Below are positions 1-64,000 of a stretch of 64,000 bases of DNA, piece after piece; within the stretch, counting starts at the first letter, position 1, and each line of letters starts with the position of its first letter. The DNA is from Desulfoscipio geothermicus DSM 3669. Its GTDB lineage: Bacteria > Bacillota > Desulfotomaculia > Desulfotomaculales > Desulfallaceae. Under the pieces are notes generated by a model, which saw nothing but the letters and a program-made list of their open reading frames with translations, did not search any database and was not told the origin of the DNA. Made by a program: the position numbers and the translations under genes. Location: assembly GCF_900115975.1 (NCBI RefSeq), contig NZ_FOYM01000006.1, positions 62,001 through 126,000 of the forward strand, read 5' to 3'.

Positions 1-176
1 TTCACGGCGGAAACATCTTCTTTGGCCGGCAATCCTACCTTGCTGGGGTAAGCCTCCCTTCTGCCCGTGCCCACCACCGTTACTTCGCAACCCGCTTCCT
101 TAAAGCGATAGTACGGGTAGATAAACTCGTACTCGTTGTACATTTCTTCCAGCAAAATAGCCACCTTTTTAGCCAT
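1..176 (-). CDS. DJ-1/PfpI family protein (partial, 3' end outside window)
   Basis: The minus strand from 176 reads an ATG-started frame (MAKKVAILLEEMYNEYEF...) that runs off the left edge. The opening beta-strand KVAILLEEMYNEYEFIYPYY followed by a 'GCEVTVVGTG' strand is the usual N-terminus of the DJ-1/PfpI (type 1 glutamine amidotransferase-like) fold. The catalytic cysteine would lie beyond the window, so protease, deglycase or other activity cannot be judged. The start overlaps the end of the upstream deaminase gene by 8 bases (ATGGCTAA), which implies translational coupling and the same transcript. Family assignment rests on about 58 residues only. Confidence 0.7.
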   Translation of the reverse strand, partial: MAKKVAILLEEMYNEYEFIYPYYRFKEAGCEVTVVGTGRREAYPSKVGLPAKEDVSAV

Positions 177-1491
177 TGACTTTGGCCTCCTTTCTGCTTA
201 CCAGTGATTCAGCGGTACGCTGGGCTTCCTCCAGTACCGCGTCCTCGTCCAGCGTCAGAATACGGCGGTTTTCCATAACTACCCGGCCGTCGATAATCAC
301 CGTGTCCACGTCCGACGAAGCCGCGGCATACACCACGTGGGCGTACAGGTCAAACAAAGGGTAAAGGTGCGGTTTATGCATATCCAACAATATTATATCG
401 GCCCGCAGGCCGGGTTTAATGCGGCCAATGGTATCTTCCATGCCCAGCACCCGGGCCCCCTCGGCGGTAGCCATAAGCAGGGCCGTATAGGCCGGCAAAG
501 CTCTGGAATCGCCGGTATGCACTTTTTGCAGCAGCGCGGCGGCCCGGATTTCCTCCAGCATATCCAGATTGTTGTTACTGGCCGCGCCGTCGGTGCCCAG
601 GCCGACTACCGCCCCGGCTTCCAGCAAACGGCTCACCGGGGCCACCCCGCTGGCCAGCTTCATATTGCTCTGGGGATTGTGGGCAATGCCTACCCGGCGC
701 CGGGCCATGATTTCAATATCGTTGTCGTCCAGGTGCACGCAGTGGGCGGCCAGCACGGGCAATTCAAACAGCCCCACTTCCTCCATCAGAGCAACGGGTG
801 ACTTGCCGTACCGCTCATTAATTTCCTTTATTTCATCCAGGGTTTCGGCCAGGTGAATGTGAATTCCCACCCCCAGTTCCTTCGCCGCCTCTATTACCCT
901 TTTCAAATACTCGGGCGGGCAGGTGTAGGGAGCGTGGGGCCCGAACATGGCGGTGACCCGCCCGCCGGCGCCGCCGTGCCACTCTTTGATAAACTCCACA
1001 CTTTCCGAGAAAGCCCGGTCGGCCTTGGGGCCGAAACCGATCATGCCCCGGCTGAGCACGGCCCGCATCCCGGACTCATCCACCGCTTGGGCCACCCGCC
1101 CCATGGCATCGTACATATCGGCGAAGGTGGTGGTGCCCCCGCGAATCATTTCGGCGCAGCACAGCAACGTGCCCCGGTAGATGTCATCCGGCGTCAGGTG
1201 CTCCTCCAGGGGCCAGATTTTTTCTTTCAACCACTGCATCAGGGGCAGGTCGTCGGCATATCCTCTGAGCAGCGTCATGGCCGCGTGGGTGTGGCAGTTA
1301 ATCAAGCCGGGCATGGCCATCATCCGGGGACAGTCCAACACCCGGTCCGGTACAAAATCCTCCGGCGTGGAACCGGCCGGCCCCACGTGGGATATTTCAT
1401 TATCCTGCACCGCAATTTCCCCGTTGCGGATAATCTCCCCTTCGCCATCCATAGTTAAAACAGCCATACATTTAATCAGCAGCTTCGACAT
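169..1491 (-). CDS. mtaD: 5-methylthioadenosine/S-adenosylhomocysteine deaminase
   Basis: Amidohydrolase-superfamily zinc enzyme, 440 residues, the normal length for MtaD/TrzN-like deaminases. It deaminates methylthioadenosine, S-adenosylhomocysteine or 5'-deoxyadenosine to the inosine forms in the cytoplasm. Visible motifs in order: metal-binding HTH (H67, H69) after 'MPGLINC', 'HIHLAET' near residue 214, 'AAHCVHLDDND' near 250, and the C-terminal aspartate in 'GLGTDGAASNNN' near 300. The ATG at 1491 has GGAGG five bases upstream. It lies downstream of the aldolase with its own candidate promoter and overlaps the PfpI gene. Neighbouring mtnP, mtnA and ahcY support a role in clearing SAM by-products. 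The precise substrate cannot be read from sequence. Confidence 0.9.
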   Translation of the reverse strand: MSKLLIKCMAVLTMDGEGEIIRNGEIAVQDNEISHVGPAGSTPEDFVPDRVLDCPRMMAMPGLINCHTHAAMTLLRGYADDLPLMQWLKEKIWPLEEHLTPDDIYRGTLLCCAEMIRGGTTTFADMYDAMGRVAQAVDESGMRAVLSRGMIGFGPKADRAFSESVEFIKEWHGGAGGRVTAMFGPHAPYTCPPEYLKRVIEAAKELGVGIHIHLAETLDEIKEINERYGKSPVALMEEVGLFELPVLAAHCVHLDDNDIEIMARRRVGIAHNPQSNMKLASGVAPVSRLLEAGAVVGLGTDGAASNNNLDMLEEIRAAALLQKVHTGDSRALPAYTALLMATAEGARVLGMEDTIGRIKPGLRADIILLDMHKPHLYPLFDLYAHVVYAAASSDVDTVIIDGRVVMENRRILTLDEDAVLEEAQRTAESLVSRKEAKVNG

Positions 1492-1546
1492 AACACCCTC
1501 CTTTTACGGGGTCAGACTTAAACTTATTTAAACTAACTGCAATATT

Positions 1547-1575
1547 AATATATTCCAATAAACAACAAACAGCAA
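1547..1575 (-). promoter_or_regulatory. Candidate sigma-A promoter of mtaD
   Basis: Minus strand shows TTGCTG (1570-1575), a 17-base spacer and TATATT (1547-1552), followed by about 50 bases to the mtaD start. It lies in the 120-base gap between the aldolase and mtaD, so mtaD can be transcribed apart from the upstream genes. Consensus match by eye only. Confidence 0.45.
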
Positions 1576-1611
1576 CTACAACCATTTTTTGTCTTGCGCC
1601 GGGCCGGCTCT

Positions 1612-2274
1612 CTATCCTTGTCGGGGCTGGCCGTAAGCGGTCAAATATGCATCCCGGAGGGCTACCACCTCACCGGGGGGAATAATCGCCGCCCGGCCCA
1701 GCAATTCCGCCAAAGTATAAACCCGGGCCGCCTTTTCCACCACCTGACAGACTGTAAACGCCTCTTCCACAGTACGCCCAATACCCACCAGACCGTGGTT
1801 GGCCAGCAGCACGGCGTTGTTTTGACCCAGCGCTTCCACCGCCACGGCGGCCAGGTTGCTCGTGCCCGCCCGCGCATAACGGGCCACCGGCACTTCGTCG
1901 CCCGCCAATTGCACCTGGTCCTCCAGGATGGGCGGCAGCGGTTTACCGGCCACCGCCAGCGCGCTGGCGTAGACGCTATGCGTATGCACTATCGCGCCCG
2001 CATCGGGGCGGGCGTTGTACACCGCCAGGTGCAATTTCAACTCCGTGGACGGCCGGCGCTCGCCCTCTATCACGCGGCCCCCGCCGTCCACCACCACCAG
2101 GTCCGTCTTGGACATGGCATCGTATGGAATGCCGCTGGGGGTTACCACGAAAATATGTTCACCGGGCACCCGGGCCGTTATGTTGCCCCAGGTGCCCGCC
2201 ACCAAACCGGAGCCGGCCATGCGCAATCCTGTCTTTAAAACCTGCTCTTTTACTTTTTCCGCTGTCACCGACAT
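1612..2274 (-). CDS. Class II aldolase/adducin family protein (probable DHAP-shunt aldolase)
   Basis: 220-residue zinc aldolase of the L-fuculose-phosphate aldolase/MtnB superfamily. The catalytic glutamate (E78, in 'RPSTELKLH') and metal histidines H97, H99 (HTH) and H160 (ANHG) are all present. Family members cleave sugar-1-phosphates to DHAP plus an aldehyde, whereas the related MtnB dehydrates methylthioribulose-1-phosphate. The gene sits in a cluster with mtnP and mtnA, which make 5-(methylthio)ribulose-1-P or 5-deoxyribulose-1-P. No MtnK, W, X, C or D gene is nearby, so the aldolase role (DHAP plus methylthioacetaldehyde or acetaldehyde) fits better than MtnB. That choice is inference. 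The start at 2274 has only a weak, distant GGGAG. Confidence 0.8.
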   Translation of the reverse strand: MSVTAEKVKEQVLKTGLRMAGSGLVAGTWGNITARVPGEHIFVVTPSGIPYDAMSKTDLVVVDGGGRVIEGERRPSTELKLHLAVYNARPDAGAIVHTHSVYASALAVAGKPLPPILEDQVQLAGDEVPVARYARAGTSNLAAVAVEALGQNNAVLLANHGLVGIGRTVEEAFTVCQVVEKAARVYTLAELLGRAAIIPPGEVVALRDAYLTAYGQPRQG

Positions 2275-2295
2275 AGCTGTTCCGCTCCCGTACTG

Positions 2296-3549
2296 TTACT
2301 CAAACTGCCATTCATTGATATACTTGACCTGTTCTTCCGAAAGCCGGTCTATTTCTATACCCAGTGATTTTAATTTTAACTCGGCCACCCGCGCATCCAG
2401 TTCGGGCGGTACGTTGTACACTTTCTTTTCCAGTTCTTTACCGCGCTGCACAATGTACAACGCTGACAGGGCCTGCAGGGCAAAGGACATGTCCATTATT
2501 TCCGCGGGGTGCCCGTCACCGGCCGCCAGGTTCACCAGCCTGCCTTCAGCCAGCAGGTACAGGCGACGACCATCGGGAAGCATGAATTCCTCAATGTTTT
2601 TACGCACGGTACGCCGGGAAACGGAAACCCGCTCCAGTTCCGGTATGTTGATCTCGACGTCGAAGTGACCGGCGTTGGCCAGGACGGCCCCGTCCTTCAT
2701 CCGCCGGAAATGCCCGGCGCGCAGCAAATCCCGGCATCCGGTGACGGTAATGAAAATATCGCCCTCGGCGGCGGCCTGCTCGCTCTTCATAACCCGGAAA
2801 CCGTCCATATAAGCTTCAATGGCCTTAACGGGATCCACCTCACAAATAATCACATCGGCCCCCAGGCCCTTGGCCCGCATGGCCACCCCTTTGCCGCACC
2901 AGCCGTACCCGAAAACCACCACGGTTTTACCCGCCGTAACCAGGTTGGTGGTACGCAGTATCCCGGCCCAGGCGGACTCCCCCGTACCGTACCGGTTGTC
3001 GAATAGATGCTTGCAGCGGGCATCGTTGACAGAAATCATGGGAAACAACAACTGCCCGGCCCGCTCCAGGGCACGCAGGCGCAGCACCCCGGTGGTGGTT
3101 TCTTCGGCACCGCCCAGCACCTCCCCGGCCTGTTCCCGCAGGTCGGTATGCAGCAAGTGCACCAAATCTCCTCCGTCGTCTATCACTACATGGGGACGGT
3201 TGGCCAGCACCAGGCGCAGGTGCCGGTCGTATTCTTCGGCGGTGGCGTCATACCAGGCGTAAACCTTGATCCCTGCATGGGCCAGGGCGGCAGCCACATC
3301 GTCCTGGGTGGAAAGAGGGTTGGAACCCGTAATGGCCACATCGCCCCCCCCGGCCCGGAGCACTTCGGCCAGGTAAGCGGTTTTGGCTTCCAGGTGAATG
3401 CTCAGAGCCACCCTGATCCCCCGGAACGGCTTCTCTCTTTCAAATTCCGCGCGGATTACGTTTAGCACGGGCATGTGGGCCCGTACCCAGTCTATTTTAA
3501 GCCTGCCCTGTTCGTGCAGGTTGATGTCCCGGATTACATAGTCGGACAA
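2296..3549 (-). CDS. ahcY: Adenosylhomocysteinase (or S-inosylhomocysteine hydrolase)
   Basis: NAD-dependent S-adenosylhomocysteine hydrolase, about 417 residues from a TTG start at 3549. That start has AAAGGAG eight bases upstream, whereas the in-frame ATG at 3582 has no ribosome site. Motifs: substrate loop 'TGSNPLSTQDD', 'IDDGGD', Rossmann GYGWCGKG near residue 215, 'NAGHFDVEI' and 'LQALSALYIV'. It cleaves SAH to homocysteine and adenosine in the SAM cycle. The C-terminus ends '..QVKYINEWQFE' and lacks the extended Lys-Tyr tail of the common bacterial/eukaryal enzyme, resembling the shorter archaeal/Thermotoga type, some of which act on S-inosylhomocysteine. The adjacent deaminase makes that route plausible, but it is not shown. 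Confidence 0.92.
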   Translation of the reverse strand: MSDYVIRDINLHEQGRLKIDWVRAHMPVLNVIRAEFEREKPFRGIRVALSIHLEAKTAYLAEVLRAGGGDVAITGSNPLSTQDDVAAALAHAGIKVYAWYDATAEEYDRHLRLVLANRPHVVIDDGGDLVHLLHTDLREQAGEVLGGAEETTTGVLRLRALERAGQLLFPMISVNDARCKHLFDNRYGTGESAWAGILRTTNLVTAGKTVVVFGYGWCGKGVAMRAKGLGADVIICEVDPVKAIEAYMDGFRVMKSEQAAAEGDIFITVTGCRDLLRAGHFRRMKDGAVLANAGHFDVEINIPELERVSVSRRTVRKNIEEFMLPDGRRLYLLAEGRLVNLAAGDGHPAEIMDMSFALQALSALYIVQRGKELEKKVYNVPPELDARVAELKLKSLGIEIDRLSEEQVKYINEWQFE

Positions 3550-3603
3550 GAGATCAACTCCTTTAATTTGTGTTTCCGCCATAAGAGCATTATTTATACA
3601 GGG

Positions 3604-3716
3604 CCGGTTGTTCTCACAACCACGTTGCGCGCATTATACAGGACCGCCGGAGCCGGTCCGAGGCAAGCTAAATTCCCGTCGGCGCGTAGATTCTGAACGC
3701 AGCGGAGAACAACCGG
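3604..3716 (-). promoter_or_regulatory. Structured intergenic leader between mtnA and ahcY
   Basis: The 160-base gap holds a 12-base perfect inverted repeat, CCGGTTGTTCTC at 3604-3615 and GAGAACAACCGG at 3705-3716. A smaller GC hairpin (about 3641-3659) lies inside it, as does a TGTATAAT-like -10 on the minus strand. It could be an attenuator, an RNA processing site or an internal promoter for ahcY. I found no conserved SAM or SAH riboswitch core. Confidence 0.4.
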
Positions 3717-3742
3717 GACCCTACTTTTTGCGTGACCATTCT

Positions 3743-4780
3743 TTATTCCTTCCCCGCCAGCGCGGCCAGCGAATCGATATAAGGCGGGCGGGCCACGCCC
3801 CGGTCGGTGATGATGGCGGTGACCAGGCGGGCCGGGGTGACGTCGAACGCCGGGTTCCAGACTTTAACCCCCTCCGGGGCCACCCTTTTACCGGCAATGT
3901 GCGTAACTTCCTGCTCGTCCCGCGTTTCTATGGGAATATCCCGGCCGCTTGCGATATTAAAATCAATGGTGGACATGGGCGCGGCCACGTAAAAGGGAAT
4001 GTTGTGTTCCCGGGCCAGCACCGCCACACCGTATGTACCGATTTTATTGGCCACGTCGCCGTTGGCGGCAATGCGGTCGGCCCCCACGATAACCAGGTCC
4101 ACTTTGCCCTGCGCCATTAAATACCCGGCCATATTGTCCGTTAATAACGTAACCGGTATATTCTCCTGCAGCATTTCCCAGGTGGTCAGGCGGGCACCCT
4201 GCAGCAGCGGCCTGGTTTCATCGGCATAAACGTGCACATTTTTTCCGGCTTTGTGTGCCGCCCGGATGACCCCCAGGGCAGTGCCCAGACCCGCCGTGGC
4301 CAGGGCTCCGGCGTTGCAGTGCGTCAATACGGCGGCATTGTCGGGAAACAGGGTTTGCCCGAATTCGCCCATCCGCCGGTTGCTTTCCAGGTCTTCGCGA
4401 TAAATGGCGTGGGCTTCTTCCAGTAGCGCTTTCTTGAGGTCGTTGATATTATCGTTTGTGTTCCCCCGCAGCGTCTCCAGCATCCGGTCCAGGGCCCACT
4501 GCAAATTTACCGCGGTGGGCCTGGTGGCGGCCAGATCGCCGGCGATTTTCTCCACGGCGGTGATAAATACTTCCCTGCTTGCGGCCTGCACGGCATTAGC
4601 CCCCAGGGCCAGTCCGTAAGCGGCAGCGGCGCCGATGGCCGGCGCGCCCCGCACGCTCAGCCGGCGTATGGCGTCACAGACGGTTTCATAGTGCTCGCAT
4701 TTGATATATTCCGCAGTTTCCGGCAGCAACGTCTGATCCAGAATCTCCAGTCGCCCGTCAACCCAGCGCATTGTTTCCAT
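3743..4780 (-). CDS. mtnA: S-methyl-5-thioribose-1-phosphate isomerase
   Basis: eIF2B-related isomerase, about 345 residues, converting 5-methylthioribose-1-phosphate (and probably 5-deoxyribose-1-phosphate) to the ribulose-1-phosphate. Family hallmarks: N-terminal 'METMRWVDGRLEILDQTLLP', 'RGAPAIGAAAAYG' (phosphate-binding region), 'THCNAGALATAG' with the catalytic cysteine, and 'VGADRIAANGDVANKIGT' with the catalytic aspartate. I take the start at 4780 because AAAGGATG lies about seven bases upstream; ATGs at 4807 and 4789 lie too far from or inside that site. It acts directly after MtnP and before the aldolase. Confidence 0.92.
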   Translation of the reverse strand: METMRWVDGRLEILDQTLLPETAEYIKCEHYETVCDAIRRLSVRGAPAIGAAAAYGLALGANAVQAASREVFITAVEKIAGDLAATRPTAVNLQWALDRMLETLRGNTNDNINDLKKALLEEAHAIYREDLESNRRMGEFGQTLFPDNAAVLTHCNAGALATAGLGTALGVIRAAHKAGKNVHVYADETRPLLQGARLTTWEMLQENIPVTLLTDNMAGYLMAQGKVDLVIVGADRIAANGDVANKIGTYGVAVLAREHNIPFYVAAPMSTIDFNIASGRDIPIETRDEQEVTHIAGKRVAPEGVKVWNPAFDVTPARLVTAIITDRGVARPPYIDSLAALAGKE

Positions 4781-4845
4781 TTGCGACATCCTTTCAACAG
4801 CTTTCATCTTTCAACAAAACTACGATTCAACACCCGGCACCGGAG

Positions 4846-5631
4846 TTATTTCACCGCGGACGGGTCCTGGGGATGCCGGTGGCACGGGCAGTCCGCATCC
4901 TCATCAAGAGCGGCAATGGCCTCCATCACCAGTTTTCGCAGGTTGTGCACATTTTCGTCCATGATATCCACCACTTCCTGGTGCGACAGCCGGTCCGGGG
5001 AAATTCCCGCGGCAAAATTGGTGACCATGGCAATGGTGGCGTAGCATATTTCCGCCTCCCGGGCCAACACCACCTCGGGCACGCTGGTCATACCCACCAG
5101 GTCCCCGCCCAGCTGGCTGAACATGCGAATTTCCGCCGGCGTTTCAAACCGGGGCCCTTCAGTACAAACATATGTGCCGGTTTTATGATAGGGCAGCCCG
5201 TGCTTTTGCGCCGCCTCTTGCAGCACCCGGCGCAGTCTGGGACAATAGGGATCGGTCATATCCAGGTGAATGACCCCTTCTTCCAGGAATGTTTGCGGCC
5301 TGGACTTGGTGAAATCCAGAAACTGGTCCACAAAAACAAAATTTTTGGGCTTCATGTCGGAATTCAAAGAACCCACCGCTGCGGTGGCAAATATGTTTTT
5401 GACCCCCAGCATATGCAATCCGTAAACGTTGGCCCGATAATTAATCAGGTGCGGCGGTACGGAATGGTCCTCGCCGTGCCGGGCCATAAAGGCCACCCGT
5501 TTACCCTGGTAACCGCCCACCTTTACCTTTACCAAGCCAAAGGGTGTATCCACCTTTTCCTCGGTGATATCCGTGAGAATATTGGGGTCGTAAACCCCGG
5601 TACCGCCGATAATGGCAATGCGTACAGTCAT
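4846..5631 (-). CDS. mtnP: S-methyl-5'-thioadenosine phosphorylase family protein
   Basis: Purine nucleoside phosphorylase-superfamily enzyme, 261 residues from the ATG at 5631 (CGGAGGT seven bases upstream); an earlier in-frame ATG at 5673 has no ribosome site. It phosphorolyses MTA (or 5'-deoxyadenosine/inosine derivatives) to the base and a 5-substituted ribose-1-phosphate. Motifs: 'AIIGGTGVYDP' phosphate loop, 'FMARHGEDHSVPPH', 'ATAAVGSLN', 'CTEGPRFETPAEIRMF' and 'VGMTSVPEVVLARE'. The C-terminal 'DCPCHRHPQD' is cysteine/histidine-rich. It is first in the salvage cluster. After upstream deamination by MtaD, inosine-type substrates are also possible, as known for some family members. Confidence 0.9.
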   Translation of the reverse strand: MTVRIAIIGGTGVYDPNILTDITEEKVDTPFGLVKVKVGGYQGKRVAFMARHGEDHSVPPHLINYRANVYGLHMLGVKNIFATAAVGSLNSDMKPKNFVFVDQFLDFTKSRPQTFLEEGVIHLDMTDPYCPRLRRVLQEAAQKHGLPYHKTGTYVCTEGPRFETPAEIRMFSQLGGDLVGMTSVPEVVLAREAEICYATIAMVTNFAAGISPDRLSHQEVVDIMDENVHNLRKLVMEAIAALDEDADCPCHRHPQDPSAVK

Positions 5632-5649
5632 GACAAACCTCCGTTTTTT

Positions 5650-5675
5650 TAATGTTAGCATAACGTTTAACATTA
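5650..5675. promoter_or_regulatory. Palindromic candidate operator upstream of mtnP
   Basis: TAATGTTA (5650-5657) and TAACATTA (5668-5675) form a perfect 8-base inverted repeat with a 10-base centre, just upstream of the mtnP ribosome site. On the minus strand a sigma-H-like AAAGGAAAA / CGCGAAT pair (11-base spacer, one mismatch) lies immediately upstream. Either a repressor site near the transcription start or an RNA hairpin. Regulator unknown. Confidence 0.35.
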
Positions 5676-5756
5676 CCTACTATTCGCGTTTTTTCCATGT
5701 TTTCCTTTCACAAGAAAAAGGGGACAGGCACCTTTTTCGCATATACTTTCCTTAAC

Positions 5757-5787
5757 AACAAGAAAAGCGAGTATGCTTCACTCGCTT
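5757..5787 (-). terminator. Intrinsic terminator of the rnc-ftsY transcript
   Basis: Just after the FtsY stop, AAGCGAGT/ACTCGCTT (5765-5787) forms an 8-base stem followed on the minus strand by a T-rich tract (TTCTTGTTG). It separates ftsY from the mtnP cluster. A REP-like GGGGACAGGCACC string lies at about 5718-5730. Confidence 0.65.
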
Positions 5788-6727
5788 ATACCACCTGTTC
5801 CTCGGCCCGGCTTTCCCGGTCAAACAGGGCCTCCACAAATTCCTTGGCATCAAAGGGACGCAGATCGTCCATCCCCTCGCCTATACCGATCATTTTAATG
5901 GGGATCTCCAAACCCTGCTTGACGGCTATGATTACCCCGCCCTTGGCGGTGCCGTCCAACTTGGTCAGGGCCACGCCGGTAACCCCCACGGCCTCATTAA
6001 AGAGCCTGGCCTGGTTGATGGCGTTCTGCCCGGTGGTCGCATCCAGCACCAACAGCACTTCATGCGGAGCGCCCGGCATTTCCCGGCCCAGCACCCGGTG
6101 CACCTTTTTCAATTCCTCCATCAGGTTGCTCTTGGTATGCAGCCTGCCCGCGGTATCCACGATAACCACATCCGCTTTCCGGGCCCTGGCGGCCTGCAGC
6201 GAATCATAGGCCACGGCAGCCGGGTCGGATCCCTCGGAGTGTTTAATTACCGGCACCCCCACCCGGTTGCCCCAAATTTCCAGCTGGTCAATGGCTGCCG
6301 CCCGGAAGGTGTCGGCAGCGCTTAAAAGCACGCTTTTCCCATTTTCCTTGAAATAGTGCGCCAGCTTCCCGATGGTGGTGGTTTTACCCACGCCGTTCAC
6401 CCCCACCACCATAATTACGGCCGGTTTATCGGCATCAACATTCAGAGAAGGAGTTTCTTCGCCAAGTATGGCCTGTATTTGTTCTTTCAGCAAGGCCCGC
6501 AATTCCTCCGCATCGCTGATGTGGCGTTTTTTAACCTCGCTGCGCAGGTTCTCCACCATCTCCACCGCGGCATCAATGCCTACATCAGCCTGGATAAGCG
6601 CTTCTTCCAATTCTTCGTACAGATCTTCGTCGATTGCTTTGCGGCCCGTCACAATCTGGTCGATTTTTTCCACAAAATTTTTCCGTGTTTTAATCAGGCT
6701 TTCCTTCAGCTTACCGAAAAACCCCAT
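5786..6727 (-). CDS. ftsY: Signal recognition particle receptor FtsY
   Basis: SRP-family GTPase, 313 residues, docking ribosome-nascent chain complexes to the membrane through SRP54 (Ffh). N-domain helices occupy roughly residues 1-95, then the NG GTPase core: G1 '[17 protein letters not shown]', '[11 protein letters not shown]', G3 '[20 protein letters not shown]', '[10 protein letters not shown]' and '[12 protein letters not shown]'. It lacks a long acidic A-domain, as usual for Firmicutes. GGGAGGT precedes the ATG at 6727. It follows rnc by 15 bases and ends at a terminator. Confidence 0.97.
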
Positions 6728-6742
6728 GGTTTACCTCCCGGA

Positions 6743-7450
6743 TTAGTCGCTCTGCAGGTACTTTTCCAGCGCCATTTTGGCTGCCTGCTGCTCGGCTTCC
6801 TTTTTTGATTTGCCCCGGCCCCAGCCCATTTTCTTACCCCGGTGTTCCACCGCGGCAGTAAACACTTTATCGTGATCAGGGCCTGCCTCATTTATAATAT
6901 GGTAATGAATGGGGTCGGTGGATTTGCGCTGCAGTACCTCCTGCAGGTCGGTCTTGTAATCGCGGGCCGTTTGGCCCGTTTTAATTTTCTCTAAAATGCC
7001 GGCCAATTCCTGCAAGGCCACCCGGCGCGCCTCTTCCAGCCCCGCGTCCAAATAAACCGAGCCCAGCAGGGCTTCGAAGGCATCCGCTAAAAGGGAGGGC
7101 CTGTCCCTCCCGCCGGACCGCTCTTCGCCGCGCCCCATTAGCAAATACCGGCCCAGTTCCAAGCGGCGGGCCACCAGGGCCAAAGAAGGCTCGCACACCG
7201 TCAGGGCGCGCATTTTGGTCAGCTCGCCTTCGGTTTTTTCCGGGAAAGAATGATAGAAATAGTCGCTGATAACCAGCTCCAGCACGGCGTCACCCAGGTA
7301 CTCCAGGCGCTCGTTGTTATAATGTTCCCGCCCCTTGTTTTCATATGTATAGGAGCTGTGCACCAGCGCCTGGCGCAACAATTCCGGGTTGCGCCAGGTG
7401 TAATGCAGCCGCTTTTGCAGTTCGGTCAGCCCGTTCTCAAACCGCTCCAT
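6743..7450 (-). CDS. rnc: Ribonuclease III
   Basis: Double-strand-specific endoribonuclease, about 235 residues, processing rRNA precursors. The RNase III signature 'NNERLEYLGDAVLELV' and the second acidic site 'ADAFEALLGSVYLDAG' are intact. A C-terminal dsRNA-binding domain (about residues 155-230) ends 'KSKKEAEQQAAKMALEKYL'. I start at the ATG at 7450, with AAAGGA upstream; the longer frame would run into fabF. It sits between fabF and ftsY, the common order in clostridia and bacilli. Confidence 0.96.
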   Translation of the reverse strand: MERFENGLTELQKRLHYTWRNPELLRQALVHSSYTYENKGREHYNNERLEYLGDAVLELVISDYFYHSFPEKTEGELTKMRALTVCEPSLALVARRLELGRYLLMGRGEERSGGRDRPSLLADAFEALLGSVYLDAGLEEARRVALQELAGILEKIKTGQTARDYKTDLQEVLQRKSTDPIHYHIINEAGPDHDKVFTAAVEHRGKKMGWGRGKSKKEAEQQAAKMALEKYLQSD

Positions 7451-7454
7451 ATCA

Positions 7455-8705
7455 TTAATTCCTTTCTCTGACAAACCTCTCAAAGACCAGCGTGGCATTG
7501 TGGCCGCCAAAGCCGAAGGAGTTGGTCAGCGCCACTTTGACATCGGCCCGGCGTGCCACGTTTGGCACGTAGTCCAGGTCGCACTCCGGGTCCGGCGTAT
7601 CCAGGTTGATGGTGGGCGGAATCTCCCCCCGGTCAATGGCCAGTACGCAAACCGCCGCCTCCAGGCCTCCGGCCGCTCCCAGCAGGTGTCCCGTCATGGA
7701 CTTGGTCGAACTGACCGCCAGGCGGGCAGCGTGCTCCCCGAAAACTTCCTTGATGGCCAGGGTTTCCAGCTTGTCGCCCAGTGGGGTGGAGGTCCCGTGC
7801 GCATTGATGTAATCCGCGTCCTGCGGCGCAAGGCCGGCGTCCTCCAGGGCCAACCGCATGGACAGGGCCGCCCCCGCGCCTTCCGGGTCCGGGGCGGTGA
7901 TGTGATAAGCATCGCAGGAGGCGCCGTAACCCGTTATTTCGGCCAGGATATTGGCTCCCCGGGCCAGGGCGTGTTCCATTTCCTCCAGGATAAGTATTAC
8001 CGCGCCTTCCCCGATGATAAAACCGTCACGCCCGGCGTCAAAGGGGCGGCTGGCACCGGCCGGATTGTCATTACGGGTAGATAACGCCTTCATTGAACAA
8101 AAACCGGCCACGGCCAGCGGCGTAACGGGCGCCTCGGTGCCGCCGGTGATCATCACATCGGCCTGCCCGCGCTGAATCAACCTGAAAGCGTCCCCCACAG
8201 CGTTGGAACTGGAGGCACAGGCGCTGGTAGTGGTCACATTGCAGCCGCGCAGGCCAAAGTTGATGGCCACCCGCCCGGCGCCCATATTGGAAATCATCAT
8301 CGGTATAAAAAGCGGGCTCACCCGGCCCGGCCCGCGCTCCATCAGCACCCTGTGCTGGTCCTCCAGCGTTTCCAGGCCGCCCACCCCGGAACCCAGGATA
8401 ACGCCCGCCCGCTCCCGGTTGATTTTAGTCATATCCAGGGCGGCATTTTCCACTGCCATGGTCGTGGCGGCCACCGCGTAATGGGTAAACCGGTCCATCC
8501 GGCGAGCCTCTTTGCGGTCTATAAAGTCAGTGGGATTAAAATTCTTTACCTCTGCCGCTATTTTACTGCTGTATCCTTCGGTGTCAAACCGGGTTATCGG
8601 CCCCACCCCGCTGACCCCGCCGGTGAGATTGCGCCAGAACTCTTCCAGGCTGTTCCCCACCGGGGTTACGACGCCGATACCGGTTACTACAACTCTTTTT
8701 AACAA
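7455..8705 (-). CDS. fabF: 3-oxoacyl-[ACP] synthase II
   Basis: Condensing enzyme of fatty-acid elongation, 416 residues. The thiolase-fold Cys-His-His triad is visible: C163 in '[12 protein letters not shown]', H303 in '[11 protein letters not shown]' and H340 in '[14 protein letters not shown]'. It adds malonyl-ACP to acyl-ACP in the cytoplasm. Initiation is at TTG 8705 with GGGAGG nine bases upstream. It follows acpP across an intrinsic terminator, so its level can differ from acpP. It is the last fab gene before rnc. Confidence 0.97.
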
Positions 8706-8741
8706 AGCCCTATACCTCCCAGGGGCAATTATATAATTTCA

Positions 8742-8775
8742 AAAAAGCCCACCGGTGTTCCGGCGGGGCTTTTAA
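8742..8775 (-). terminator. Intrinsic terminator/attenuator between acpP and fabF
   Basis: Right after acpP, the minus strand forms AAAAGCCCCGCCGG / CCGGTGGGCTTTTTT with an AACA loop and a T run. It probably gives strong acpP expression with partial read-through into fabF. A TATAAT-like string follows at about 8727-8735. Confidence 0.7.
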
Positions 8776-8777
8776 TT

Positions 8778-9014
8778 TTATTGTTGATGTTCTTTGATAT
8801 ACTGTACGGCTTCTCCCACCTTGCGGATTTTTTCCGCGTCCTCGTCGGGGATCTGCAGCTCAAAGGTTTTCTCCAGGGCCATGATTAATTCCACGATGTC
8901 CAGGGAATCCGCGCCCAGGTCATCGACAAATGAAGCCTCGGGAGTTACTTCTTCCTGGTCTACGCCAAGCTGCTCAACTATTATTTCCTTAACCTTTTCA
9001 AATATATCGGCCAC
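8778..9014 (-). CDS. acpP: Acyl carrier protein
   Basis: Small acidic carrier protein, 78 residues, bearing the 4'-phosphopantetheine serine in '[13 protein letters not shown]'. It carries growing acyl chains for FabD, H, G and F. I start at GTG 9014, where GGGAGGTG lies about six bases upstream; the longer frame starts inside that ribosome site. It sits between fabG and fabF, and a terminator follows immediately. Confidence 0.97.
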
Positions 9015-9065
9015 TTTTTCACCTCCCCTCACAGCTTAAAAAAATAATCACATAAATATGGTATA

Positions 9066-9809
9066 TTACATGGTCATGCCGCCGTCCACCGCTATAACCT
9101 GCCCGGTGACATACCCGGCCCCGTCGCCCGCCAGAAAGGCCACCACGGAGGCCACTTCCTCCGGCTCACCCAGCCGGCCCAGGGCGATGCGGTCGAGCAT
9201 GCCGGCCTTGTTTTCTTCCGTCAACCCGGCAGTCATGTCGGTTGCTATATAGCCCGGCGCCACAGCGTTAACCGTAATATTACGCGAGCCCAGTTCCCGG
9301 GCCAGGGATTTGGTGAGACCCACCAGACCGGCCTTGGCGGCGGCGTAATTGGCCTGCCCCGGGTTGCCGGCCAGGCCCACCACGGAACTGATATTGATAA
9401 TTCGCCCCCACCGCGCCTTTAACATGGGGCGCATCACCGCCCGGGCGCAGTTATAAGCCCCTTTTAAATTGACATTAATCACCGCGTCCCAGTCTTCTTC
9501 CCGCATGCGCGGCAGCAAATTGTCGCGGGTGATGCCGGCGTTATTGACCAGTATATCGATGCGCCCGAATGTTTCCAGAACCTGTTTCATCATGGTATTG
9601 ACCTGCTCCTGGTCGGCCACGTCGGCCCCTATCACCAGGGCTTCGGCGCCGCATGCGCGCACGGCATCCGCCGTTTCCCCGGCGGCCGCGGCATTACCGG
9701 CGTAATTGACCACCACCGCGGCACCCCGGGCGGCCAGTGCAACGGCCACGGCCCGGCCGATGCCCCGGGAAGACCCGGTAACAACGGCCACTTTTCCGTT
9801 CAGATCCAA
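9066..9809 (-). CDS. fabG: 3-oxoacyl-[ACP] reductase
   Basis: NADPH-dependent short-chain dehydrogenase, 247 residues, the first reduction of each fatty-acid elongation cycle. Cofactor loop 'TGSSRGIGRA', 'NNAG', the catalytic serine at 141/142, and Y155/K159 in 'QANYAAAKAG' are all present. It starts at TTG 9809 with GGAGG nine bases upstream, practically abutting fabD. Position in the fab operon separates it from other SDRs. Confidence 0.96.
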   Translation of the reverse strand: MDLNGKVAVVTGSSRGIGRAVAVALAARGAAVVVNYAGNAAAAGETADAVRACGAEALVIGADVADQEQVNTMMKQVLETFGRIDILVNNAGITRDNLLPRMREEDWDAVINVNLKGAYNCARAVMRPMLKARWGRIINISSVVGLAGNPGQANYAAAKAGLVGLTKSLARELGSRNITVNAVAPGYIATDMTAGLTEENKAGMLDRIALGRLGEPEEVASVVAFLAGDGAGYVTGQVIAVDGGMTM

Positions 9810-9810
9810 T

Positions 9811-10746
9811 TTATACAGCCTCCTTCAACCGGGCAATAACCTTTTCCGGCTCGGCCTCGCTTTGGAAATTGACAGATTGGGTCTGCCGGCTGATTTTTTT
9901 CAGCAGGCCGGTCAGTACCTGCCCCGGCCCCACTTCCACAAACAAATTGTAGCCGTCAGCCAGCAGGCGGCGCATGCTTTGTTCCCATAGCACGGGACCG
10001 GAAACCTGGCGAATCAGCGCATCCCGCACTTGCTGCGCGGTGTATACGTAGTCAGCGGTAATATTGGCCATCACCGGCACCGCCGGGTCCCTGATCTCCA
10101 CCCGGGCCAACTCCGCCACCAGCTTTTCGCCGGCGGGCGCCATCATACTGCTGTGGAAAGGAGCGCTTACTTGCAACAGAATACACCGCCGCGCGCCCAT
10201 CTCTTTAAAAATTTCCTGCGCCCGTTTCAAAGCTTTGTTTTCACCGGCCACCACCACTTGACCCGGACAGTTGAAGTTGGCTGCCTCGACTATGCCGGCG
10301 TTCGCCGCGCGGCGGCATCCTTCTTCCACTTCGTCCGGGGTCAGTCCCAGCACAGCCATCATACCGCCCCGGCCCAGGGGGACGGCCTCCTGCATAAATT
10401 GCCCGCGCAAGCGAACCAGCCGCACGGCATCGCTGAATTTAAGGGAACCGGCCGCCACCAGGGCCGAATATTCGCCCAGGCTGTGCCCGGCAACCGCCCC
10501 GGGACGTACCCCGGCCCGCCTGATGACCTCGTACAACGCAATGCTGGCGGTAAGGATAGCCGGCTGCGCGTTAACGGTTTTCTGCAGTTCTTCCGCCGGA
10601 CCCTCAAATATCAACCCGGAAAGCGAAAACCCCAGGGCCCGGTCCGCCATATCAAATACTTCCCGTACATAATCATACTTATCGTATAAGTCCTTACCCA
10701 TACCCACGAACTGCGACCCCTGCCCGGGGAAAATGTATGCCAGCAT
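9811..10746 (-). CDS. fabD: Malonyl-CoA:ACP transacylase
   Basis: 311-residue acyltransferase loading malonate onto ACP. The nucleophile S89 lies in 'AGHSLGEYSAL', with the N-terminal 'FPGQGSQFVGMGKDL' and a downstream 'APFHSSMM' holding the partner histidine. Two bases separate it from fabK upstream and it abuts fabG downstream. Confidence 0.97.
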   Translation of the reverse strand: MLAYIFPGQGSQFVGMGKDLYDKYDYVREVFDMADRALGFSLSGLIFEGPAEELQKTVNAQPAILTASIALYEVIRRAGVRPGAVAGHSLGEYSALVAAGSLKFSDAVRLVRLRGQFMQEAVPLGRGGMMAVLGLTPDEVEEGCRRAANAGIVEAANFNCPGQVVVAGENKALKRAQEIFKEMGARRCILLQVSAPFHSSMMAPAGEKLVAELARVEIRDPAVPVMANITADYVYTAQQVRDALIRQVSGPVLWEQSMRRLLADGYNLFVEVGPGQVLTGLLKKISRQTQSVNFQSEAEPEKVIARLKEAV

Positions 10747-10747
10747 C

Positions 10748-11692
10748 TTAAACCACCACCTTGCTGCAAATATTTTTGATAATTTTTTCTGCTTCCGTTA
10801 CCACATCATTTATAATTTCCCGGGCCGGCTGGACCCGGCGCACCATGGCTGAAACCTGGCCGGCCATTACCGATCCCATAGCAATGTCACCGTCAACCAT
10901 GGCCAACTTCAAGCGGCCCACGCCAAGCCTTTCAAACTCTTCTGCCGGAGCACAGGAATCTTCCAGCTCCATAAATTGCCTGGCCAGCTTGTTTTTCAGC
11001 ACCCGTACGGGATGGCCGGTGGGCCTGCCGGTAACGATGGTGTCCCGGTCCTTGGCCTTGATAATCATTTCCTTGACCTGCGGGTGTACTGTACATTCTT
11101 CAGCGCTGATAAACCGGGTGCCAATCTGCACGCCCTCGGCGCCCAGCATCAGCGCCGCGGCCATCCCCCTGCCGTCGCAAATGCCTCCGGCGGCGATTAC
11201 CGGCACCTCCACGGCCTCCACCACCTGGGGAACCAGGGCCATGGTGGTCAATTCCCCCACGTGCCCGCCGGATTCCATGCCTTCGGCAATCAGGGCGTCA
11301 ACCCCGGAACGAACCAGCCTTTTGGCCAGGGCCACCGAGGATACCACGGGAATCACTCTGATGCCGGCCCCGTGCAGCAAGGGCAGGTATTTGCCAGGAT
11401 TACCCGCCCCGGTGGTAACCACGGCCACCCGTTCTTCCGCCAGCAGTTGCATGATGTCCTCGGCGTGGGGTGAAAGCAACATCACGTTGACCCCGAAGGG
11501 TTTACCGGTCAACGCCTTGGTTTTTCTTACCTGCTCCCGCACCCATTCGGGCGGAGCCTGACCCGAACCGATAATACCCAGCCCGCCGCCCTCACTCACG
11601 GCGGCGACCAGTTCGGCGGTGGAAACCCAGGCCATACCGCCCTGCAGTACGGGGTGCTCTATACCCAGCAATTCGCAAATGCGCGTTCTAAT
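10748..11692 (-). CDS. fabK: Enoyl-[ACP] reductase II (FMN-dependent, FabK)
   Basis: Nitronate monooxygenase/2-nitropropane dioxygenase-fold flavoenzyme that completes each elongation cycle in bacteria lacking FabI. Motifs: 'GIEHPVLQGGMAWVS', 'GGGLGIIGSG', 'VIAAGGICDGRGMAAALMLGAEGVQIGTRF'. The conserved N-terminus (RTRICELLGIEHP) extends upstream of the first in-frame TTG at 11671. The only codon well placed behind the GGAGGG site is AUU at 11692 (eight-base spacing), so an AUU start is likely, giving 314 residues. It lies between fabH and fabD. Confidence 0.93.
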   Translation of the reverse strand: MRTRICELLGIEHPVLQGGMAWVSTAELVAAVSEGGGLGIIGSGQAPPEWVREQVRKTKALTGKPFGVNVMLLSPHAEDIMQLLAEERVAVVTTGAGNPGKYLPLLHGAGIRVIPVVSSVALAKRLVRSGVDALIAEGMESGGHVGELTTMALVPQVVEAVEVPVIAAGGICDGRGMAAALMLGAEGVQIGTRFISAEECTVHPQVKEMIIKAKDRDTIVTGRPTGHPVRVLKNKLARQFMELEDSCAPAEEFERLGVGRLKLAMVDGDIAMGSVMAGQVSAMVRRVQPAREIINDVVTEAEKIIKNICSKVVV

Positions 11693-11704
11693 ACTGTTTC
11701 CCTC

Positions 11705-12721
11705 CTACCGCTTTTTATAATCATACCACTTAATCAGCAAGCCAGCCCAGGTGAGACCGGCACCGAAACCCACCATCACCACATTGTCGCCGTCTTTAAT
11801 TTTACCACTGTGCAGTGACTCTTCCAAGGCCAGCGGAATGGAAGCCGTAGAAGTATTGCCGTAGCGGTCCACATTCACGGCCACCCGCTCCATGGGCAGT
11901 TTCATCTTTTTAGCGGCGTGTTCGATAATGCGAATGTTGGCCTGGTGCGGGATCAAAAAGTCCACGTCCGCGCCGGTCATGCCGGCCCGGCGCAACACCT
12001 CGTTTGCACCGTCCTCCATGGCACGCACGGCGAACTTGAAAACTTCACGCCCGTTCATGGTCAAACAGTGCAAATTTCGTTCTACAGTTTCCGCTGTGGC
12101 CGGTTGCCGGGATCCGCCCGCCGGCAACTGCAAAAGGTGGCCGCCGCTGCCGTCCGAACCCAGCGCGGTGGCCAGGATGCCACGGTCGCCGGGCACCCGG
12201 CGCAACACCACCGAGCCCGCCGCATCGCCGAACAGCACGCAGGTATTGCGGTCCCGCCAGTTTAAAATCCGCGACAGCGTTTCCGCGCCCGCCACCAGCA
12301 CCGTCCGCGCAGTACCGGCGGCAATAAATTGCGCACCAACGGCGACCCCGTAAATAAACCCGGTGCAACCTGCCAGCAAGTCAAACGCCCCGGCATTGGC
12401 CGCACCCAACCTGTCTTGCAACAGACAGGCCGTGGCGGGAAAGAGCATGTCCGGTGTATTGGTGGCCGCAATCACCAGATCCAGTTCTTCGGGCCGTACG
12501 CCGGCATCGTCCAGGGCCCTGCGGGAAGCGGTCAGGGCCAGATCGGAAGTGGCCTCATCCGCGGAAGCCAACCGCCTTTCGAGAATCCCCGTGCGCGTGC
12601 GAATCCATTCATCGCTGGTGTCCACTATTTGCTGTATGTCTGCGTTGGTCAATACCCGCTCGGGCGCGTAAGTTCCTACGCCCACAATACCCGCCCGGAT
12701 TGTTTCACATCCCATCGACAT
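11705..12721 (-). CDS. fabH: 3-oxoacyl-[ACP] synthase III
   Basis: Initiating condensing enzyme, about 338 residues, joining acetyl- or branched acyl-CoA to malonyl-ACP. The catalytic triad is visible: cysteine in 'LLAGCTGFIYG' (about residue 119), histidine in 'IPHQANIRI' and asparagine in 'DRYGNTSTASIP'. I prefer the ATG at 12721 (AGAGG six bases upstream), which overlaps the end of plsX by about 17 bases; the 12760 start is less likely. Confidence 0.95.
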   Translation of the reverse strand: MSMGCETIRAGIVGVGTYAPERVLTNADIQQIVDTSDEWIRTRTGILERRLASADEATSDLALTASRRALDDAGVRPEELDLVIAATNTPDMLFPATACLLQDRLGAANAGAFDLLAGCTGFIYGVAVGAQFIAAGTARTVLVAGAETLSRILNWRDRNTCVLFGDAAGSVVLRRVPGDRGILATALGSDGSGGHLLQLPAGGSRQPATAETVERNLHCLTMNGREVFKFAVRAMEDGANEVLRRAGMTGADVDFLIPHQANIRIIEHAAKKMKLPMERVAVNVDRYGNTSTASIPLALEESLHSGKIKDGDNVVMVGFGAGLTWAGLLIKWYDYKKR

Positions 12722-13724
12722 ATCCAACCTCTCGTACCGGATCATGCAAGCTGGCGCCAATGGCGCCGATCAACCCGGCTTCCACGGATTCCCGGGCACG
12801 GAACAGGGCATTTTTAATGGCCAGCGCCCTGGAAGTACCGTGGCAGACAATAGCCACCCCGTTAACCCCCAAAAGCGGTGCCCCGCCGTACTCGGAATAA
12901 TCCAATCTTTTCTTTAAATTCCGCATGGCCGGCAATGTCAGGGTGGCACCGATTTTCGCCAGGCTGCTCTGCTGCATTTCCCGCTTGATCATTTTCATCA
13001 GCGCGTCGGCCAGCCCCTCGCCGGTTTTCAGCACCACATTGCCCACAAAACCGTCGCATACGGCTACGTCAACCGTACCTTGAAAAATGTCCCGACCCTC
13101 AATGTTGCCGTAAAAGTTCACCGGCGCTTCCTGCAGCAGCGGGTAAGTCTGTTGGGTCAGTTCATTGCCCTTGGAACTCTCTTCACCGACATTCACCAGC
13201 CCCACCCGGGGGCTGTCAATACCCAAAATCTTTTGGGCATACAGCGAACCCATAACTGCAAACTGCAACAGGTGCTTGGGCTTGCAATCCACATTAGCGC
13301 CCACGTCAAGCAGTATGGTAACTCCCCGCACGGTGGGCAGCACACTGGCTATGGCCGGGCGGGCAATGCCGGGTATGCGACCCCAGTTCAGCAGGGCGGC
13401 GGCCATGGTGGCGCCGGTACTGCCGGCGGAAACCATTGCCTTGACATGGCCGCTGCGTACCAGTTCAGCGGCCACGACCACCGAAGCATTTTTTTTACGT
13501 CGCACTGCCACAGCCGGCGCCTCGTCCATGGCGATCACTTCCGTTGCATGTACAATTTCCAGAGCAGAACATGGTTCTGCCAGTTCATCAATTTCTTTTA
13601 CCAAAGTATCTCTGTCACCCACCAAGACTACTTCCAACCCGTTTTCCCGGCAGGCTTCCCAGGCCCCCCGCACTATTTCCCGGGGCGCGTGATCGCCACC
13701 CATGGCATCAAGGGCTATTTTCAA
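12705..13724 (-). CDS. plsX: Phosphate acyltransferase PlsX
   Basis: Makes acyl-phosphate from acyl-ACP for phospholipid synthesis (PlsX/PlsY pathway). Motifs: 'KIALDAMGGDHAPREIV' at the N-terminus, 'SAGSTGATMAAALL', 'DVGANVDCKP', 'GNIEGRDIFQGTVDVAVCDGFVGNV'. A TTG start at 13724 has GAGGAGGT eight bases upstream and gives 339 residues, the usual size. The start overlaps the end of fapR by 17 bases, indicating translational coupling. Confidence 0.96.
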   Translation of the reverse strand: MKIALDAMGGDHAPREIVRGAWEACRENGLEVVLVGDRDTLVKEIDELAEPCSALEIVHATEVIAMDEAPAVAVRRKKNASVVVAAELVRSGHVKAMVSAGSTGATMAAALLNWGRIPGIARPAIASVLPTVRGVTILLDVGANVDCKPKHLLQFAVMGSLYAQKILGIDSPRVGLVNVGEESSKGNELTQQTYPLLQEAPVNFYGNIEGRDIFQGTVDVAVCDGFVGNVVLKTGEGLADALMKMIKREMQQSSLAKIGATLTLPAMRNLKKRLDYSEYGGAPLLGVNGVAIVCHGTSRALAIKNALFRARESVEAGLIGAIGASLHDPVREVGYVDGM

Positions 13725-14298
13725 GCCTGTTAACCTCCTCGGATAGATCAAATACCAAAAATTTTCCTTGAAACACTAACTCATCCCGAACATGGGAAGA
13801 AACCCTTACCATATATTTATTGCCCTTTTTCCTGGTGATTAACGCCCGGGCCACTACTTTTTCATTGCGAAAAACCGGCCTTTTGAAACTGGTTTTGGCC
13901 GTTCCCGTGAGGACCACATCGGCATCGATAAGCGACACGGCCAGCGAATTGGCCTGGGCAAAAAGATACCGCCCGTCAAGTACCTTGGTTTTACGCAACG
14001 TCATTTCTTCGGTGACGGTAAGGATGGATAATCCCTCCCGGCCCACCTCCAAGGTAACCAACTCGCCCACTATCTCGGTGCTCTCAATCGACCGCAGGTT
14101 GCGGTACGCCCCCCGGGCCATTTTTTTAACCCGCTCCCGCATTTCCGGAATGTCCAGTTCAGCCCGGTCCAACCTGATGGTTTGAATGCTGACCCCCAAT
14201 ACTTGCGCCAAATCCTCGTCGGTCAAAAAAGGGTTCCCGGCAAGATACCTGGTCAATAAAACATGTCTTTCCGATTTTACACAACCGTTTTTACTCAT
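13708..14298 (-). CDS. fapR: FapR, malonyl-CoA-responsive repressor of lipid synthesis
   Basis: 196 residues from the ATG at 14298 (AAGGTG upstream). The N-terminal DeoR-like helix-turn-helix ('LTDEDLAQVLGVSIQTIRLD') is joined to a C-terminal hot-dog domain that binds malonyl-CoA and releases DNA. In Bacillus FapR represses fapR-plsX-fabD-fabG and fabH genes. Here it heads the same set, and an operator-like palindrome overlaps its own promoter, so autoregulation is well supported. Confidence 0.95.
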   Translation of the reverse strand: MSKNGCVKSERHVLLTRYLAGNPFLTDEDLAQVLGVSIQTIRLDRAELDIPEMRERVKKMARGAYRNLRSIESTEIVGELVTLEVGREGLSILTVTEEMTLRKTKVLDGRYLFAQANSLAVSLIDADVVLTGTAKTSFKRPVFRNEKVVARALITRKKGNKYMVRVSSHVRDELVFQGKFLVFDLSEEVNRLENSP

Positions 14299-14325
14299 TT
14301 TTACACCTTGCTGTGTACCCGGAAA

Positions 14326-14345
14326 ATTAGCACCAGGTACTAAAA
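14326..14345. promoter_or_regulatory. FapR operator
   Basis: The interrupted palindrome TTAG-CACC-AGG-TACTAA closely matches the FapR box (TTAGTACC..GGTACTAA type) and lies just downstream of the -10 below, at about the transcription start. Malonyl-CoA-controlled repression of the fapR-plsX-fab operon follows from known FapR biology. Confidence 0.8.
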
Positions 14346-14348
14346 CAG

Positions 14349-14377
14349 AGTATATATCAATTGGGAAATAAAAGCAA
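14349..14377 (-). promoter_or_regulatory. Promoter of the fapR-plsX-fab operon
   Basis: Minus strand TTGCTT (14372-14377), 17-base spacer, TATACT (14349-14354). The FapR operator follows within a few bases. Strong sigma-A-type match. Confidence 0.75.
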
Positions 14378-14390
14378 CCTCCAGGGGCAT

Positions 14391-14424
14391 AAAAAAATAA
14401 GCTCTTTTTCGAGCTTATTTTTTG
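14391..14424 (-). terminator. Intrinsic terminator of rpmF
   Basis: AAAAAATAAGCTC and its perfect complement GAGCTTATTTTTT flank a short loop, with T runs on both strands. It separates rpmF from the fapR promoter. Confidence 0.85.
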
Positions 14425-14435
14425 CAAATATTCCT

Positions 14436-14612
14436 TTATTTGGCTGCCACTACTTCTCTGCCTTTATAATAACCGCATTCAGAGCAAGCCCGGTGCGGCA
14501 CCGTCAGTTCATGGCATTGCGGACAGTTGACCAGCTTGGGGGCTTCAATTTTCCAGTGCGCCCTGCGCTGCCGCTTGCGTTGTTTGGATGTTCTCCTCTT
14601 TGGCACTCCCAT
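14436..14612 (-). CDS. rpmF: 50S ribosomal protein L32
   Basis: 58-residue basic protein beginning MGVPKRRTSKQRKRQRRAHW. Four zinc cysteines (C30, C33, C43, C46 in 'CPQC' and 'CSEC') mark the zinc-binding L32 type. GGGGGTGGAG precedes the ATG at 14612. Location next to yceD and the fab genes is the classic arrangement, and a terminator follows. Confidence 0.96.
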   Translation of the reverse strand: MGVPKRRTSKQRKRQRRAHWKIEAPKLVNCPQCHELTVPHRACSECGYYKGREVVAAK

Positions 14613-14645
14613 GTTTCTCCACCCCCTTTAATTTATGACTCAAAG

Positions 14646-14905
14646 AGGATGTTCGAAAAGTCCGCGCGAGATCCACTTCGAATTTCTGCGTTGGCTCGGC
14701 TTTTGCGGTGCTCACGTATTGTTTTAAGTGCAGCGACATAAAAGTCCTTTTTCATAACATACGGATAATTTCTAAGCCTACATTGGACTTTTATGTCAAA
14801 GCTGCACGTTTTCAATGATACTAGTGCCGAAGGCACTAGTCGCTCCGCTCCTCAAAGCCTTCGCCGCCTTGAACTTCTCGTGTCTATCGTGCTCCTTTTC
14901 GAACA
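14646..14905. repeat. MITE-like repeat with terminal inverted repeats
   Basis: About 260 bases between yceD and rpmF, bounded by TGTTCGAAAAG (14650-14660) and its complement CTTTTCGAACA (14895-14905). Inside are an imperfect inverted repeat (14728-14747 with 14785-14807) and a perfect hairpin ACTAGTGCC-gaa-GGCACTAGT (14820-14840). A shortened relative in inverted orientation lies at about 43758-43832. No coding capacity. A miniature transposable element is the simplest reading, and it interrupts the usual close yceD-rpmF spacing. Confidence 0.6.
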
Positions 14906-14906
14906 C

Positions 14907-15416
14907 TCACTTAAATAAATCCTTTAATTTAGCCAGGCGCGGGTCTGTGTCGTCCTGGACGCAATCACAGTTTTGTTGGTTCCGGTTGACACCGCATACG
15001 GGGCATAATCCCCGGCACTCTTCCTGGCAGATAAACCGTAACGGCAAATTTACCAAAATGGTGCCCTGTGCCTCCGGCGTAATATCTATAGTGTCGCCGC
15101 TGTACGGGATCCATTCCTCACCACTATCCCCGGGTGCCTGAAAGGTCTTATCGTAATAGGTTTCGTGAAAGTCCGCATCCATGGTCAGCGTGAAATCCTC
15201 CAGGCAACGGCTGCACTGTACTTTAATGTCGGCTTTAATACCGCCGTAGACATCAATGGCGTTACCCACATTGGTCAGCACCAGGTCAAATTGCGCCGGC
15301 TTGGCAAACTTCACCTGATTACCGTCCACCCTAATCGGCGGCAGGTCACCGGCAAAGGAAACCTTTTGCCGCTCGCCCTTCACCTTCTTTAATCGTTCCA
15401 CGTCCAAAAAGGGCAT
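14907..15416 (-). CDS. yceD: YceD/DUF177 family protein
   Basis: 169 residues from the ATG at 15416 (GGAGGGG upstream). DUF177 proteins are needed for 23S rRNA accumulation in other bacteria and typically precede rpmF, as here. The middle 'KVQCSRCLEDFTLTMDADFHETYY' and the C-terminal 'CQEECRGLCPVCGVNRN..CDC' cysteines are characteristic and suggest metal binding. A MITE-like repeat separates it from rpmF. Confidence 0.85.
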   Translation of the reverse strand: MPFLDVERLKKVKGERQKVSFAGDLPPIRVDGNQVKFAKPAQFDLVLTNVGNAIDVYGGIKADIKVQCSRCLEDFTLTMDADFHETYYDKTFQAPGDSGEEWIPYSGDTIDITPEAQGTILVNLPLRFICQEECRGLCPVCGVNRNQQNCDCVQDDTDPRLAKLKDLFK

Positions 15417-15539
15417 AAACTTACCCCTCCAGTAGTTCAACAGGTAAAATTATATAAATACGCAGGGACTTTGTCAAGAATAACAAATGTTTAACCTCAT
15501 TTTTCATCTGCACAGCTTCATGCACCGGTTATTATTCTC

Positions 15540-16238
15540 TTAGCAATCAATATAAATTATCGAAAATTTATTTTTAAAACGATTTAGAGCCCGGTAAAAA
15601 GATTTACCCAATAAAACAGTAAAAATAACGTTCCCCACGGCGTGGAAAGTATCAAAGGTAAAACTGGCTAAATAGGTGGCGATAAAAGTTTCCAATGTCA
15701 AAGGATAAACAAAGCCGACCCAGTGCCATATATTCATAATCCAGCCGAAAAGATAACCCCAGAATCCAGCCAGTATTATAAAGGTACTTAATTTAAAACC
15801 TTTTTGTCTGCCTGCCAGCAGTGCCGCCGATACCCCGCACAGGCCCCAGCAATACATCTGCCAGGGTGTCCACGGCCCCTGCCCCAAAAAGAAATTAGAT
15901 ACCAAAGCCGCAATAGCTCCAACCATAAATCCGGTTTGTGCACCGAAAACATAACCGGTAATCATAACGATAAAAGTTGTCGGCTGAACACTCATAATGG
16001 CAGCAAAGGGTATTCTCGAAACAGCAGCCAGTGCGGCCATGGTAGAGATAAGGGCAATCTCTTTTGATGTTACCGCGCTTTTCTCGAAACACCGGAAAAA
16101 AGCCAGCATGGCCAGACCAATTACAACTGATGAAAACAAAGCCCAGTTCACATTATATAATGGATTGACGGGAATTACGCTAACGGCCAGCAAAAGGCCG
16201 AGAAACACCAGTATCGCGGCAAAAATTTTGATTTTCAT
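15540..16238 (-). CDS. ECF transporter S component (probable corrinoid-specific)
   Basis: 232-residue membrane protein with about six hydrophobic helices and the S-component pattern (helix 2-3 'STMAALAAVSRIPF', 'FVMITGYVFGAQTGFMVGAIAALVSNFFLGQGPWTPWQM'). It would bind the substrate and pair with the EcfT/EcfA proteins encoded just upstream. The whole operon starts at a cobalamin riboswitch, includes cbiZ and encodes intrinsic-factor-like surface proteins, so a corrinoid (cobalamin, cobinamide or a precursor) is the likely substrate. The specificity is inference from context. It is the last gene of the operon. Confidence 0.8.
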   Translation of the reverse strand: MKIKIFAAILVFLGLLLAVSVIPVNPLYNVNWALFSSVVIGLAMLAFFRCFEKSAVTSKEIALISTMAALAAVSRIPFAAIMSVQPTTFIVMITGYVFGAQTGFMVGAIAALVSNFFLGQGPWTPWQMYCWGLCGVSAALLAGRQKGFKLSTFIILAGFWGYLFGWIMNIWHWVGFVYPLTLETFIATYLASFTFDTFHAVGNVIFTVLLGKSFYRALNRFKNKFSIIYIDC

Positions 16239-16263
16239 TAAAATCCATCCTGTTTCGATCTTA

Positions 16264-17790
16264 TTACTTTAATAGGTTTCTTAACCGCGTAATACTGTAG
16301 GCACACTGGGCCCTGGTTGCCTGGGCCCGGGCATCAAAGCCGGGATACAACAGCCCGTTATCCCCGGCCAGCTGTACGCTTCCCGAGTACCAGTAAGAGC
16401 CGGCCTCAACTTTGACCTGTTTTTCCGGCGGCAATGCCCTGACCAGCATGGCGGCCAGTTCCCCTCCGGTTATATTGCCGCCGGGATCAAAAACTCCGCC
16501 CGGTTTTCCTTTAACATACCCCATATCCACCGCTATTGAGATAACCCGGTTAGCCCAGTAGCTTTCTGATACGTCCTTAAACCTCAAAGCGGAATCACTT
16601 TCCAAGCTCCGGTAACCCAGGCCGTAAACCATAAACTTGGCAAATTCAGCTCTGGTCACCGGATTCCCCGGCTTAAAGGTTCCGCCGGGATACCCGCTTA
16701 ATACTTTTTCTTTCACCAGTTCCATAATGGAGCTGTGAGCCCAATGACTGGTGGAAATGTCGGAAAATATCCCACCACCGGGAAGTTCCGTTTTTCCAGC
16801 ACCGTATTCAATATTCACCGGGAACGGCTTTTTCGCCAGAGCCATTACTGCATAGGCCGTCATCATCACCGGTGAAGATCGTACATCAGGCATCCAATTA
16901 AAGGAACCGTCACTGTTTTGCAGGCTGAAAAGGTGAGTTACCGCATTCTTACCGTTTACTGACCATTCTTCACTTGCCGGGTTTTCACCGGCGGCAAACA
17001 GCCCCTGCAACACCCAGGCATCGGTAGCGCTGTTGGACTTGTTACCCTCCCAGCTAAAGCCGCCGTCTTCTTCCCGGCAGCTTTTTAAGTAATTCAGAGC
17101 ACCCCTTATGGCCGGAGAACTTTGCGGGTCCTCTCCCAGCACAACCAGGGTTTGGATGGCTACCGCCGTGTCATCCGGGTCACTGTTTATTCCCTCGGCC
17201 CAGCCGAAGCCGCCGTCCTTATTCTGCCGGGCCAGCAGCCACTCTTTGGCCCGCTCTTTGTTTGGTATATCCTGTCCGGTAGAGGCAAGGGCCAAAACCG
17301 ACCACATGTGATAGTTTATCAATCCCTGCTCTCCCCGGGCAGGCTGGGCAAATTGACCGCCGGTCTGCTGAAAGGAAGCTATTTTCCCGGCCAGGTTAAC
17401 CCCTTGATAAGCATTACCCTGGCGGGCAGCTGTCAAAGCCAGTAGAGTAACAGCATAGTCACCGGTGGATTCCAGGGAATTTTTACAATTCTTTAAAAAA
17501 TCAATGGGACTTTGGCCGGAGGGAGACCATCTGCTGCCGGCAACATCCTCCCCCGCCGCCGCCAGGGCCATGATAACCCAGGCAGTTATAGCCCGGCTGC
17601 TGTCGCGTCCCTTCTGAGTGGGAAATCCGCCATCATCATTTTGAATACCGCGCAGGTATGTTATCGCTTTTTTAATACTTTGCTCAGCCTGCTGCTCCGG
17701 AAATAAATTGGTTGCCGAAGCGATACCGGTAAATGGAAAAATAAATGATAATGCAATACTTATACAAACAACTAGTCTTTTACTTATCAT
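16264..17790 (-). CDS. S-layer-anchored alpha/alpha-toroid protein (intrinsic-factor-like N-domain)
   Basis: 508 residues from the ATG at 17790 (GGGAGG seven bases upstream). Signal peptide about residues 1-28. Residues about 35-330 consist of prenyltransferase/squalene-cyclase-type repeats with recurring 'DGGF' or 'DGSF' turns ('IQNDDGGFPT', 'NKDGGFGWAEG', 'EEDGGFSWEGN', 'NSDGSFNW'), the fold that also forms the N-domain of intrinsic factor and transcobalamin. Three SLH domains (about 350-508) would bind secondary cell-wall polymer. No DUF4430 domain is seen. It lies between the ECF ATPase and S component, so it probably delivers the substrate. A ligand is not proved by sequence. Confidence 0.8.
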   Translation of the reverse strand: MISKRLVVCISIALSFIFPFTGIASATNLFPEQQAEQSIKKAITYLRGIQNDDGGFPTQKGRDSSRAITAWVIMALAAAGEDVAGSRWSPSGQSPIDFLKNCKNSLESTGDYAVTLLALTAARQGNAYQGVNLAGKIASFQQTGGQFAQPARGEQGLINYHMWSVLALASTGQDIPNKERAKEWLLARQNKDGGFGWAEGINSDPDDTAVAIQTLVVLGEDPQSSPAIRGALNYLKSCREEDGGFSWEGNKSNSATDAWVLQGLFAAGENPASEEWSVNGKNAVTHLFSLQNSDGSFNWMPDVRSSPVMMTAYAVMALAKKPFPVNIEYGAGKTELPGGGIFSDISTSHWAHSSIMELVKEKVLSGYPGGTFKPGNPVTRAEFAKFMVYGLGYRSLESDSALRFKDVSESYWANRVISIAVDMGYVKGKPGGVFDPGGNITGGELAAMLVRALPPEKQVKVEAGSYWYSGSVQLAGDNGLLYPGFDARAQATRAQCAYSITRLRNLLK

Positions 17791-17809
17791 AAAAATTCCT
17801 CCCTGTAAA

Positions 17810-19492
17810 CTAACCACAATTCACCCGGTCTTCATTTAATCCCATTAACCGGGTTAATATTTCGCTACCCTGCTCCAAAGTGACCACGTCTTCGGCCAGA
17901 TTATTGAATAACTTGCTGATCTGCGGAGAATAAAAGGTGGAACGGGTGAGCATTTCATATTTACTTCCACTGGCAATGATGGTACCTTCAGCCATTAATA
18001 TAATATTACCGGCATATTCCGCGGCAAATTCCACATCGTGGGTAACAACCAAAACAGCCGTCCCTTCCGCCTGAAGCTGCAAAAGGATATTCCCCAACTC
18101 CGCCTTCAGCCGGTAATCCAGCCCCCTGGTGGGCTCGTCCAGCAGCAGTACTTGGGGCCTGACTACCAGGACAGAAGCCAGGGCCACGCGCTGGCGTTCC
18201 CCCGCGCTTAAATCCCGGGGGTTGACTTCCGCGCAGGAAGTTAATTGCAACCGTTTCAGCATTTTTTCAATAATCCCGTCATCGGGCAGTCCCAAATTGT
18301 TCAGGGTGAAGACCAGTTCTTCCCGTACAGTAGGTAAGAATAAATAGTCATTGGGGTCCTGTGACAGGTAACCGACGGTAGAGGCCAGTTCTTCCACCGA
18401 TAATTTTTTGGTATCTTGGTTTAAAACTTTCACCTGTCCCCTGCCGGGTTTGAGTAAACCGTTTATATTTTTCAGCAAAGTGGTTTTCCCCGCTGCATTT
18501 TCTCCCAGTATTACCGTAAAATCACCGGACCTGATTTTAAGATTGATATTCTTTAATGCCTCTTTACCGTTGGGATAAGCAAACCAAAGGTTTTGTATAT
18601 CTACCAGGCATTTACCCCCGGCTGATCCCGCTCTTTTTATTTTTAAGTTCTGCATTCTTAAGCCGGGAAGCGGATCATAAGATTTAAGAATCTCCCTGCC
18701 CTGTTTCACGGTGAGCGGCACCTCCGGAAAGCCCGCGCCCGCAAATAACCTGGCCAGCGGCGGAATAAAGGGTGTCTTATTTTTTGCCGCCCACCGGGCT
18801 ACCACATCCGGAGCATCGTCACATAGAATACGCCCGTTTTCCATAACCATCACCCGGTCAGCCAGGTGAAAGCACCTTTCCAAACGTTGTTCCACCAGGA
18901 TAACCGTAATGCCGTTTTCCTCGTTTAATCGCCTAACCATAGTAAGTATTTCTTCACCGGCTATGGGATCCAGCTGGGAAGTAGGTTCATCCAATATCAG
19001 AATTTCCGGCTGCATGGCCAAAACAGAGGCCAGGGCGACTTTCTGTTTCTGCCCCCCTGATAATTCCGGGGTAAAGCTACGTAAATAACCGGATAACGCC
19101 AGGGCACCGGTAACCTCCATTACCCGCCTTTTCATTAAGCTGTTGGGCAAACCCAGGTTCTCCAGACCAAAGGCCACCTCCTGTTCCACGTCGGTCATAA
19201 CCAGCTGGCTCTCCGGGTCCTGAAAAACCATGCCCACCTGCCGTACCAGGCTACGCCGGTCGAGTTGTCTGATTTCTTTATCATTAATATAAACCTTGCC
19301 CCCGTAAGTTCCACCGTAAAAGTCGGGGATCAAACCCGCCAGGGCACGAACCAAGGTTGATTTTCCGCAGCCGGATCCACCCACCAACAGGATAAACTGT
19401 CCCCCGGGGATTTCCAGATTGATTTTATCCAGGGCCGGTTTCTGTGTCTCCGGATAATAATAGGTTAAATCTTGGATTTTAATAACGGCCAT
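17810..19492 (-). CDS. ECF transporter fused double ATPase (EcfA-EcfA')
   Basis: About 560 residues with two ABC ATPase halves. First half: Walker A 'GGSGCGKST', signature 'LSGGQKQ', 'ILDEPTSQLD'. Second half: Walker A 'GENAAGKTT', signature 'LSAGERQ', 'LLDEPTRGLD'. It powers the ECF importer with the EcfT encoded upstream; the start at 19492 overlaps the ecfT end. Fusion of both ATPases is common in vitamin ECF systems of clostridia. A possible short initiation alternative at 19501 is less well placed. Confidence 0.9.
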   Translation of the reverse strand: MAVIKIQDLTYYYPETQKPALDKINLEIPGGQFILLVGGSGCGKSTLVRALAGLIPDFYGGTYGGKVYINDKEIRQLDRRSLVRQVGMVFQDPESQLVMTDVEQEVAFGLENLGLPNSLMKRRVMEVTGALALSGYLRSFTPELSGGQKQKVALASVLAMQPEILILDEPTSQLDPIAGEEILTMVRRLNEENGITVILVEQRLERCFHLADRVMVMENGRILCDDAPDVVARWAAKNKTPFIPPLARLFAGAGFPEVPLTVKQGREILKSYDPLPGLRMQNLKIKRAGSAGGKCLVDIQNLWFAYPNGKEALKNINLKIRSGDFTVILGENAAGKTTLLKNINGLLKPGRGQVKVLNQDTKKLSVEELASTVGYLSQDPNDYLFLPTVREELVFTLNNLGLPDDGIIEKMLKRLQLTSCAEVNPRDLSAGERQRVALASVLVVRPQVLLLDEPTRGLDYRLKAELGNILLQLQAEGTAVLVVTHDVEFAAEYAGNIILMAEGTIIASGSKYEMLTRSTFYSPQISKLFNNLAEDVVTLEQGSEILTRLMGLNEDRVNCG

Positions 19493-20379
19493 TTCTTCCA
19501 CCCCCAGCTCAGCACGGTCGGAACTGTTAATGCTAATACTATAACAGCCGCCATCTTGAGATCATTTAGTTGTAAACTCTCCAACCGGGGGTAATAGGTG
19601 TAGCCGGCCCACCCCTGCCAGACCGCCCAAATTCCGGTTAGCAAGGAAAGAACCGCAGCGGAAAAGATTAAGCAGTCCCTAGGTCGCCATAAATCACGGG
19701 TATAACAAGTCCTTTTCCCACTACCATATCCCCTGGCCTGCATTGATTCGGCCAACTGCAGAGAGCGCTCCAGAGAAGACAACAAAAGTACATTTATTAC
19801 CGGCAGCCGGTTCTTAACCCGCTGCCACCGGCTGCCCGTATCCAGTTTTACCCCGCGGCAGCGCTGCACCTCGGTTATTCGGCGCACATCCCGGATCATC
19901 AGGGGAAACAACCTGGTGGAAAGGGTTACGGCCAGCACGGATTTGTTGCCAAACTTGCTGAATAACTTTAATGCTTTATCGGGGTGTACGGCGTAGGTGT
20001 AGAAACAAAATGCGCTGACAATTACCAGCAAACGAATACCCATACCGATTCCGAAACATATGGCTTCCAGGGTTATTCTAATTTTACCCAGCACGGGAAC
20101 CCGCGGGCCGTAAAACAGCACGGTGGAACCGGCCTGGACAAAGACAGCGTTAACCAGCATAATCACCGTAATCATACCCAGGCTGATCAACAAGTAAGGT
20201 GTCCATTCCCGGAAATTGCCGGAAGCAATGATCACCGTTCCCACCGCCAGCAGCAGGCCCAGCAGGTATACAGGATGGGAAAAGATCAGGGATAAAATAA
20301 TAATTATGGAGATATAGGCCACCGCCGCAAGGGGATGCAGCTTATGTATTAAATTATCCTTTTCACGGTAAGCAAGCAT
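19465..20379 (-). CDS. ecfT: ECF transporter T component
   Basis: 304-residue transmembrane coupling protein with hydrophobic helices at roughly residues 14-60, 65-85 and 105-130, plus two near the C-terminus. The cytoplasmic coupling region 'RSLQLAESMQARGYGSG' holds the Ala-Arg-Gly motif that docks on the ATPases. It overlaps the ATPase gene by 28 bases and lies in the riboswitch-led operon. Confidence 0.88.
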   Translation of the reverse strand: MLAYREKDNLIHKLHPLAAVAYISIIIILSLIFSHPVYLLGLLLAVGTVIIASGNFREWTPYLLISLGMITVIMLVNAVFVQAGSTVLFYGPRVPVLGKIRITLEAICFGIGMGIRLLVIVSAFCFYTYAVHPDKALKLFSKFGNKSVLAVTLSTRLFPLMIRDVRRITEVQRCRGVKLDTGSRWQRVKNRLPVINVLLLSSLERSLQLAESMQARGYGSGKRTCYTRDLWRPRDCLIFSAAVLSLLTGIWAVWQGWAGYTYYPRLESLQLNDLKMAAVIVLALTVPTVLSWGWKKWPLLKSKI

Positions 20380-20404
20380 GATTCATCCTGTTCCTTTAAG
20401 TTTT

Positions 20405-21454
20405 TTATTCCAGCGGCAGGCTGACAACTTCTCCTGCTACAATTGCCGCACTAAATAACCCGGAGATTTTACCGGGACTTGTAACCAGCACATCCACTGC
20501 CTGCTGCAGGCCTTTCCGGTCGGTACCCACAATCAGCCACAGCGGGCTTTCGTCTCCGCTGCCCTCACCGGTAGCTGTTATAACCCCGGCACTACTATCG
20601 ATTATACGGGCGACCCGCCCCCTGTAATCCAACAACTCCAACCCGTCACTGGTAAAATGTACGCAAGTGCCGTTTTTGGTGTAAGCGTTGTTTAAATTGG
20701 CCAGCCAGTCAATTTGGCTTAATTCGCTCCATTGTCCCAGTACAATGACCGGACCCTGCCTGTTTTTCAACAAGCCGGCATCCGGATTCTTGATGGTGAC
20801 GGAAGCCACCCCTTGAGCCTTTAAGGCTTCTTGTAGATTTTCAGCCAGCATTATGTTATCTTCAGAACTCATGATGACGGTAGGCCCGACCTTACCCCGG
20901 TATCCGCGAACGAATGGTTCGGGATAGCAACCGATAACCGCGGGGAACATAGCCATTCTTTCCCACCCGTGGTAATCCCACCAAATAATATCCCCCGGTC
21001 CGGGGTAGTAATCCAGCGCCCCCACGTCGGCGAATATTCCATTAACGTAATAAAACCAGTCTTGCTTCTTACCTCCAAAGCCACCGAAATCAGATTTTAT
21101 CCCGTTAATACTATCAATAAAACCGCCGCCATGGGCAGTGGTTACACGGGTGCTTGTTTCGAGAACATCAAATACCGACCAGTTTTTTTGCAGAGCCACT
21201 GTTTTTTTTAATATGGAGTTTCTGCCAAAATCCCTCGTCAACCGTAAAGCTACTTTTTTTTCAGTACCTGCAACCGGCACCGATTGAGATCCCGATTCGG
21301 ACGTGCCCGGCTTTTGCGCAGCTTTTGACTCAATCCCGTTGGCAGCAGGAGTAACATTGGCCGGTTCATCACCGGTTCCTTTGCCTGCACAGGCAGTAAC
21401 GATCAGCAACATTAAGCCAAGAATTAGTAAGCATAAAAAACGGTGTTTTTGCAC
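20405..21454 (-). CDS. Lipoprotein with DUF4430 (transcobalamin C-domain-like) domain
   Basis: 349 residues, GTG start at 21454. Lipoprotein signal with lipobox 'IVTAC' (cysteine about 22). Residues about 75-170 match the DUF4430 pattern ('SVFDVLE', 'GGGFIDSINGIKSDFGGF', 'DWFYYVNGIFADVGALDYYPGPGDIIWWDYHGW'), the domain that closes the cobalamin site in intrinsic factor and transcobalamin. The remaining 180 residues ('VIGCYPEPFVRGYRG...') I do not recognise; they look alpha/beta. It is membrane-anchored outside the cell, next to ecfT, so it is a good candidate to hand a corrinoid to the transporter. Function is inferred. Confidence 0.75.
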   Translation of the reverse strand: MQKHRFLCLLILGLMLLIVTACAGKGTGDEPANVTPAANGIESKAAQKPGTSESGSQSVPVAGTEKKVALRLTRDFGRNSILKKTVALQKNWSVFDVLETSTRVTTAHGGGFIDSINGIKSDFGGFGGKKQDWFYYVNGIFADVGALDYYPGPGDIIWWDYHGWERMAMFPAVIGCYPEPFVRGYRGKVGPTVIMSSEDNIMLAENLQEALKAQGVASVTIKNPDAGLLKNRQGPVIVLGQWSELSQIDWLANLNNAYTKNGTCVHFTSDGLELLDYRGRVARIIDSSAGVITATGEGSGDESPLWLIVGTDRKGLQQAVDVLVTSPGKISGLFSAAIVAGEVVSLPLE

Positions 21455-21516
21455 TTTCCCTCATCTCCTGTGGTACCAGGTGTTGAATTGTTGAATTACA
21501 TCATGAAAAAGATAAT

Positions 21517-21552
21517 GATACACTGCCGGCAAGTTTTAGCTGGCAGTGTATC
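21517..21552 (-). terminator. Hairpin/attenuator between the large surface protein and the lipoprotein
   Basis: GATACACTGCC and its complement make a long stem (about 13 pairs, one mismatch) with a T-rich stretch five bases later on the minus strand. It may cap or reduce read-through from the 1125-residue gene. A half-copy of the 43.7-kb palindrome (AGGTGTTGAA...) lies beside it at 21480-21496. Confidence 0.5.
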
Positions 21553-21565
21553 TTTACAGTTAAAT

Positions 21566-24500
21566 TTACTCTATATGCTCAAGTAACCGCCCGATTATCA
21601 CAGCTACTTCAGCCCGGTTAACCATACCTTTCGGAACAATGGTATCTGCTGTACGGCCGTTAACAATGCCACTTTCCACGGCAAGGGCTATCCATTCTTT
21701 AGCCCAGTCGGGAATTTGTCCGGCATCGGTATATTTAGCCAGTACTTTATTTAGATCCGAAACTTCCCGACCTGTTTTGCTTTCAAGCACCCGGCTGATC
21801 ATTACCGCCAGTTCAGCCCGGGAGATACCCTTATCAGGGGAAAACGTACCGGCCGATGTTCCCTTAATAATTCCCGCCTTTACAGCTGCCGCAACATCAC
21901 CCGCATACCAGGCACTTTGGGAAACATCGGTAAATGTATGGCCGGCATTACTTTTGGGTATGCCCAGTGCACGGACCAACAGAGCGGCACACTGGGCTCT
22001 GGTTGCCGTCTGACCCGGTGCAAAGGTGGCAGGTGTAGCACCGCTTACTATATGCCTTGCGCTCAGCACCCGGATATCTTTTTCAGCCCAGTGACCGGCC
22101 AGATCGGTAAATTGCTTATCATATTCCAGCAGGGTAAAGGTACCTCCAGTGATTGTTTTGGCACTTATCATTTCTCTGGTTTTATCTGGTTTTGCTCCGA
22201 CATAAGTGAACTTGCCGTCCTGATACCTGTAAATGCCGGTAATTTCCGGGTCCTCGGTCAATCCCCGGCAACTCATTTCCAGTTCCAACGGTTCGGCCAG
22301 GCTGTTTACAACTTCTTTGTTTATCAGATCCTTAACAGTCACCGTGTATGCTTTACCCACAGGGCGCAGGGTAAGATGCGAAGACGAATTGGCATTGGCA
22401 TCCCGGACCAATTTATCTGCTTTGGCAGAATCCAATTGGGACACCGATAATACGTAACCTTCGGCAGCGGAAGATGCCGGTTCATTTTGTGAAAAAAGGC
22501 CGGAGGCAATTAAATCAAGTAAGCCATCAGTATCACGGGCAGCCAACATTACCGGCTTATGTCCCGTAAAGACTGTTTGCCGGTCGGCCCGTTCTGTTCC
22601 GGACAGCACGATTGTGAAGCCATCACTCACCCTGACAGCCAGTTTTAGCTCGCTTTCCCTCAAGTTCCGGGCAACATCATCTGCAACCACAAGCTCGGTG
22701 TTGGCTTTCTGTCCCGCCACCCCGGCAAGATCCACTTCAAGCTGCTGAACCGGTGTCCGGGCCAGCACGGCTATTTCTTGTAGCCGGTCACCGCTGAGAA
22801 TGTCTGACAATTCCCGCTGCGCCCGGCTAAGCTGTTCCAGTTGTTGCTCCAGAATATTGGCCGGTAGACTTACTGTGGTTGTTGAATCCGAGCCGAATAC
22901 TTTCAGCTGCGCGGATGAAATTGTTCCTGCCTTGGTGATTATATCCCTAACCTGGGAAGCAAGGCTGTTTTTAAGTTCCCCTGCAACATCAACCCCATCG
23001 GGTCTGGCCAGTACAATTTTCACACCGTCGTTTACTACGGGTTTCAAAACCGCTGCGGCTTGAACAGCAGTGGCATTTTTATTTTCAATCAGGGAAGCAA
23101 TGATTTTTTCCATAAGGTCCCGGACCGTTTTACCTGCCTCTGTAACGCTTGTTTCCGGGGATGCCAGTTCATTTTTCACATTGTTCATGATTTTAATAGT
23201 TTCTTCTACTGCATCAGACGGTGTTATTTCACCGCCGGCAATTTTATTTTGTAGATCAGTTACTTGATTATTATACTCTTCCAGTATAGCCGGATTATCT
23301 GTTGCACTGTTACCTTTTACCAAGCTATCCCAGGCCGGGCCGCTGGAATTCGGGTCCGTACTGTACCACCAGATTATTCGGTCTCCTTCATTGACGGTTT
23401 TATCGCTGGCCAGCACACTGGGCACGGAATTATTAACTTTATACATCCACCCGCTCATCCCGCTGTTGGCCTGCCCGGCTATGCTGTTGACAAAGCCTCC
23501 GTCTTCCGTATAACTTAGTCCGGTGGCATGAAGAGCGCCCATAGCAGTTACACCCCATTCTTTACTTTCTTTTAATGTTACATCACCCTCAAATAAAATT
23601 TCTTTATTTTTGCCAATTACTTTTATAGGAACTATAATACCCTGCTGGTTATTATTACCACTATTTCCAACACTACCGGTAACACTAACATTGGCACTGC
23701 CGCTGACACTCTGATACGTTGCAGTAACAACTGTATCTCCTACTCCAACCCCTGTAACTAATCCACTATTATTTACTGTCGCTACATCTGTATTATCTAT
23801 AGACCAATCTGTTAACTGACTTACATCTTCTTCATTACCGTCAAATTTACAAACCTTTGCAGTATATTGCTGTTCGTCTCCTACAATAATTTCTGCACCG
23901 GACGGATTTACACTTATTCCAAGTGCGGTATCTTCTGCAACATTCCCTCCAAGTATCAGGTAGGTTTCCAATGCCATAGTATTATCTAGTGAAGTTCCGT
24001 AGTCCCCAAATGTACCATCTTGATTCAAAGCTTTTTCTTTCATGTAATCTACAGGACTTTTACTTGCTTCACTTATCCATGTAGCAGGATCTATCCCTAA
24101 AAGATCTAGGGTAATAATCGCTTCTGCCGTATCTATAACTTTATCATCCCAAAATGTAAACTCGCCCCATACGGATGATACTGTAAAACTTCCGTCTTCT
24201 TGCTGTTGATTTTGTATCCAGTTAACCCCTTTGTCAATTGCAGACTGAACATCTGCAGCCTGATCCCCTGAGTAATTCTTTAAATATGTTAACGCCCGCA
24301 CGGCTTGTGCCGTGCTCAAAAAATCACACCATTTACCTGTTGCATCATCTTGTTCGCCTAAAATATAAGCTATTGCACCTGCTGTATCTATTTCACCTAT
24401 GACTCCGGCTCTGCCTAATGCCTCAAAAGCAGACATATCACTATAGGGATTTTGGTCAAATGAACCGTCTCCACTTGCAAGCTGCTTAGCTTTTAATATG

Positions 24501-24943
24501 TTTAACAATTCCGTAAGAGTATTTGCTTCTACTCCCCATCTCTTTGCAGTTATATATTCATAAGCTACTCTCTTTGCCGATGATGCATTCTCTGTATCTT
24601 TGTTTGCTATAGTAGTAGCAATCAAATTAAGCACATTATCTTTGAAACTTGTACCGTCATATACCCATGTATTTAAATTAGCTCCCGCTTGTGTTAATAC
24701 ATATGCATCATATGCTCCAAAACCATATGCGCCGTCAACTGCTTTTCCACCTTGGTATAAATTGTAGTTGTTACGTACCGCTTTTAAAGCTAAATCATCA
24801 TAAACCTCAGCAGCAACAGCCCTACTATCTTCAATGCCTGTGAATACAAATGCAAGTACAGGTACTAATAAAGTTGTTAAAAATATTAATAAAGTTATTT
24901 TAAAAGCCAAATATCTATGGCTTTTTCTATTTAATATATTCAT
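21566..24943 (-). CDS. Large S-layer protein with toroid, Big_2, DUF4430 and SLH domains (intrinsic-factor-like)
   Basis: 1125 residues; GGAGG six bases before the ATG. Signal peptide about 1-45 (ends AVAA). Domain order: alpha/alpha-toroid with terpenoid-cyclase-like repeats (about 45-330; 'QQEDGSFTVSSVWG', 'LNQDGTFGDYG'), bacterial Ig-like Big_2 (about 340-425), DUF4430 (about 435-545; 'GGFVNSIAGQ', 'SGWMYKVNNSVPSVLASDKTVNEGDRIIWWYS'), a helical/unassigned stretch (about 550-930), and three SLH domains (about 945-1125). Toroid followed by DUF4430 is the layout of animal intrinsic factor/transcobalamin. With the cobalamin riboswitch, cbiZ and ECF genes this suggests surface corrinoid capture. 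The first 1.4 kb of the gene is visibly more AT-rich than the rest. Confidence 0.82.
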   Translation of the reverse strand: MNILNRKSHRYLAFKITLLIFLTTLLVPVLAFVFTGIEDSRAVAAEVYDDLALKAVRNNYNLYQGGKAVDGAYGFGAYDAYVLTQAGANLNTWVYDGTSFKDNVLNLIATTIANKDTENASSAKRVAYEYITAKRWGVEANTLTELLNILKAKQLASGDGSFDQNPYSDMSAFEALGRAGVIGEIDTAGAIAYILGEQDDATGKWCDFLSTAQAVRALTYLKNYSGDQAADVQSAIDKGVNWIQNQQQEDGSFTVSSVWGEFTFWDDKVIDTAEAIITLDLLGIDPATWISEASKSPVDYMKEKALNQDGTFGDYGTSLDNTMALETYLILGGNVAEDTALGISVNPSGAEIIVGDEQQYTAKVCKFDGNEEDVSQLTDWSIDNTDVATVNNSGLVTGVGVGDTVVTATYQSVSGSANVSVTGSVGNSGNNNQQGIIVPIKVIGKNKEILFEGDVTLKESKEWGVTAMGALHATGLSYTEDGGFVNSIAGQANSGMSGWMYKVNNSVPSVLASDKTVNEGDRIIWWYSTDPNSSGPAWDSLVKGNSATDNPAILEEYNNQVTDLQNKIAGGEITPSDAVEETIKIMNNVKNELASPETSVTEAGKTVRDLMEKIIASLIENKNATAVQAAAVLKPVVNDGVKIVLARPDGVDVAGELKNSLASQVRDIITKAGTISSAQLKVFGSDSTTTVSLPANILEQQLEQLSRAQRELSDILSGDRLQEIAVLARTPVQQLEVDLAGVAGQKANTELVVADDVARNLRESELKLAVRVSDGFTIVLSGTERADRQTVFTGHKPVMLAARDTDGLLDLIASGLFSQNEPASSAAEGYVLSVSQLDSAKADKLVRDANANSSSHLTLRPVGKAYTVTVKDLINKEVVNSLAEPLELEMSCRGLTEDPEITGIYRYQDGKFTYVGAKPDKTREMISAKTITGGTFTLLEYDKQFTDLAGHWAEKDIRVLSARHIVSGATPATFAPGQTATRAQCAALLVRALGIPKSNAGHTFTDVSQSAWYAGDVAAAVKAGIIKGTSAGTFSPDKGISRAELAVMISRVLESKTGREVSDLNKVLAKYTDAGQIPDWAKEWIALAVESGIVNGRTADTIVPKGMVNRAEVAVIIGRLLEHIE

Positions 24944-24978
24944 CTTTTTCCTCCTATCTCAATTAATTTTCAAATAGT

Positions 24979-25722
24979 TCAATTCAACAACTTCTGCTTG
25001 TTTTCGAACTTGTATTCCCCACCGGATAATAACAAATATGTATTAACTCCTTGCATTACCGCCTTATATACTGTTCGTCCAATCAAATAACCCAGGTCAG
25101 TTGCAGTACCGGCATAAGGCAGCGGCTCTCCCCTACCGGTACAGGCAACCACAATGGCATCCGTTGTGGTCCCTGTTATCCGCTCACCGCTCGGCAGGCT
25201 GATTTTTGCGTTGAACAAAGCCCTTGTCTTAGCCTCGGTTGCCGTTATTATCGCATTCACCATTGCAGAATCAGTTAAATCTCCGTCAATTAACAAAATA
25301 AGATTTATGGTTCCCGGCTGATATTTGCCAGACACCTTTTTGATCGGTAAGCCTGCAACCCCAGGATTACCTATTCCCGCCGTGCAAAGAGTAGCCACTG
25401 AAAGCTCTTTTTGCCTCCCATTGCTCAATACGGTATGGGTAACACTTACAGCCGTCATCATGCCCAAAACATCATGCCCCAACTGTAAACGTTCAGCCAC
25501 CTGCTTTAAATCCTGCTCCGGATTACTACCCTGATAGTTTTTGTCAACAGAGTGATTAATTATGTACCTGGCCCATCGTAAATTTCCACCAAGAACAGCA
25601 GAACCAAGCACCTTCAAAGGTCTGTTAGATGAAATAAGAAATGTTGTTTGGTTATGAATATAAAAGTTTATCCCGTGGATGGAAACCTGTTTATTAAACA
25701 ACGTTACTTCTTCTAACAACAC
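24979..25722 (-). CDS. cbiZ: Adenosylcobinamide amidohydrolase
   Basis: About 247 residues. CbiZ hydrolyses adenosylcobinamide to adenosylcobyric acid, letting cells remodel salvaged corrinoids. Family pattern: 'FLISSNRPLKVLGSAVLGGNLRWARYIINHSVDKNY', 'TAVSV', 'CTAGIGNPGVAG', 'INLILLIDGDLTDSAMVNAIITATEAKTRAL', 'GTTTDAIVVACTGRG'. A longer frame continues upstream through the riboswitch and cannot be the real gene. GGGAGG just before GTG 25722 or TTG 25719 supports a start there; ATG 25746 lies directly after the terminator. First gene of the riboswitch-controlled operon. Confidence 0.9.
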   Translation of the reverse strand: MLLEEVTLFNKQVSIHGINFYIHNQTTFLISSNRPLKVLGSAVLGGNLRWARYIINHSVDKNYQGSNPEQDLKQVAERLQLGHDVLGMMTAVSVTHTVLSNGRQKELSVATLCTAGIGNPGVAGLPIKKVSGKYQPGTINLILLIDGDLTDSAMVNAIITATEAKTRALFNAKISLPSGERITGTTTDAIVVACTGRGEPLPYAGTATDLGYLIGRTVYKAVMQGVNTYLLLSGGEYKFENKQKLLN

Positions 25723-25749
25723 ATTTTCCTCCCGGCTAATTTTCATAAC

Positions 25750-25780
25750 AAAAAACCCCGGCCTACAAAGAGACCGGGGG
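25750..25780 (-). terminator. Expression-platform terminator of the cobalamin riboswitch
   Basis: CCCCGG/CCGGGG stem around a 12-base loop, followed by TTTTTT on the minus strand, between the aptamer and the cbiZ start. Cobalamin binding would be expected to favour this terminator. Confidence 0.75.
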
Positions 25781-25857
25781 TTAATCCCTGCTACCGGGAT
25801 AATAATTCCACATAAAAATAGCCACCTCCCTATCACCCGTAGGTAATGGTTACAACA

Positions 25858-26030
25858 AAACAGGCAGGTCTCCTGGCTCTGGTTCATCAAGATCTCACGT
25901 CTTCCCGGGTTAACACCCAGTGACACTATGTGAGAACTTTCCCCATCACAGTGGCGGGACCGCGCCGGATTTACACCGGCTTCCCTTTTAAGCTTGCACC
26001 TTTCCGGTGAAGACACCTGTTTGCTTAAAA
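25858..26030 (-). promoter_or_regulatory. Cobalamin riboswitch
   Basis: The minus strand carries the B12 box (GAGCCAGGAGACCTGCC at about 25863-25880) and the conserved core AAGGGAAGCCGGTG...AATCCGGC...GGTCCCGCCACTGT (about 25947-25990). It governs cbiZ and the downstream surface-protein/ECF operon by premature termination. Confidence 0.93.
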
Positions 26031-26072
26031 GTATATTCTGTTAAAAAAAATTAAACTGGTTAAATTTTTAAA

Positions 26073-26101
26073 AGTTTAACATACTTTTATCAGGTTGTCC
26101 A
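26073..26101 (-). promoter_or_regulatory. Promoter of the riboswitch operon (shared promoter type)
   Basis: Minus strand TGGACA (26096-26101), 17 bases, TAAACT (26073-26078). The spacer ends AAAGTATGT, and AAAAGT...ACTTTT forms a palindrome across the -10. Near-identical promoters occur at 31938-31966 and 53815-53843. Confidence 0.65.
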
Positions 26102-26186
26102 TTATTATTATCATTTTTATTTAATGGCCTCAAACATGCCCCCCAAAAGCTATTGCTAATGTAACCAATATCCAAAACCCCATTTA

Positions 26187-26948
26187 TTATGTTGCCTTTT
26201 TTGCTCCACAAACCGGACAGCCTTGCAAACCCAGGGGCATTTCAAGCCCGCACTTTTCCATCAATTCTTCATTGGCCAGAATATCTAATGTCGTCCCGTC
26301 GGTAATTATTTGCCCATTATTTAAGATAATAGTTCTTTCGCAAAGCTCCAAAACCATGTCCAAATCATGAGATGCTATGATTTTGGTGTGAGTAAAGCGC
26401 TTCAGGAGCGTTATTAACCGGCGCCTTGATTTCGGGTCCAGGGCGGATGAGGGTTCATCCATAACAAGAATATCCGGTTTCATGGCTAAAACTGTGGCAA
26501 TGGCCGCTGCACGCTTTTCTCCACCTGAAAGCTTGTAGGGCGGCCTGTCCATCAAGTGGAGAATTCCGACAGTCTCAAGCGAACTTTTTACCCTCTTTTC
26601 AACTTCGCCTTCAGGTAATTTATAATTACGTGGCCCAAAGGCCACATCATCATAAACAGTTGTCATAAACAACTGGTCATCCGGATCCTGAAAAACCATC
26701 CCCACACTTTGCCTTATCACCGGCAATGTTTTCTTAATTACCGGCACTTCTCCCACACTGATTTCTCCCTCATCCGGAAATAAAATGCCGACAAGGTGCA
26801 TTAATAATGTCGACTTACCTGCACCATTTGCACCTACGATACCAACGGACTCGCCATGTTGTATTTGGAATGTCACACCATTTAGAGCCTGTCGCCCGTC
26901 AGGATACGTATATTTTAAATTGTTGGCTTGGATAATATGGTGACTCAT
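26187..26948 (-). CDS. cbiO: Cobalt/nickel ECF transporter ATPase
   Basis: 253 residues from the ATG at 26948 (AGGAGTG upstream). Walker A 'GANGAGKSTLLMH', Q-loop 'MVFQDPDDQLF', signature 'LSGGEKRAAAIA', Walker B 'ILVMDEPSSALD'. Short N-terminus 'IQANNLKYTYPDGRQALNG' is typical of CbiO. It energises the CbiM/CbiQ importer encoded directly upstream. C-terminal 'GCPVCGA' is a small cysteine pair of unknown purpose. Confidence 0.92.
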   Translation of the reverse strand: MSHHIIQANNLKYTYPDGRQALNGVTFQIQHGESVGIVGANGAGKSTLLMHLVGILFPDEGEISVGEVPVIKKTLPVIRQSVGMVFQDPDDQLFMTTVYDDVAFGPRNYKLPEGEVEKRVKSSLETVGILHLMDRPPYKLSGGEKRAAAIATVLAMKPDILVMDEPSSALDPKSRRRLITLLKRFTHTKIIASHDLDMVLELCERTIILNNGQIITDGTTLDILANEELMEKCGLEMPLGLQGCPVCGAKKAT

Positions 26949-26950
26949 CT

Positions 26951-27757
26951 TCACACTCCTGTTATTAATGAACCTATCGCAGCCGGAATATTGAAATAGC
27001 GTATTACCACAAAGTATAAACCCCATCCGGTAAAGTATAAAATATCTCCAATTTGGATTCTTTTCTCGCTGCCGACATTATAATCTCCTGCAAATCCCCG
27101 GCAGCACATGGAATGATAAACACGCTGGGCTCTTTCCAATGTTCTGATCAGCAACTGTCCTGTTAAAGAACCCCAATCACTGAATCTGATGCCTTTTTCA
27201 CCCCGGGAACGCAACGAATACGCACGTACCGTGCGGCCAACTTCCTCAATCAGCACAGAGATATACCTGTATGTCAGTAGAAGCTGCAATATAAATACCC
27301 TGGGTACCCTCATCATTCCAAGCGCCGCTGCAATCCTTGTCATTCCTGTCGTAGCTATAAGGACCAATGCTGCCAGTATCGTTAAAACGCCTTTCAATAG
27401 AATTGAAAAAAAGGATATCCAACCTCCTGAAATCTGAATCCATGGCAATACAACCATTGGGCTGTGATCAAACAACGGGTTAAATAATCCTATACCAATT
27501 ATAAAAGGTGCAACTACAAGCATCCTTTTTAAAAGCGGAACTATGGGAATATCTGCCAGTGCTATAATAATAACAGGGTAAAACACAAGCGGCAACAACC
27601 CGCTTAACTCGTACTTGTTGAAAGATACAACTACAATTAAATAAACGCATGTTGTTAACACCTTTATCAGCGGGTGTATATTATGAATAATTGTCCTTTT
27701 CTCTGCAAGCTCATCAAGGAGCCTGATATTGTACAATGATGCTATCATATTTGACAT
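26951..27757 (-). CDS. cbiQ: Cobalt/nickel ECF transporter T component
   Basis: 268-residue membrane protein with about five hydrophobic segments and the coupling motif 'RAQRVYHSMCCRGFAGD' that contacts the ATPase. It lies between cbiM and cbiO in the standard order. The ATG at 27757 has a weak ribosome site, and ATG 27748 is an alternative. Confidence 0.9.
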   Translation of the reverse strand: MSNMIASLYNIRLLDELAEKRTIIHNIHPLIKVLTTCVYLIVVVSFNKYELSGLLPLVFYPVIIIALADIPIVPLLKRMLVVAPFIIGIGLFNPLFDHSPMVVLPWIQISGGWISFFSILLKGVLTILAALVLIATTGMTRIAAALGMMRVPRVFILQLLLTYRYISVLIEEVGRTVRAYSLRSRGEKGIRFSDWGSLTGQLLIRTLERAQRVYHSMCCRGFAGDYNVGSEKRIQIGDILYFTGWGLYFVVIRYFNIPAAIGSLITGV

Positions 27758-27817
27758 AAAATCATCAATCCCAATTTAAATTATAATGGCGAGGCTTAAA
27801 GCCCCGCCTCTTTTCCC

Positions 27818-28870
27818 CTAAACAGCACCGGCTTTATTTCGTTTCTTGATCATATAGATACAATAACCTGTCATTCCAGCCAGCAGCAAGGTCATTACAC
27901 CGCCGACCAATCCCGATACACTTGTTCCGGCATCCACTGCAGGCCATGCTTCTTCAGTCTCTGCAGCATTGGCATTTGTTTCCTGTTCCTGAACTTTAAA
28001 ACCATAATCAGGCAAAAACGCAATCTTTTCCTGAACAGCCGCCAGCGTTTGATGAATTCCCCCCGGTGCCTCGAGTTCCTCTTTACCTGATGTATTAAAC
28101 ATGGACCACTCCAGTCCATCAGGATATGCAGATGCAAACCATGAGAAAACACCACCGGTTATAACTGCAACAATGGCAAGCCCGGCAAGGACCTTCTTGA
28201 TTGAAACGCGGCCCAATGCCTCACCTGATGCCGCTTTCTCAATGATTTCAGGGCGTGCCTTCCAAACGAATCCGACGACAGCAGCAGTGACAAGACCTTC
28301 CACCACTCCAATGGCAAGATGAATGGGCTGCATCAACATTACAAACGTACCAAAGGGCAACTCCGATTTACCCGAAAGGAGTGTTTCGAGAACCACACTG
28401 AACGCGCCAAGCTGAAGACCTACAATTGCAGATAACATTGTCCCGGTAAAGATGCGTCCGGTGGAATACCCTTTGCGCATAATCCATTTATAAATTAGAG
28501 GATAAGCGATAAAGCACGTATAAAAACCAAGATTAAAAACATTACAGCCCAGCGCAAGCAAACCACCATCCGCAAAAAACAACGCCTGGATCACCAGAAT
28601 AGACGCCATGGCAAGAAAGCCTGCATATGGGCCCAGTAATATTGCAAGCAGCATGCCTCCCCCTAAATGGCCGCTGGATCCGGTTCCGGGTATTGTAAAG
28701 TTGATCATTTGAGCAGCGAAGACAAATGCCCCCATTACCCCCATTAAAGGAATCTTTTGTTCATCCAAGTCATTTTGAACTTTTTTGACTGAATATGCTG
28801 CGACTCCTGCCGTCGCCGCCCACATGGCTCCACCCACAACCGGTGAAATTAGGGCATCTGCCATATGCAT
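27818..28870 (-). CDS. cbiM: Cobalt/nickel ECF substrate-specificity protein CbiM with C-terminal PDGLE domain
   Basis: 350 residues. The N-terminus MHMADALIS supplies the Met1-His2 metal site known for CbiM/NikM, and 'TGSSGHLGGGMLLA' holds another conserved histidine. About six helices follow. A fused C-terminal segment (about 215-345) contains 'SAYPDGLEWSMF', the PDGLE/CbiN-like accessory domain, plus a last helix. This makes a CbiMN-type fusion. AAGGAGAGG precedes the ATG. Cobalt is favoured by the neighbouring corrinoid genes, but nickel is possible because both metals share this family. Its leader has a sigma-H-like promoter and attenuator. Confidence 0.9.
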   Translation of the reverse strand: MHMADALISPVVGGAMWAATAGVAAYSVKKVQNDLDEQKIPLMGVMGAFVFAAQMINFTIPGTGSSGHLGGGMLLAILLGPYAGFLAMASILVIQALFFADGGLLALGCNVFNLGFYTCFIAYPLIYKWIMRKGYSTGRIFTGTMLSAIVGLQLGAFSVVLETLLSGKSELPFGTFVMLMQPIHLAIGVVEGLVTAAVVGFVWKARPEIIEKAASGEALGRVSIKKVLAGLAIVAVITGGVFSWFASAYPDGLEWSMFNTSGKEELEAPGGIHQTLAAVQEKIAFLPDYGFKVQEQETNANAAETEEAWPAVDAGTSVSGLVGGVMTLLLAGMTGYCIYMIKKRNKAGAV

Positions 28871-28915
28871 GTGTATCCTCTCCTTTCCAGATAAAAGATT
28901 TTTCCGGCGGCAATA

Positions 28916-28971
28916 GAAAAAGCCACCAAAGCTAATACACCACTTCTGCAGTGTGTTCAGCCTTCGTGGCT
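28916..28971 (-). terminator. Attenuator-type terminator in the cbiM leader
   Basis: Long hairpin AGCCACGAAGGCT ... AGCTTTGGTGGCT, an inner stem around CTGCAGAAGTGG, then TTTTT, all upstream of cbiM. Almost identical to 42838-42893. Member of the CCAYGAAGG terminator family found throughout 28.9-53.8 kb. Confidence 0.7.
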
Positions 28972-29050
28972 GTGTTAATATTTCATATTATCAATCGATT
29001 TAATTTATAGCGGATTCATCCCGCTGTTATCCTAAACTTGCTCATAAAGT

Positions 29051-29077
29051 ATTCTATGCTTAATTTATAATTCCTGC
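29051..29077 (-). promoter_or_regulatory. Sigma-H-type promoter of cbiMQO
   Basis: Minus strand GCAGGAATT (29069-29077), 11-base spacer, ATAGAAT (29051-29057), matching the Bacillus sigma-H pattern RNAGGAWWW-N11/12-RNNGAAT. The leader continues through a small GGAT...ATCC hairpin (about 29005-29030) to the attenuator. The whole stretch from 28871 to 29264 is non-coding. Confidence 0.55.
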
Positions 29078-29264
29078 TTTAACTATTAAAATTTTTGTAA
29101 AAATTTTTCCGTTCGGCCATGGCAACATTTCAAATGATAATCAAGACCATTTAAAGATGAATATTTTTTCATAAACTCCCGAACTCATGAAGGATAATAA
29201 GGATCAAACCGAAATCAACCACCTGAGAGAACACATCGAGGAAGCTTCCGGGTTGTTGTATCAA

Positions 29265-30830
29265 TTAAGGTGCGACAGTTACATCCGAGTTCAACATATA
29301 GTACTCGGAGGGAGATAATACAATGCCCTTGACTTTATTGCTTATGGCCATATAACTCTTAGGATAGACCAGGAAGGCAAAAGCCGCGTCATTGAGCACC
29401 ACTTGTTGAGCTTCTCTGGCAATAGAATTTCTTTCCCGGGTATCAAAAGTTGTTTTCAGTTGATCAGCTAAAAAATCAAGCCTGGAATTGCTATATTTTC
29501 CGAAATTAGAATTTGCCCCTGTCCTGAACATGGTCTCCAGAAGGTATTGCGGGTCGCCGGTGGGAGCAGTGTTCAAACTGTAAATAGCGGCGTCAAAGTC
29601 TCCTTTCATCAGTGCCTCAGTAATATTTTCCACGTTGGCAATATTTATCCTGATGCCGATATCTTTCAATGCTCCCTGGATGGTTTCTAAAAGAATCGGC
29701 AGTTCCGGCCGATTTTTATAGCAAAGAACAGTAAATTCCAACTTTTTCCCGTTTTTTTGGCGGATGTTATCGGGTCCAGGTTTCCACCCCGCATCATCAA
29801 GCAATTTCTTGGCCTCCTCGGGCCGGTAATCATATCCCTTCAGTTCATTACCTCCAAAAGGCAAAACCAACGGGAAGGGACCAACCGCGGGAATGCCGCT
29901 CCCTTCCATCACTTTGTCGGCCAGGTCTTCTCTATTAATGGCCATATTAATAGCCTTTCTCACGTTAATATCATCCAGACCCGGTTTATTAACATTAAAA
30001 ATAATCATATGCGTGCGAACAGAGGACGCACCTACAACTTGATAATTACCCGTTTTAGTAATGGCTTCCGTGCTTTCTACAGGAATGTTATTCGCAACCT
30101 GGATTTCTCCCGCCTGTAATGCCATCACCCGGGTATTGCTATCAGGAATGTATTTGAAGGTAACCTCGTCCAACTTTGCTTTATCCCCCCAATAAACGTC
30201 GTTTTTTTCGACTACCACCTGAATATCTTTAACATAATCCTTTACCTTGAAGGGTCCGGTTAATACGGGTTTTTCGGCAAATTCTTCACCCATTGTATTG
30301 GCTGCGGTAACATCCACTATGACCGCAAAAGGATCGGTTAAAGCAGATATAAATGATGGATTGGGATGATTGTTCTTTACCGTTATTTCATTGCCATTTG
30401 CCTCTATTGAAGCAATATCAAGCAACTGAGGCGCCCTTTTATTTATTTTAACGGTACGTTCGAGTGAAGCCTTCACCGCATCACCGGTAACTTTTGCACC
30501 GTTATGAAAAGTCACATTATCCCTGATTTTTATTTTCCACGTTACATCGTCCACTTGTGTCCATGATTCAGCAAGCCATGGTTCAATTTTCATGTCCTTA
30601 CCTATCTTTACCAGAGTCTCGCCTATGCCGTACTTAATAACATACCAGCCGTTATAATTATCGGCGGGGTCCAGGTTGCCGGGCCATTGGGCCAAACCTA
30701 TAGTTAAGGTTTTCTTTTCGGTTTTTTCTTTATGTCCCGATTTTTTAAAAACATTCTGACCGCAGCCTGCCATTGACAGCAACAACGTTCCAATTGTTAT
30801 AAATATGATAAAATGATTTTTTAGCTTCAT
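29265..30830 (-). CDS. Nickel/peptide-type ABC transporter substrate-binding lipoprotein
   Basis: 521 residues from the ATG at 30830 (GAGGGTG upstream; the GTG at 30842 lies in that site). Lipobox 'LSMAGC', then an SBP family 5 fold: 'LTIGLAQWPGNLDPADNYNGWYVIKYGIGETLVK', 'WKIKIRDNVTFHNGAKVTGDAVK', 'VRKAINMAINREDLADKV'. Sequence style is NikA-like. No permease or ATPase is adjacent; it sits between a methyltransferase and cbiM, so it may work with the ABC systems at 38-42 kb. A decayed paralogue lies at 37237-37940. Metal ligand or metallophore unknown. Confidence 0.85.
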   Translation of the reverse strand: MKLKNHFIIFITIGTLLLSMAGCGQNVFKKSGHKEKTEKKTLTIGLAQWPGNLDPADNYNGWYVIKYGIGETLVKIGKDMKIEPWLAESWTQVDDVTWKIKIRDNVTFHNGAKVTGDAVKASLERTVKINKRAPQLLDIASIEANGNEITVKNNHPNPSFISALTDPFAVIVDVTAANTMGEEFAEKPVLTGPFKVKDYVKDIQVVVEKNDVYWGDKAKLDEVTFKYIPDSNTRVMALQAGEIQVANNIPVESTEAITKTGNYQVVGASSVRTHMIIFNVNKPGLDDINVRKAINMAINREDLADKVMEGSGIPAVGPFPLVLPFGGNELKGYDYRPEEAKKLLDDAGWKPGPDNIRQKNGKKLEFTVLCYKNRPELPILLETIQGALKDIGIRINIANVENITEALMKGDFDAAIYSLNTAPTGDPQYLLETMFRTGANSNFGKYSNSRLDFLADQLKTTFDTRERNSIAREAQQVVLNDAAFAFLVYPKSYMAISNKVKGIVLSPSEYYMLNSDVTVAP

Positions 30831-30881
30831 TTTTACAAGCACCCTCTTTCAAATGATTTAGTCATCATATTGCTTGTTTTT

Positions 30882-31385
30882 TTATAACTGCTCATATTTT
30901 TCTTGCAAAGATGCATCGCTTAGCCTAAGGTACCAATTAGCATCAAAGATGATTAGCTTTCCATTCTTACTTAAAACTCTGTACCATTCTTTGTATGCGT
31001 CCCGGGGATTGATTAGTGTCCAAACAAGATTTCTGCAAACTATTAAATCAAATGAATTATCGCTAAAAGGTAATTTGTGCACATCAGCTTTAACAAACTT
31101 AATTGAAAGCCCGGTATTTTCCGCATTTTGTCTTGCTTCGAGCAGCATATTCTCTGAACTGTCAACTGCTGTTACATTGTACCCCAATTCCGCCATCAAT
31201 AAGGCGAAAAAACCAGGACCCGTACCTATATCCAGTGCCTTGATATTCCCACTTTGCCCGGCATTTTCGCTTATGAGTTTCTTCCAGGCGTCTTTTTTAA
31301 AAGAGCTAATCTCCTCTTTAATTAATTGACTATAACCTTTCGCTCTTGCTGACCAATAGTTTTTCATCCTATGCTTTATTAACAT
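30882..31385 (-). CDS. Class I SAM-dependent methyltransferase, apparently C-terminally truncated
   Basis: 167 residues from the ATG at 31385 (GGAGG eight bases upstream). SAM-binding motif I 'ALDIGTGPGFFALLMAELG', 'DSSENML' and 'PFSDNSFDLIVCRNLVWTL' are clear. It ends soon after 'FDANWYLRL', whereas related enzymes go on for another 60-80 residues, so it may be truncated. N-terminal 'NYWSARAKGYSQLIKEE' matches the translated remnant at 33290-33386. It directly precedes the solute-binding protein gene and follows the duplicated leader. Substrate unknown; a metallophore or corrinoid role would be speculation. Confidence 0.7.
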   Translation of the reverse strand: MLIKHRMKNYWSARAKGYSQLIKEEISSFKKDAWKKLISENAGQSGNIKALDIGTGPGFFALLMAELGYNVTAVDSSENMLLEARQNAENTGLSIKFVKADVHKLPFSDNSFDLIVCRNLVWTLINPRDAYKEWYRVLSKNGKLIIFDANWYLRLSDASLQEKYEQL

Positions 31386-31516
31386 ATAAAATTCCTCCGA
31401 CCAATTATGTAGCGTAGCGGGCAATGCACAGGTGTATTTTTTTAAATCTTAAACAGAAATCCTATCATTTTTATTAACGGCCTACCGTCACCCCCCTTAA
31501 GCACAACAAAATAAAT

Positions 31517-31564
31517 AACCATGAAAAGTCCATCTTGCTTCTACAAGACAATGACCTTCATGGT
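31517..31564 (-). terminator. CCATGAAGG-family attenuator before the methyltransferase
   Basis: Hairpin of ACCATGAAGGTC ... ACTTTTCATGG with an inner CTTGTAGAAGCAAG stem, upstream of the methyltransferase start. Imperfect T run follows. Confidence 0.55.
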
Positions 31565-31628
31565 CAAAATACATGTTTTTAAAATCAATAACTAATGAGT
31601 TTTATAGCATTACTGTTAAGTAAAAGTC

Positions 31629-31685
31629 TAAAAAGAACCCCGGCGCATGAGGTTAGTTTAGGGGTTACCAACCCCATACGCCGGT
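31629..31685 (-). terminator. GC-rich terminator in the duplicated leader (copy 1)
   Basis: CCGGCGTATGGGGTTGGT ... CTAACCTCATGCGCCGG stem followed by a T run on the minus strand. A near-copy occurs at 53514-53568 and its 3' half remains at 33290-33305. Confidence 0.6.
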
Positions 31686-31790
31686 CGAAAAAAGGAATTA
31701 TTCTACTACCGGTGCATGTAAACCTGGTAACAGAATTACTTTAAGGAGGTTAAAGACCCTGCCAAGGTTAAGCTTTTAGCTAAAATTAAA

Positions 31791-31840
31791 ATACCATGAA
31801 AGTTTATACCTGCTTCTGCAGGTTAAAAACCTCCATGGCA
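31791..31840 (-). terminator. CCATGAAGG-family terminator in the duplicated leader (copy 1)
   Basis: GCCATGGAGGT ... ACTTTCATGG with inner hairpin AACCTGC-AGAA-GCAGGT. Copy at 53679-53725 is almost the same. Confidence 0.6.
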
Positions 31841-31870
31841 TAATATTTTTCAAATGAATACTCATTATCT

Positions 31871-31909
31871 GACCGCTTTCAGCGGTCCAACGGATGATTC
31901 TTATCATCC
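31871..31909 (-). promoter_or_regulatory. Two-hairpin leader motif, copy R1
   Basis: Minus strand: hairpin 1 GGATGAT-aaga-ATCATCC (31892-31909), linker CGTTG, hairpin 2 GACCGC-tgaaa-GCGGTC (31871-31887). It lies between the promoter at 31938-31966 and tandem terminators. Related copies at 33411-33449, 53753-53791 and 51911-51948 keep the stems with compensatory or G-U changes, suggesting RNA function. Confidence 0.55.
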
Positions 31910-31937
31910 TATTTTAGTTTATTATATTTTTTTAAAA

Positions 31938-31966
31938 AGATTAACATACTTTCGCTAAACTGTCCA
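31938..31966 (-). promoter_or_regulatory. Promoter of the duplicated leader, copy 1
   Basis: TGGACA (31961-31966), 17 bases ending AAAGTATGT, TAATCT (31938-31943) on the minus strand. Same type as the cobalamin riboswitch promoter. It overlaps the 3' end of the permease fragment. Confidence 0.6.
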
Positions 31967-32281
31967 TATAATTAAAACTTTTTTTAACCCCCAATTTAAG
32001 CAACCTTTGTTTAGCCCGGCAACAGCTATCCCAAAGGCCATGGCGGCAGAAAAAAATATCCCGATGGATACGTCCTCCTGAATTCCTCCATGCCGGCTAA
32101 CAAAACCGATAACCCAGGCAACTAATGTTGCGAAAATTCCACCTGTTAGAATCGGGTTTACTCCCCAAAGAAGGCCCAGTGCCACACCGCCAAAGACGGA
32201 ATGAGAAATCCCGACACCTACAAAAGAAAGTTCCAGCTGGTATTGCTTTGCTTGTGCAATTCCCTGGTACGCTCGCAGCAC
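31955..32281 (-). pseudogene. Fragment of a zinc/manganese-type ABC-3 permease
   Basis: 108 codons whose middle ('LSFVGVGISHSVFGGVALGLLWGVNP', 'QEDVSIGIFFSAAMAFGIAVAGL', given here as short pieces) corresponds to roughly residues 35-115 of ZnuB-like permeases such as the one at 35382. The first conserved helix and the C-terminal half are absent, and the frame runs into the duplicated leader promoter. A decayed remnant of a second zinc-type transporter. Confidence 0.6.
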
Positions 32282-32397
32282 TCGAAATATGTTTCTATTA
32301 CGGCCTGTACTATCTGGGAATGAAAGTCCGAAAAAAAATTGGAAAAGGAATGTTAAAGTTAGTATAATTACTTTAGAATTTTTCGGATGGGGTTAAA

Positions 32398-32829
32398 ATG
32401 CAAAATAATAAAAAACAATTCAACCAAGAAAAACTTATAGAGATTTTAAAGCAAGAACCGGACATTATTGCTGTTTATCTTTTTGGTTCATACCTGGATG
32501 AAAAGGTTACTCAACCTGGAGATGTAGATCTGGCACTGCTTCTTAGTAAACCACCCAAAAGCAATGTGCAGCGTTTTATTAAGCTGTATCCCAAGCTGTC
32601 CGAGGTGTTTGCACCGTTTGAAGTAGACCTGCTATTTTTACACTCAGTTAAAGTCCCCATGCGTTTTGAAGTAATCAGTGCCAGTAAGGTTATTTACTGT
32701 ACGGATGATGATTTGCGTACTGATTTCGAAGATAACGTAACCAGGGAATATCTTGATTTTATGTATCACCTCAAAGCTGCCCACCGGGAGTTTTATGAGG
32801 AGTTAATGGAGGGAAATTTATTTGTATAA
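32398..32829 (+). CDS. mntA: MntA-type nucleotidyltransferase antitoxin
   Basis: 143 residues. The minimal nucleotidyltransferase motif GSX10DXD is present ('LFGSYLDEKVTQPGDVDLAL'). In type VII toxin-antitoxin pairs MntA adds AMP to a tyrosine of HepT and neutralises it. It overlaps hepT by 8 bases, the normal arrangement. First plus-strand gene within a mostly minus-strand island, so probably an independent insertion. Confidence 0.88.
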   Translation: MQNNKKQFNQEKLIEILKQEPDIIAVYLFGSYLDEKVTQPGDVDLALLLSKPPKSNVQRFIKLYPKLSEVFAPFEVDLLFLHSVKVPMRFEVISASKVIYCTDDDLRTDFEDNVTREYLDFMYHLKAAHREFYEELMEGNLFV

Positions 32830-33247
32830 TCACCAGTTGATAGCCGAAAGATTGGGGATCATTCGGTCTTCTTTTAGTAGATTAAAAAAACTTGCCCAGA
32901 TACCAAAGGAAGAATTTCAGAAAAACGAAGATGCCCAGGATATTGCTGAAAACAGGTTGCGCAAGGCTTTGGAAGCCTTGTTTGATTTAGGTCGGCATCT
33001 AGTAGTTAAATCCGGGGCAGGAATACCCCATGATTACCGGTCTGTTATTACTATGTTGAAGGAAAAAGAAATATTGCCGGCAGATTTTGCCGATCAAATT
33101 GCGGGTATGGCCGGTTACCGGAACCGCTTAGTACATGAATATAACAAGGTAACTGTGCAGGAACTACATGAAATATTACAGACAAGATTAGAGGACTTGG
33201 AGCTGTTTTGCCAATATATAACTAAACACCTTGTAAACAAGAAGTGA
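32822..33247 (+). CDS. hepT: HepT-type HEPN ribonuclease toxin
   Basis: 141 residues from TTG 32822 (GGAGGG seven bases upstream). DUF86/HEPN fold with the RX4HXY active site in 'GYRNRLVHEYNKV'; the tyrosine is the AMPylation target. Paired with mntA. Family members cleave RNA (for example tRNA) when unmodified. Whether it serves stability or phage defence is not visible. Confidence 0.88.
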   Translation: MYNHQLIAERLGIIRSSFSRLKKLAQIPKEEFQKNEDAQDIAENRLRKALEALFDLGRHLVVKSGAGIPHDYRSVITMLKEKEILPADFADQIAGMAGYRNRLVHEYNKVTVQELHEILQTRLEDLELFCQYITKHLVNKK

Positions 33248-33289
33248 AGTTTGTACCTAATACTTTACTTATGCCTAAATGAATTAAAA

Positions 33290-33386
33290 AAGAACCCCGG
33301 CGATAGCGCCTGATTCTTTCGCTCGTTTTTATATAATCGGTATAGTCTTTGGCTCTTTTGTTCCAGTAAATGGCATCGCTAACCTT
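33290..33386 (-). pseudogene. Remnant of a methyltransferase N-terminus and terminator half
   Basis: The minus strand encodes SDAIYWNKRAKDYTDYIK, matching the start of the methyltransferase at 31385 (YWSARAKGYSQLIK). It then runs into CGCCGGGGTTCTTTTTT, the 3' half of the GC-rich terminator. With the upstream two-hairpin motif at 33411-33449 this is a third, heavily deleted copy of the leader-methyltransferase unit. Confidence 0.5.
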
Positions 33387-33410
33387 GCTGGTTTGTAATA
33401 CTCATTATCT

Positions 33411-33449
33411 GACCGCTTTCAGCGGTCCAACGGATGATTCTTACCACCC
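33411..33449 (-). promoter_or_regulatory. Two-hairpin leader motif, copy R2 (orphan)
   Basis: GGGTGGT-aaga-ATCATCC (33432-33449; G-U pairs keep the stem) followed by GACCGC...GCGGTC (33411-33426). Same order as R1. No intact gene follows on the minus strand. Confidence 0.5.
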
Positions 33450-33553
33450 TACTGGGGGAGCAGTAATAATCAGGCCAATAGTGGTAGAATGAATATCCCA
33501 TAAACCAGCAAACGGTTGCCTTGCTTGGGATAATTTAAAAATTTTTATAAACG

Positions 33554-33580
33554 GCAGGAATTTATTATCACATGTCAAAT
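33554..33580 (+). promoter_or_regulatory. Sigma-H-like promoter of znuA
   Basis: GCAGGAATT (33554-33562), 11-base spacer, GTCAAAT (33574-33580): one mismatch from RNNGAAT. Same -35 and spacing as the cbiM and fmdE leaders. Confidence 0.4.
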
Positions 33581-33594
33581 AAAATTATTAAACT

Positions 33595-33697
33595 ACTTGC
33601 CGAAGCAAGGTAACCAGGGGAGCTTGCGAATGGCGAAATAGAGACCACGAAGGTTTCTAACCCGGTAAGTGCGGGAGTAGACTTTCGTGGTCTTTTT
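33595..33697 (+). promoter_or_regulatory. Structured leader and intrinsic terminator upstream of znuA
   Basis: CTTGC-cgaa-GCAAG hairpin, then GGTAACCAGGGGAGCTTGCG, then a long terminator GACCACGAA ... TTCGTGGTC (33643-33692) with an inner CCCG/CGGG stem and TTTTT. The second CTTGC (33623-33627) could pair with GCAAG as an alternative fold. The terminator stem belongs to the CCAYGAAGG family. Riboswitch-like layout; ligand unknown. Confidence 0.55.
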
Positions 33698-33728
33698 ATG
33701 TCAAAAAGAGGAGGTAAGCCCAGTAAAA

Positions 33729-34568
33729 ATGAAAAAAAGAGTGGCGGCAGCGGGTATTGCTTTGCTCATGGTGTTGGTACTAATTGCCGGGTGTGCGGCC
33801 AAAGAAAGCAATAAGTTAAAGGTGGTCACCGGAACTTCTCTGATTAACAATATTGTGCAGGAAGTGGGCGGTGATAAGGTAGAGCCGATTAATATTGTTC
33901 CACCAGGTTCCTGCCCCGGGCATTTTGATCTTAAACCGGACGACGTACAGAAGCTGGCGACAGCCCAATTATTTTTGCTCCATACCTGGCAGGGCGAAAT
34001 GTTTACCCGGGATCTTATCGATTCTGTGCATAACGAGCAACTGGACGTGATGCCGGTGGATGTGGCCGGAAACTGGATGGCACCGCCGGTGCAAAAAGAA
34101 GCTGTACAGAAAATAGCTGCCGTACTGGCGGAAAAGGATCCGGCTAACCAATCATATTATGAACAAAATGCCGCCCGTATAGCTGCGGATGTGGAAGCCA
34201 AAGATAAAGAATTACGGGGCAAATTGAATGCTGCCGGCGCAGCCGATGTCAAGGTGATTTGTTCTGAAATGCAACAGGGGTTTTTAAAATGGGCCGGCTT
34301 TGATGTGGTGGCCACTTACGGGCGACCGGAAGAACTTACTCCACAGGTGATGCAAAACCTGGTCGTACAGGGCCGGCAGTCCGGTGTAAAACTGGTAGTG
34401 GATAATTTACAAAGCGGGCCCGAAACCGGGGCCGGCATCGCCGGGGAATTGGGTGCGGCCCGGGTAACCCTGTCCAATTTTCCCGGAGCTTTTCCCAAAA
34501 CCGATACCTGGAGCAGCGCGGTGGAAAAAAATGTAGACTTACTTGTAAGTGCTCTAAAAGGTCATTAG
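33729..34568 (+). CDS. znuA: Zinc-type ABC transporter substrate-binding lipoprotein
   Basis: 279 residues from the ATG at 33729; lipobox 'LIAGC'. Cluster A-I (SBP family 9) fold: 'VVTGTSLINNIVQEVGGDKVEPINIVPPGSCPGHFDLKPDDVQKL', middle helix, 'MQQGFLKWAGFDVVATYGRPEELTP'. The 'PGHFDLKPDD' histidine is the usual metal ligand. Later histidines and the His-rich loop of classic ZnuA are missing, so the metal (zinc, manganese, other) is uncertain. Divergent znuB/znuC lie 0.8-2.5 kb downstream on the opposite strand. Ribosome site GGAGG lies about 14 bases upstream, rather far. Confidence 0.82.
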   Translation: MKKRVAAAGIALLMVLVLIAGCAAKESNKLKVVTGTSLINNIVQEVGGDKVEPINIVPPGSCPGHFDLKPDDVQKLATAQLFLLHTWQGEMFTRDLIDSVHNEQLDVMPVDVAGNWMAPPVQKEAVQKIAAVLAEKDPANQSYYEQNAARIAADVEAKDKELRGKLNAAGAADVKVICSEMQQGFLKWAGFDVVATYGRPEELTPQVMQNLVVQGRQSGVKLVVDNLQSGPETGAGIAGELGAARVTLSNFPGAFPKTDTWSSAVEKNVDLLVSALKGH

Positions 34569-34581
34569 GAGGTAGAAAAGC

Positions 34582-35181
34582 TTGAACCAACAATACCGGA
34601 AATGGTTTAACGACATGGCCGGGAGGTGGGATAGTATTCACCCGCCCTATGTCAAGGAAAGATTACGGGAGATTATATTTTCTATTGACCTGCCACCGGA
34701 AGGTAAAATACTGGACGTGGGAACCGGTACCGGAATCATGATTCCCCTGTTGTTGGAAAGGTTGGGGCCGAACGGAGAAGTATGGGCCCTGGATATTGCG
34801 GAAAAAATGCTGGAGGCCGCCCGGGCCAAGGTTTCCGATAGCCGTGTACGTTTTGTCCACGCCGATGTGATGGACATCCCGGCGGAAGAAGGCACTTTCG
34901 ATGCGGTGGTATGTAACTCCTGTGTACCCCATTTCCCCGATAAACCGGGGTCCTTGAGGGAACTATTTCGAGTAACAAAGCCCGGGGGGATGATAATTAT
35001 ATGCCACGCAGACAGCCGGGATTACATTAACAACCGGCACCGCAAAATCGGGGGCCTGGTTGCAAACGATATGATTCCCGAGGCCGGGGAGATGCAAGCC
35101 ATGCTGGAAGAAGCCGGTTTTTCCGGGGTAAGAGTAACGGATGGCCGGGATCGTTTTATTGCTTTGGCCAAAAAAGAATGA
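34582..35181 (+). CDS. Class I SAM-dependent methyltransferase
   Basis: 199 residues from TTG 34582 (AGGAGG upstream), 13 bases after znuA. Motif I 'ILDVGTGTGIMIPLLLERLG', 'DIAEKMLEAARAK', and 'GTFDAVVCNSCVPHF'. Methyltransferase-11 type. Co-transcription with a metal SBP, like the pair at 29-31 kb, suggests a role in metal or metal-ligand chemistry, but substrate cannot be inferred. Confidence 0.8.
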   Translation: MNQQYRKWFNDMAGRWDSIHPPYVKERLREIIFSIDLPPEGKILDVGTGTGIMIPLLLERLGPNGEVWALDIAEKMLEAARAKVSDSRVRFVHADVMDIPAEEGTFDAVVCNSCVPHFPDKPGSLRELFRVTKPGGMIIICHADSRDYINNRHRKIGGLVANDMIPEAGEMQAMLEEAGFSGVRVTDGRDRFIALAKKE

Positions 35182-35187
35182 TTATAA

Positions 35188-35372
35188 CACCGGAATAATA
35201 TTCAGTTAACCCGCTTAAGAAATGCACGACGTTGTCCCCGCTCATTCCAGCGCATAGTGCCGGCGGCAACTACAGCTTGCTTCGGACCAGACTTGGCGGC
35301 GATGCAAAGGCGGCATGTTCAGGACAACGCCGTGTTTTGTTTCCATGTATGGCTGATACGATGATCCTTAAT
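35188..35372. other. Intergenic region between convergent genes, with inverted repeat
   Basis: CGTTGTCC (about 35229) and GGACAACG (about 35321) form an 8-base inverted repeat separated by about 90 GC-rich bases. No convincing gene; possibly a repeat element or terminator region between znuA-methyltransferase and znuB. Confidence 0.3.
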
Positions 35373-35381
35373 TTTTCAGTG

Positions 35382-36185
35382 TTAACCCAATTCATTCTTC
35401 CATTTTTTTACTTTGCGCTTGGGAGAAAAAGCAGCTGCTATTATAAAAATAACCGTTGAAACAAGCACGATGGTAGCGCCGCTGGGTGTGTTGAATAAAT
35501 ATGAAATTAAGAGCCCCAGCCAGGTGGAAAGGACGCCAAATAAGGCAGATAAAATAAACATTATCCGCAAACTGTAGGTAAGCTGGTAGGCCGCAGCAGC
35601 GGGGTTAAGGATTAAATTAAAAATAAGCAAGCCGCCTATACTGCGCAAAGATGCGGTAATTACCGAGCCGGTTAAAAATAACATGGAATAAAAAATCAGG
35701 TTGGCCGGAATACCAACGGCCAGGGCAGCTTCCCGGTGGAATATAACAGCCTGAATTTCTTTAAAAAAGAGCGTTACCAGCATTAAGACAATTACAGCCA
35801 CGATGACCAGCAAAACAAGATCAAAATTGCTCACCGTAAGTATGCTTCCCCACAAAAGTTCCAAGGCCTCGGTTTTGGGGCCGGGCAAAAGGCCCATAAA
35901 CAAGAAAGCCAGCCCCATGGTTAATGAAAAGATAATGCCGATGGGCGTATCGGGATTAAACTCTCCCCGGTCGGCAAGCGGGCCAATGACCGCCACAGCC
36001 ACCAAGCTAAAAACAAAGGCCCCGGCTTGTGGGCTAAAACCCAGCCAGGCCCCGCAAAGAGCACCGGCAAAGGCAGCATGGGCGATAGCCACCCCAATAA
36101 AGGAAAGATTCATAGTCACGACAAATACACCGATAAGAGAACAAGCTACACCGCCCAACAGACCGGCCAGAATAGCACTTTGCAT
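35382..36185 (-). CDS. znuB: Zinc-type ABC transporter permease
   Basis: 267-residue ABC-3 family permease with about eight hydrophobic segments; 'GVAIAHAAFAGALCGAWLG', 'PIGIIFSLTMGLAFLFMGLLPGPKTEALELLWGSIL', 'LFLTGSVITASLRSIGGLLIFNLILNPAAAAYQ' (cited as pieces of the family pattern). It transports divalent metal with ZnuA and the ATPase encoded upstream. Related remnant at 31955. Confidence 0.88.
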   Translation of the reverse strand: MQSAILAGLLGGVACSLIGVFVVTMNLSFIGVAIAHAAFAGALCGAWLGFSPQAGAFVFSLVAVAVIGPLADRGEFNPDTPIGIIFSLTMGLAFLFMGLLPGPKTEALELLWGSILTVSNFDLVLLVIVAVIVLMLVTLFFKEIQAVIFHREAALAVGIPANLIFYSMLFLTGSVITASLRSIGGLLIFNLILNPAAAAYQLTYSLRIMFILSALFGVLSTWLGLLISYLFNTPSGATIVLVSTVIFIIAAAFSPKRKVKKWKNELG

Positions 36186-36278
36186 GAACGGGTATATAAA
36201 AATAGAAAGATCCAGTTTTTTAACCTCCCTACGAATTCATCAACTTCAAGACGGTAGCTTTTAGCAAAGCAAATAGCT

Positions 36279-37022
36279 CTAAAAATAATTTACCACTCTG
36301 TTTTCATCGCCGTATAAAAGATCCAAAACTTCTTCCTGCAATACGTCTTCCGGTTTACCCTGGGACCAAATACGCCCTTCTTTCATCAAAACCAGCCGGT
36401 TGCAAATTGCCGAAGCTGTCTTTAGTTCATGAGTTACCATCAAAGTAGTCAGGTTGCGGGAGCGGTGGATTTCGTTTACCAGGGCCATTATCTCTACCCG
36501 TGCCCGGCGGTCCAGACCCGTGGTAGGTTCGTCCAGCAGCAGGATATCCGGCTCCTGAGCCAGAGCGCGGGCTATGGCCACCCGCTGCTGCTCACCGCCC
36601 GAAAGGTGGCCGATGGGGCGGGTGGCCAGGTGGCTCATGCCTACCAAACTCAGCAAGCTCTCAACCACCTGCCGGTCGAGAATACCAGGCCGGCGCAACA
36701 GGCCGAGTCGCCCGTAACGCCCCATCATAACCACTTCCCTGGCGTTTACCGGCATCCGGGGGTCAATATTGTGTATTTGAGGTACATAGCCGATGCGCCT
36801 GCGTAAATAAGACGGACAGCCGTTATTTAACATACAGCCCAGCACCTGCACTTGTCCCTTGAGCAGTTTTCCCAACCCGTTAACCAGAGTGAGGATGGTT
36901 GTTTTCCCGGCACCATTTGGCCCTATAATACCAACCAGTTCACCTTTTTTAACTGATAAAGAAACACCCCTTAAGGCTACATCTTCCCGGTAAGAAACCA
37001 CGGCGTTATTAATCGTAATCAC
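36279..37022 (-). CDS. znuC: Zinc-type ABC transporter ATPase
   Basis: About 247 residues. Walker A 'GPNGAGKTTILTL', 'YVPQIHNIDPRMPVNAREVVMMGRYG' (typical of metal ABC ATPases), signature 'LSGGEQQRVAIARAL', Walker B 'ILLLDEPTTGLD'. Start is unclear. GTG 37022 gives the normal length with AAAGGA close by. A stronger GAAGGAGGG lies farther upstream, followed only by AUU codons at 37070/37067. It is preceded by a CCATGAAGG-family hairpin. Confidence 0.88.
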   Translation of the reverse strand: MITINNAVVSYREDVALRGVSLSVKKGELVGIIGPNGAGKTTILTLVNGLGKLLKGQVQVLGCMLNNGCPSYLRRRIGYVPQIHNIDPRMPVNAREVVMMGRYGRLGLLRRPGILDRQVVESLLSLVGMSHLATRPIGHLSGGEQQRVAIARALAQEPDILLLDEPTTGLDRRARVEIMALVNEIHRSRNLTTLMVTHELKTASAICNRLVLMKEGRIWSQGKPEDVLQEEVLDLLYGDENRVVNYF

Positions 37023-37130
37023 CAAGTCCTTTGTGGACGGTAAGTTTTTCACTCTTTTTCGTACAATAATTTTTATCCCTCCTTCAAACTTATTAATACA
37101 AGCTGCCAAAAAACAAAAACCCATCCGAAA

Positions 37131-37180
37131 AGAAAACCATGAAGGACCCCTCTTCTGAGGAGCAAAACCTTCATGGTTTC
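37131..37180 (-). terminator. CCATGAAGG-family terminator before znuC
   Basis: AAACCATGAAGG ... CCTTCATGGTTT with inner CTCCTC-AGAA-GAGGGG and a T-rich tail. It terminates the SBP pseudogene or attenuates znuCB. Confidence 0.65.
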
Positions 37181-37236
37181 GTTTTTACTCGAAATCTATA
37201 TATCGCGCAACATTTATCTTTCCTTTAAAAATTTAA

Positions 37237-37940
37237 TTACCTTATATTAGATCTTACAGTTACATCCGAGTTTAGTAGATAATACTCGGATGGGAATACC
37301 TCAATTCCCTTTACCTTATTATTAATGACTACATTTCTTTTAGGATAGACTAAGAAGGCAAAGGCCGCGTCATCCAGTATCACTTGTTGAGCTTGTTTAG
37401 CAATACAATTTCTTTCCTGAGTATCAAAAGTAGTTTGTAATCTATCTGCCAAGGCATCAAGCTCCGAATTACTGTATTTACCGAAGTTTGAACTTGCCCC
37501 GGTTCTAAACATTACCTCCAATAGATATTGCGGGTCACCGGTAGTAGCAGTGTTCAGACTGTAAATACTGGCATCAAAGTCTCCTTCTTTAAGTTTATTA
37601 CTAACTTTTTCCATGGTAACAATGTCTATCTTGATGCCAATCTCCTTTAGCTGACCCTGAATGGTTTCCAGAAGAACCGGTAAGCCATGGTTCTAACTTC
37701 ATATCCTTTCCTGTCTTTACCAGAGCTTCACCTATGCCGTATGTTACTACATACCAGCCGTTATAATTCTGGGCAGGGTCCAGGTTGCCAGGAGCAAAAG
37801 TTACGCCGATAGCTATTGTTTTCTTTTCGGTTTCTTCTTTGGTTCCAGCTATTTCAACAGCCTTTTGACCGCAGCCCGCCATTGACAGCAACAACATTCC
37901 AATTGTTGTAAATATGATAAAATAATTCCTTAGCTTCGTT
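37237..37940 (-). pseudogene. Decayed nickel/peptide-type solute-binding protein gene
   Basis: Two frames give the N-terminal ~80 and C-terminal ~125 codons of a protein close to the SBP at 29265 ('FAPGNLDPAQNYNGWYVVTY' and 'ASIYSLNTATTGDPQYLLE'). About 300 codons between them are missing at about 37680, with a frame change. The start codon is ACG at 37938-37940 where the intact paralogue has ATG. Clearly non-functional. The ABC genes upstream (38-42 kb) therefore lack their own SBP and could use the one at 29265. Confidence 0.85.
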
Positions 37941-38011
37941 GTCTATAACCCCTCTTTTTCATAATGAATCATTTTACTTGTCTTTTAATCAACGTAACCG
38001 TATGCAAGCGA

Positions 38012-39004
38012 TCACCCCGAACCGCAACCTCTCATGGTAATACCTTCAAAATGGCAGGCCACCTGGTGTCCTGCTTTTACAGATTTCAGTACCGGTTCCT
38101 CCCGCCGGCATTTTTCCTCCGCCCATGGACAGCGGGGGTGAAAACGGCAGCCCGCAGGCGGGTTAACCGGGTCGGGAGGCTCACCCTTAACAATTAACTC
38201 CTTACCCTCCCTGAGCCGCGGATCGGACACCGGCACCGCAGCCAGCAAAGCCAGTGTATAAGGGTGACAGGCCTCTGTGGCTAAATCCCGGCTTTTCAGA
38301 ACCTCCACAATCTTTCCCAGGTACATCACCGCCACCCGGTCGCTAATGTAGCTGATCACTGCCAGGTCATGGGAGATGAACAAGTATGAAAGTCCGAATT
38401 CCTGCTTGAGTTTTTTTAGTAAGTTCAAAATTTGCGCTTGAATGGAAACATCCAGGTTGGAAACCGGCTCGTCGCATATCACCAGCTTCGGCCGCAGGGC
38501 CAAAGCCCTGGCAATGCCGATACGCTGGCGCTGGCCGCCACTGAATTCGTGAGGATACCTCGTTGCGTGCTCGGGATTCAAGCCAACGGTTTCCAGGAGC
38601 TCCTGCACCCTTTCTTTTTGCTCCTTCCTTGTTCCCACGTGAAAATTGGCCAAAGGTTCACCGATGATAGAACTCACTGTCAAACGGGGATTAAGGGAAG
38701 AATAGGTATCCTGAAAAATAACCTGCATTTCACATCTTAACTCCTGCAATTCTTTTTCGGACAGCTCTGTTATGTCTTTTCCTGCAAATATAACCCTCCC
38801 GCCGTCCGGCTCTTCCAGCCTCGCTACCAGTCGCGCCAAGGTGCTCTTCCCGCACCCGCTCTCTCCGACCAGACCAAGAGTTTCTTCCCTGTCCATGGTA
38901 AAGGATATACCATCCACCGCGTGAACCTTCTCCCTGCCGCTCGAGAACAGTCCTCCCCTTGTCCGGTAATATTTTTCCAGATCGTCTACCTCAAGCAAGC
39001 GCAC
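38012..39004 (-). CDS. Nickel/oligopeptide ABC transporter ATPase (OppF/NikE-like)
   Basis: 330 residues. 'HAVDGISFTMDREETLGLVGESGCGKSTLARL', signature 'FSGGQRQRIGIARAL', 'VICDEPVSNLDVSIQAQILNLL', and the C-terminal oligopeptide-transporter domain with four cysteines ('GCRFHPRCPWAEEKCR'). Overlaps nikD-like gene by 14 bases. Part of nikBCDE-type set; nickel, a metallophore complex or peptides are possible substrates. Confidence 0.87.
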   Translation of the reverse strand: MRLLEVDDLEKYYRTRGGLFSSGREKVHAVDGISFTMDREETLGLVGESGCGKSTLARLVARLEEPDGGRVIFAGKDITELSEKELQELRCEMQVIFQDTYSSLNPRLTVSSIIGEPLANFHVGTRKEQKERVQELLETVGLNPEHATRYPHEFSGGQRQRIGIARALALRPKLVICDEPVSNLDVSIQAQILNLLKKLKQEFGLSYLFISHDLAVISYISDRVAVMYLGKIVEVLKSRDLATEACHPYTLALLAAVPVSDPRLREGKELIVKGEPPDPVNPPAGCRFHPRCPWAEEKCRREEPVLKSVKAGHQVACHFEGITMRGCGSG

Positions 39005-39998
39005 GCAGTGTTACCTCCTCCGGTTTGGCCGTAATTACCCGGTGGCATGCCACCGCATGGCCCGGGATAATTTCTTCCAGCGAAGGTACACCGGCCCGGC
39101 ACCCTCCGGCTCCGTGCTCGCAACGGGGCAAGAAGGCGCATCGCCCGGGAAGATCAATAAGACTCGGCGGTTGCCCTAGAACCGGTCTTAACACTTCATC
39201 TTTCGTTCCCAAACGGGGTATGGATTTGAGCAGCGCCTTAGTATAAGGGTGCAGGGGGTTGTCAAAAATTTCATATACATCGCCGTATTCCACAATGGAA
39301 CCGGCATACATCACCGCCACCTCGTCCGCCAGCTCGGCCACCACTCCCAGATCATGGGTAATGAGAATAACCCCGGCCCGGCAGTCCTTGATCAGCTGCC
39401 GCATTTCATAAAGAATTTGCGCCTGGACCGTTACATCCAGGGCAGTGGTGGGCTCATCGGCAATCAAAACCCTGGGGTTCATGGAAAGAGCCAGGGCAAT
39501 CATTACCCGCTGCCGCTGCCCGCCGCTTAACTGAAAGGGGTAACGCTTTATTATTTTCTCGGGATGGGGCAACCCGACCCTTTTTAACATCTCGATGGCT
39601 TCTATCTTTGCTTCTGCCCCGGCTATTCCCATATGACAAATCAAGGTTTCAGTGATCTGAGTTCCGATGGTGAAAACCGGGTTTAACGAGGTCATGGGGT
39701 CCTGGAAAACCAGCGCCATATCTTTACCGCGCAACCGTCGCAGTTCTTCCCGGGAAAGACCAAGCAAATTACGCCCGTCCAGGTAAATTTCACCGCTCAC
39801 AATTTTACCCGGCGGGTCGATCAAACCGAGAAGCGACAGGACGGTAACGGTCTTACCCGAACCGCTCTCTCCGACAATTGCCAGGGTCCTGCCCGATTTA
39901 ACATCAAAACTAACGCCGTTTACAGCCTTGACCACTCCCTGCCGGGTATAAAAATAAGTACATAAATTCCTTACGTTTAATATAGTTTTACAGGAAAT
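38991..39998 (-). CDS. Nickel/oligopeptide ABC transporter ATPase (OppD/NikD-like)
   Basis: About 335 residues. Walker A '[17 protein letters not shown]', signature '[15 protein letters not shown]', Walker B '[12 protein letters not shown]', C-terminal cysteine motif '[17 protein letters not shown]'. The first standard start (GTG 39935) would cut off the first beta-strand, which is present in frame upstream ('[15 protein letters not shown]'). The codon behind GGAGGT is AUU at 39998, so AUU initiation is likely. Confidence 0.85.
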
Positions 39999-40043
39999 AG
40001 TACCAACACCTCCGCTTGGCTAAACCAGTTACAGAAGAAACTT

Positions 40044-40964
40044 TTATACGCGCATTATGCCCTTTGGATCAAAAGCATCGCGCAAACCGTCACCCAGTAA
40101 GTTAAAAGCCAGTACCACCAGCATGATCGCCAGACCCGGGAAAAGCATCAGATGCGGCGCCACCTGCATGTAGGGCCTGCCGTCATTGAGCATGGCCCCC
40201 CACTCCGGGACGGGGGGCTGGGCGCCCAGCCCCAGAAAGGAAAGCCCGGAAATGGCCAAAATTAAACTCCCCATATCAAGGGTTGCCAGTACAATCACCG
40301 GTGATAGAACATTCGGCAAGATATGCCGGAAAATAATTTTACTGTTGGAAGTACCGCAAGACCTGGCGGCCAGGATGAACTCTTTTTCCTTGACCGAAAG
40401 AACCATCCCCCGGATAATCCTGGCATATCCCACCCACCAGACTGCGCCCAGGGCAATCATCACATTAAGCAGTCCCGGTCCCAGCATACCGGCAACAACC
40501 AGGGCCAGAACCAAACCGGGGAAAGCCAGAAGGATATCGATAACCCGCATGACGATATTATCCAGCCTTCCCCCAACATAGCCTGAAATGGTGCCGGCAG
40601 GAACGCTAATGAATATAATGACCGTTAATACAAGCATTGCAGTGGATAGAGAAACCCGCGTTCCGTATATTAAACGGGATAGGATGCAGCGGCCCAGGTG
40701 GTCGGTACCCAGAGGGTACGTTGCGGAAGGACGGGCCAGCTTTTGGTTAAGGTCCACTTGCACCGGGTCATGGGGGGCCAGGTAGGGTGCAAATATACCC
40801 ACAGCAACAATAACAATAATTATGCCAAGACCTATAAGGGCCATTTTATCCCGGGCCAGGCGATAAATGGGCGAAATGATGAATCTTTCACCCGTTCCAA
40901 AAGTAAAGGACTTCATCCCGGCCTTTACCCTTTTTTCCGTTCCCGCTTCTATACTTTCAAGCAC
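40044..40964 (-). CDS. Nickel/oligopeptide ABC transporter permease (NikC/DppC-like)
   Basis: About 306 residues with a central BPD_transp_1 domain. 'YLAPHDPVQVDLNQKLARPS..YPLGTDHLGRCILSRLIYGTRVSL' is the NikC/DppC N-terminal signature, and the EAA-like loop 'AARSCGTSNSKIIFRHILPNVLSPVIV' is clear. Five to six helices. Start uncertain: GTG 40964 has GGGGTGG nearby; ATG 41015 lacks a ribosome site; ATG 40916 is also possible. Confidence 0.87.
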   Translation of the reverse strand: MLESIEAGTEKRVKAGMKSFTFGTGERFIISPIYRLARDKMALIGLGIIIVIVAVGIFAPYLAPHDPVQVDLNQKLARPSATYPLGTDHLGRCILSRLIYGTRVSLSTAMLVLTVIIFISVPAGTISGYVGGRLDNIVMRVIDILLAFPGLVLALVVAGMLGPGLLNVMIALGAVWWVGYARIIRGMVLSVKEKEFILAARSCGTSNSKIIFRHILPNVLSPVIVLATLDMGSLILAISGLSFLGLGAQPPVPEWGAMLNDGRPYMQVAPHLMLFPGLAIMLVVLAFNLLGDGLRDAFDPKGIMRV

Positions 40965-41031
40965 CAGTACCACCCCTGTTAATAAATCCAGACATCGAAA
41001 CTCCCTCTTGGACATATGTTCTCAAATCAAA

Positions 41032-41976
41032 TCATGTTTGACTGCCCTTTTCCAGGCGGATGCGCGGGTCCAGAAAAACGTAAGTGATATCAACCAGTAA
41101 ATTAACTATTACAAACACAACGGCCATAAACAGCGCATAGCCCTGGATAACGGGATAATCCCGGTTGAAAATGGAGTCGACAAAAAATTTGCCCACCCCC
41201 GGCCAGGCAAATATAGTTTCCACGATCACCGCTCCACCCAGTAAATGGCCAAAACTCATCCCGAAAGCGGTCACCACCGGCAGTAGGGCATTCTTGAGAG
41301 CATGCCGGCCCACAATCAGCTTTTCTTTTAGACCCCTGGCCCGGGCCACCTTTATATAATCCTGCCCCAGAACCTCCAGCATGCTTGCCCGCAGCAGGCG
41401 GGCATAGGTGGCCGCCATCCCGAAACCCAAGGTTACCGCCGGAAGTACCAGGTGTTCAAGCCCTCCACGGCCCATCACCGGGAAAATCCCCAGTTTTACG
41501 GAAAAATAGTAAATCAGCAGGAGTCCCAACCAAAAACCCGGCAGGGAAGCACCGACCAGGGCCCAAATCCGGCTAAGGTGATCAACAAAAGCATGGCGGT
41601 GCAGCGCCGCCAGAATTCCCGAGGGCATCGACACCAAAAGCATAAAAAATATTGCTGCCACGGTCAGCTCCAGGGTGGCCGGGAAACGATAAAGGATTTC
41701 CTCCGTCACCGGCCGGCCGGTGCGGTAAGACTCACCCAGGTCCAGGTGAAGCACATCCAGAACCCAACGACCGTATTGTATATATACGGGATCGTTAAGA
41801 CCCAGTTCTTCGCGCAGCGCAGCCACCGCCTCCATGGTGGGTTCCACCCCGCTGGATCTTAAAATAATCTCCGCCGGGTCCCCGGGAGCCAGGTTAATAA
41901 GTCCAAAGGTAATTATTGATACTCCAAAGATAACGGGGATAAGATAAAACAGGCGTTTAATCAAAAATTGTTTCAT
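41032..41976 (-). CDS. Nickel/oligopeptide ABC transporter permease (NikB/DppB-like)
   Basis: 314 residues. 'LIPVIFGVSIITFGLINLAPGDPAEIIL' first helix, 'ARARGLKEKLIVGRHALKNALLPVVTAFG' coupling loop, 'WPGVGKFFVDSIFNRDYPVIQGYALF'. About six helices. Leads a permease-permease-ATPase-ATPase row behind an FmdE-family gene. Confidence 0.88.
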   Translation of the reverse strand: MKQFLIKRLFYLIPVIFGVSIITFGLINLAPGDPAEIILRSSGVEPTMEAVAALREELGLNDPVYIQYGRWVLDVLHLDLGESYRTGRPVTEEILYRFPATLELTVAAIFFMLLVSMPSGILAALHRHAFVDHLSRIWALVGASLPGFWLGLLLIYYFSVKLGIFPVMGRGGLEHLVLPAVTLGFGMAATYARLLRASMLEVLGQDYIKVARARGLKEKLIVGRHALKNALLPVVTAFGMSFGHLLGGAVIVETIFAWPGVGKFFVDSIFNRDYPVIQGYALFMAVVFVIVNLLVDITYVFLDPRIRLEKGSQT

Positions 41977-42001
41977 AATTACCGGCAACTCTCCCCAAAA
42001 G

Positions 42002-42595
42002 CTACACCATCCCCGAGCACACTGGACAAAGGACCTTACCGTTTATACGTTGAGCGCGAGCGCTTAAAAATTCTTCGCGGCAGTTATCGCAACAAGTGAA
42101 TTGAAACATAAACCCGGCAGGCATCGGACTTAGCTTGACTTTCTGTACATTAAACAACTCTTCAGAAGGTGCATTGAGGATATATTGCATAAGACCGGCT
42201 TGGTGATTATAAAACTGCTCCTTTTCTTCAACACCGGCCTCACCGTTGGCTACCTTTTCCATCAGTTTCAGGAAAGGCTCTCCCAAACGGGAAAGCACCC
42301 CGGGCCTCAACACTACTCGCACGGCCCCGTCTGTAGAGGGATAACCCAAGGAAAAGGCATATTTACCGGTCTCCTTCACTTTTAAACGTCTACCTCCAAA
42401 AGTACAACCGGTAAGCACCTGAACGGCATCCGTGCTGCAATCTACCGTTTCTACCAAAGCTACCGGCTGCTCACCCTTTTCCGAAGCTTCTTCCAACAAT
42501 GACAAGGCCAACTTCGCAGCCCGGTAACCAATGGCCAGGATACAGCAGGCATGACCGTGAAAGTTGATTACTTTTTGCCAATCATCCAATTCCAT
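42002..42595 (-). CDS. FmdE family protein with C-terminal zinc ribbon
   Basis: 197 residues from ATG 42595 (AAGGAGGTT very close, so TTG 42589 is also possible). FmdE domain: 'INFHGHACCILAIGYRAAKLAL', 'TVDCSTDAVQVLTGCTFGGRRL', then a zinc ribbon 'CDNCREEF..CPVC'. The HGH plus cysteine set binds metal in known FmdE structures. No formylmethanofuran dehydrogenase genes are near. Placement directly upstream of a nickel/peptide ABC set, repeated at 52125, suggests a metal sensing, storage or delivery role. Function unknown. Confidence 0.82.
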   Translation of the reverse strand: MELDDWQKVINFHGHACCILAIGYRAAKLALSLLEEASEKGEQPVALVETVDCSTDAVQVLTGCTFGGRRLKVKETGKYAFSLGYPSTDGAVRVVLRPGVLSRLGEPFLKLMEKVANGEAGVEEKEQFYNHQAGLMQYILNAPSEELFNVQKVKLSPMPAGFMFQFTCCDNCREEFLSARAQRINGKVLCPVCSGMV

Positions 42596-42837
42596 AACCT
42601 CCTTCGTATAATAGATCTCGGTAAAACACCTTCCCTCCAAGCCGGACAACCCTCACTGGACAACCAGTAAGATGAATTCTGCGTCCTCCTTGAAAGTGGT
42701 GATTTTACCCCTAATACTTGATTAAGTGTATTTCTTCCCCGGCCGGGCTTGATTTTAACGTTTGGCATGTTCGCCTAATCGGCAATTCTGATTAAAGTGA
42801 GGCTGTTTTTTTAATTTAAAAGGACTTTTCCGGCAAC

Positions 42838-42893
42838 AGAAAAAGCCACCAAAGCTAACACACCACTTCTGCAGTGCATTCAGCCTTCGTGGC
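42838..42893 (-). terminator. CCACGAAGG-family attenuator in the fmdE/nik leader
   Basis: Near-identical to 28916-28971: AGCCACGAAGGCT ... AGCTTTGGTGGCT then TTTTT. The 500-base stretch 42596-43142 is leader plus the terminator of the acetyltransferase; no gene seen. Confidence 0.7.
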
Positions 42894-42980
42894 TGTATTA
42901 ATATTTTATATTGCCAATATTGTCAATCGATTTAATTTATACCGGATTCTTTCCGCCGTTACCCTAAATTTATATTTATT

Positions 42981-43007
42981 TATTCTTTGCTCAATTTATA
43001 ATTCCTG
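42981..43007 (-). promoter_or_regulatory. Sigma-H-type promoter of the fmdE-nik operon
   Basis: GCAGGAATT (42999-43007), 11 bases, AAAGAAT (42981-42987) on the minus strand. About 230 bases around it are homologous to the cbiM leader. Confidence 0.55.
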
Positions 43008-43076
43008 CTTTACTATTAAAATTATTGTAAAATTTTTTCGGTTCGGCCATGAGAACATTTCGATGAAAAATAAAAC

Positions 43077-43130
43077 AAAAAACCATGAAAACCTTTGCCT
43101 TGCTTAAACAAGACGCCAGGTTTTCATGGC
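43077..43130 (-). terminator. CCATGAAAACC-type terminator after the acetyltransferase
   Basis: GGCCATGAAAACCTGGCG ... CAAAGGTTTTCATGG followed by TTTTT. Terminates the GNAT gene; same outer stem family as the attenuators. Confidence 0.65.
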
Positions 43131-43142
43131 CAATTCTTAAAT

Positions 43143-43655
43143 TTAAAGAATCTTTTCCATATGCACAGTTTGCCCGGGACCACCCTCATCCAATCTGACC
43201 TTAAATCCTTGTGACTGCCAGAATTCAAAAGCACCCGGCAAATGCATATGAGTATGCAGATAAATTAGCTTATATCCAGACCTCTTGCAAAACTGTTCAG
43301 CCTCTTTAAATAACAAGGAACCAATACCGGCTCTCCGGTATCTCTTATTGACAAAACATTTGACCAACTCTGCCGTCGCTTTTAAATCATAATACCCCTC
43401 CAGAGCCTGAATTCGACCATCATACCGGCGCACGGCCAGGGTTCCGACGATTTGATCATCTTCAGTAAAAGCGGCCCAAAAGGAATTTCCTTGCGTGTTG
43501 ATATATACCTCTTTAAAATTAAGCAGGTCGTGGTCCCAAACAGGGTTAATCCCCCTACCATAAACATCTTTAATCATTTTAAAGGTAAATTCCGTGGTGG
43601 GTTGGATATTACTATATCCCACTCTTTTAAGAAAAATCCCTGTATTTGTATCCAT
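43143..43655 (-). CDS. GNAT family N-acetyltransferase
   Basis: 170 residues. Acetyl-CoA-binding segment 'ELVKCFVNKRYRRAGIGSLLFKEAEQF' has the R/Q-x-x-G-x-G/A loop (RRAGIG), followed by 'YLHTHMHLPGAFEFWQSQGF'. Substrate unknown. Monocistronic in appearance, ended by a hairpin. Confidence 0.82.
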   Translation of the reverse strand: MDTNTGIFLKRVGYSNIQPTTEFTFKMIKDVYGRGINPVWDHDLLNFKEVYINTQGNSFWAAFTEDDQIVGTLAVRRYDGRIQALEGYYDLKATAELVKCFVNKRYRRAGIGSLLFKEAEQFCKRSGYKLIYLHTHMHLPGAFEFWQSQGFKVRLDEGGPGQTVHMEKIL

Positions 43656-43694
43656 GTAACGTTCTCCTTATTTCTTTATATATAGTTTTAGGTT

Positions 43695-43753
43695 GGTGCC
43701 AGGTGTTGAAATGTTGAAAAATCTTCGATTTTCAACATTTCAACACCTGGCAC
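43695..43753. repeat. Long near-perfect palindrome
   Basis: 28-29-base arms (GGTGCCAGGTGTTGAAATGT... and complement) around a TTC loop with one bulge. A half-site-like string occurs at 21480-21496. REP-like; no T run, so termination is doubtful. Confidence 0.75.
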
Positions 43754-43757
43754 CCAT

Positions 43758-43832
43758 CAAGACAGCGAAGGCTTTGAGGAACAGTGCAACTAGCGACGTG
43801 AATCTCGCGCGGACTTTTCGAACATCTTCCTA
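43758..43832. repeat. Short inverted relative of the 14.65-kb MITE-like repeat
   Basis: Contains CGAAGGCTTTGA and ends TCTCGCGCGGACTTTTCGAA, which are complements of the two ends of the element at 14646-14905, with the middle missing. Shows dispersal and internal deletion. Confidence 0.55.
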
Positions 43833-43860
43833 AAGTAGGAACTTAAAATTTTGAAATAAA

Positions 43861-44280
43861 TTATTTTTTTATCAATAAAATACCTGCAATAATGAAAAGA
43901 GTTCCTAAGAGCTTATACCAGTTAAACTTTTCTCCTAAAAACAACAGCGCCACTGCTACCGTCACCAACGGAAACGCGGCAACAATGGGGACAATACGAG
44001 ACGTTTCGTCCAGTTTTAAAGCATGGTAATAAGCAAGGTGACCTAATAGAGAAGCAAAAATACCTTCTCCTGCAAGAAAAGCAGCCGACCTGAAATCTAA
44101 TTGCGCCAACCCTCCCAGTTTCCCCGTCAGGATACCGTATAAGAGAATAATTCCACTGATTACAAAGGTTCGCAATGCCAAACCAATAAAGGGGTCCGTT
44201 TTAATCAAGCCTATTTTGGCAAAAACCGGTGCGAGACCCCAGAATACCATTGTTAACAAAGCAAAAGTAAACGCTTTCAA
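43861..44280 (-). CDS. EamA/DMT-type small membrane transporter
   Basis: About 139 residues, four to five hydrophobic helices. 'FALLTMVFWGLAPVFAKIGL' and 'VPIVAAFPLVTVAVALLFLGEKFNWYKLLGTLFIIAGILLI' pieces are the EamA pattern, one repeat only, as in paired small DMT proteins. TTG 44280 follows GGAGG by ten bases. Substrate unknown. Confidence 0.75.
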   Translation of the reverse strand: MKAFTFALLTMVFWGLAPVFAKIGLIKTDPFIGLALRTFVISGIILLYGILTGKLGGLAQLDFRSAAFLAGEGIFASLLGHLAYYHALKLDETSRIVPIVAAFPLVTVAVALLFLGEKFNWYKLLGTLFIIAGILLIKK

Positions 44281-44325
44281 AACAAAAAAGCCTCCCCCGA
44301 TCAATAAATAGCATTACATGCATGC

Positions 44326-45285
44326 TTATGTTAACAATACTATCAATCCAAGAGCGAGGCAAGTAGCAGATTCTCGCACCAATAACGCTGCCAGGCTTAC
44401 CTTGCTCCCTAACCTGGGGCCAAAAATGGAAATATTAGTAGGCAAACCCCCGCTCCAAAATTCATAAAGGTAGTGCAGTACCGAGGTAATTAATAGCGTG
44501 GTAATTGCCTCACAAGGAGTTACCAATCCGGCCTGCAGGATCGGACCCAGGGTACCGATGCCGGCAACCATGCTCATCACGCCGGTGGTAATTACAATAA
44601 TAGTAACCCCCGGCAAACCCAGGTAGTTTAAAGCCGGGTCAACCTTATGCATTATTTGATCCATCAGCGGAGTGTGTAACAGGATAGATACCACCAGGGT
44701 AACGGGTATAAAGACCAGAGCAAGGCGGCGAAAAGCCGGAAGAGTCCGGCGCACCGCCATAATAAATTTTTCCCGCCACGGTTCCCGAACCGTTTCCCGG
44801 CTTGGTCCAGCTTCTTCCTTGCCTTGCTCCGGCAAAGGCAAAAGAAACTTGCCCATTAACATTCCTACACCGCTCACTATAATGTTAATGCCAAGGTAAA
44901 TGGATAAATATGTTACTCCTGTATGCCACCCCAGAGAGGAAATGACTACCGGGCCAATGAAAAAGGCAATAAAGTATAAGCTGGTGGGAAGGGCGGAAAC
45001 CAAAAAAGCAACCACCACATCCCACGCCCTTATTAGTCCGGTATTTTTTAACTCGGCCAGCATGGTATAGGCAGCAATGCGGTTAACCATGCATAGAGTA
45101 AGGGATGTAGCACAACCTGCGGGTAAATTTCCCAGCCGTGCCAGGGGGCGCATTCCCTGGCCTAAACGATGCAAGAAAGCAGTATTATGAAATAAATTGC
45201 CAAGAAAGCAACCCAGCAGCATGGAAGGTAACACATTTATCCATAACTTCAGAACATCAGGTAGCACTTCTAAAATAACCTGCAC
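44326..45285 (-). CDS. Nucleoside-recognition (gate) domain membrane protein
   Basis: 319 residues, about nine hydrophobic segments and two gate-like halves ('LPSMLLGCFLGNLFHN', 'GCATSLTLCMVNRIAAYTML', 'GVMSMVAGIGTLGPILQAG'). GTG start with GGAGATGAGGG upstream. Proteins of this family with DUF4198 neighbours occur beside nickel/cobalt uptake genes in anaerobes; transported ion unknown. It overlaps DUF4198 remnants upstream. Confidence 0.7.
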   Translation of the reverse strand: MQVILEVLPDVLKLWINVLPSMLLGCFLGNLFHNTAFLHRLGQGMRPLARLGNLPAGCATSLTLCMVNRIAAYTMLAELKNTGLIRAWDVVVAFLVSALPTSLYFIAFFIGPVVISSLGWHTGVTYLSIYLGINIIVSGVGMLMGKFLLPLPEQGKEEAGPSRETVREPWREKFIMAVRRTLPAFRRLALVFIPVTLVVSILLHTPLMDQIMHKVDPALNYLGLPGVTIIVITTGVMSMVAGIGTLGPILQAGLVTPCEAITTLLITSVLHYLYEFWSGGLPTNISIFGPRLGSKVSLAALLVRESATCLALGLIVLLT

Positions 45286-45339
45286 CCCTCATCTCCACCT
45301 TCGGAATAAACCAATAGAAAAATAATACTGCTAGATGAA

Positions 45340-45469
45340 TGACCCCGGTCAAAGCCTCACCCTTATGCAATAGCTTTACCTGCAGGGTGTCGCCCGCTGC
45401 CTGGTATAATTCGCCATGGGGCACTATTTCCAATGTATTGCCCACCGCCGGTACCGTGCCGTTAAGTGC
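45340..45469 (-). pseudogene. DUF4198 protein fragment (middle part)
   Basis: The minus strand reads LNGTVPAVGNTLEIVPHGEL then 'AAGDTLQVKLLHKGEALTG', the centre of a DUF4198 domain, and then diverges into unrelated sequence. A remnant of a nickel/cobalt uptake accessory protein. Confidence 0.6.
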
Positions 45470-45472
45470 TTT

Positions 45473-45913
45473 TTATTTTGTTACCATAAACGCGAAGGTG
45501 GCGGTCAGCGAAAGCTCGTCGTAGACCCCTTCTTCCCCTTCGGGCACCCGGTGGCGGGCAATCAGCAGGTACCGGCCGGGCTCCTTGGCCCGCAGGGTGA
45601 GCCACCCGTCATCTCCCGTCATTTCCTGCCACTGCCGGTACCCGCCGGGGCCGTTGCAGGCCACGTCCACCGCTGTACCATCCAGGGGCTCGCCGCGGAA
45701 AAAGACCCGGAAATTAATTTCATCTCCCAGCCGCCAATGTTTCCATGTCTCCGGCTGTATTTCCAGCTGTATGTCCGCTTTTTGGGGGATACCTTCCAGG
45801 TCGTGCCCCACCGGTACAATAACCTGGGCAAATTGGTTGTAAAAGGTGGCCTTCGCGGCATCCGGGTAATCTTTCCGGGTACCCTTTTGAAACTTTTCTT
45901 CTTTATCTATCAC
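45473..45913 (-). CDS. DUF4198 domain protein, N-terminally truncated
   Basis: 146 residues matching the C-terminal part of DUF4198 ('FAQVIVPVGHDLEGIP', 'LGDEINFRVFFRGEPLDGTAVDV', 'GWLTLRAKEPGRYLLIARHR'). Full proteins are about 250 residues with a signal peptide, which is absent here; upstream DNA is an Uma2 fragment. DUF4198 proteins are extracytoplasmic partners of nickel/cobalt transport. Probably inactive. Confidence 0.6.
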   Translation of the reverse strand: MIDKEEKFQKGTRKDYPDAAKATFYNQFAQVIVPVGHDLEGIPQKADIQLEIQPETWKHWRLGDEINFRVFFRGEPLDGTAVDVACNGPGGYRQWQEMTGDDGWLTLRAKEPGRYLLIARHRVPEGEEGVYDELSLTATFAFMVTK

Positions 45914-45948
45914 ATAATTCCCGGTGATGTTGCTGATTACATGATATA

Positions 45949-46356
45949 AGCCGTTTACCTATAAGTTATATTGACAAAAATAATCTTGGTGAACTATTGT
46001 ATGCACCAACTGATGTTTTACTAACAGAAAAAGACAAACCACAACCGGATATAATGTTTATTTCTAAAGAACGCCTGGATATTATTACGGATAATTACAT
46101 AAAGGGTGCACCGGATTTAGTAATTGAAATACTGTCACCATCAACAGGTAAATGGGATAGAGTGAAAAAAAGCAGACTGTATTATAAACATGGAGTAAAA
46201 GAATATTGGATTGTTGATCCAGATTATAAGGTTATTGAGGTTTTCACCCCTGGCGAAAAGAACTGGAACCTATTTCAATCTTATGATGCAGAGGTAATTT
46301 TAGTTTCACCACTTTTATCGGGATTGGAAATACAGTTAAAAGATATTTTTAAATAA
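45949..46356 (+). pseudogene. Uma2 family endonuclease fragment
   Basis: The C-terminal ~130 residues of a Uma2 protein (PD-(D/E)XK fold): 'LYAPTDVLLTEKDKPQPDIMF', 'PDLVIEILSPSTGKWDRVKK', 'YYKHGVKEYWIVDPDYKVIEVF'. The similarity continues upstream of the first TTG (45997) to a stop at 45946, but the first ~60 residues of the family are missing. Truncated at the junction with the DUF4198 fragment. Confidence 0.7.
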
Positions 46357-46453
46357 ATACAGTTCCAGTTGAACCGGGTACTCCACCTGGATGTTTCAAT
46401 GATGCAGTATATTGGCGGCAAATAATTCTTCAAGGACACGCCAACTGGTGTAT

Positions 46454-48190
46454 TTATGAGCCTGGCGCATCACGTGATACGCTCAGGACATCCTTCAATA
46501 GTTGTTTTGTATAAATATGTTTCGGGCTTTCAAATATTTCAAAGGACACACCATTTTCCACAATTTCACCTTTATACATAACATAAACTTTATCGGCCAC
46601 TTTCCGGGCCAGATGCAAATCGTGGGTAATATATAACAGGGCAAAGCCATGCCTGTTTTGCAGCCCTTTAAGCTCCCTTAAAAGGTTGGCCTGGGTTGAA
46701 GGGTCCAGCATTGAGGTTACTTCGTCTGCAATCAATAATTTCGGTTTTGTTACCAGGGCGCGCGCGATTGCCAGCCGCTGGCGCTGTCCCCCGCTTAAAC
46801 CGTGGCAATAACGATCCAAGAATTCGGGGGAAACGGGCAGTTGTACTGTCTGTAAAGCTTTTACCGCTTCTTCTTCCCTTTCTTGTTTACTGCCCCGCTT
46901 AATTATGTCCAGCGGCTCTTTAACCACATCTAAAACCTTCATCCGGTGACTGGTGGCGGAAAACGGGTCCTGGAAGATAATCTGCATACCCCCGATCATT
47001 TTAGTGGCCCATCTTCCCTCCACCTTTTTATTCCTGTAAAATACCCGGCCCGCTTCAGCCGGCAAAACCCCCGCCAGAATGTGGGCCAGGGTAGACTTGC
47101 CGGAACCGGACTCTCCTACCAGGGCCACCACTTCACCGCTTCTTATTTCCAGGCTGACATCTTTTACCGCCTCAATTTCCATATTTTTCAGCTTATATGT
47201 CTTTCGGATACCTTCAGCCCTGAGAAAAGTTTCAATACCCCCCTTATGACAGGCCACCATACGCTCAAGGGCTACATACTTGAGGAGAGGTCTGGTTTGA
47301 CTGCAGCTTTCTTCCCCCTGGCAACACCTGGGATAAAAAGCGCAGCCTTTTACAGAATTCCCTGAAGAAGGTTCCCCGTCAATCCCCCACAGGTCCTTAT
47401 ATTTAAAAAGATTGGGGGAAGAATTCAACAGGCCGCGGGTATAACAATGCATGGGGTTTTTGAGCACTTCCGAAGTAATTCCCGCCTCGATTACTTGCCC
47501 GCAATACATGGCCATAACCCTGGAGGTAAGTTTTTTAATTACCCCCAAATCATGTGATATTAAGACCAAAGCAAAGCCCAATTTTTTTTGTAATTTTTGC
47601 AGTAACCGCACAATTTCATTTTTACTTAAAGGGTCCAAAGACGTGGTAGGCTCGTCAACTATTAATAACTCCGGGTCGCACGATAAGGCCATAGCCAACA
47701 ACACCCGCTGCCTCATCCCCCCCGATAACTGGTGTGGGTAATAGTGCCGCCACTTCGGATTTAGGCCTACCATTTCCAAAAGTTTTACTACCTTTTGGTC
47801 AATCTCCGGGGGAGAAAGATTGTAATGAGTTTTCAAGGGCTCTCCTATCTGCTCTTTAATGTTAAGTACGGGATTAAGCACTTCCAGGGAGTTCTGGAAT
47901 ACCAGGGCAATATCTTTCCACCGGTACTTTTTAAGTTTTTTCTCCGGTAAGCCGGTTAGCTTTTGGTCTTTATAATAAATCTCCCCCTCAATGCTACCTT
48001 GTTTAATAAGACCCATTATCCCCAGGGCCAGGGTACTTTTCCCACACCCGGATTCCCCGATAATCCCCAGGCTCTCTCCTTTTCGGAGCTGCAGGGATAC
48101 GCCGTCGACGGCCTTTACCGGCGAGTGTACGGCGCGGTAAGTAACGGACAAATCTTTTATTTCCAGTAAATACTTTCCGTCAGCGGTCAA
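46454..48190 (-). CDS. Nickel/peptide ABC transporter with two fused ATPase domains
   Basis: 578 residues: an OppD-like half (Walker A 'GESGCGKSTLALGIMGL', signature 'LSGGMRQRVLLAMAL', 'CAFYPRCCQGEESCS' cysteine cluster) joined to an OppF-like half ('GESGSGKSTLAHILAG', '[15 protein letters not shown]', 'LLIADEVTSMLD'). It serves the permeases just upstream. Note DEV instead of DEP after Walker B of the second half. Substrate as for the operon. Confidence 0.88.
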   Translation of the reverse strand: MTADGKYLLEIKDLSVTYRAVHSPVKAVDGVSLQLRKGESLGIIGESGCGKSTLALGIMGLIKQGSIEGEIYYKDQKLTGLPEKKLKKYRWKDIALVFQNSLEVLNPVLNIKEQIGEPLKTHYNLSPPEIDQKVVKLLEMVGLNPKWRHYYPHQLSGGMRQRVLLAMALSCDPELLIVDEPTTSLDPLSKNEIVRLLQKLQKKLGFALVLISHDLGVIKKLTSRVMAMYCGQVIEAGITSEVLKNPMHCYTRGLLNSSPNLFKYKDLWGIDGEPSSGNSVKGCAFYPRCCQGEESCSQTRPLLKYVALERMVACHKGGIETFLRAEGIRKTYKLKNMEIEAVKDVSLEIRSGEVVALVGESGSGKSTLAHILAGVLPAEAGRVFYRNKKVEGRWATKMIGGMQIIFQDPFSATSHRMKVLDVVKEPLDIIKRGSKQEREEEAVKALQTVQLPVSPEFLDRYCHGLSGGQRQRLAIARALVTKPKLLIADEVTSMLDPSTQANLLRELKGLQNRHGFALLYITHDLHLARKVADKVYVMYKGEIVENGVSFEIFESPKHIYTKQLLKDVLSVSRDAPGS

Positions 48191-48217
48191 AGTATATCAC
48201 CCCTCAAGAACAAGCGT

Positions 48218-49081
48218 TTACCTTCCCATACGCGGGTCAGCCATTTTTTCCAGCTCACGGCTGATAAAAGCCAGGGAAATTACCATTAAAGTCAATGCCA
48301 GCCACGGGTAGAGCAGCCACCACTTCCAAAAAGGAGTAAAGTATATTCCTGCAAAATTGATGGCATGGTGCATGATTAAGCCCCAGCTTTTGGAGGTAGG
48401 GTCCCCCAATCCCAGAAATGAAAGTCCTGCTTCGGCTACAACCGCCCTCCCTGTAAGCCTGACCATATTTACTGCCACCAAAGGGAAAACTTCCGGGAGA
48501 AAGTGCCTGTGAATCAAATACCAGGCGCCGGCGCCGTATGTCTCCGCCGATTTGATATAACCTTGTTCCTTTAACATTAATACCTGGGAACGTACAATCC
48601 GGGCCGGAAAAACCCAGGAAAACAGGGCCAGTACCAAAATGATATTTAAAAGGCTGGGGCCGAAAAAAGCCGCCATCACAATCATTACCGGCAAGTCCGG
48701 CAACACAATCATAATATCAATTATTCTCATTAAAATCTTATCGGTCCACCCGCCCAGGTACCCCGAAACAATGCCGATCAAACCGCCCCCCAGGGCTGCC
48801 AGCAGGGCGGTAAGAAAACCCACCAGCAAGCTGACCCTGGCCCCGTAACATATCTGGGCCCAGAGGTCAATGCCCAGTTCGTCGGTACCCAACGGGTGTT
48901 CCCCTCCCGGCGGAGAAAGAGGCGGTCCCGAGGAGACATTGTAGGGATGTATTGATATACAAGGGGCAAAGATAGCTACCAAAAGGATGAGTAAAATTAC
49001 GATAAAGCTTGTTTTTCCCAGCAAGGAGAATTTTTTAATTGTTTTGATCGGCTTTAGTAACAATTTGAGTACTCCGGCCAC
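48218..49081 (-). CDS. Nickel/peptide ABC transporter permease (NikC/DppC-like)
   Basis: 287 residues. 'PGGEHPLGTDELGIDLWAQICYGARVSLLVGF' N-terminal signature and 'SAETYGAGAWYLIHRHFLPEVFPLVAVNMVRL' coupling loop. Five to six helices. Second permease of the operon 46454-51711. Confidence 0.88.
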   Translation of the reverse strand: MAGVLKLLLKPIKTIKKFSLLGKTSFIVILLILLVAIFAPCISIHPYNVSSGPPLSPPGGEHPLGTDELGIDLWAQICYGARVSLLVGFLTALLAALGGGLIGIVSGYLGGWTDKILMRIIDIMIVLPDLPVMIVMAAFFGPSLLNIILVLALFSWVFPARIVRSQVLMLKEQGYIKSAETYGAGAWYLIHRHFLPEVFPLVAVNMVRLTGRAVVAEAGLSFLGLGDPTSKSWGLIMHHAINFAGIYFTPFWKWWLLYPWLALTLMVISLAFISRELEKMADPRMGR

Positions 49082-49083
49082 AA

Positions 49084-50082
49084 TTACCCTCCATATGTCT
49101 CGCTGTAGTCATTGACTCTCGGGTCAAGTTTCCCGTAAATGAAATCGGCAATAAAATTGGCCAGTAATACGCATATAGTAACCACCAAAAAAATCCCCTG
49201 AATAAGCGGGTAATCCCGGACCATAACCGCTTCCCTCATTAAATGCCCCAACCCCGGGTAGGCAAAAACATTTTCCACCAGGATTGCGCCACCTACAAGG
49301 GAACCAAGACTTAAAAACACGCGGGTCACTATGGGAAGCATGGCGTTTCTTAAAACATGGCGGAAAATAACGCGTTTTTCAGAAAGTCCTTTTGCCCGAG
49401 CGGTACGCAGGTAATCCTTTTCCAATACGGTGATAACACTGTTTCTGGAAAGCAAGTACATACCGCCCGTCCGCGCAATGGTCAAGGCGATCACAGGCAG
49501 GAAAGCATGGTGCAAAATATCCAATACTTTTTCCCACCAGTTCTCGTAACCGGCAAAATGGGTCATCGCCCCCGACAGGGGGAATAAACCCAACCCCGCG
49601 GCAAAGCTAAAGAGTAAAACGAGACCCAAGAGAAAGGCCGGTATCTCCGACATAATAATCAAATTAAAAAACAGAAATTTATCCAGCCATTTCTCCCGGT
49701 ACCAGGCGGATATACTACCTAAAACAGTGCCAATGAAAGTACTTAAAATCACTGCCGCTATTACCAGGAAAAAAGTCCACGCCAACCGGCGCAAAATGAT
49801 ATGGCTAACCGGTTCATTGTAGTACAAGCTGTGCCCCAAATTCCCCCGTAACAACTCGGACATGTAAGACAGGTACTGCCCGCCGACGGGCCGGTCCAGC
49901 CCGTAGTATGCCAGGTAATACTGCCTCTGCTCTTCTGAAAAAATCACCTCTTCACCCACGTCCGAAGACAGGTACAAAAAGGGATCGCCGGGCATAGCCC
50001 GGGGAAGTAAAAAGTTGAGGGTCACTATGACCCAAACAGTGAAAAAATATTCTGCTAGCCTGGTGACCCTCTTCTTGTTCAA
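49084..50082 (-). CDS. Nickel/peptide ABC transporter permease (NikB/DppB-like)
   Basis: 332 residues. 'LNFLLPRAMPGDPFLYL' near the first helix, 'ARAKGLSEKRVIFRHVLRNAMLPIVTRVF' coupling loop, 'YPGLGHLMREAVMVRDYPLIQGIF'. Follows the SBP gene by 6 bases. Confidence 0.88.
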   Translation of the reverse strand: MNKKRVTRLAEYFFTVWVIVTLNFLLPRAMPGDPFLYLSSDVGEEVIFSEEQRQYYLAYYGLDRPVGGQYLSYMSELLRGNLGHSLYYNEPVSHIILRRLAWTFFLVIAAVILSTFIGTVLGSISAWYREKWLDKFLFFNLIIMSEIPAFLLGLVLLFSFAAGLGLFPLSGAMTHFAGYENWWEKVLDILHHAFLPVIALTIARTGGMYLLSRNSVITVLEKDYLRTARAKGLSEKRVIFRHVLRNAMLPIVTRVFLSLGSLVGGAILVENVFAYPGLGHLMREAVMVRDYPLIQGIFLVVTICVLLANFIADFIYGKLDPRVNDYSETYGG

Positions 50083-50088
50083 TTGAGA

Positions 50089-51711
50089 TCAATCCCTTTC
50101 CAGGTAAGACAGTTTACTGTGCGTTAAACTATGGTGGTCAAACATGAACATCCACCCGTCATATTTATCCGGCCTGTATACGCTGTAACCGGTAGTATAA
50201 TAAAGGGGTATTTCCGGTACATCTTCGGCCAGGATTTCTTGAATTTTAAAGATTAACTGCTTGCGTTTTTGCTCATCCATTTCCAGACACTGTTTTTCCA
50301 GTAAGTCGTTTAATTCCTGGTTATTATATCCCTGCAGTCCCGAAGCGGAAGGTGAAATACCTCCCTTGAAGAGACCGCCGAACCTTTCGCGCAAGTAATC
50401 CGGGTCATTGCCCCATCCTCCATGCCCGAGTACGGCCAGCTGGTACTCATTGTTGCGCACGCGGGCGTCATGGGTTTTGGTGTCTGCACTTTGCACTTTT
50501 ATCTCAATGCCTGCTTTAGCCAATTGCTCTTGTAATACTTCCGCCATCCTGACTGCTCTGTCGGGAACAGACAAAGTAAAGGAAAGCTTTTTACCGTCTT
50601 TGTTTTGACAAATGCCTTTTTCATCCAACCTGTCATAACCTAATCTCGCCAGCAGATCTTTCGCTTTCTTTAAGTTAAGGTTATATTGCTTGACATTGGA
50701 GTTATACATTACGTGGTCGGGAGGCAGGATTCCCGCACTGCCGGGAACGGCAGCCCCACGTTCCACTTTGTTAATTAATTCTTGGGCGTCAATGGCGTAA
50801 CTGATGGCTTGCCTCAGCTCCTTATGGCGCAAAACGGGGTAATCGCCCATATTAAACAGTAAACGATATCCCCAGAACCCCGGGCTTTGTACAACTTTGT
50901 ATGCCGGGTTGTTTTGGAAGCGGGGCAACACGTCCGGGCTAACGCCTGTCAGGTCAATTTCCCCTTTTTCAAAAGCCAGAACCGGTTCGCTGACCGGAAT
51001 AAATTCAATAACTTTAACTTTCTGCACAGGCCCCCAGAAATCACCAAAAGCCTCAAAGCGGTAGGTGCCATGCTCCTTGTTGTAATCCGTCAGGCGGTAA
51101 GGGCCGGTGCCGGTGACTGCTTCCGGCCCGGTAAATTCCTTGGGATGATCAACGTTTTCCCAAATATGTTTGGGAATAATGCGGGTCTGGCCCAGGTTAT
51201 AAAGCATTGAGGCATTGGGCTCCGAAACGGTTACCAGGACCTGGCGGTCCCCCACCGATTCTACTTTTTCAATATCATCACTGCCGATATCAGACCATAC
51301 CATGGGGTGCTTGCTTGCATATTCAAAGGTGAACTTGACATCTTCCGCAGTAAATGGTTTTCCGTCATGCCACTTGACACCGTCGCGAATGGTAAAGAGA
51401 TATTGCTTGCCGTTATCTTTTATTTCATATTTTTCAGCCAGCCAGGGGATGAGTCCCTTTTCGCCCCGTTCCAAGAGGCCGTCAAAAATCAGGGCCATTT
51501 TAAATCCTCCCGGACCCCTGGGATAATGGGCATAAGGACTCGGGTAACCCCAATCTCCCCCTTCCAGCCGAATGACATCCACCTGTCCCTGTTCTTCACT
51601 TGCAACACCGGCATTTTGGTCGTCCCTGGTTTGATCCGATCCGCAACCAAATAAAAGCAGACTTGCGGAAATAACCAGCACCAAAATAATTAATAAGTGT
51701 TTCCTTGGCAT
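50089..51711 (-). CDS. Nickel/peptide-type substrate-binding lipoprotein
   Basis: 540 residues from ATG 51711 (GGGAGGT about eight bases upstream; the longer frame reads through the leader hairpin). Lipobox 'LLLFGC'. SBP family 5: 'DGVKWHDGKPFTAEDVKFTFEYASKHP', 'GTGPYRLTDYNKEHG', 'ELRQAISYAIDAQELINKV', 'EIPLYYTTGYSVYRP'. First gene of a complete ABC set with sigma-H-like promoter and attenuator. Metal, metallophore or peptide substrate not resolved. Confidence 0.88.
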   Translation of the reverse strand: MPRKHLLIILVLVISASLLLFGCGSDQTRDDQNAGVASEEQGQVDVIRLEGGDWGYPSPYAHYPRGPGGFKMALIFDGLLERGEKGLIPWLAEKYEIKDNGKQYLFTIRDGVKWHDGKPFTAEDVKFTFEYASKHPMVWSDIGSDDIEKVESVGDRQVLVTVSEPNASMLYNLGQTRIIPKHIWENVDHPKEFTGPEAVTGTGPYRLTDYNKEHGTYRFEAFGDFWGPVQKVKVIEFIPVSEPVLAFEKGEIDLTGVSPDVLPRFQNNPAYKVVQSPGFWGYRLLFNMGDYPVLRHKELRQAISYAIDAQELINKVERGAAVPGSAGILPPDHVMYNSNVKQYNLNLKKAKDLLARLGYDRLDEKGICQNKDGKKLSFTLSVPDRAVRMAEVLQEQLAKAGIEIKVQSADTKTHDARVRNNEYQLAVLGHGGWGNDPDYLRERFGGLFKGGISPSASGLQGYNNQELNDLLEKQCLEMDEQKRKQLIFKIQEILAEDVPEIPLYYTTGYSVYRPDKYDGWMFMFDHHSLTHSKLSYLERD

Positions 51712-51812
51712 TATGCCACCTCCCGTGTTGAGTTTTAACCATGTAAAAATTTCAACCACCCGGAAAACAGCTGCAAAATTACCCTCCTCTTTTACCTGCG
51801 TATTTAAAAAAG

Positions 51813-51861
51813 AAAACCATGAAGGAACCCTCTCCGGAGGAGTAGAAACCTTCATGGTTTT
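51813..51861 (-). terminator. CCATGAAGG-family attenuator in the second nik-type operon leader
   Basis: AAAACCATGAAGG ... CCTTCATGGTTTT, inner CTCCTCCGGAGAGG, then a T-rich tract, between promoter and SBP gene. Region 51712-52010 is leader only. Confidence 0.7.
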
Positions 51862-51910
51862 CATTTTCCAAGCTTAAAATTTTAATAAAGCTAATTACCA
51901 GCTTACTTTT

Positions 51911-51948
51911 GCCCGGCAACCAGCTTTAATGGATGACTCCGGTCACCC
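51911..51948 (-). promoter_or_regulatory. Two-hairpin leader motif, copy L3
   Basis: GGGTGAC-cgga-GTCATCC (51931-51948) then GCTGG-ttg-CCGGGC (51911-51924). Compared with R1 the last stem pairs change from GAT/ATC to GAC/GTC, a compensatory change. Confidence 0.5.
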
Positions 51949-51968
51949 CGGTTTGCTTTAATTAAGTA

Positions 51969-51996
51969 ATTCGATTGTCCGACAGTAAAATCCTTC
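51969..51996 (-). promoter_or_regulatory. Sigma-H-type promoter of the second nik-type operon
   Basis: GAAGGATTT (51988-51996), 12 bases, ATCGAAT (51969-51975) on the minus strand. Confidence 0.5.
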
Positions 51997-52010
51997 TATA
52001 ATTTTAAAAA

Positions 52011-52124
52011 TTAATTTACGATAATACGAGCGGTTTGGGTGTTCCCGTCCCACTCCACGCTTGCTCCCAGCGCTTCGCTTATAAATCTTAACGGCACCAT
52101 GGCCTTGCCGTTAATGATCTGCTT
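52011..52124 (-). pseudogene. Fragment of a copper amine oxidase N-terminal-like (stalk) domain
   Basis: Minus strand encodes QIINGKAMVPLRFISEALGA then 'SVEWDGNTQTARIIVN' and a stop, the end of the common Cu_amine_oxidN1 repeat of clostridial surface proteins. It joins directly to the fmdE stop, showing a rearrangement junction at 52125. Confidence 0.7.
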
Positions 52125-53078
52125 TCACTGGATAACAACATTAACCCTCTTCTCTGGATATGCACACAAAAAACAAATAGGTCCCAATTCGGTCGATTCG
52201 GTTTTGTTGAGCGCTACAATTTCCTTACATAAAGCACAATTTACGTATTTCTCAGTAAACGGTTCAGCCGGACATTCTAAAACAGTTATCGTCTTTCTAA
52301 ATAATGAATCTTCAGGGAGGCTTAAAACCTTTTGCACCGACACATTGATTTTATCCCGGTATTTATTGATTTCCTGCCGGCTCGCCCTGCCGGAAACAAT
52401 TTTCTCCTCAATGTCCGGCTCGAATTGTATATTAATTACCGGGCTTGTCAAAGCTATGCGAAGTGCCTCTTGATGCCTTTGTTCCCTTGAAATTTTCATA
52501 AAGTAATAAACGTGCTTACCGTGGTCATAAGCAATAAAGTTCTTATTGCCTATTGTACAGCCAGTCAAATACTGAACGGCATCTATTGCCGAAGACATAT
52601 TTTCAGAAATTCCCCAAAAACCACCGCAATTTTGTTTATTAATTCCCAGTTCCCTGCGGGCTATTAAACCCACCCGGCAACCGATTGCCAGTTCCGGACA
52701 AAAGTGGCCGTGATAGCTAACCACGTCCTTAAATTCAACCGTGGTTAGCATAAAATTACCTCCCAACTGTTGATTTTCACCTTTAACATCCTCCAAAACT
52801 TTGTAATTCAATACCCACTTACTCTTAGAAATAGTTAACTGTTTATAATCTTTTACCAATATCAGATTAAAAACCCCTTTATTTGTTAATACCAGATAGT
52901 TTAGATTTTCCCATAAATCCTTGCTCATTGTTAATACTTCCAAAACCTCATAATGCTGGTTATGCCACTGAAAACCGATAGGCGATTGCTGGCGATTATC
53001 AAAATCTACTTTTACCTCTTCTTGAATGATAACTATTTCTTCCTGCTCAATTTTCCGCATAATTTCCGCCTTGTTCAA
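52125..53078 (-). CDS. FmdE family protein with N-terminal DUF6504-like extension
   Basis: About 317 residues from TTG 53078 (AGAGGAG upstream). Residues about 1-105 ('IGFQWHNQHYEVLEVLTMSKD', 'LVLTNKGVFNLILV') resemble a small DUF6504-like module. The rest is FmdE: 'VVSYHGHFCPELAIGCRVGLIA', 'SAIDAVQYLTGCTIGNKNF', zinc-ribbon-like 'CALCKEI..CFLC'. An internal ATG at 52751 has its own GGGAGGT eight bases upstream, so FmdE alone (209 residues) may also be made. Upstream of a nickel/peptide ABC operon, like the 42002 gene. Role unknown. Confidence 0.78.
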   Translation of the reverse strand: MNKAEIMRKIEQEEIVIIQEEVKVDFDNRQQSPIGFQWHNQHYEVLEVLTMSKDLWENLNYLVLTNKGVFNLILVKDYKQLTISKSKWVLNYKVLEDVKGENQQLGGNFMLTTVEFKDVVSYHGHFCPELAIGCRVGLIARRELGINKQNCGGFWGISENMSSAIDAVQYLTGCTIGNKNFIAYDHGKHVYYFMKISREQRHQEALRIALTSPVINIQFEPDIEEKIVSGRASRQEINKYRDKINVSVQKVLSLPEDSLFRKTITVLECPAEPFTEKYVNCALCKEIVALNKTESTELGPICFLCAYPEKRVNVVIQ

Positions 53079-53113
53079 CTCATCATCTCCTCTCATGTAA
53101 TAAGCTTAAATAA

Positions 53114-53170
53114 ATAAAAAAACCATGAAGTTCAAAACTCCACTCCCTGTGAAGTTTTTAAGCTCCATGG
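53114..53170 (-). terminator. CCATGG/CCATGAAG hairpin before fmdE copy 2
   Basis: GCCATGGAGCTTAAAAACTT ... AAGTTTTGAACTTCATGG with TTTTT on the minus strand, just upstream of the fmdE start. Confidence 0.6.
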
Positions 53171-53207
53171 CTAATTTGTTTCTTTAAGGAATGGCATATT
53201 GCCCTAA

Positions 53208-53493
53208 CTAAACAACCGCGACTTTGCCAACCGAATCCACATGTATAGCCCTGTGGCAGGCTACCATGTGTTCATGCGTTAAGGACAACAAAGAGGGCTC
53301 CTGCTCCCGGCATATTTGTTCCCGGTACAAATAACGGGCTTGATAGAGACAGCCGCCACCTTCCAGGGAGTTAACCACAGGTTCTGTAGTAATAAGGTTT
53401 ATGGTATTCTTTAGTTTTCTACGGTTGGCATCGGGATCAGGAATAAGTAATGAGGCTAAGAGGGACTGCGTATACGGGTGACGAGCTCCCTTG
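53208..53493 (-). pseudogene. C-terminal remnant of an OppD/OppF-type ATPase
   Basis: Minus strand reads 'ARHPYTQSLLASLLIPDPDA', then 'VVNSLEGGGCLYQARYLYREQIC' and 'HEHMVACHRA', the oligopeptide transporter C-terminal domain, ending at TAG 53208-53210. Both nucleotide-binding motifs are missing. Remnant of a third ABC set placed between the duplicated leader and fmdE. Confidence 0.75.
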
Positions 53494-53513
53494 AAAATAT
53501 TAAATATAAGTTT

Positions 53514-53568
53514 AAAAAGAACCCCCGGCGTATGAGGTTAGTTTATGGATTACCAACCCCATACGCCG
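53514..53568 (-). terminator. GC-rich terminator in the duplicated leader (copy 2)
   Basis: CGGCGTATGGGGTTGGT ... CTAACCTCATACGCCGG then TTCTTTTT; copy of 31629-31685 with compensating differences in the stem. Confidence 0.6.
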
Positions 53569-53678
53569 ATCGGAAAGAGGAATTATTCTACTACCGGTAC
53601 ATGTCAAACCCGGTAGCAGAAATATGTTAAGGAGGTTAAAGACCCTGCCAAGGTTAAGCCTTTAACCAAAATTAAAAT

Positions 53679-53725
53679 GCCATGAAAGTTTATACCTGCT
53701 TCTGCAGGTTAACAACCTTCATGGC
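53679..53725 (-). terminator. CCATGAAGG-family terminator in the duplicated leader (copy 2)
   Basis: GCCATGAAGGTTG ... AAACTTTCATGGC with inner AACCTGC-AGAA-GCAGGT. Confidence 0.6.
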
Positions 53726-53752
53726 ATATTTTTTAAAATGATACCAAAATTT

Positions 53753-53791
53753 AACCGTCTTCAGCGGTCTAACGGATGATTCTTACCACCC
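53753..53791 (-). promoter_or_regulatory. Two-hairpin leader motif, copy R3
   Basis: GGGTGGT-aaga-ATCATCC (53774-53791), linker CGTTA, then GACCG...CGGTT (53753-53770), where a G-U pair replaces G-C of R1. Confidence 0.5.
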
Positions 53792-53814
53792 TGTTGGTTA
53801 GTGACATCTATTTG

Positions 53815-53843
53815 AGTTTAACATACTTTTACTAAATTGTCTA
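53815..53843 (-). promoter_or_regulatory. Promoter of the duplicated leader, copy 2
   Basis: TAGACA (53838-53843), 17 bases ending AAAGTATGT, TAAACT (53815-53820). From 53844 to 54014 I see no further gene or element. Confidence 0.6.
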
Positions 53844-54014
53844 TAAAATTTCGCATTCCCAGAGCTGACGCACGAAAAAGTTTATAGACCTTGCGAGTTC
53901 AAAATTCTCCTTTAAGTAATTTTCATTTCCCCCCTTGAATCAGTTTCACAGTTTTTGGAAAGAACCAAGAGACGCTCAATCCCATTTGATTTTTCAAGTA
54001 GTCAATATAGTAAG

Positions 54015-54449
54015 TCAGTAGAGCATAGGGAGAACAAGATGACGGACAATGTTTTCCTTGCGGGGGTGCAGTGTGTCGCAGGCATTAAAAAATCTTACGA
54101 TTTCATCACCTGTGAAAAAATGCGGCATTGTCCGGATCTGCTTTTGGCAAACCTTTTTAGGAAGAATATATGAACCGGGATATCCCACCGACTGAAGGTA
54201 TTTTCCGAACTCACGAATAGGTGCTACACGCACGTGTTGTGTGTTTGGACATTCATTATCCCTGAGGATTGCCCAGCGTTTAATTATATCTTTTAAAGAA
54301 GTGTCTTCCGATTCGTTTTCTGCACAGTACCGGTCAAAATCACGGAGATAGAATTCGCCTGTTCCATACTTCCATCTCATAGAATGCTTATATTCCACAA
54401 AAGCCTCCATGTAAGGAGCCAGCTTGCTTACATATGATTTTTTCATCAT
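54015..54449 (-). pseudogene. Tyrosine recombinase, N-terminal fragment (RIT-like, second of a pair)
   Basis: 144 codons with a core-binding (SAM-like) N-domain ('YMEAFVEYKHSMRWKYG', 'FGKYLQSVGYPGSYILP', 'FTGDEIVRFFNACD') ending before the catalytic domain. Its ATG overlaps the preceding recombinase stop (ATGA), as in recombinase-in-trio elements. The stop after 'HLVLPMLY' cuts it just before the first catalytic arginine. Confidence 0.65.
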
Positions 54450-55280
54450 CGCAGCCCTCCCACCTTCATGGGGATGGCCGAAAGAGTTAATGCACAGTCA
54501 CGCAGTTTTTTTTCGTCAGTAGTCAGGTAAATGTCGGCTGAATTTGGATTAACATGTCCGAGTGTCAATGAAATAGTTTGTACGGCAACCCCCTTTTTCA
54601 GCATTTTTGATGCCACATGGTGCCTCAGGAGGCGGGTCCCTTTAAGTTCATTCCCAAGCCTTACACCTGCAATTGACAATATATTTCTAACTATGGCATA
54701 ACAACCTGAATGATATTTAGTGGCTTATGCGGTGCTAAACAGGATAAAAACATATATGGCGAATCAGTTTTAGGACGCTCATATACGATATATCTTGCCA
54801 TTGCATTACCAATAGCCGGAAGTAGCGTAGACCAGTAAGTAGCGACAGTACCATTATCGCTTTGTCCCTTAAAGATACAGCACCAGTTTTTAACACATCC
54901 CAGACGGCCTGCTCTTCCTCCTCTGTCAATACGGGGATGATTTCCCTTTTTCTTAACAGTTTATTAGGAACTGCTGCAAGGAGTCTGCCTCCATCTTCTG
55001 CAAAGTTCAGAAATGACCTGAGCCCAGAAGCTGCTGTTCGAAGGCTTCCAGAGTCCCATGTGCCTCTCAAGTCGCAGAAAAACTTATGGATTAATTCCAG
55101 GGGAACATCTGTTAAAAATGTATAGCCAAGCCTTTCGACAAAGATAAGGAATTTACAGGAAATATTCCTGCATGAATCAATCGTATTTTTACTTTTTCTC
55201 TCTGCCTTAAGATATTCAAGAAATTTCACATGAAGGTTTTGAAATCCAATGGTTGCAGGCTTAGCAACTTTGCTTTCCAC
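54446..55280 (-). pseudogene. Tyrosine recombinase, frameshifted (RIT-like, first of a pair)
   Basis: Upstream part (54735-55280) has the N-domain and the first catalytic arginine ('LSLLTGLRYF'). After disrupted sequence near 54700-54760, the C-terminal part ('RLLRHHVASKMLKKGVAVQT', 'LGHVNPNSADIYLTTD') resumes in another frame with the final tyrosine. Inactive. Marks past integration at the right border of the metal island. Confidence 0.7.
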
Positions 55281-55353
55281 ACATGGTTTCCAGCCAACAT
55301 AGCCTTTTTCCTCGCATTCTCTTAGCTTTCTTATGCAGGAGTTATGTAGACGT

Positions 55354-55851
55354 TTACGTAAGTGGCAGTATTGCCCAGTCCTCTGGTTTGTCCCGGACGG
55401 TAGGCGGCACCGTTTGGGCCTCTTGGGCCAGTTCTTCTACAAGATCTTTTTGGGGCAGTAGCTGTTGCAGGTCAGCCAGGAGAAGGGGTTCCACTTTCTG
55501 TTTCTTGGCTTCCACTATACGTACCCAATAATACATAACGGTATGGGATACCGGAACCTGGGGGAAAAGTTCGTTCTGGAGTTTTCGTAAGCTGCATTTT
55601 GCTTCCTGAGTGTAGGTATATTGAAGTACGAAGGCTTGGCGTTCAAAGGTGTCATATTGATGACGTGATGCTAAAAATTCCGGTTTTAGCGCGTGTGTTA
55701 CGTTACATTGCCTGCATTTATACCGGAGGATGACGATTTCGGTTTGTAGGCTATTGGATTTATATTGCACCTTATTACAGGCGTGATAGACCATCTGCGA
55801 ACCACAGGTGTTGCAGTGGATTACGATTTGTACCGTATATATGATTTGCAT
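55354..55851 (-). CDS. Transposase-like zinc-ribbon protein (DUF6431-like), possibly truncated
   Basis: 165 residues. N-terminal zinc ribbon 'CNTCGSQMVYHACNKVQ' and 'YKCRQCNVTHALKPEFLASRHQYDTFERQ', then a helical region ('LFPQVPVSHTVMYYWVRIVEA'). This layout resembles short DNA-binding proteins of insertion elements. No catalytic DDE set is seen. It abuts the truncated Rrf2 gene. Assignment tentative. Confidence 0.4.
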   Translation of the reverse strand: MQIIYTVQIVIHCNTCGSQMVYHACNKVQYKSNSLQTEIVILRYKCRQCNVTHALKPEFLASRHQYDTFERQAFVLQYTYTQEAKCSLRKLQNELFPQVPVSHTVMYYWVRIVEAKKQKVEPLLLADLQQLLPQKDLVEELAQEAQTVPPTVRDKPEDWAILPLT

Positions 55852-55864
55852 GTAGGTCTTGACA

Positions 55865-56032
55865 TCACAGCGCCCGGGTGAGAAGCCTTAATATTTTCAG
55901 CAAAAAGCGCATGGGTATGTGTTCTTCTTCTGCGATCAGCTTTGCCTCTACCACCTGTCCCCGGGGTAAGCGTGATAGGCGCAAAACAGCCCTGAACGCG
56001 TAATCCGTTGCCTGATTAAGCCTCTTTGCCAT
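55865..56032 (-). pseudogene. Truncated Rrf2 family regulator
   Basis: The minus strand from ATG 56032 encodes 55 residues ('NQATDYAFRAVLRLSRLP', 'LIAEEEHIPMRFLLKILRLL'), the Rrf2 winged-helix N-terminus. It stops at 55865, where the wing and the cluster-binding cysteines should follow. Probably cut by the neighbouring mobile element. It may once have controlled the divergent cyd genes. Confidence 0.7.
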
Positions 56033-56047
56033 CTCCTTTGTTTTATT

Positions 56048-56152
56048 GGGGACATTCCTTCACTGGAGATATCAGAAATAACGCAAGACCGACCCTTTAC
56101 GGATGAAAAATAATATGATCAACTATTGAAAACCCCAGAAGGCGTGTCCCCT
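56048..56152. repeat. Direct repeat left of cydAB
   Basis: About 105 bases (GGGGACATTCCTTCACTGGA ... GGCGTGTCCCCTTTT) that match 59011-59117 at most positions, in the same orientation. The ends carry GGGGACA/TGTCCCC REP-like strings. Confidence 0.65.
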
Positions 56153-56172
56153 TTTCTTATTTTTAGAAAAAC

Positions 56173-56201
56173 TTGACAGGCAAATTTAATTGAGTTACAA
56201 T
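56173..56201 (+). promoter_or_regulatory. Sigma-A promoter of cydAB
   Basis: TTGACA (56173-56178), 17-base spacer, TACAAT (56196-56201); one mismatch to consensus overall. Confidence 0.7.
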
Positions 56202-56547
56202 ACCCTTAAAACTATACCATATTAGTATACATATTTGTGCCAAAAGCAATATTAAAAACACATTGGCTTGTCAATTATTTCTATAGCTCGTCATGTCTTT
56301 ATTCAAGTTGACTCCACAAGAACTGCAACCGTTTGCTGACCGGGAAAGCCAAGTAATTCTAATGAAAGATAGGAGGTTATTGTGCATATAAGTATACTAA
56401 ACCACTCCAGTTTATATCTCTTATAAGGGAGGTGCATACCAGGGCAAGGCGTCTGCCAGGAGAACCACTGGCTGGGACCTTTGCCACCGGGCAATAAACC
56501 GAAAAACCTTTAAAAATCGGAAAAAATTCTAAGGGGGGATAATAACT
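56202..56547 (+). other. Long 5' leader of cydA
   Basis: About 340 bases between the promoter and the GTG start. It has AT-rich palindromic strings (ATTAGTATACATAT, AAGTATACT) near the start and a GC-rich stretch at 56430-56500 that can fold locally. I recognise no known riboswitch. Could be a regulatory leader or relic sequence. Confidence 0.3.
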
Positions 56548-57933
56548 GTGGATGCTCTCATACTGGCAAGATTGCAGTTCGCAATCACCTCAAGTTACCA
56601 CTTTCTGTTCGTTCCGCTAACCCTGGGGCTTTCAGTCCTGGTGGCCATAATGGAGACCATTTACGTCCGAACGGGAAACGAGACTTACAAAAAGATGACC
56701 CGGTTCTGGGGGAAGCTTTTTCTGATCAACTTCGCCATGGGAGTGGTAACCGGGATCGTGCAGGAATTCCATTTTGGTATGAACTGGTCGGAATACTCGC
56801 GCTTCGTGGGAGATATTTTCGGCGCACCTCTGGCGGTGGAAGCCCTGGCTGCTTTTTTCCTCGAATCCACCTTCCTGGGAATATGGATATTCGGCTGGGA
56901 TAAACTGTCGAAAACCATGCATGCAGCGACCATATGGCTGGTGGCCATAGCTTCCAACCTTTCTGCTTTCTGGATTCTGGCGGCCAACTCCTTTATGCAG
57001 GAACCGGTGGGTTACGTTATCCGCAACGGCCGGGCGGAGATGACTGACTTTTTTGCTCTTGTAACAAATCCTCATGTGCTCTATCAATTTCCACATACCG
57101 TGTTGGCCGGGTTCACCACCGCCGCCTTTTTCGTTATGGGCATCAGCGCCTATCACCTGTTGCGAAAAAACTATCCCGACTTTTTCCGCCGTTCCTTCCG
57201 CATCGGTTTGATCATGGGGCTCATCAGCACTTTTATGGTCATTGCGGTGGGCCACTTCCAGGGTCAGCACCTGGTCAACTCCCAGCCCATGAAGATGGCG
57301 GCGGCGGAAGCCCTTTGGGAAAGCGCGAACCCGGCTCCTTTGAGCTTAGTGGCCCTTATTGACGAGAAAAATCAGACCAATCCTATTGATATCCGGATTC
57401 CCGGCTTGGGGAGCTTCCTGTCCCACAATACCTTCAGCGGTGAGGTTAAAGGGATTAAAGACGTTCAGGCTGCGTACGAAGCCATGTACGGGCCTGGCGA
57501 CTACATCCCGCCGGTCACTTCGGTGTTCTGGAGTTTTCGCCTGATGGTGGCAGCCGGGTTGTGGATGATTATCATCTCTCTCTACAGCCTGTACCTGTGG
57601 CGGAAGGAGCAGCTGGAAACAAAACCATGGGTCTTAAAGGCGCTGCTCTGGAGCATTCCCCTGCCCTACATCGCCAATACCAGCGGCTGGTTTATGGCCG
57701 AGGTGGGCCGCCAGCCCTGGATCGTGCAGGGGCTGCAGAAGGTGAATGAAGCCGTTTCGCCATCGGTTTCCGCCGGCGCCGTTCTTACCACAATGATTGC
57801 TTTTACCCTGATCTACGGGGTATTGGCGGTGGCTGATCTCTATCTCTTAACCAAGTTTATCAAGCAAGGTCCCGAGGAAACACCTGCAGGCAGGTCGCTG
57901 GAACCGACAAAGGAGGTGTCGTTATGGACCTAA
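56548..57933 (+). CDS. cydA: Cytochrome bd quinol oxidase subunit I
   Basis: 461 residues from GTG 56548 (AAGGGGGG upstream). Nine or so helices. Haem ligands: histidine in 'SSYHFLFVPLTLG' (about 18), histidine in 'NPHVLYQFPHTVLAGF' and the methionine in 'TSGWFMAEVGRQPW'; the GRQPW motif is intact. Short Q-loop, unlike the long E. coli form. It reduces oxygen with quinol at very high affinity, protecting an anaerobe. Overlaps cydB by 10 bases. Confidence 0.97.
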   Translation: MDALILARLQFAITSSYHFLFVPLTLGLSVLVAIMETIYVRTGNETYKKMTRFWGKLFLINFAMGVVTGIVQEFHFGMNWSEYSRFVGDIFGAPLAVEALAAFFLESTFLGIWIFGWDKLSKTMHAATIWLVAIASNLSAFWILAANSFMQEPVGYVIRNGRAEMTDFFALVTNPHVLYQFPHTVLAGFTTAAFFVMGISAYHLLRKNYPDFFRRSFRIGLIMGLISTFMVIAVGHFQGQHLVNSQPMKMAAAEALWESANPAPLSLVALIDEKNQTNPIDIRIPGLGSFLSHNTFSGEVKGIKDVQAAYEAMYGPGDYIPPVTSVFWSFRLMVAAGLWMIIISLYSLYLWRKEQLETKPWVLKALLWSIPLPYIANTSGWFMAEVGRQPWIVQGLQKVNEAVSPSVSAGAVLTTMIAFTLIYGVLAVADLYLLTKFIKQGPEETPAGRSLEPTKEVSLWT

Positions 57934-58928
57934 ACATTCTTTGGTTCATACTGATTACCGTACTGTTTACCGGCTATTTCTTTCTGGAAGGTTTCGACTA
58001 CGGCGTGGGAACCCTGCTTCCTTTCCTGGGGAAAAAGGACAATGAGCGCCGCGTTATCATCAACACCATCGGTCCCTTCTGGGACGGCAACGAAGTCTGG
58101 CTGCTCACTGCCGGCGGGGCCATATTTGCCGCTTTCCCCAACTGGTATGCCACTCTTTTCAGCGGTTTTTACATGGCGCTCTTTTTAATGCTGCTGGCAT
58201 TGATCGTCCGCGGGGTAGCCTTTGAGTTTCGCAGCAAGGATGACCGTCCCGTCTGGCGCAGCCTGTGGGATTGGATGATCTTCGGAGGAAGCCTGGTGCC
58301 CGCCCTGCTGTGGGGCGTGGCCATAACCAACCTGATCCGGGGGGTGCCCATCGCCAGCAATATGCAGTACGTGGGCACCTTCTGGAACCTGCTGTCGCCA
58401 TATACCCTGGTAGGTGGACTGACGACACTGTTGATTTTCACCCTCCACGGCGCTCTTTTTCTGACTCTAAAAACCGAGGGCGAACAGTTGGAAGGTGCCC
58501 GCCGGGCGGCGTCACTGGTAAGCATATTAGCTGTGCCGGCCCTCCTGCTCCTGGTTACTATGAGCTACAGCCATACGGATATATTTACCAAGTCCGGTGC
58601 GGGAATCGTGTTTTGGGGCGCTCTTGTAACGCTGCTCCTGGCCTGCTGGCTTCTGCGCTCCGGCAGGTACGCCTGGGCCTTTGTCATGAACGGCCTCACC
58701 ATTGCCTGTTCCACCGTGGCTGTCTTTTGGGGCCTGTTCCCCCGGGTCATGGTTTCCAGCCTTAATCCCGAGTGGAGCCTAACGGTTTACAATGCCTCAT
58801 CGAGCCCGTATACGCTGAAAATCATGACCATCGTCGCCCTTACCCTGGTTCCGATGGTACTCCTCTACCAGTGCTGGACTTACTGGATTTTCCGTCAGCG
58901 CGTCACCGTCAAACACCTGGAGTATTAA
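57924..58928 (+). CDS. cydB: Cytochrome bd quinol oxidase subunit II
   Basis: 334 residues, about eight helices. Family motif 'GYFFLEGFDYGVGTLLPFLG', 'IGPFWDGNEVWLLTAGGAIFAAFP' and 'RGVAFEFRSK'. Forms the heterodimer with CydA. Begins inside cydA; a REP-like TGTCCCC cluster follows its stop. Confidence 0.97.
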   Translation: MDLNILWFILITVLFTGYFFLEGFDYGVGTLLPFLGKKDNERRVIINTIGPFWDGNEVWLLTAGGAIFAAFPNWYATLFSGFYMALFLMLLALIVRGVAFEFRSKDDRPVWRSLWDWMIFGGSLVPALLWGVAITNLIRGVPIASNMQYVGTFWNLLSPYTLVGGLTTLLIFTLHGALFLTLKTEGEQLEGARRAASLVSILAVPALLLLVTMSYSHTDIFTKSGAGIVFWGALVTLLLACWLLRSGRYAWAFVMNGLTIACSTVAVFWGLFPRVMVSSLNPEWSLTVYNASSSPYTLKIMTIVALTLVPMVLLYQCWTYWIFRQRVTVKHLEY

Positions 58929-59010
58929 ATTGGGGACATTCATAAATTGGGGACATTCCTCCGCAGGAGGTGTGTCCCCATTCCTTAAGCGGAGGTGTGT
59001 CCCCATAAAT

Positions 59011-59117
59011 TTGGGACATGCTTTCTCTGGAAATAGCAGAAATAACGCAGGGCTAACCCTTTAAGGATGAACAATAATATATCAAGTGTTGAAAATCCCA
59101 TAAGGTGTACCCCCTTT
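59011..59117. repeat. Direct repeat right of cydAB
   Basis: Diverged copy of 56048-56152, including 'AGAAATAACGCA' and 'CCCTTTA.GGATGAA.AATAATAT'. The preceding 80 bases (58930-59010) hold three more GGGGACA/TGTCCCC units. Confidence 0.65.
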
Positions 59118-59134
59118 CCGCTGAGGTGAAAAAA

Positions 59135-60865
59135 ATGATGGACAAAAGGCTTATGCGCGAAGCTGGGGCGGTTCGTTCTTTCCTGGCCCTTAGCGTGGGG
59201 TTGGGACTGGGGACCGGCCTTCTTGCCATCCTGCAGGCCAGTTACCTGGCCCGGGTGGTGAACCGGGTTTCTCTGGAGGGACAAAGTCTGAGTGGTGTCT
59301 GGCCCTGGCTATACCCCCTCCTGGGGGTGATCATTTTTCGCGCCGGGCTGACCTGGATGGGCGAGGTTGTGGCCCACCGGGCCGCCGCACAAATTAAACA
59401 CGCGCTGCGGCAGCGGCTTTTGGCCCACTTACTGGCCCTGGGCCCGGTATACGCGGGTGGAGAGCGCACAGGCGAGTTGGTTAACGCTTTGGTGGAGGGA
59501 ATTGAAGCCCTGGATGCCTATTTCACCCGCTACCTGCCCCAACTGGCTTTAGCCGCACTGGTGCCCCTGGCGGTCCTGGGCTTTGTCTTTCCCCTGGATA
59601 CTATTTCAGGTCTCATTCTACTCTTCACCGCCCCCCTGATACCCCTGTTTATGTTTTTAATCGGCAGATGGGCGGAGTCCCTCTCCCAGCGGCAGTGGGA
59701 AACGTTAAGCCGGATGAGCGCTCATTTCCTGGACGTGCTGCAGGGTCTCACCACCCTTAAAATCTTTGGCCGGAGCAAATCCCAGGCCGAGGTCATCGGG
59801 CAGATCAGCAGCCGTTTCCGGGAGACTACCCTGGGCGTCCTGCGGGTCGCCTTCCTTTCGGCCCTGGTGCTGGAGTTTTTGGCCACCATCAGCACCGCGC
59901 TGGTGGCGGTTACAGTGGGCCTGCGCCTGGTATATGCCCACATTCCCTTTGAGCAGGCCTTTTTCCTCCTGCTGCTGGCCCCGGAATTTTATTTGCCCTT
60001 AAGGCTTCTGGGCAGCCACTTTCACGCCGGACTGATGGGGGTTAGCGCCGCCGGGCGGATCTTTGCAATTCTGGAAACTCCCCTGCCCGAAAGAAAGCTG
60101 CAGGGAGAATGTCATCTTTCGCATGATCCCAGTTTCCAAATCGCCTTTGAAGATGTCCACTACGCCTTTGAAGATGGAGCCCGGCCGGCCCTGCAAGGGA
60201 TTTCATTTGAGCTTCATTCCGGGGAAAGGGTGGCCCTGGTGGGTCCAAGCGGGGCCGGGAAGAGTACTGCTGCCCACTTGCTTTTGCAGTTCATGGCACC
60301 GGACCGGGGCCGGATCACGGTCAACGGAATTCCCCTGGATCGAATTCCCGTGGAAGAGTGGCGCCGGCACATCGCCCTGGTCCCCCAGAAGCCCTATTTT
60401 TTCTACGGCACCGTGGCCGAGAACATCCGCCTGGGCCGTCCCGGGGCTGCCCTGGAAGAAGTAGCGGCGGCGGCTGAGCAGGCCGGGGCCCACCAGTTTA
60501 TCCTGGACCTCCCACAGGGCTACGACACCCAGGTAGGCGAAGGGGGAATTCGCCTCAGCGGCGGGCAGGCTCAGCGCTTGGCCGTTGCCCGGGCCTTCCT
60601 CAAAAACGCGCCGTTATTAATTCTGGACGAAGCCACTGCAGGCCTGGACCCCGTCAACGAGAGGCTCGTGCTGGAAGCCCTGGAGCGCCTGATGCAAGGG
60701 CGAACGGCGCTGATCATCGCCCATCGCCTCAACACCGTCCACCGGGCCGACCGCATCATTGTTCTTGAAAGAGGGCGGGTGGCGGAAACGGGGCGGCACA
60801 AGGAACTCATAGAACAGCAAGGGGTTTATCACCGCCTGATTGCGGCATTCGGGGGTGCAGGATGA
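59135..60865 (+). CDS. cydD: Thiol reductant ABC exporter subunit CydD
   Basis: 576 residues from ATG 59135 (GAGGTG seven bases upstream). N-terminal six-helix exporter domain (about 20-310), C-terminal ATPase: Walker A 'GPSGAGKSTAAHLLLQF', signature 'LSGGQAQRLAVARA', Walker B 'LLILDEATAGLD'. CydDC exports cysteine/glutathione and is needed to assemble cytochrome bd. Overlaps cydC by four bases. Confidence 0.94.
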   Translation: MMDKRLMREAGAVRSFLALSVGLGLGTGLLAILQASYLARVVNRVSLEGQSLSGVWPWLYPLLGVIIFRAGLTWMGEVVAHRAAAQIKHALRQRLLAHLLALGPVYAGGERTGELVNALVEGIEALDAYFTRYLPQLALAALVPLAVLGFVFPLDTISGLILLFTAPLIPLFMFLIGRWAESLSQRQWETLSRMSAHFLDVLQGLTTLKIFGRSKSQAEVIGQISSRFRETTLGVLRVAFLSALVLEFLATISTALVAVTVGLRLVYAHIPFEQAFFLLLLAPEFYLPLRLLGSHFHAGLMGVSAAGRIFAILETPLPERKLQGECHLSHDPSFQIAFEDVHYAFEDGARPALQGISFELHSGERVALVGPSGAGKSTAAHLLLQFMAPDRGRITVNGIPLDRIPVEEWRRHIALVPQKPYFFYGTVAENIRLGRPGAALEEVAAAAEQAGAHQFILDLPQGYDTQVGEGGIRLSGGQAQRLAVARAFLKNAPLLILDEATAGLDPVNERLVLEALERLMQGRTALIIAHRLNTVHRADRIIVLERGRVAETGRHKELIEQQGVYHRLIAAFGGAG

Positions 60866-62595
60866 AGACTTTTATACGTCTCATAGTTTTAATAGCTCCC
60901 CATTGGAAATCAATGCTTTTAGCAACGGTACTGGGCTTTTTGACTGTGGCCAGCGGCGTCGGGCTGATGGCCACCTCGGCCTTCCTCATCGCCGGCGCGG
61001 CACTGCACCCTCCGGTGCTGGAATTGATGAAAGCTATCGTGGGAGTACGCTTCTTCGGGATTTCCCGGGCGATTTTCCGCTATCTGGAGCGTTACTTCGC
61101 CCACGACGCGACATTCCGGGTTCTCAGCCGGATCCGGGTCTGGTTTTACACGGCCCTGGAACCTTTGGTGCCGGCCCGGCTGATGGAATACCGGAGCGGG
61201 GAACTGGTAAGCAGGATCATGGCGGACGTGGGAACGCTGGAGCAATTTTACCTGCAGGTCCTGGCTCCGCCCCTGGTGGCCCTGCTGGTGCTGCTCGGGG
61301 TTTTTGCCTTTTTGGCCTGGTTTGGACTCAGCCTGGCTCTGGCCTTGCTGTTCTTTTTCCTCGCCACAGCCGTGGCAGTGCCCCTGGGCGTAAGGGCGCT
61401 GAGCCGGGGAACGGGCCGGCAGATGGTGGAGACCAGATCGGCGCTGAACACTCAAATGGTGGACACCGTCCAGGGCATGACCGAAATTGCGGCCTTTAAC
61501 CGGGCAGGCCAGCAGCAAGAGCAGGTTAAGGCGTTGAGTAGCAAATTTATGGATCTACAGGGGCGGTTGGCCGGTATCAGGGGTTTGTCTTCCGCCCTGG
61601 TCGGCCTGCTGATAAACTTGGCCATGTGGTCGATCCTGCTGCTTGCCATACCCCTGGTGAATCAAGGGAAGCTGGACGGGGTCTACTTAGCCATGCTGGT
61701 ACTGGGGGCTTTAAGCAGCTTTGAGGCGGTACTGCCCCTGCCGATGGTATTTCAACATCTTGAGGAGAGCCTGGCGGCAGCCCGCAGACTCTTTGCCGTT
61801 ACCGACATCGCACCTGTGGTGCGGGATCTTCCTGGGCCTTCACCCGAGCCCCTAAGCTATGACCTACGGGTAAGAGGCTTGCGCTTTCGCTATGCTCCGG
61901 ACGAACCGTGGGCCGTGGACGGGTTGAACTTTGTGCTGCCCGAAGGAGACAGACTTGCCATCGTAGGACCCAGCGGCGCCGGGAAGAGCACCCTAGTGAA
62001 CCTTTTCCTGCGTTTTTGGGATTACGAGGAAGGTTCAATCTCCCTCGGAGAGCACGAACTCAAGGCTTTTTCCCTTGAGGACCTGCGGCGCTATATCAGT
62101 GTGGTTACCCAACATACTTATCTCTTTAATGCCACTGTCCGCGAGAATCTGCTGCTGGCCAAACCCGGAGCCGGCGAGGAGGAGCTAAGGCAGGCTGCCC
62201 GGGAGGCCAAAATCCACGAATTTATTCAAAGCCTTCCCCGGGGCTACGACACCTATGTGGGAGAGAGGGGATTCAAGCTGTCCGGCGGCCAGCGACAGCG
62301 CCTGGCCATTGCCCGGGCGCTGCTCAAAAACGCATCTGTCCTACTGCTGGACGAAGCCACGGCGGGCCTTGATCCGGTCACTGAACTGGAGGTCATGGAG
62401 TCCATCCATCGCCTGATGGAGGGGCGGACCACCCTGGTCATCACCCACCGCCTGACCGGGCTTGATCGGATGGACGAAATCCTGGTCCTGGAAAGAGGCC
62501 GAATCGTGGAGCGGGGCCGGCACCAGGAGCTGCTGGAGCAGGGCGGGCTTTACCGCAAAATGTGGGAACTTCAGAATGAGCTTACCCCAGTTTGA
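60862..62595 (+). CDS. cydC: Thiol reductant ABC exporter subunit CydC
   Basis: 577 residues; ATG overlaps the cydD stop (ATGA). N-terminal membrane domain with the CydC-like 'RFFGISRAIFRYLERYFAHDATFRVL', ATPase with 'GPSGAGKSTLVNLFLRFWDY', '[16 protein letters not shown]', 'VLLLDEATAGLD'. Heterodimer with CydD. Confidence 0.94.
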   Translation: MKTFIRLIVLIAPHWKSMLLATVLGFLTVASGVGLMATSAFLIAGAALHPPVLELMKAIVGVRFFGISRAIFRYLERYFAHDATFRVLSRIRVWFYTALEPLVPARLMEYRSGELVSRIMADVGTLEQFYLQVLAPPLVALLVLLGVFAFLAWFGLSLALALLFFFLATAVAVPLGVRALSRGTGRQMVETRSALNTQMVDTVQGMTEIAAFNRAGQQQEQVKALSSKFMDLQGRLAGIRGLSSALVGLLINLAMWSILLLAIPLVNQGKLDGVYLAMLVLGALSSFEAVLPLPMVFQHLEESLAAARRLFAVTDIAPVVRDLPGPSPEPLSYDLRVRGLRFRYAPDEPWAVDGLNFVLPEGDRLAIVGPSGAGKSTLVNLFLRFWDYEEGSISLGEHELKAFSLEDLRRYISVVTQHTYLFNATVRENLLLAKPGAGEEELRQAAREAKIHEFIQSLPRGYDTYVGERGFKLSGGQRQRLAIARALLKNASVLLLDEATAGLDPVTELEVMESIHRLMEGRTTLVITHRLTGLDRMDEILVLERGRIVERGRHQELLEQGGLYRKMWELQNELTPV

Positions 62596-62642
62596 TGGAC
62601 ACATAAATGGCTGGTACAATAAAACCAGCAGAGGTATCTATC

Positions 62643-62731
62643 ATGAAACAATATGACAAACAGTTTAAAGAACAAGCAGGTTCTTTAAGTTTATCTGCTA
62701 TTTCCAGGATGATGCCGGGCTTCCCGGGTTA
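62643..62731 (+). pseudogene. 5' scrap of an IS3-type transposase OrfA
   Basis: MKQYDKQFKEQA is the common start of IS3-family OrfA proteins, followed by a frame that ends within 30 codons. Only the beginning remains. Confidence 0.4.
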
Positions 62732-62962
62732 AGCCTCTTGTCTGAACTTGAACGGATCCGTCCTAACTTCACAGGTTATCCAACTCTGGGGCTTTCCCAC
62801 TCTTAGCAAGGTTACCACCTATGCAGCCAACTCCGGTTCGCTTGCGCTATGTTCCAAGTTCCCCCTTCGGCACACCAATAGACCCCACCGTTACCAGTGA
62901 CGCCCGCAGTGATCGGGTTGTCTTTCCGCTGGTTAGAACAGCCACCCTTTTAAAAACCGGTG
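62732..62962. other. Unassigned intergenic stretch
   Basis: No gene, repeat copy or terminator that I can support. Composition resembles the GC-rich neighbours. Confidence 0.3.
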
Positions 62963-63505
62963 TCAAACCCGGTTCGGCCTGTACCGCCGTAAGACCAAGA
63001 CGCCGGGAACCGCCAACAGGGCGGAATAAACCAGGGTAGCCCCTAAAAAAGATATATAATGTGCCACCAATCCTCCCACCGCAGGACCCAGCAGAAGACC
63101 GGTGGAATAAGCGGCGTTGGCCAGGCCGAATTGACGCCCATAGTTTTCTCCACCGCCGGCATCGGAGTGTTCGGCCAGCAGGGGTAGGCAGGGGACCATC
63201 ATGGCGCAAAAAACCAGGCTGTACAGGCAGATCACCACGTACAGCAACGGCAGGCTGTCAACTATGGTAAGGACCGGCATGACCATGGCGGTGCCGGCAA
63301 GCCCACCCAATATCACGTTCTTGTAACCCAACCGGTCGGACAAAAGCCCCATCAGGGGTTCAAACAAGGTGTAAAAGATACCCAGCACCCCGAATACAAT
63401 ACCTATACCCTGGGCGCCCAGGCCGAACTCCCTTGAAAGGTGCAGAGGCAGCAACGGTTCCACTCCCGCCATATGATAGCTCCTCTTTAAAAGACTGGTG
63501 TTCAA
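62963..63505 (-). CDS. MFS transporter, N-terminal half missing
   Basis: 180 residues with five to six helices matching the C-terminal half of a multidrug-type MFS protein ('GIGIVFGVLGIFYTLFEPLMGLLSDRLGYK', 'GRQFGLANAAYSTGLLLGPAVGGLV' pieces; the RLGYK loop is the second-half counterpart of motif A). Full MFS proteins have about 400 residues. Probably a pseudogene, unless expressed as a half unit. Confidence 0.65.
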   Translation of the reverse strand: MNTSLLKRSYHMAGVEPLLPLHLSREFGLGAQGIGIVFGVLGIFYTLFEPLMGLLSDRLGYKNVILGGLAGTAMVMPVLTIVDSLPLLYVVICLYSLVFCAMMVPCLPLLAEHSDAGGGENYGRQFGLANAAYSTGLLLGPAVGGLVAHYISFLGATLVYSALLAVPGVLVLRRYRPNRV

Positions 63506-63582
63506 AACTCCAACATTTAATATTAATCCCGCATCCTGTTATTGTCAGGCCTGGCTGTTTAACGTAAGCCCCTGCCTCATCC

Positions 63583-64000
63583 TCACAGCATATTGCTTTG
63601 GATGAGCTTTGTCACCATGGCTACACGGTTATGAACGTCTAGTTTGCGCATCATGTTTTGTACGTGAAATTTAATTGTATTTTCACTGAGGAATAGTTGT
63701 TCGGCAATTTCACGGTTGGTTAACCCACGGGCTACTAGTTTAGCTATAGTGATATGTTGCTCCGTGAGCAATAAAGGGGGCGAATCTCCATCCGGCTCTT
63801 CTTTTAGTTTATCAATAAGACGTGCAGCCAGCTGGGAATCCAGTACGGTTTCTCCTCTGGCCACAGCTCTAATGGAGCGCTTTAACTCAGAAAGTTCAAC
63901 GTTTTTGACCAGAAAGCCTTTTGCCCCGGCCATCATGGCCCGGACGATAGCTTCTTTCTGCATAAGCAATTGTTTTTTATCTCTACTTTTCCCGTGGTTA
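63583..64000 (-). CDS. NarL/FixJ-type response regulator (partial, 5' end outside window)
   Basis: The C-terminal ~140 residues. End of a receiver domain ('AIVRAMMAGAKGFLVKNVELSEL', with the conserved lysine) and a LuxR-type HTH ('LTEQHITIAKLVARGLTNRE', 'LFLSENTIKFHVQNMMRKL'). The frame stays open to base 64000, so the phosphorylated aspartate lies outside. Partner kinase and target unknown. Confidence 0.85.
   Translation of the reverse strand, partial: NHGKSRDKKQLLMQKEAIVRAMMAGAKGFLVKNVELSELKRSIRAVARGETVLDSQLAARLIDKLKEEPDGDSPPLLLTEQHITIAKLVARGLTNREIAEQLFLSENTIKFHVQNMMRKLDVHNRVAMVTKLIQSNML

Follow-up and report, generated by a model that had tools for sequence, protein, structure and literature searches.

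A riboswitch-headed operon encoding a CbrT-type importer and transcobalamin-like surface proteins, with a probable role in corrinoid salvage

Within the 64,000 nucleotides analysed here (the window), which derive from Desulfoscipio geothermicus of the class Clostridia, an operon spanning positions 26101–15540 appears to encode a riboswitch-repressed system for corrinoid salvage. We put the probability of this reading, which combines a CbrT-type importer, a transcobalamin-like wall receptor, half-clasp proteins, and CbiZ, at roughly 80%. The parts of the operon lie on the minus strand in the order promoter-like site, riboswitch, terminator, cbiZ, toroid+DUF4430+SLH protein, DUF4430 lipoprotein, ECF T, ECF A-A′, toroid+SLH protein, and ECF S. 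The parts and order claimed in an earlier note on this DNA were all confirmed at their stated positions. About 20 of the 22 loci compared share this gene order, far beyond chance. Intergenic gaps range from −37 to 111 nucleotides, which makes co-transcription of the operon plausible. The features are as follows.

26187–28870: second ECF set, CbiM-PDGLE, CbiQ, and CbiO, directly upstream of the operon
26073–26101, minus strand: promoter-like site, TGGACA-17-TAAACT with TG before the −10 element; 9 of 12 consensus letters, weak by itself
25846–26035, minus strand: cobalamin riboswitch aptamer, RF00174, 129.9 bits, E = 2.3e-32, full length (1–189)
25750–25779, minus strand: intrinsic terminator in the interval between aptamer and cbiZ (expression platform); 9-pair stem with 7 G-C pairs, then TTTTTT
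24979–25722, minus strand: cbiZ, adenosylcobinamide amidohydrolase, PF01955, 206 bits, profile positions 3–191 of 191
21566–24943, minus strand: transcobalamin-like surface protein of 1125 amino acids with signal peptide, toroid, BIg2, DUF4430, long linker, and three SLH domains
23951–24808, minus strand: its toroid (alpha-domain-like), residues 46–331, from a local profile and the structure model
23687–23917, minus strand: its BIg2 domain, residues 343–419, Pfam, 41 bits
23360–23554, minus strand: its DUF4430 or transcobalamin beta-like domain, residues 464–528, Pfam, 57.4 bits, and structure
21581–22111, minus strand: its three SLH domains, residues 945–1121, Pfam and local profile
20405–21454, minus strand: DUF4430 lipoprotein (class I), 349 amino acids, lipobox VTAC near residue 22, DUF4430 54.2 bits
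19465–20379, minus strand: ECF T component, CbrV-like, CbiQ family
17810–19501, minus strand: ECF fused ATPases A-A′, CbrU-like, two ABC domains
16264–17817, minus strand: stand-alone toroid+SLH protein, 517 amino acids, signal peptide, Prenyltrans toroid 66 bits, SLH 102 bits
15540–16238, minus strand: ECF S component, CbrT family, ECF_trnsprt, with 6fnp_A as sole PDB match

The aptamer scores far above the RF00174 gathering threshold of 31.5 bits. This covariance-model match is the real evidence for the riboswitch; the folding z-score of the leader RNA is modest (−1.6). The terminator at 25779–25750, which was overlooked in the earlier reading, is strong and is the best terminator-like site in the region. 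From this arrangement of the leader sequence we infer an OFF-switch in which the riboswitch would attenuate transcription via the terminator. The start of cbiZ as drawn in the list of open reading frames falls inside the riboswitch; GTG 25722, which lies behind GGGAGG, is the likelier start, with ATG 25746 as the alternative.

The S component identifies the probable cargo. A single-sequence search of the PDB returned only 6fnp_A (CbrT; E = 1.3e-17), and a 14-sequence profile returned CbrT at 1.4e-20 with the next match at 0.47. CbrT imports B12 and cobinamide (PMC5997447, PMC6593275). By homology, the operon's ECF T, A-A′, and S components are predicted to form a dedicated corrinoid importer of the CbrT type, and the earlier claim of corrinoid uptake gains support from the riboswitch, CbiZ, and this S component. 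They resemble ECF-CbrT (CbrUVT) of Lactobacillus delbrueckii (6FNP), which likewise combines a CbrT-homologous S component with a T component and ATPases (PMC5997447). The L. delbrueckii gene cluster is nrdJ-cbrS-cbrT-pduO (PMC5997447), whereas the present operon holds dedicated T and A-A′ genes, three surface proteins, a riboswitch, and CbiZ. It is very unlikely that the ECF components carry cobalt or a vitamin other than B12 (folate, riboflavin) and have the riboswitch and cbiZ as chance neighbours. The S component does match folate and riboflavin S families weakly, and the ECF set at 26187–28870, probably a separate cobalt importer, adjoins the operon; however, the PDB search gives CbrT only, and each of the 22 loci compared has a cobalamin riboswitch at the head of its operon, a figure that exceeds the general rate because these loci were picked for DUF4430 pairs. 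BtuCDF was rejected as the cell's B12 importer. No convincing FecCD/BtuC permease was found in the genome, where the strongest FecCD hit (E = 1.4e-6) falls on a region that overlaps an ABC-3 permease (35382–36185), so that the operon encodes the sole recognisable corrinoid importer of the host.

The three surface proteins begin with signal peptide-like N termini. Both DUF4430 copies score well above the PF14478 cut-off of 23.8 bits, and the SLH domains of the 1125-residue protein have solved relatives in the SLH domains of the S-layer protein Sap. Its toroid is too diverged to give a Pfam match at E 0.01 and was detected by a local profile and by structure. AlphaFold models of the toroid+DUF4430 part have a pLDDT of 89 and predict strands at residues 391–398, 404–412, 454–458, and 478–482, a helix at 422–428, and a hairpin at 433–436/439–443. 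The likeness to intrinsic factor and transcobalamin that the earlier note proposed is seen in these models, whose best Foldseek matches are transcobalamin, haptocorrin, and intrinsic factor, covering both domains; for a compact relative, 14 of the 14 best matches are B12 carriers. The alpha domain of intrinsic factor superposes on the model at 2.8 Å over 232 residues, and the beta domain of transcobalamin aligns with a TM score of 0.68. Each domain also aligns with holo-transcobalamin, but the mutual placement of the domains differs in these ligand-free models, giving an overall rmsd of 17–24 Å, though the domains of transcobalamin are themselves flexibly linked and come together only on ligand (PMC5599065). 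Like the animal carriers, the protein is thus modelled as a toroid followed by a beta-grasp domain; unlike them, it has SLH wall anchoring and a BIg2 domain between the two. Sequence profiles of toroid+DUF4430 and of DUF4430 alone, run against PDB sequences, did not reach the animal carriers. PF01122, the animal family, was not among the Pfam matches at E 0.01, so the protein is not filed in the intrinsic factor/transcobalamin family. The modelled link to the animal carriers is one of fold and DUF4430 membership.

The toroid taken alone matches terpene cyclases equally well or better (Z of 22 versus 19). Pfam and NCBIfam matches to squalene-hopene cyclase, together with a DPDDTA motif in the 517-residue protein that resembles the catalytic DXDD, could raise the possibility that the toroid proteins are exported terpene cyclase-type enzymes. 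Such an identity is extremely unlikely and was rejected: of 12 stand-alone toroid proteins just 3 have DXDD, and DVDST or DVDMT takes its place in others; moreover, the toroid proteins are secreted, and no extracellular substrate is known.

Besides the full receptor, the operon encodes two proteins that each carry one of the clasp domains. The 349-residue lipoprotein consists of a linker, DUF4430 at residues 92–162, and 185 C-terminal residues without an assigned family. DUF4430 is absent from the 517-residue protein, whose only clasp domain is the toroid, making it half a clasp. Membrane-tethered DUF4430 proteins form two classes, of which class I is lipid-anchored. A stand-alone toroid is encoded in six of six class I operons versus 5 of 14 class II operons (one-sided p ~0.01, with relatedness ignored). 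Animal transcobalamin split into its two domains can reassemble in trans, but needs cobalamin to do so (PMC5599065). One may speculate, though the idea is doubtful, that the wall toroid and the DUF4430 lipoprotein clasp a corrinoid in trans and relay it from the full receptor to CbrT.

The earlier note proposed a survey for enrichment of DUF4430 near B12 genes, and a sample of 398 genomes of the host's phylum bears that enrichment out. DUF4430 occurs in 125 of these genomes and CbrT-like genes in 133; the two co-occur in 120 (p about 2e-79) and are usually adjacent, CbrT lying within 10 kb of 126 of 150 DUF4430 sites. The thiamine controls behaved differently: a TPP riboswitch lies near 0 of 93 DUF4430 sites and ThiT near 0 of about 78, and the genome-level association of ThiT with DUF4430 is negative. 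A cobalamin riboswitch lies within 10 kb of at least 45 of 93 DUF4430 sites and at 4 of the 12 best-scoring DUF4430 loci, so the tie between domain and riboswitch is not universal. These data bear on an alternative in which the SLH proteins have a general role in the wall or S-layer, DUF4430 binds wall polysaccharide, and corrinoids are handled by the ECF part only. The toroid fold is common to many unrelated proteins, and wall polymers have been linked to SLBB relatives such as those of ComEA and polysaccharide export proteins (PMC1796856). We nevertheless consider this explanation unlikely. It gives no reason for cobalamin riboswitch control of wall proteins; both DUF4430 genes of the genome and its only Prenyltrans-toroid match sit within the operon; DUF4430 tracks CbrT across the 120 genomes; and among the best PDB matches the two-domain combination fits B12 carriers only.

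Homology searches of the genome identified CbiD, BzaB, BzaD, CobS, CobT, CobU, CobQ, and CbiB, by which the host is a predicted de novo cobamide producer. A cell with this pathway would hardly need ready-made B12. Rather than cobalamin itself, the importer and surface proteins may handle unfinished or atypical corrinoids (cobinamide, cobyric acid, or other cobamides), making the system a remodelling scavenger. This narrower account is a tentative but reasonable alternative, consistent with cbiZ in the host operon and four other loci, with CbiD in 41 of 60 DUF4430 genomes, and with the uptake of cobinamide by CbrT (PMC5997447). Against it, no cbiZ was seen in 17 of the 22 related operons, so remodelling is no constant part of the system, and the 19 of 60 relatives without CbiD would require whole cobamides or late precursors.

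Under our preferred reading of general corrinoid salvage, scarcity of coenzyme B12 would lead the riboswitch to permit transcription past the terminator. The wall receptor, with its toroid and DUF4430 held on SLH domains, would close both domains around a corrinoid; its fold is seen in the model, and corrinoid binding is a prediction. The DUF4430 lipoprotein, on its flexible linker, and the wall toroid protein would act as half-clasps that probably hand the ligand to CbrT, which is the weakest step of the scheme. ECF S, T, and A-A′ would then carry corrinoids across the membrane. CbiZ would generate cobyric acid by cleaving corrinoids of foreign origin or incomplete structure, and the cell's own enzymes could then attach the preferred lower ligand to it. 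CbiB, CobU, CobS, CobT, and BzaB/BzaD, assigned by homology, are candidates for this refitting, a route modelled on established cobamide remodelling. ECF-CbrT works in E. coli unaided by surface proteins (PMC5997447). The surface proteins are therefore dispensable for transport in principle.

Few experiments have so far addressed B12 capture outside the membrane by Gram-positive bacteria. In gut Bacteroides, the surface-exposed lipoprotein BtuG reportedly captures B12 and, like the proteins described here, is tied to a B12 transport locus. BtuG is a Gram-negative outer-membrane lipoprotein, whereas the present operon has a toroid+DUF4430 wall protein. The earlier note knew of no experimentally described Gram-positive system of this design. 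That statement holds for experiments only, because Burroughs, Balaji, Iyer and Aravind predicted in 2007, from Gram-positive examples that include a Desulfotomaculum protein, transcobalamin-like, toroid-fused, CbiO/CbiQ-linked surface scavengers of B12 (PMC1796856); we found no experimental test of this prediction in the literature. The proteins of that prediction share with the operon a secreted or surface-located toroid fused to the C-terminal SLBB domain of transcobalamin (Pfam DUF4430), a second paralogous SLBB protein, and CbiO- and CbiQ-like genes (PMC1796856). The available text of the paper describes such bacteria as usually lacking B12 synthesis, whereas the operon places a riboswitch, CbiZ, and CbrT in a host predicted to make cobamides de novo, and CbiD occurs in 41 of the 60 relatives; an SLH anchor, a stand-alone toroid partner, and a CbrT assignment are not named there (PMC1796856). 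New relative to that prediction are the CbrT identity, a putative attenuation by the riboswitch, the presence of CbiZ in a producer, the co-occurrence statistics, the division of membrane-tethered DUF4430 proteins into two classes, and the stand-alone toroid partner. In L. rhamnosus, the small lipoprotein K8Q211 bears the database name 'Additional lipoprotein component of putative cobalamin ECF transporter' (PMC9963975); the DUF4430 gene LGG_02295, which adjoins rtpR, may or may not encode it. Unlike the operon, the K8Q211 system is described without mention of toroid or SLH proteins (PMC9963975).

Should the surface proteins prove to bind corrinoids, bacteria would possess equivalents of intrinsic factor and transcobalamin. 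This would bear on the 2007 proposal that animal B12 carriers were acquired from Gram-positive bacteria, and would account for the supply of CbrT-type importers across a thick wall. It would also give a function to DUF4430, a domain present in about one third of the phylum genomes sampled. The tight link between DUF4430 and CbrT, together with the host locus, makes the prediction of corrinoid binding cheap and easy to test.

All elements that the earlier note had assigned to this operon are present on the minus strand, from 26101 to 15540. The cobalamin aptamer, a full-length match to RF00174 (129.9 bits), is the sole Rfam match within the 64-kb window. Two features had been missed. An intrinsic terminator separates the aptamer from cbiZ, which makes the leader a classical attenuation platform, and cbiZ probably starts at GTG 25722 or ATG 25746, beyond the terminator rather than within the aptamer. 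Pfam and NCBIfam assigned the protein domains listed below; the toroid of the 1125-aa protein falls under Pfam detection and became visible with a local profile and a structural model.

25779-25750, minus strand: strong intrinsic terminator between aptamer and cbiZ
Minus strand: CbiZ
Minus strand: 1125-aa protein with DUF4430, BIg2, and SLH
Minus strand: 349-aa protein with DUF4430 and a lipobox
Minus strand: CbiQ-type T component
Minus strand: two-domain ATPase
Minus strand: 517-aa protein with toroid and SLH
Minus strand: ECF S component

Directly upstream of the operon lies a cobalt-type ECF importer (CbiM-PDGLE fusion, CbiQ, and CbiO; 26187-28870) that has no riboswitch of its own; a second, riboswitch-headed CbiMNQO set is found elsewhere in the genome (locus L060). 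Just past the operon, a perfect TTGACA-17-TATAAT promoter (15477-15449) heads a gene at 14907-15440 with the look of YceD/DUF177, followed by a plsX-type gene cluster.

Sequence comparison identifies the importer. Among 177,635 PDB sequences, 6fnp_A was the single match to the S component (E 1.3e-17); with a profile built from 14 relatives, this chain again came first at 1.4e-20, with the next at 0.47. 6FNP is ECF-CbrT, a characterised transporter of B12 and cobinamide (PMC5997447; PMC6593275). Some CbrT-like matches (for example, G129:C59, G190:C184, and G225:C11) are part of longer open frames, about 800-1060 aa in length, and S may there be fused to other ECF components.

The proposed likeness of the surface proteins to intrinsic factor and transcobalamin was borne out by structure prediction for the toroid+DUF4430 protein, whose best PDB matches over both domains are the animal B12 carriers. 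The modeled toroid-BIg2-DUF4430 part of the window protein (pLDDT 89.5) and the model of L058, a compact relative lacking BIg2 (pLDDT 89.3), had transcobalamin, haptocorrin, and intrinsic factor as their top nine and top fourteen matches, respectively, with both domains aligned. The window model also predicts the beta-hairpin insert by which the transcobalamin-like clade is defined. By itself the toroid tells little, since it resembles many proteins, terpene cyclases foremost (Z 22); the pointer to B12 carriers is the modeled combination of the two domains. Domain placement in the models differs from that in ligand-bound carriers by 17-24 Å overall, which is not decisive: a flexible linker connects the domains of transcobalamin, and these come together only with cobalamin between them (PMC5599065). 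Sequence profiles of toroid+DUF4430 or DUF4430 alone did not reach the animal proteins among PDB sequences.

We compared 22 loci, the window and the Desulfallas locus among them, from at least 11 families of the phylum. These loci were picked for DUF4430 pairs, and general rates were therefore measured separately. A cobalamin riboswitch was present in all 22, the toroid+DUF4430+SLH protein in 21 (its toroid and DUF4430 being split over adjoining genes in L052), and the small DUF4430 protein, T and A-A' adjoining it, and an S component in 20 each, L042 and L049 being among those with S. An additional toroid protein occurred in 11 loci and cbiZ in 5. Tandem cobalamin riboswitches precede the same operon in L008 (4971-5737), L044 (15138-15806), and L049 (5960-6511). 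The toroid+DUF4430 gene of L045 (4924-8297) extends over two open frames, possibly through a frameshift or mis-called start. L040 carries two CRISPR repeat arrays (38-944 and 11455-12614), between which lies a divergent gene for a 1622-aa toroid+DUF4430+SLH protein.

Small DUF4430 proteins fall into two classes. Class I (window, L008, L039, L043, L046, and L052) has a lipobox and, with small variations, the motif WFYYVNG...IWWDYH. In class II (14 loci), the N terminus bears a hydrophobic segment, and a long linker of low complexity leads to DUF4430 at the extreme C terminus. From sequence, either class resembles a beta domain tethered to the membrane by a leash. Stand-alone toroid proteins accompany 6/6 class I operons versus 5/14 class II operons, which weakly suggests a clasp split over two proteins. 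The C-terminal 185 residues of the window's lipoprotein (20405-20960) matched no Pfam or NCBIfam family; its class I relatives are of similar length. In the stand-alone toroids of L050, L054, L056, and L057, the SLH part is replaced by another C-terminal domain, a candidate copper-amine-oxidase N-terminal (stalk) domain.

Genomic linkage extends across the phylum, as the survey called for in the earlier note revealed. Among 398 genomes, DUF4430 occurred in 125, a CbrT-like gene in 133, and both in 120 (odds ratio 480, Fisher p 2e-79, relatedness ignored). CbrT lay within 10 kb of 126 of the 150 DUF4430 sites listed. Genes adjoining DUF4430 were the source of the CbrT profile, which is biased toward them; it also matched CbrT-like genes in 13 genomes that lack DUF4430. 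A cobalamin riboswitch lay within 10 kb of at least 45 of 93 DUF4430 sites, versus none of 93 for the control TPP riboswitch. The thiamine S component ThiT was near none of about 78 sites and was negatively associated with DUF4430 by genome. Placement of DUF4430 under a cobalamin riboswitch is not universal (4 of the 12 best-scoring loci). One genome, G248, has 13 DUF4430 matches, far above its relatives.

Burroughs et al. 2007 (PMC1796856) defined the transcobalamin-like clade, noted its toroid fusion in Gram-positives including Desulfotomaculum, described operons that have CbiO/CbiQ genes and a second surface protein paralogous to the first, and proposed B12 scavenging and gene transfer to early animals. 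Thus, the design had been predicted, and the earlier note's statement that no experimentally described Gram-positive system of this design was known to it holds for experiments only, none of which were found in the open-licence literature for any of these proteins (subscription papers lay mostly outside the search). The system is of a kind already predicted in silico, now with better evidence and some new features. The same paper remarks that bacteria of this type usually lack key genes of B12 synthesis, but the genomes sampled here do not bear this out: CbiD was found in 41 of 60 genomes with DUF4430. Databases also carry the name "additional lipoprotein component of putative cobalamin ECF transporter" (PMC9963975).

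The host genome (3.65 Mb, 99.99% complete) contains a cobamide synthesis path. It has CbiD and five cobalamin riboswitches; genome-wide, three of the other four head cobamide-related sets:

Cobalt ECF with CbiJ
Lower-ligand cluster BzaB, BzaD, CobS, and CobT
Late cobamide cluster CobU, CobQ, and CbiB

CbiD and the riboswitch-headed lower-ligand and late clusters indicate that the cell can probably make cobamides. The genome yielded no convincing BtuC match, and both of its DUF4430 genes and its only Prenyltrans-toroid match are located in the operon, which is therefore its sole recognisable corrinoid importer. Desulfallas sp. Bu1-1 (Bacillota, Clostridia) is the closest relative that has a name, with 73% identity in the lipoprotein. 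At a further locus, L059, the first sizeable gene downstream of a strong cobalamin riboswitch (219-407; 128.5 bits) encodes an MntR-like regulator.

The interpretation as to pathway and architecture is well supported. From sequence and models, we infer that the surface proteins bind corrinoids and hand them over: the toroid+DUF4430 protein would capture a corrinoid at the wall, the small DUF4430 protein would pass it to CbrT, and CbiZ cleavage would be followed by remodelling. Because ECF-CbrT transports in E. coli without such partners (PMC5997447), the surface proteins should matter for affinity, specificity, or wall passage rather than for transport as such.
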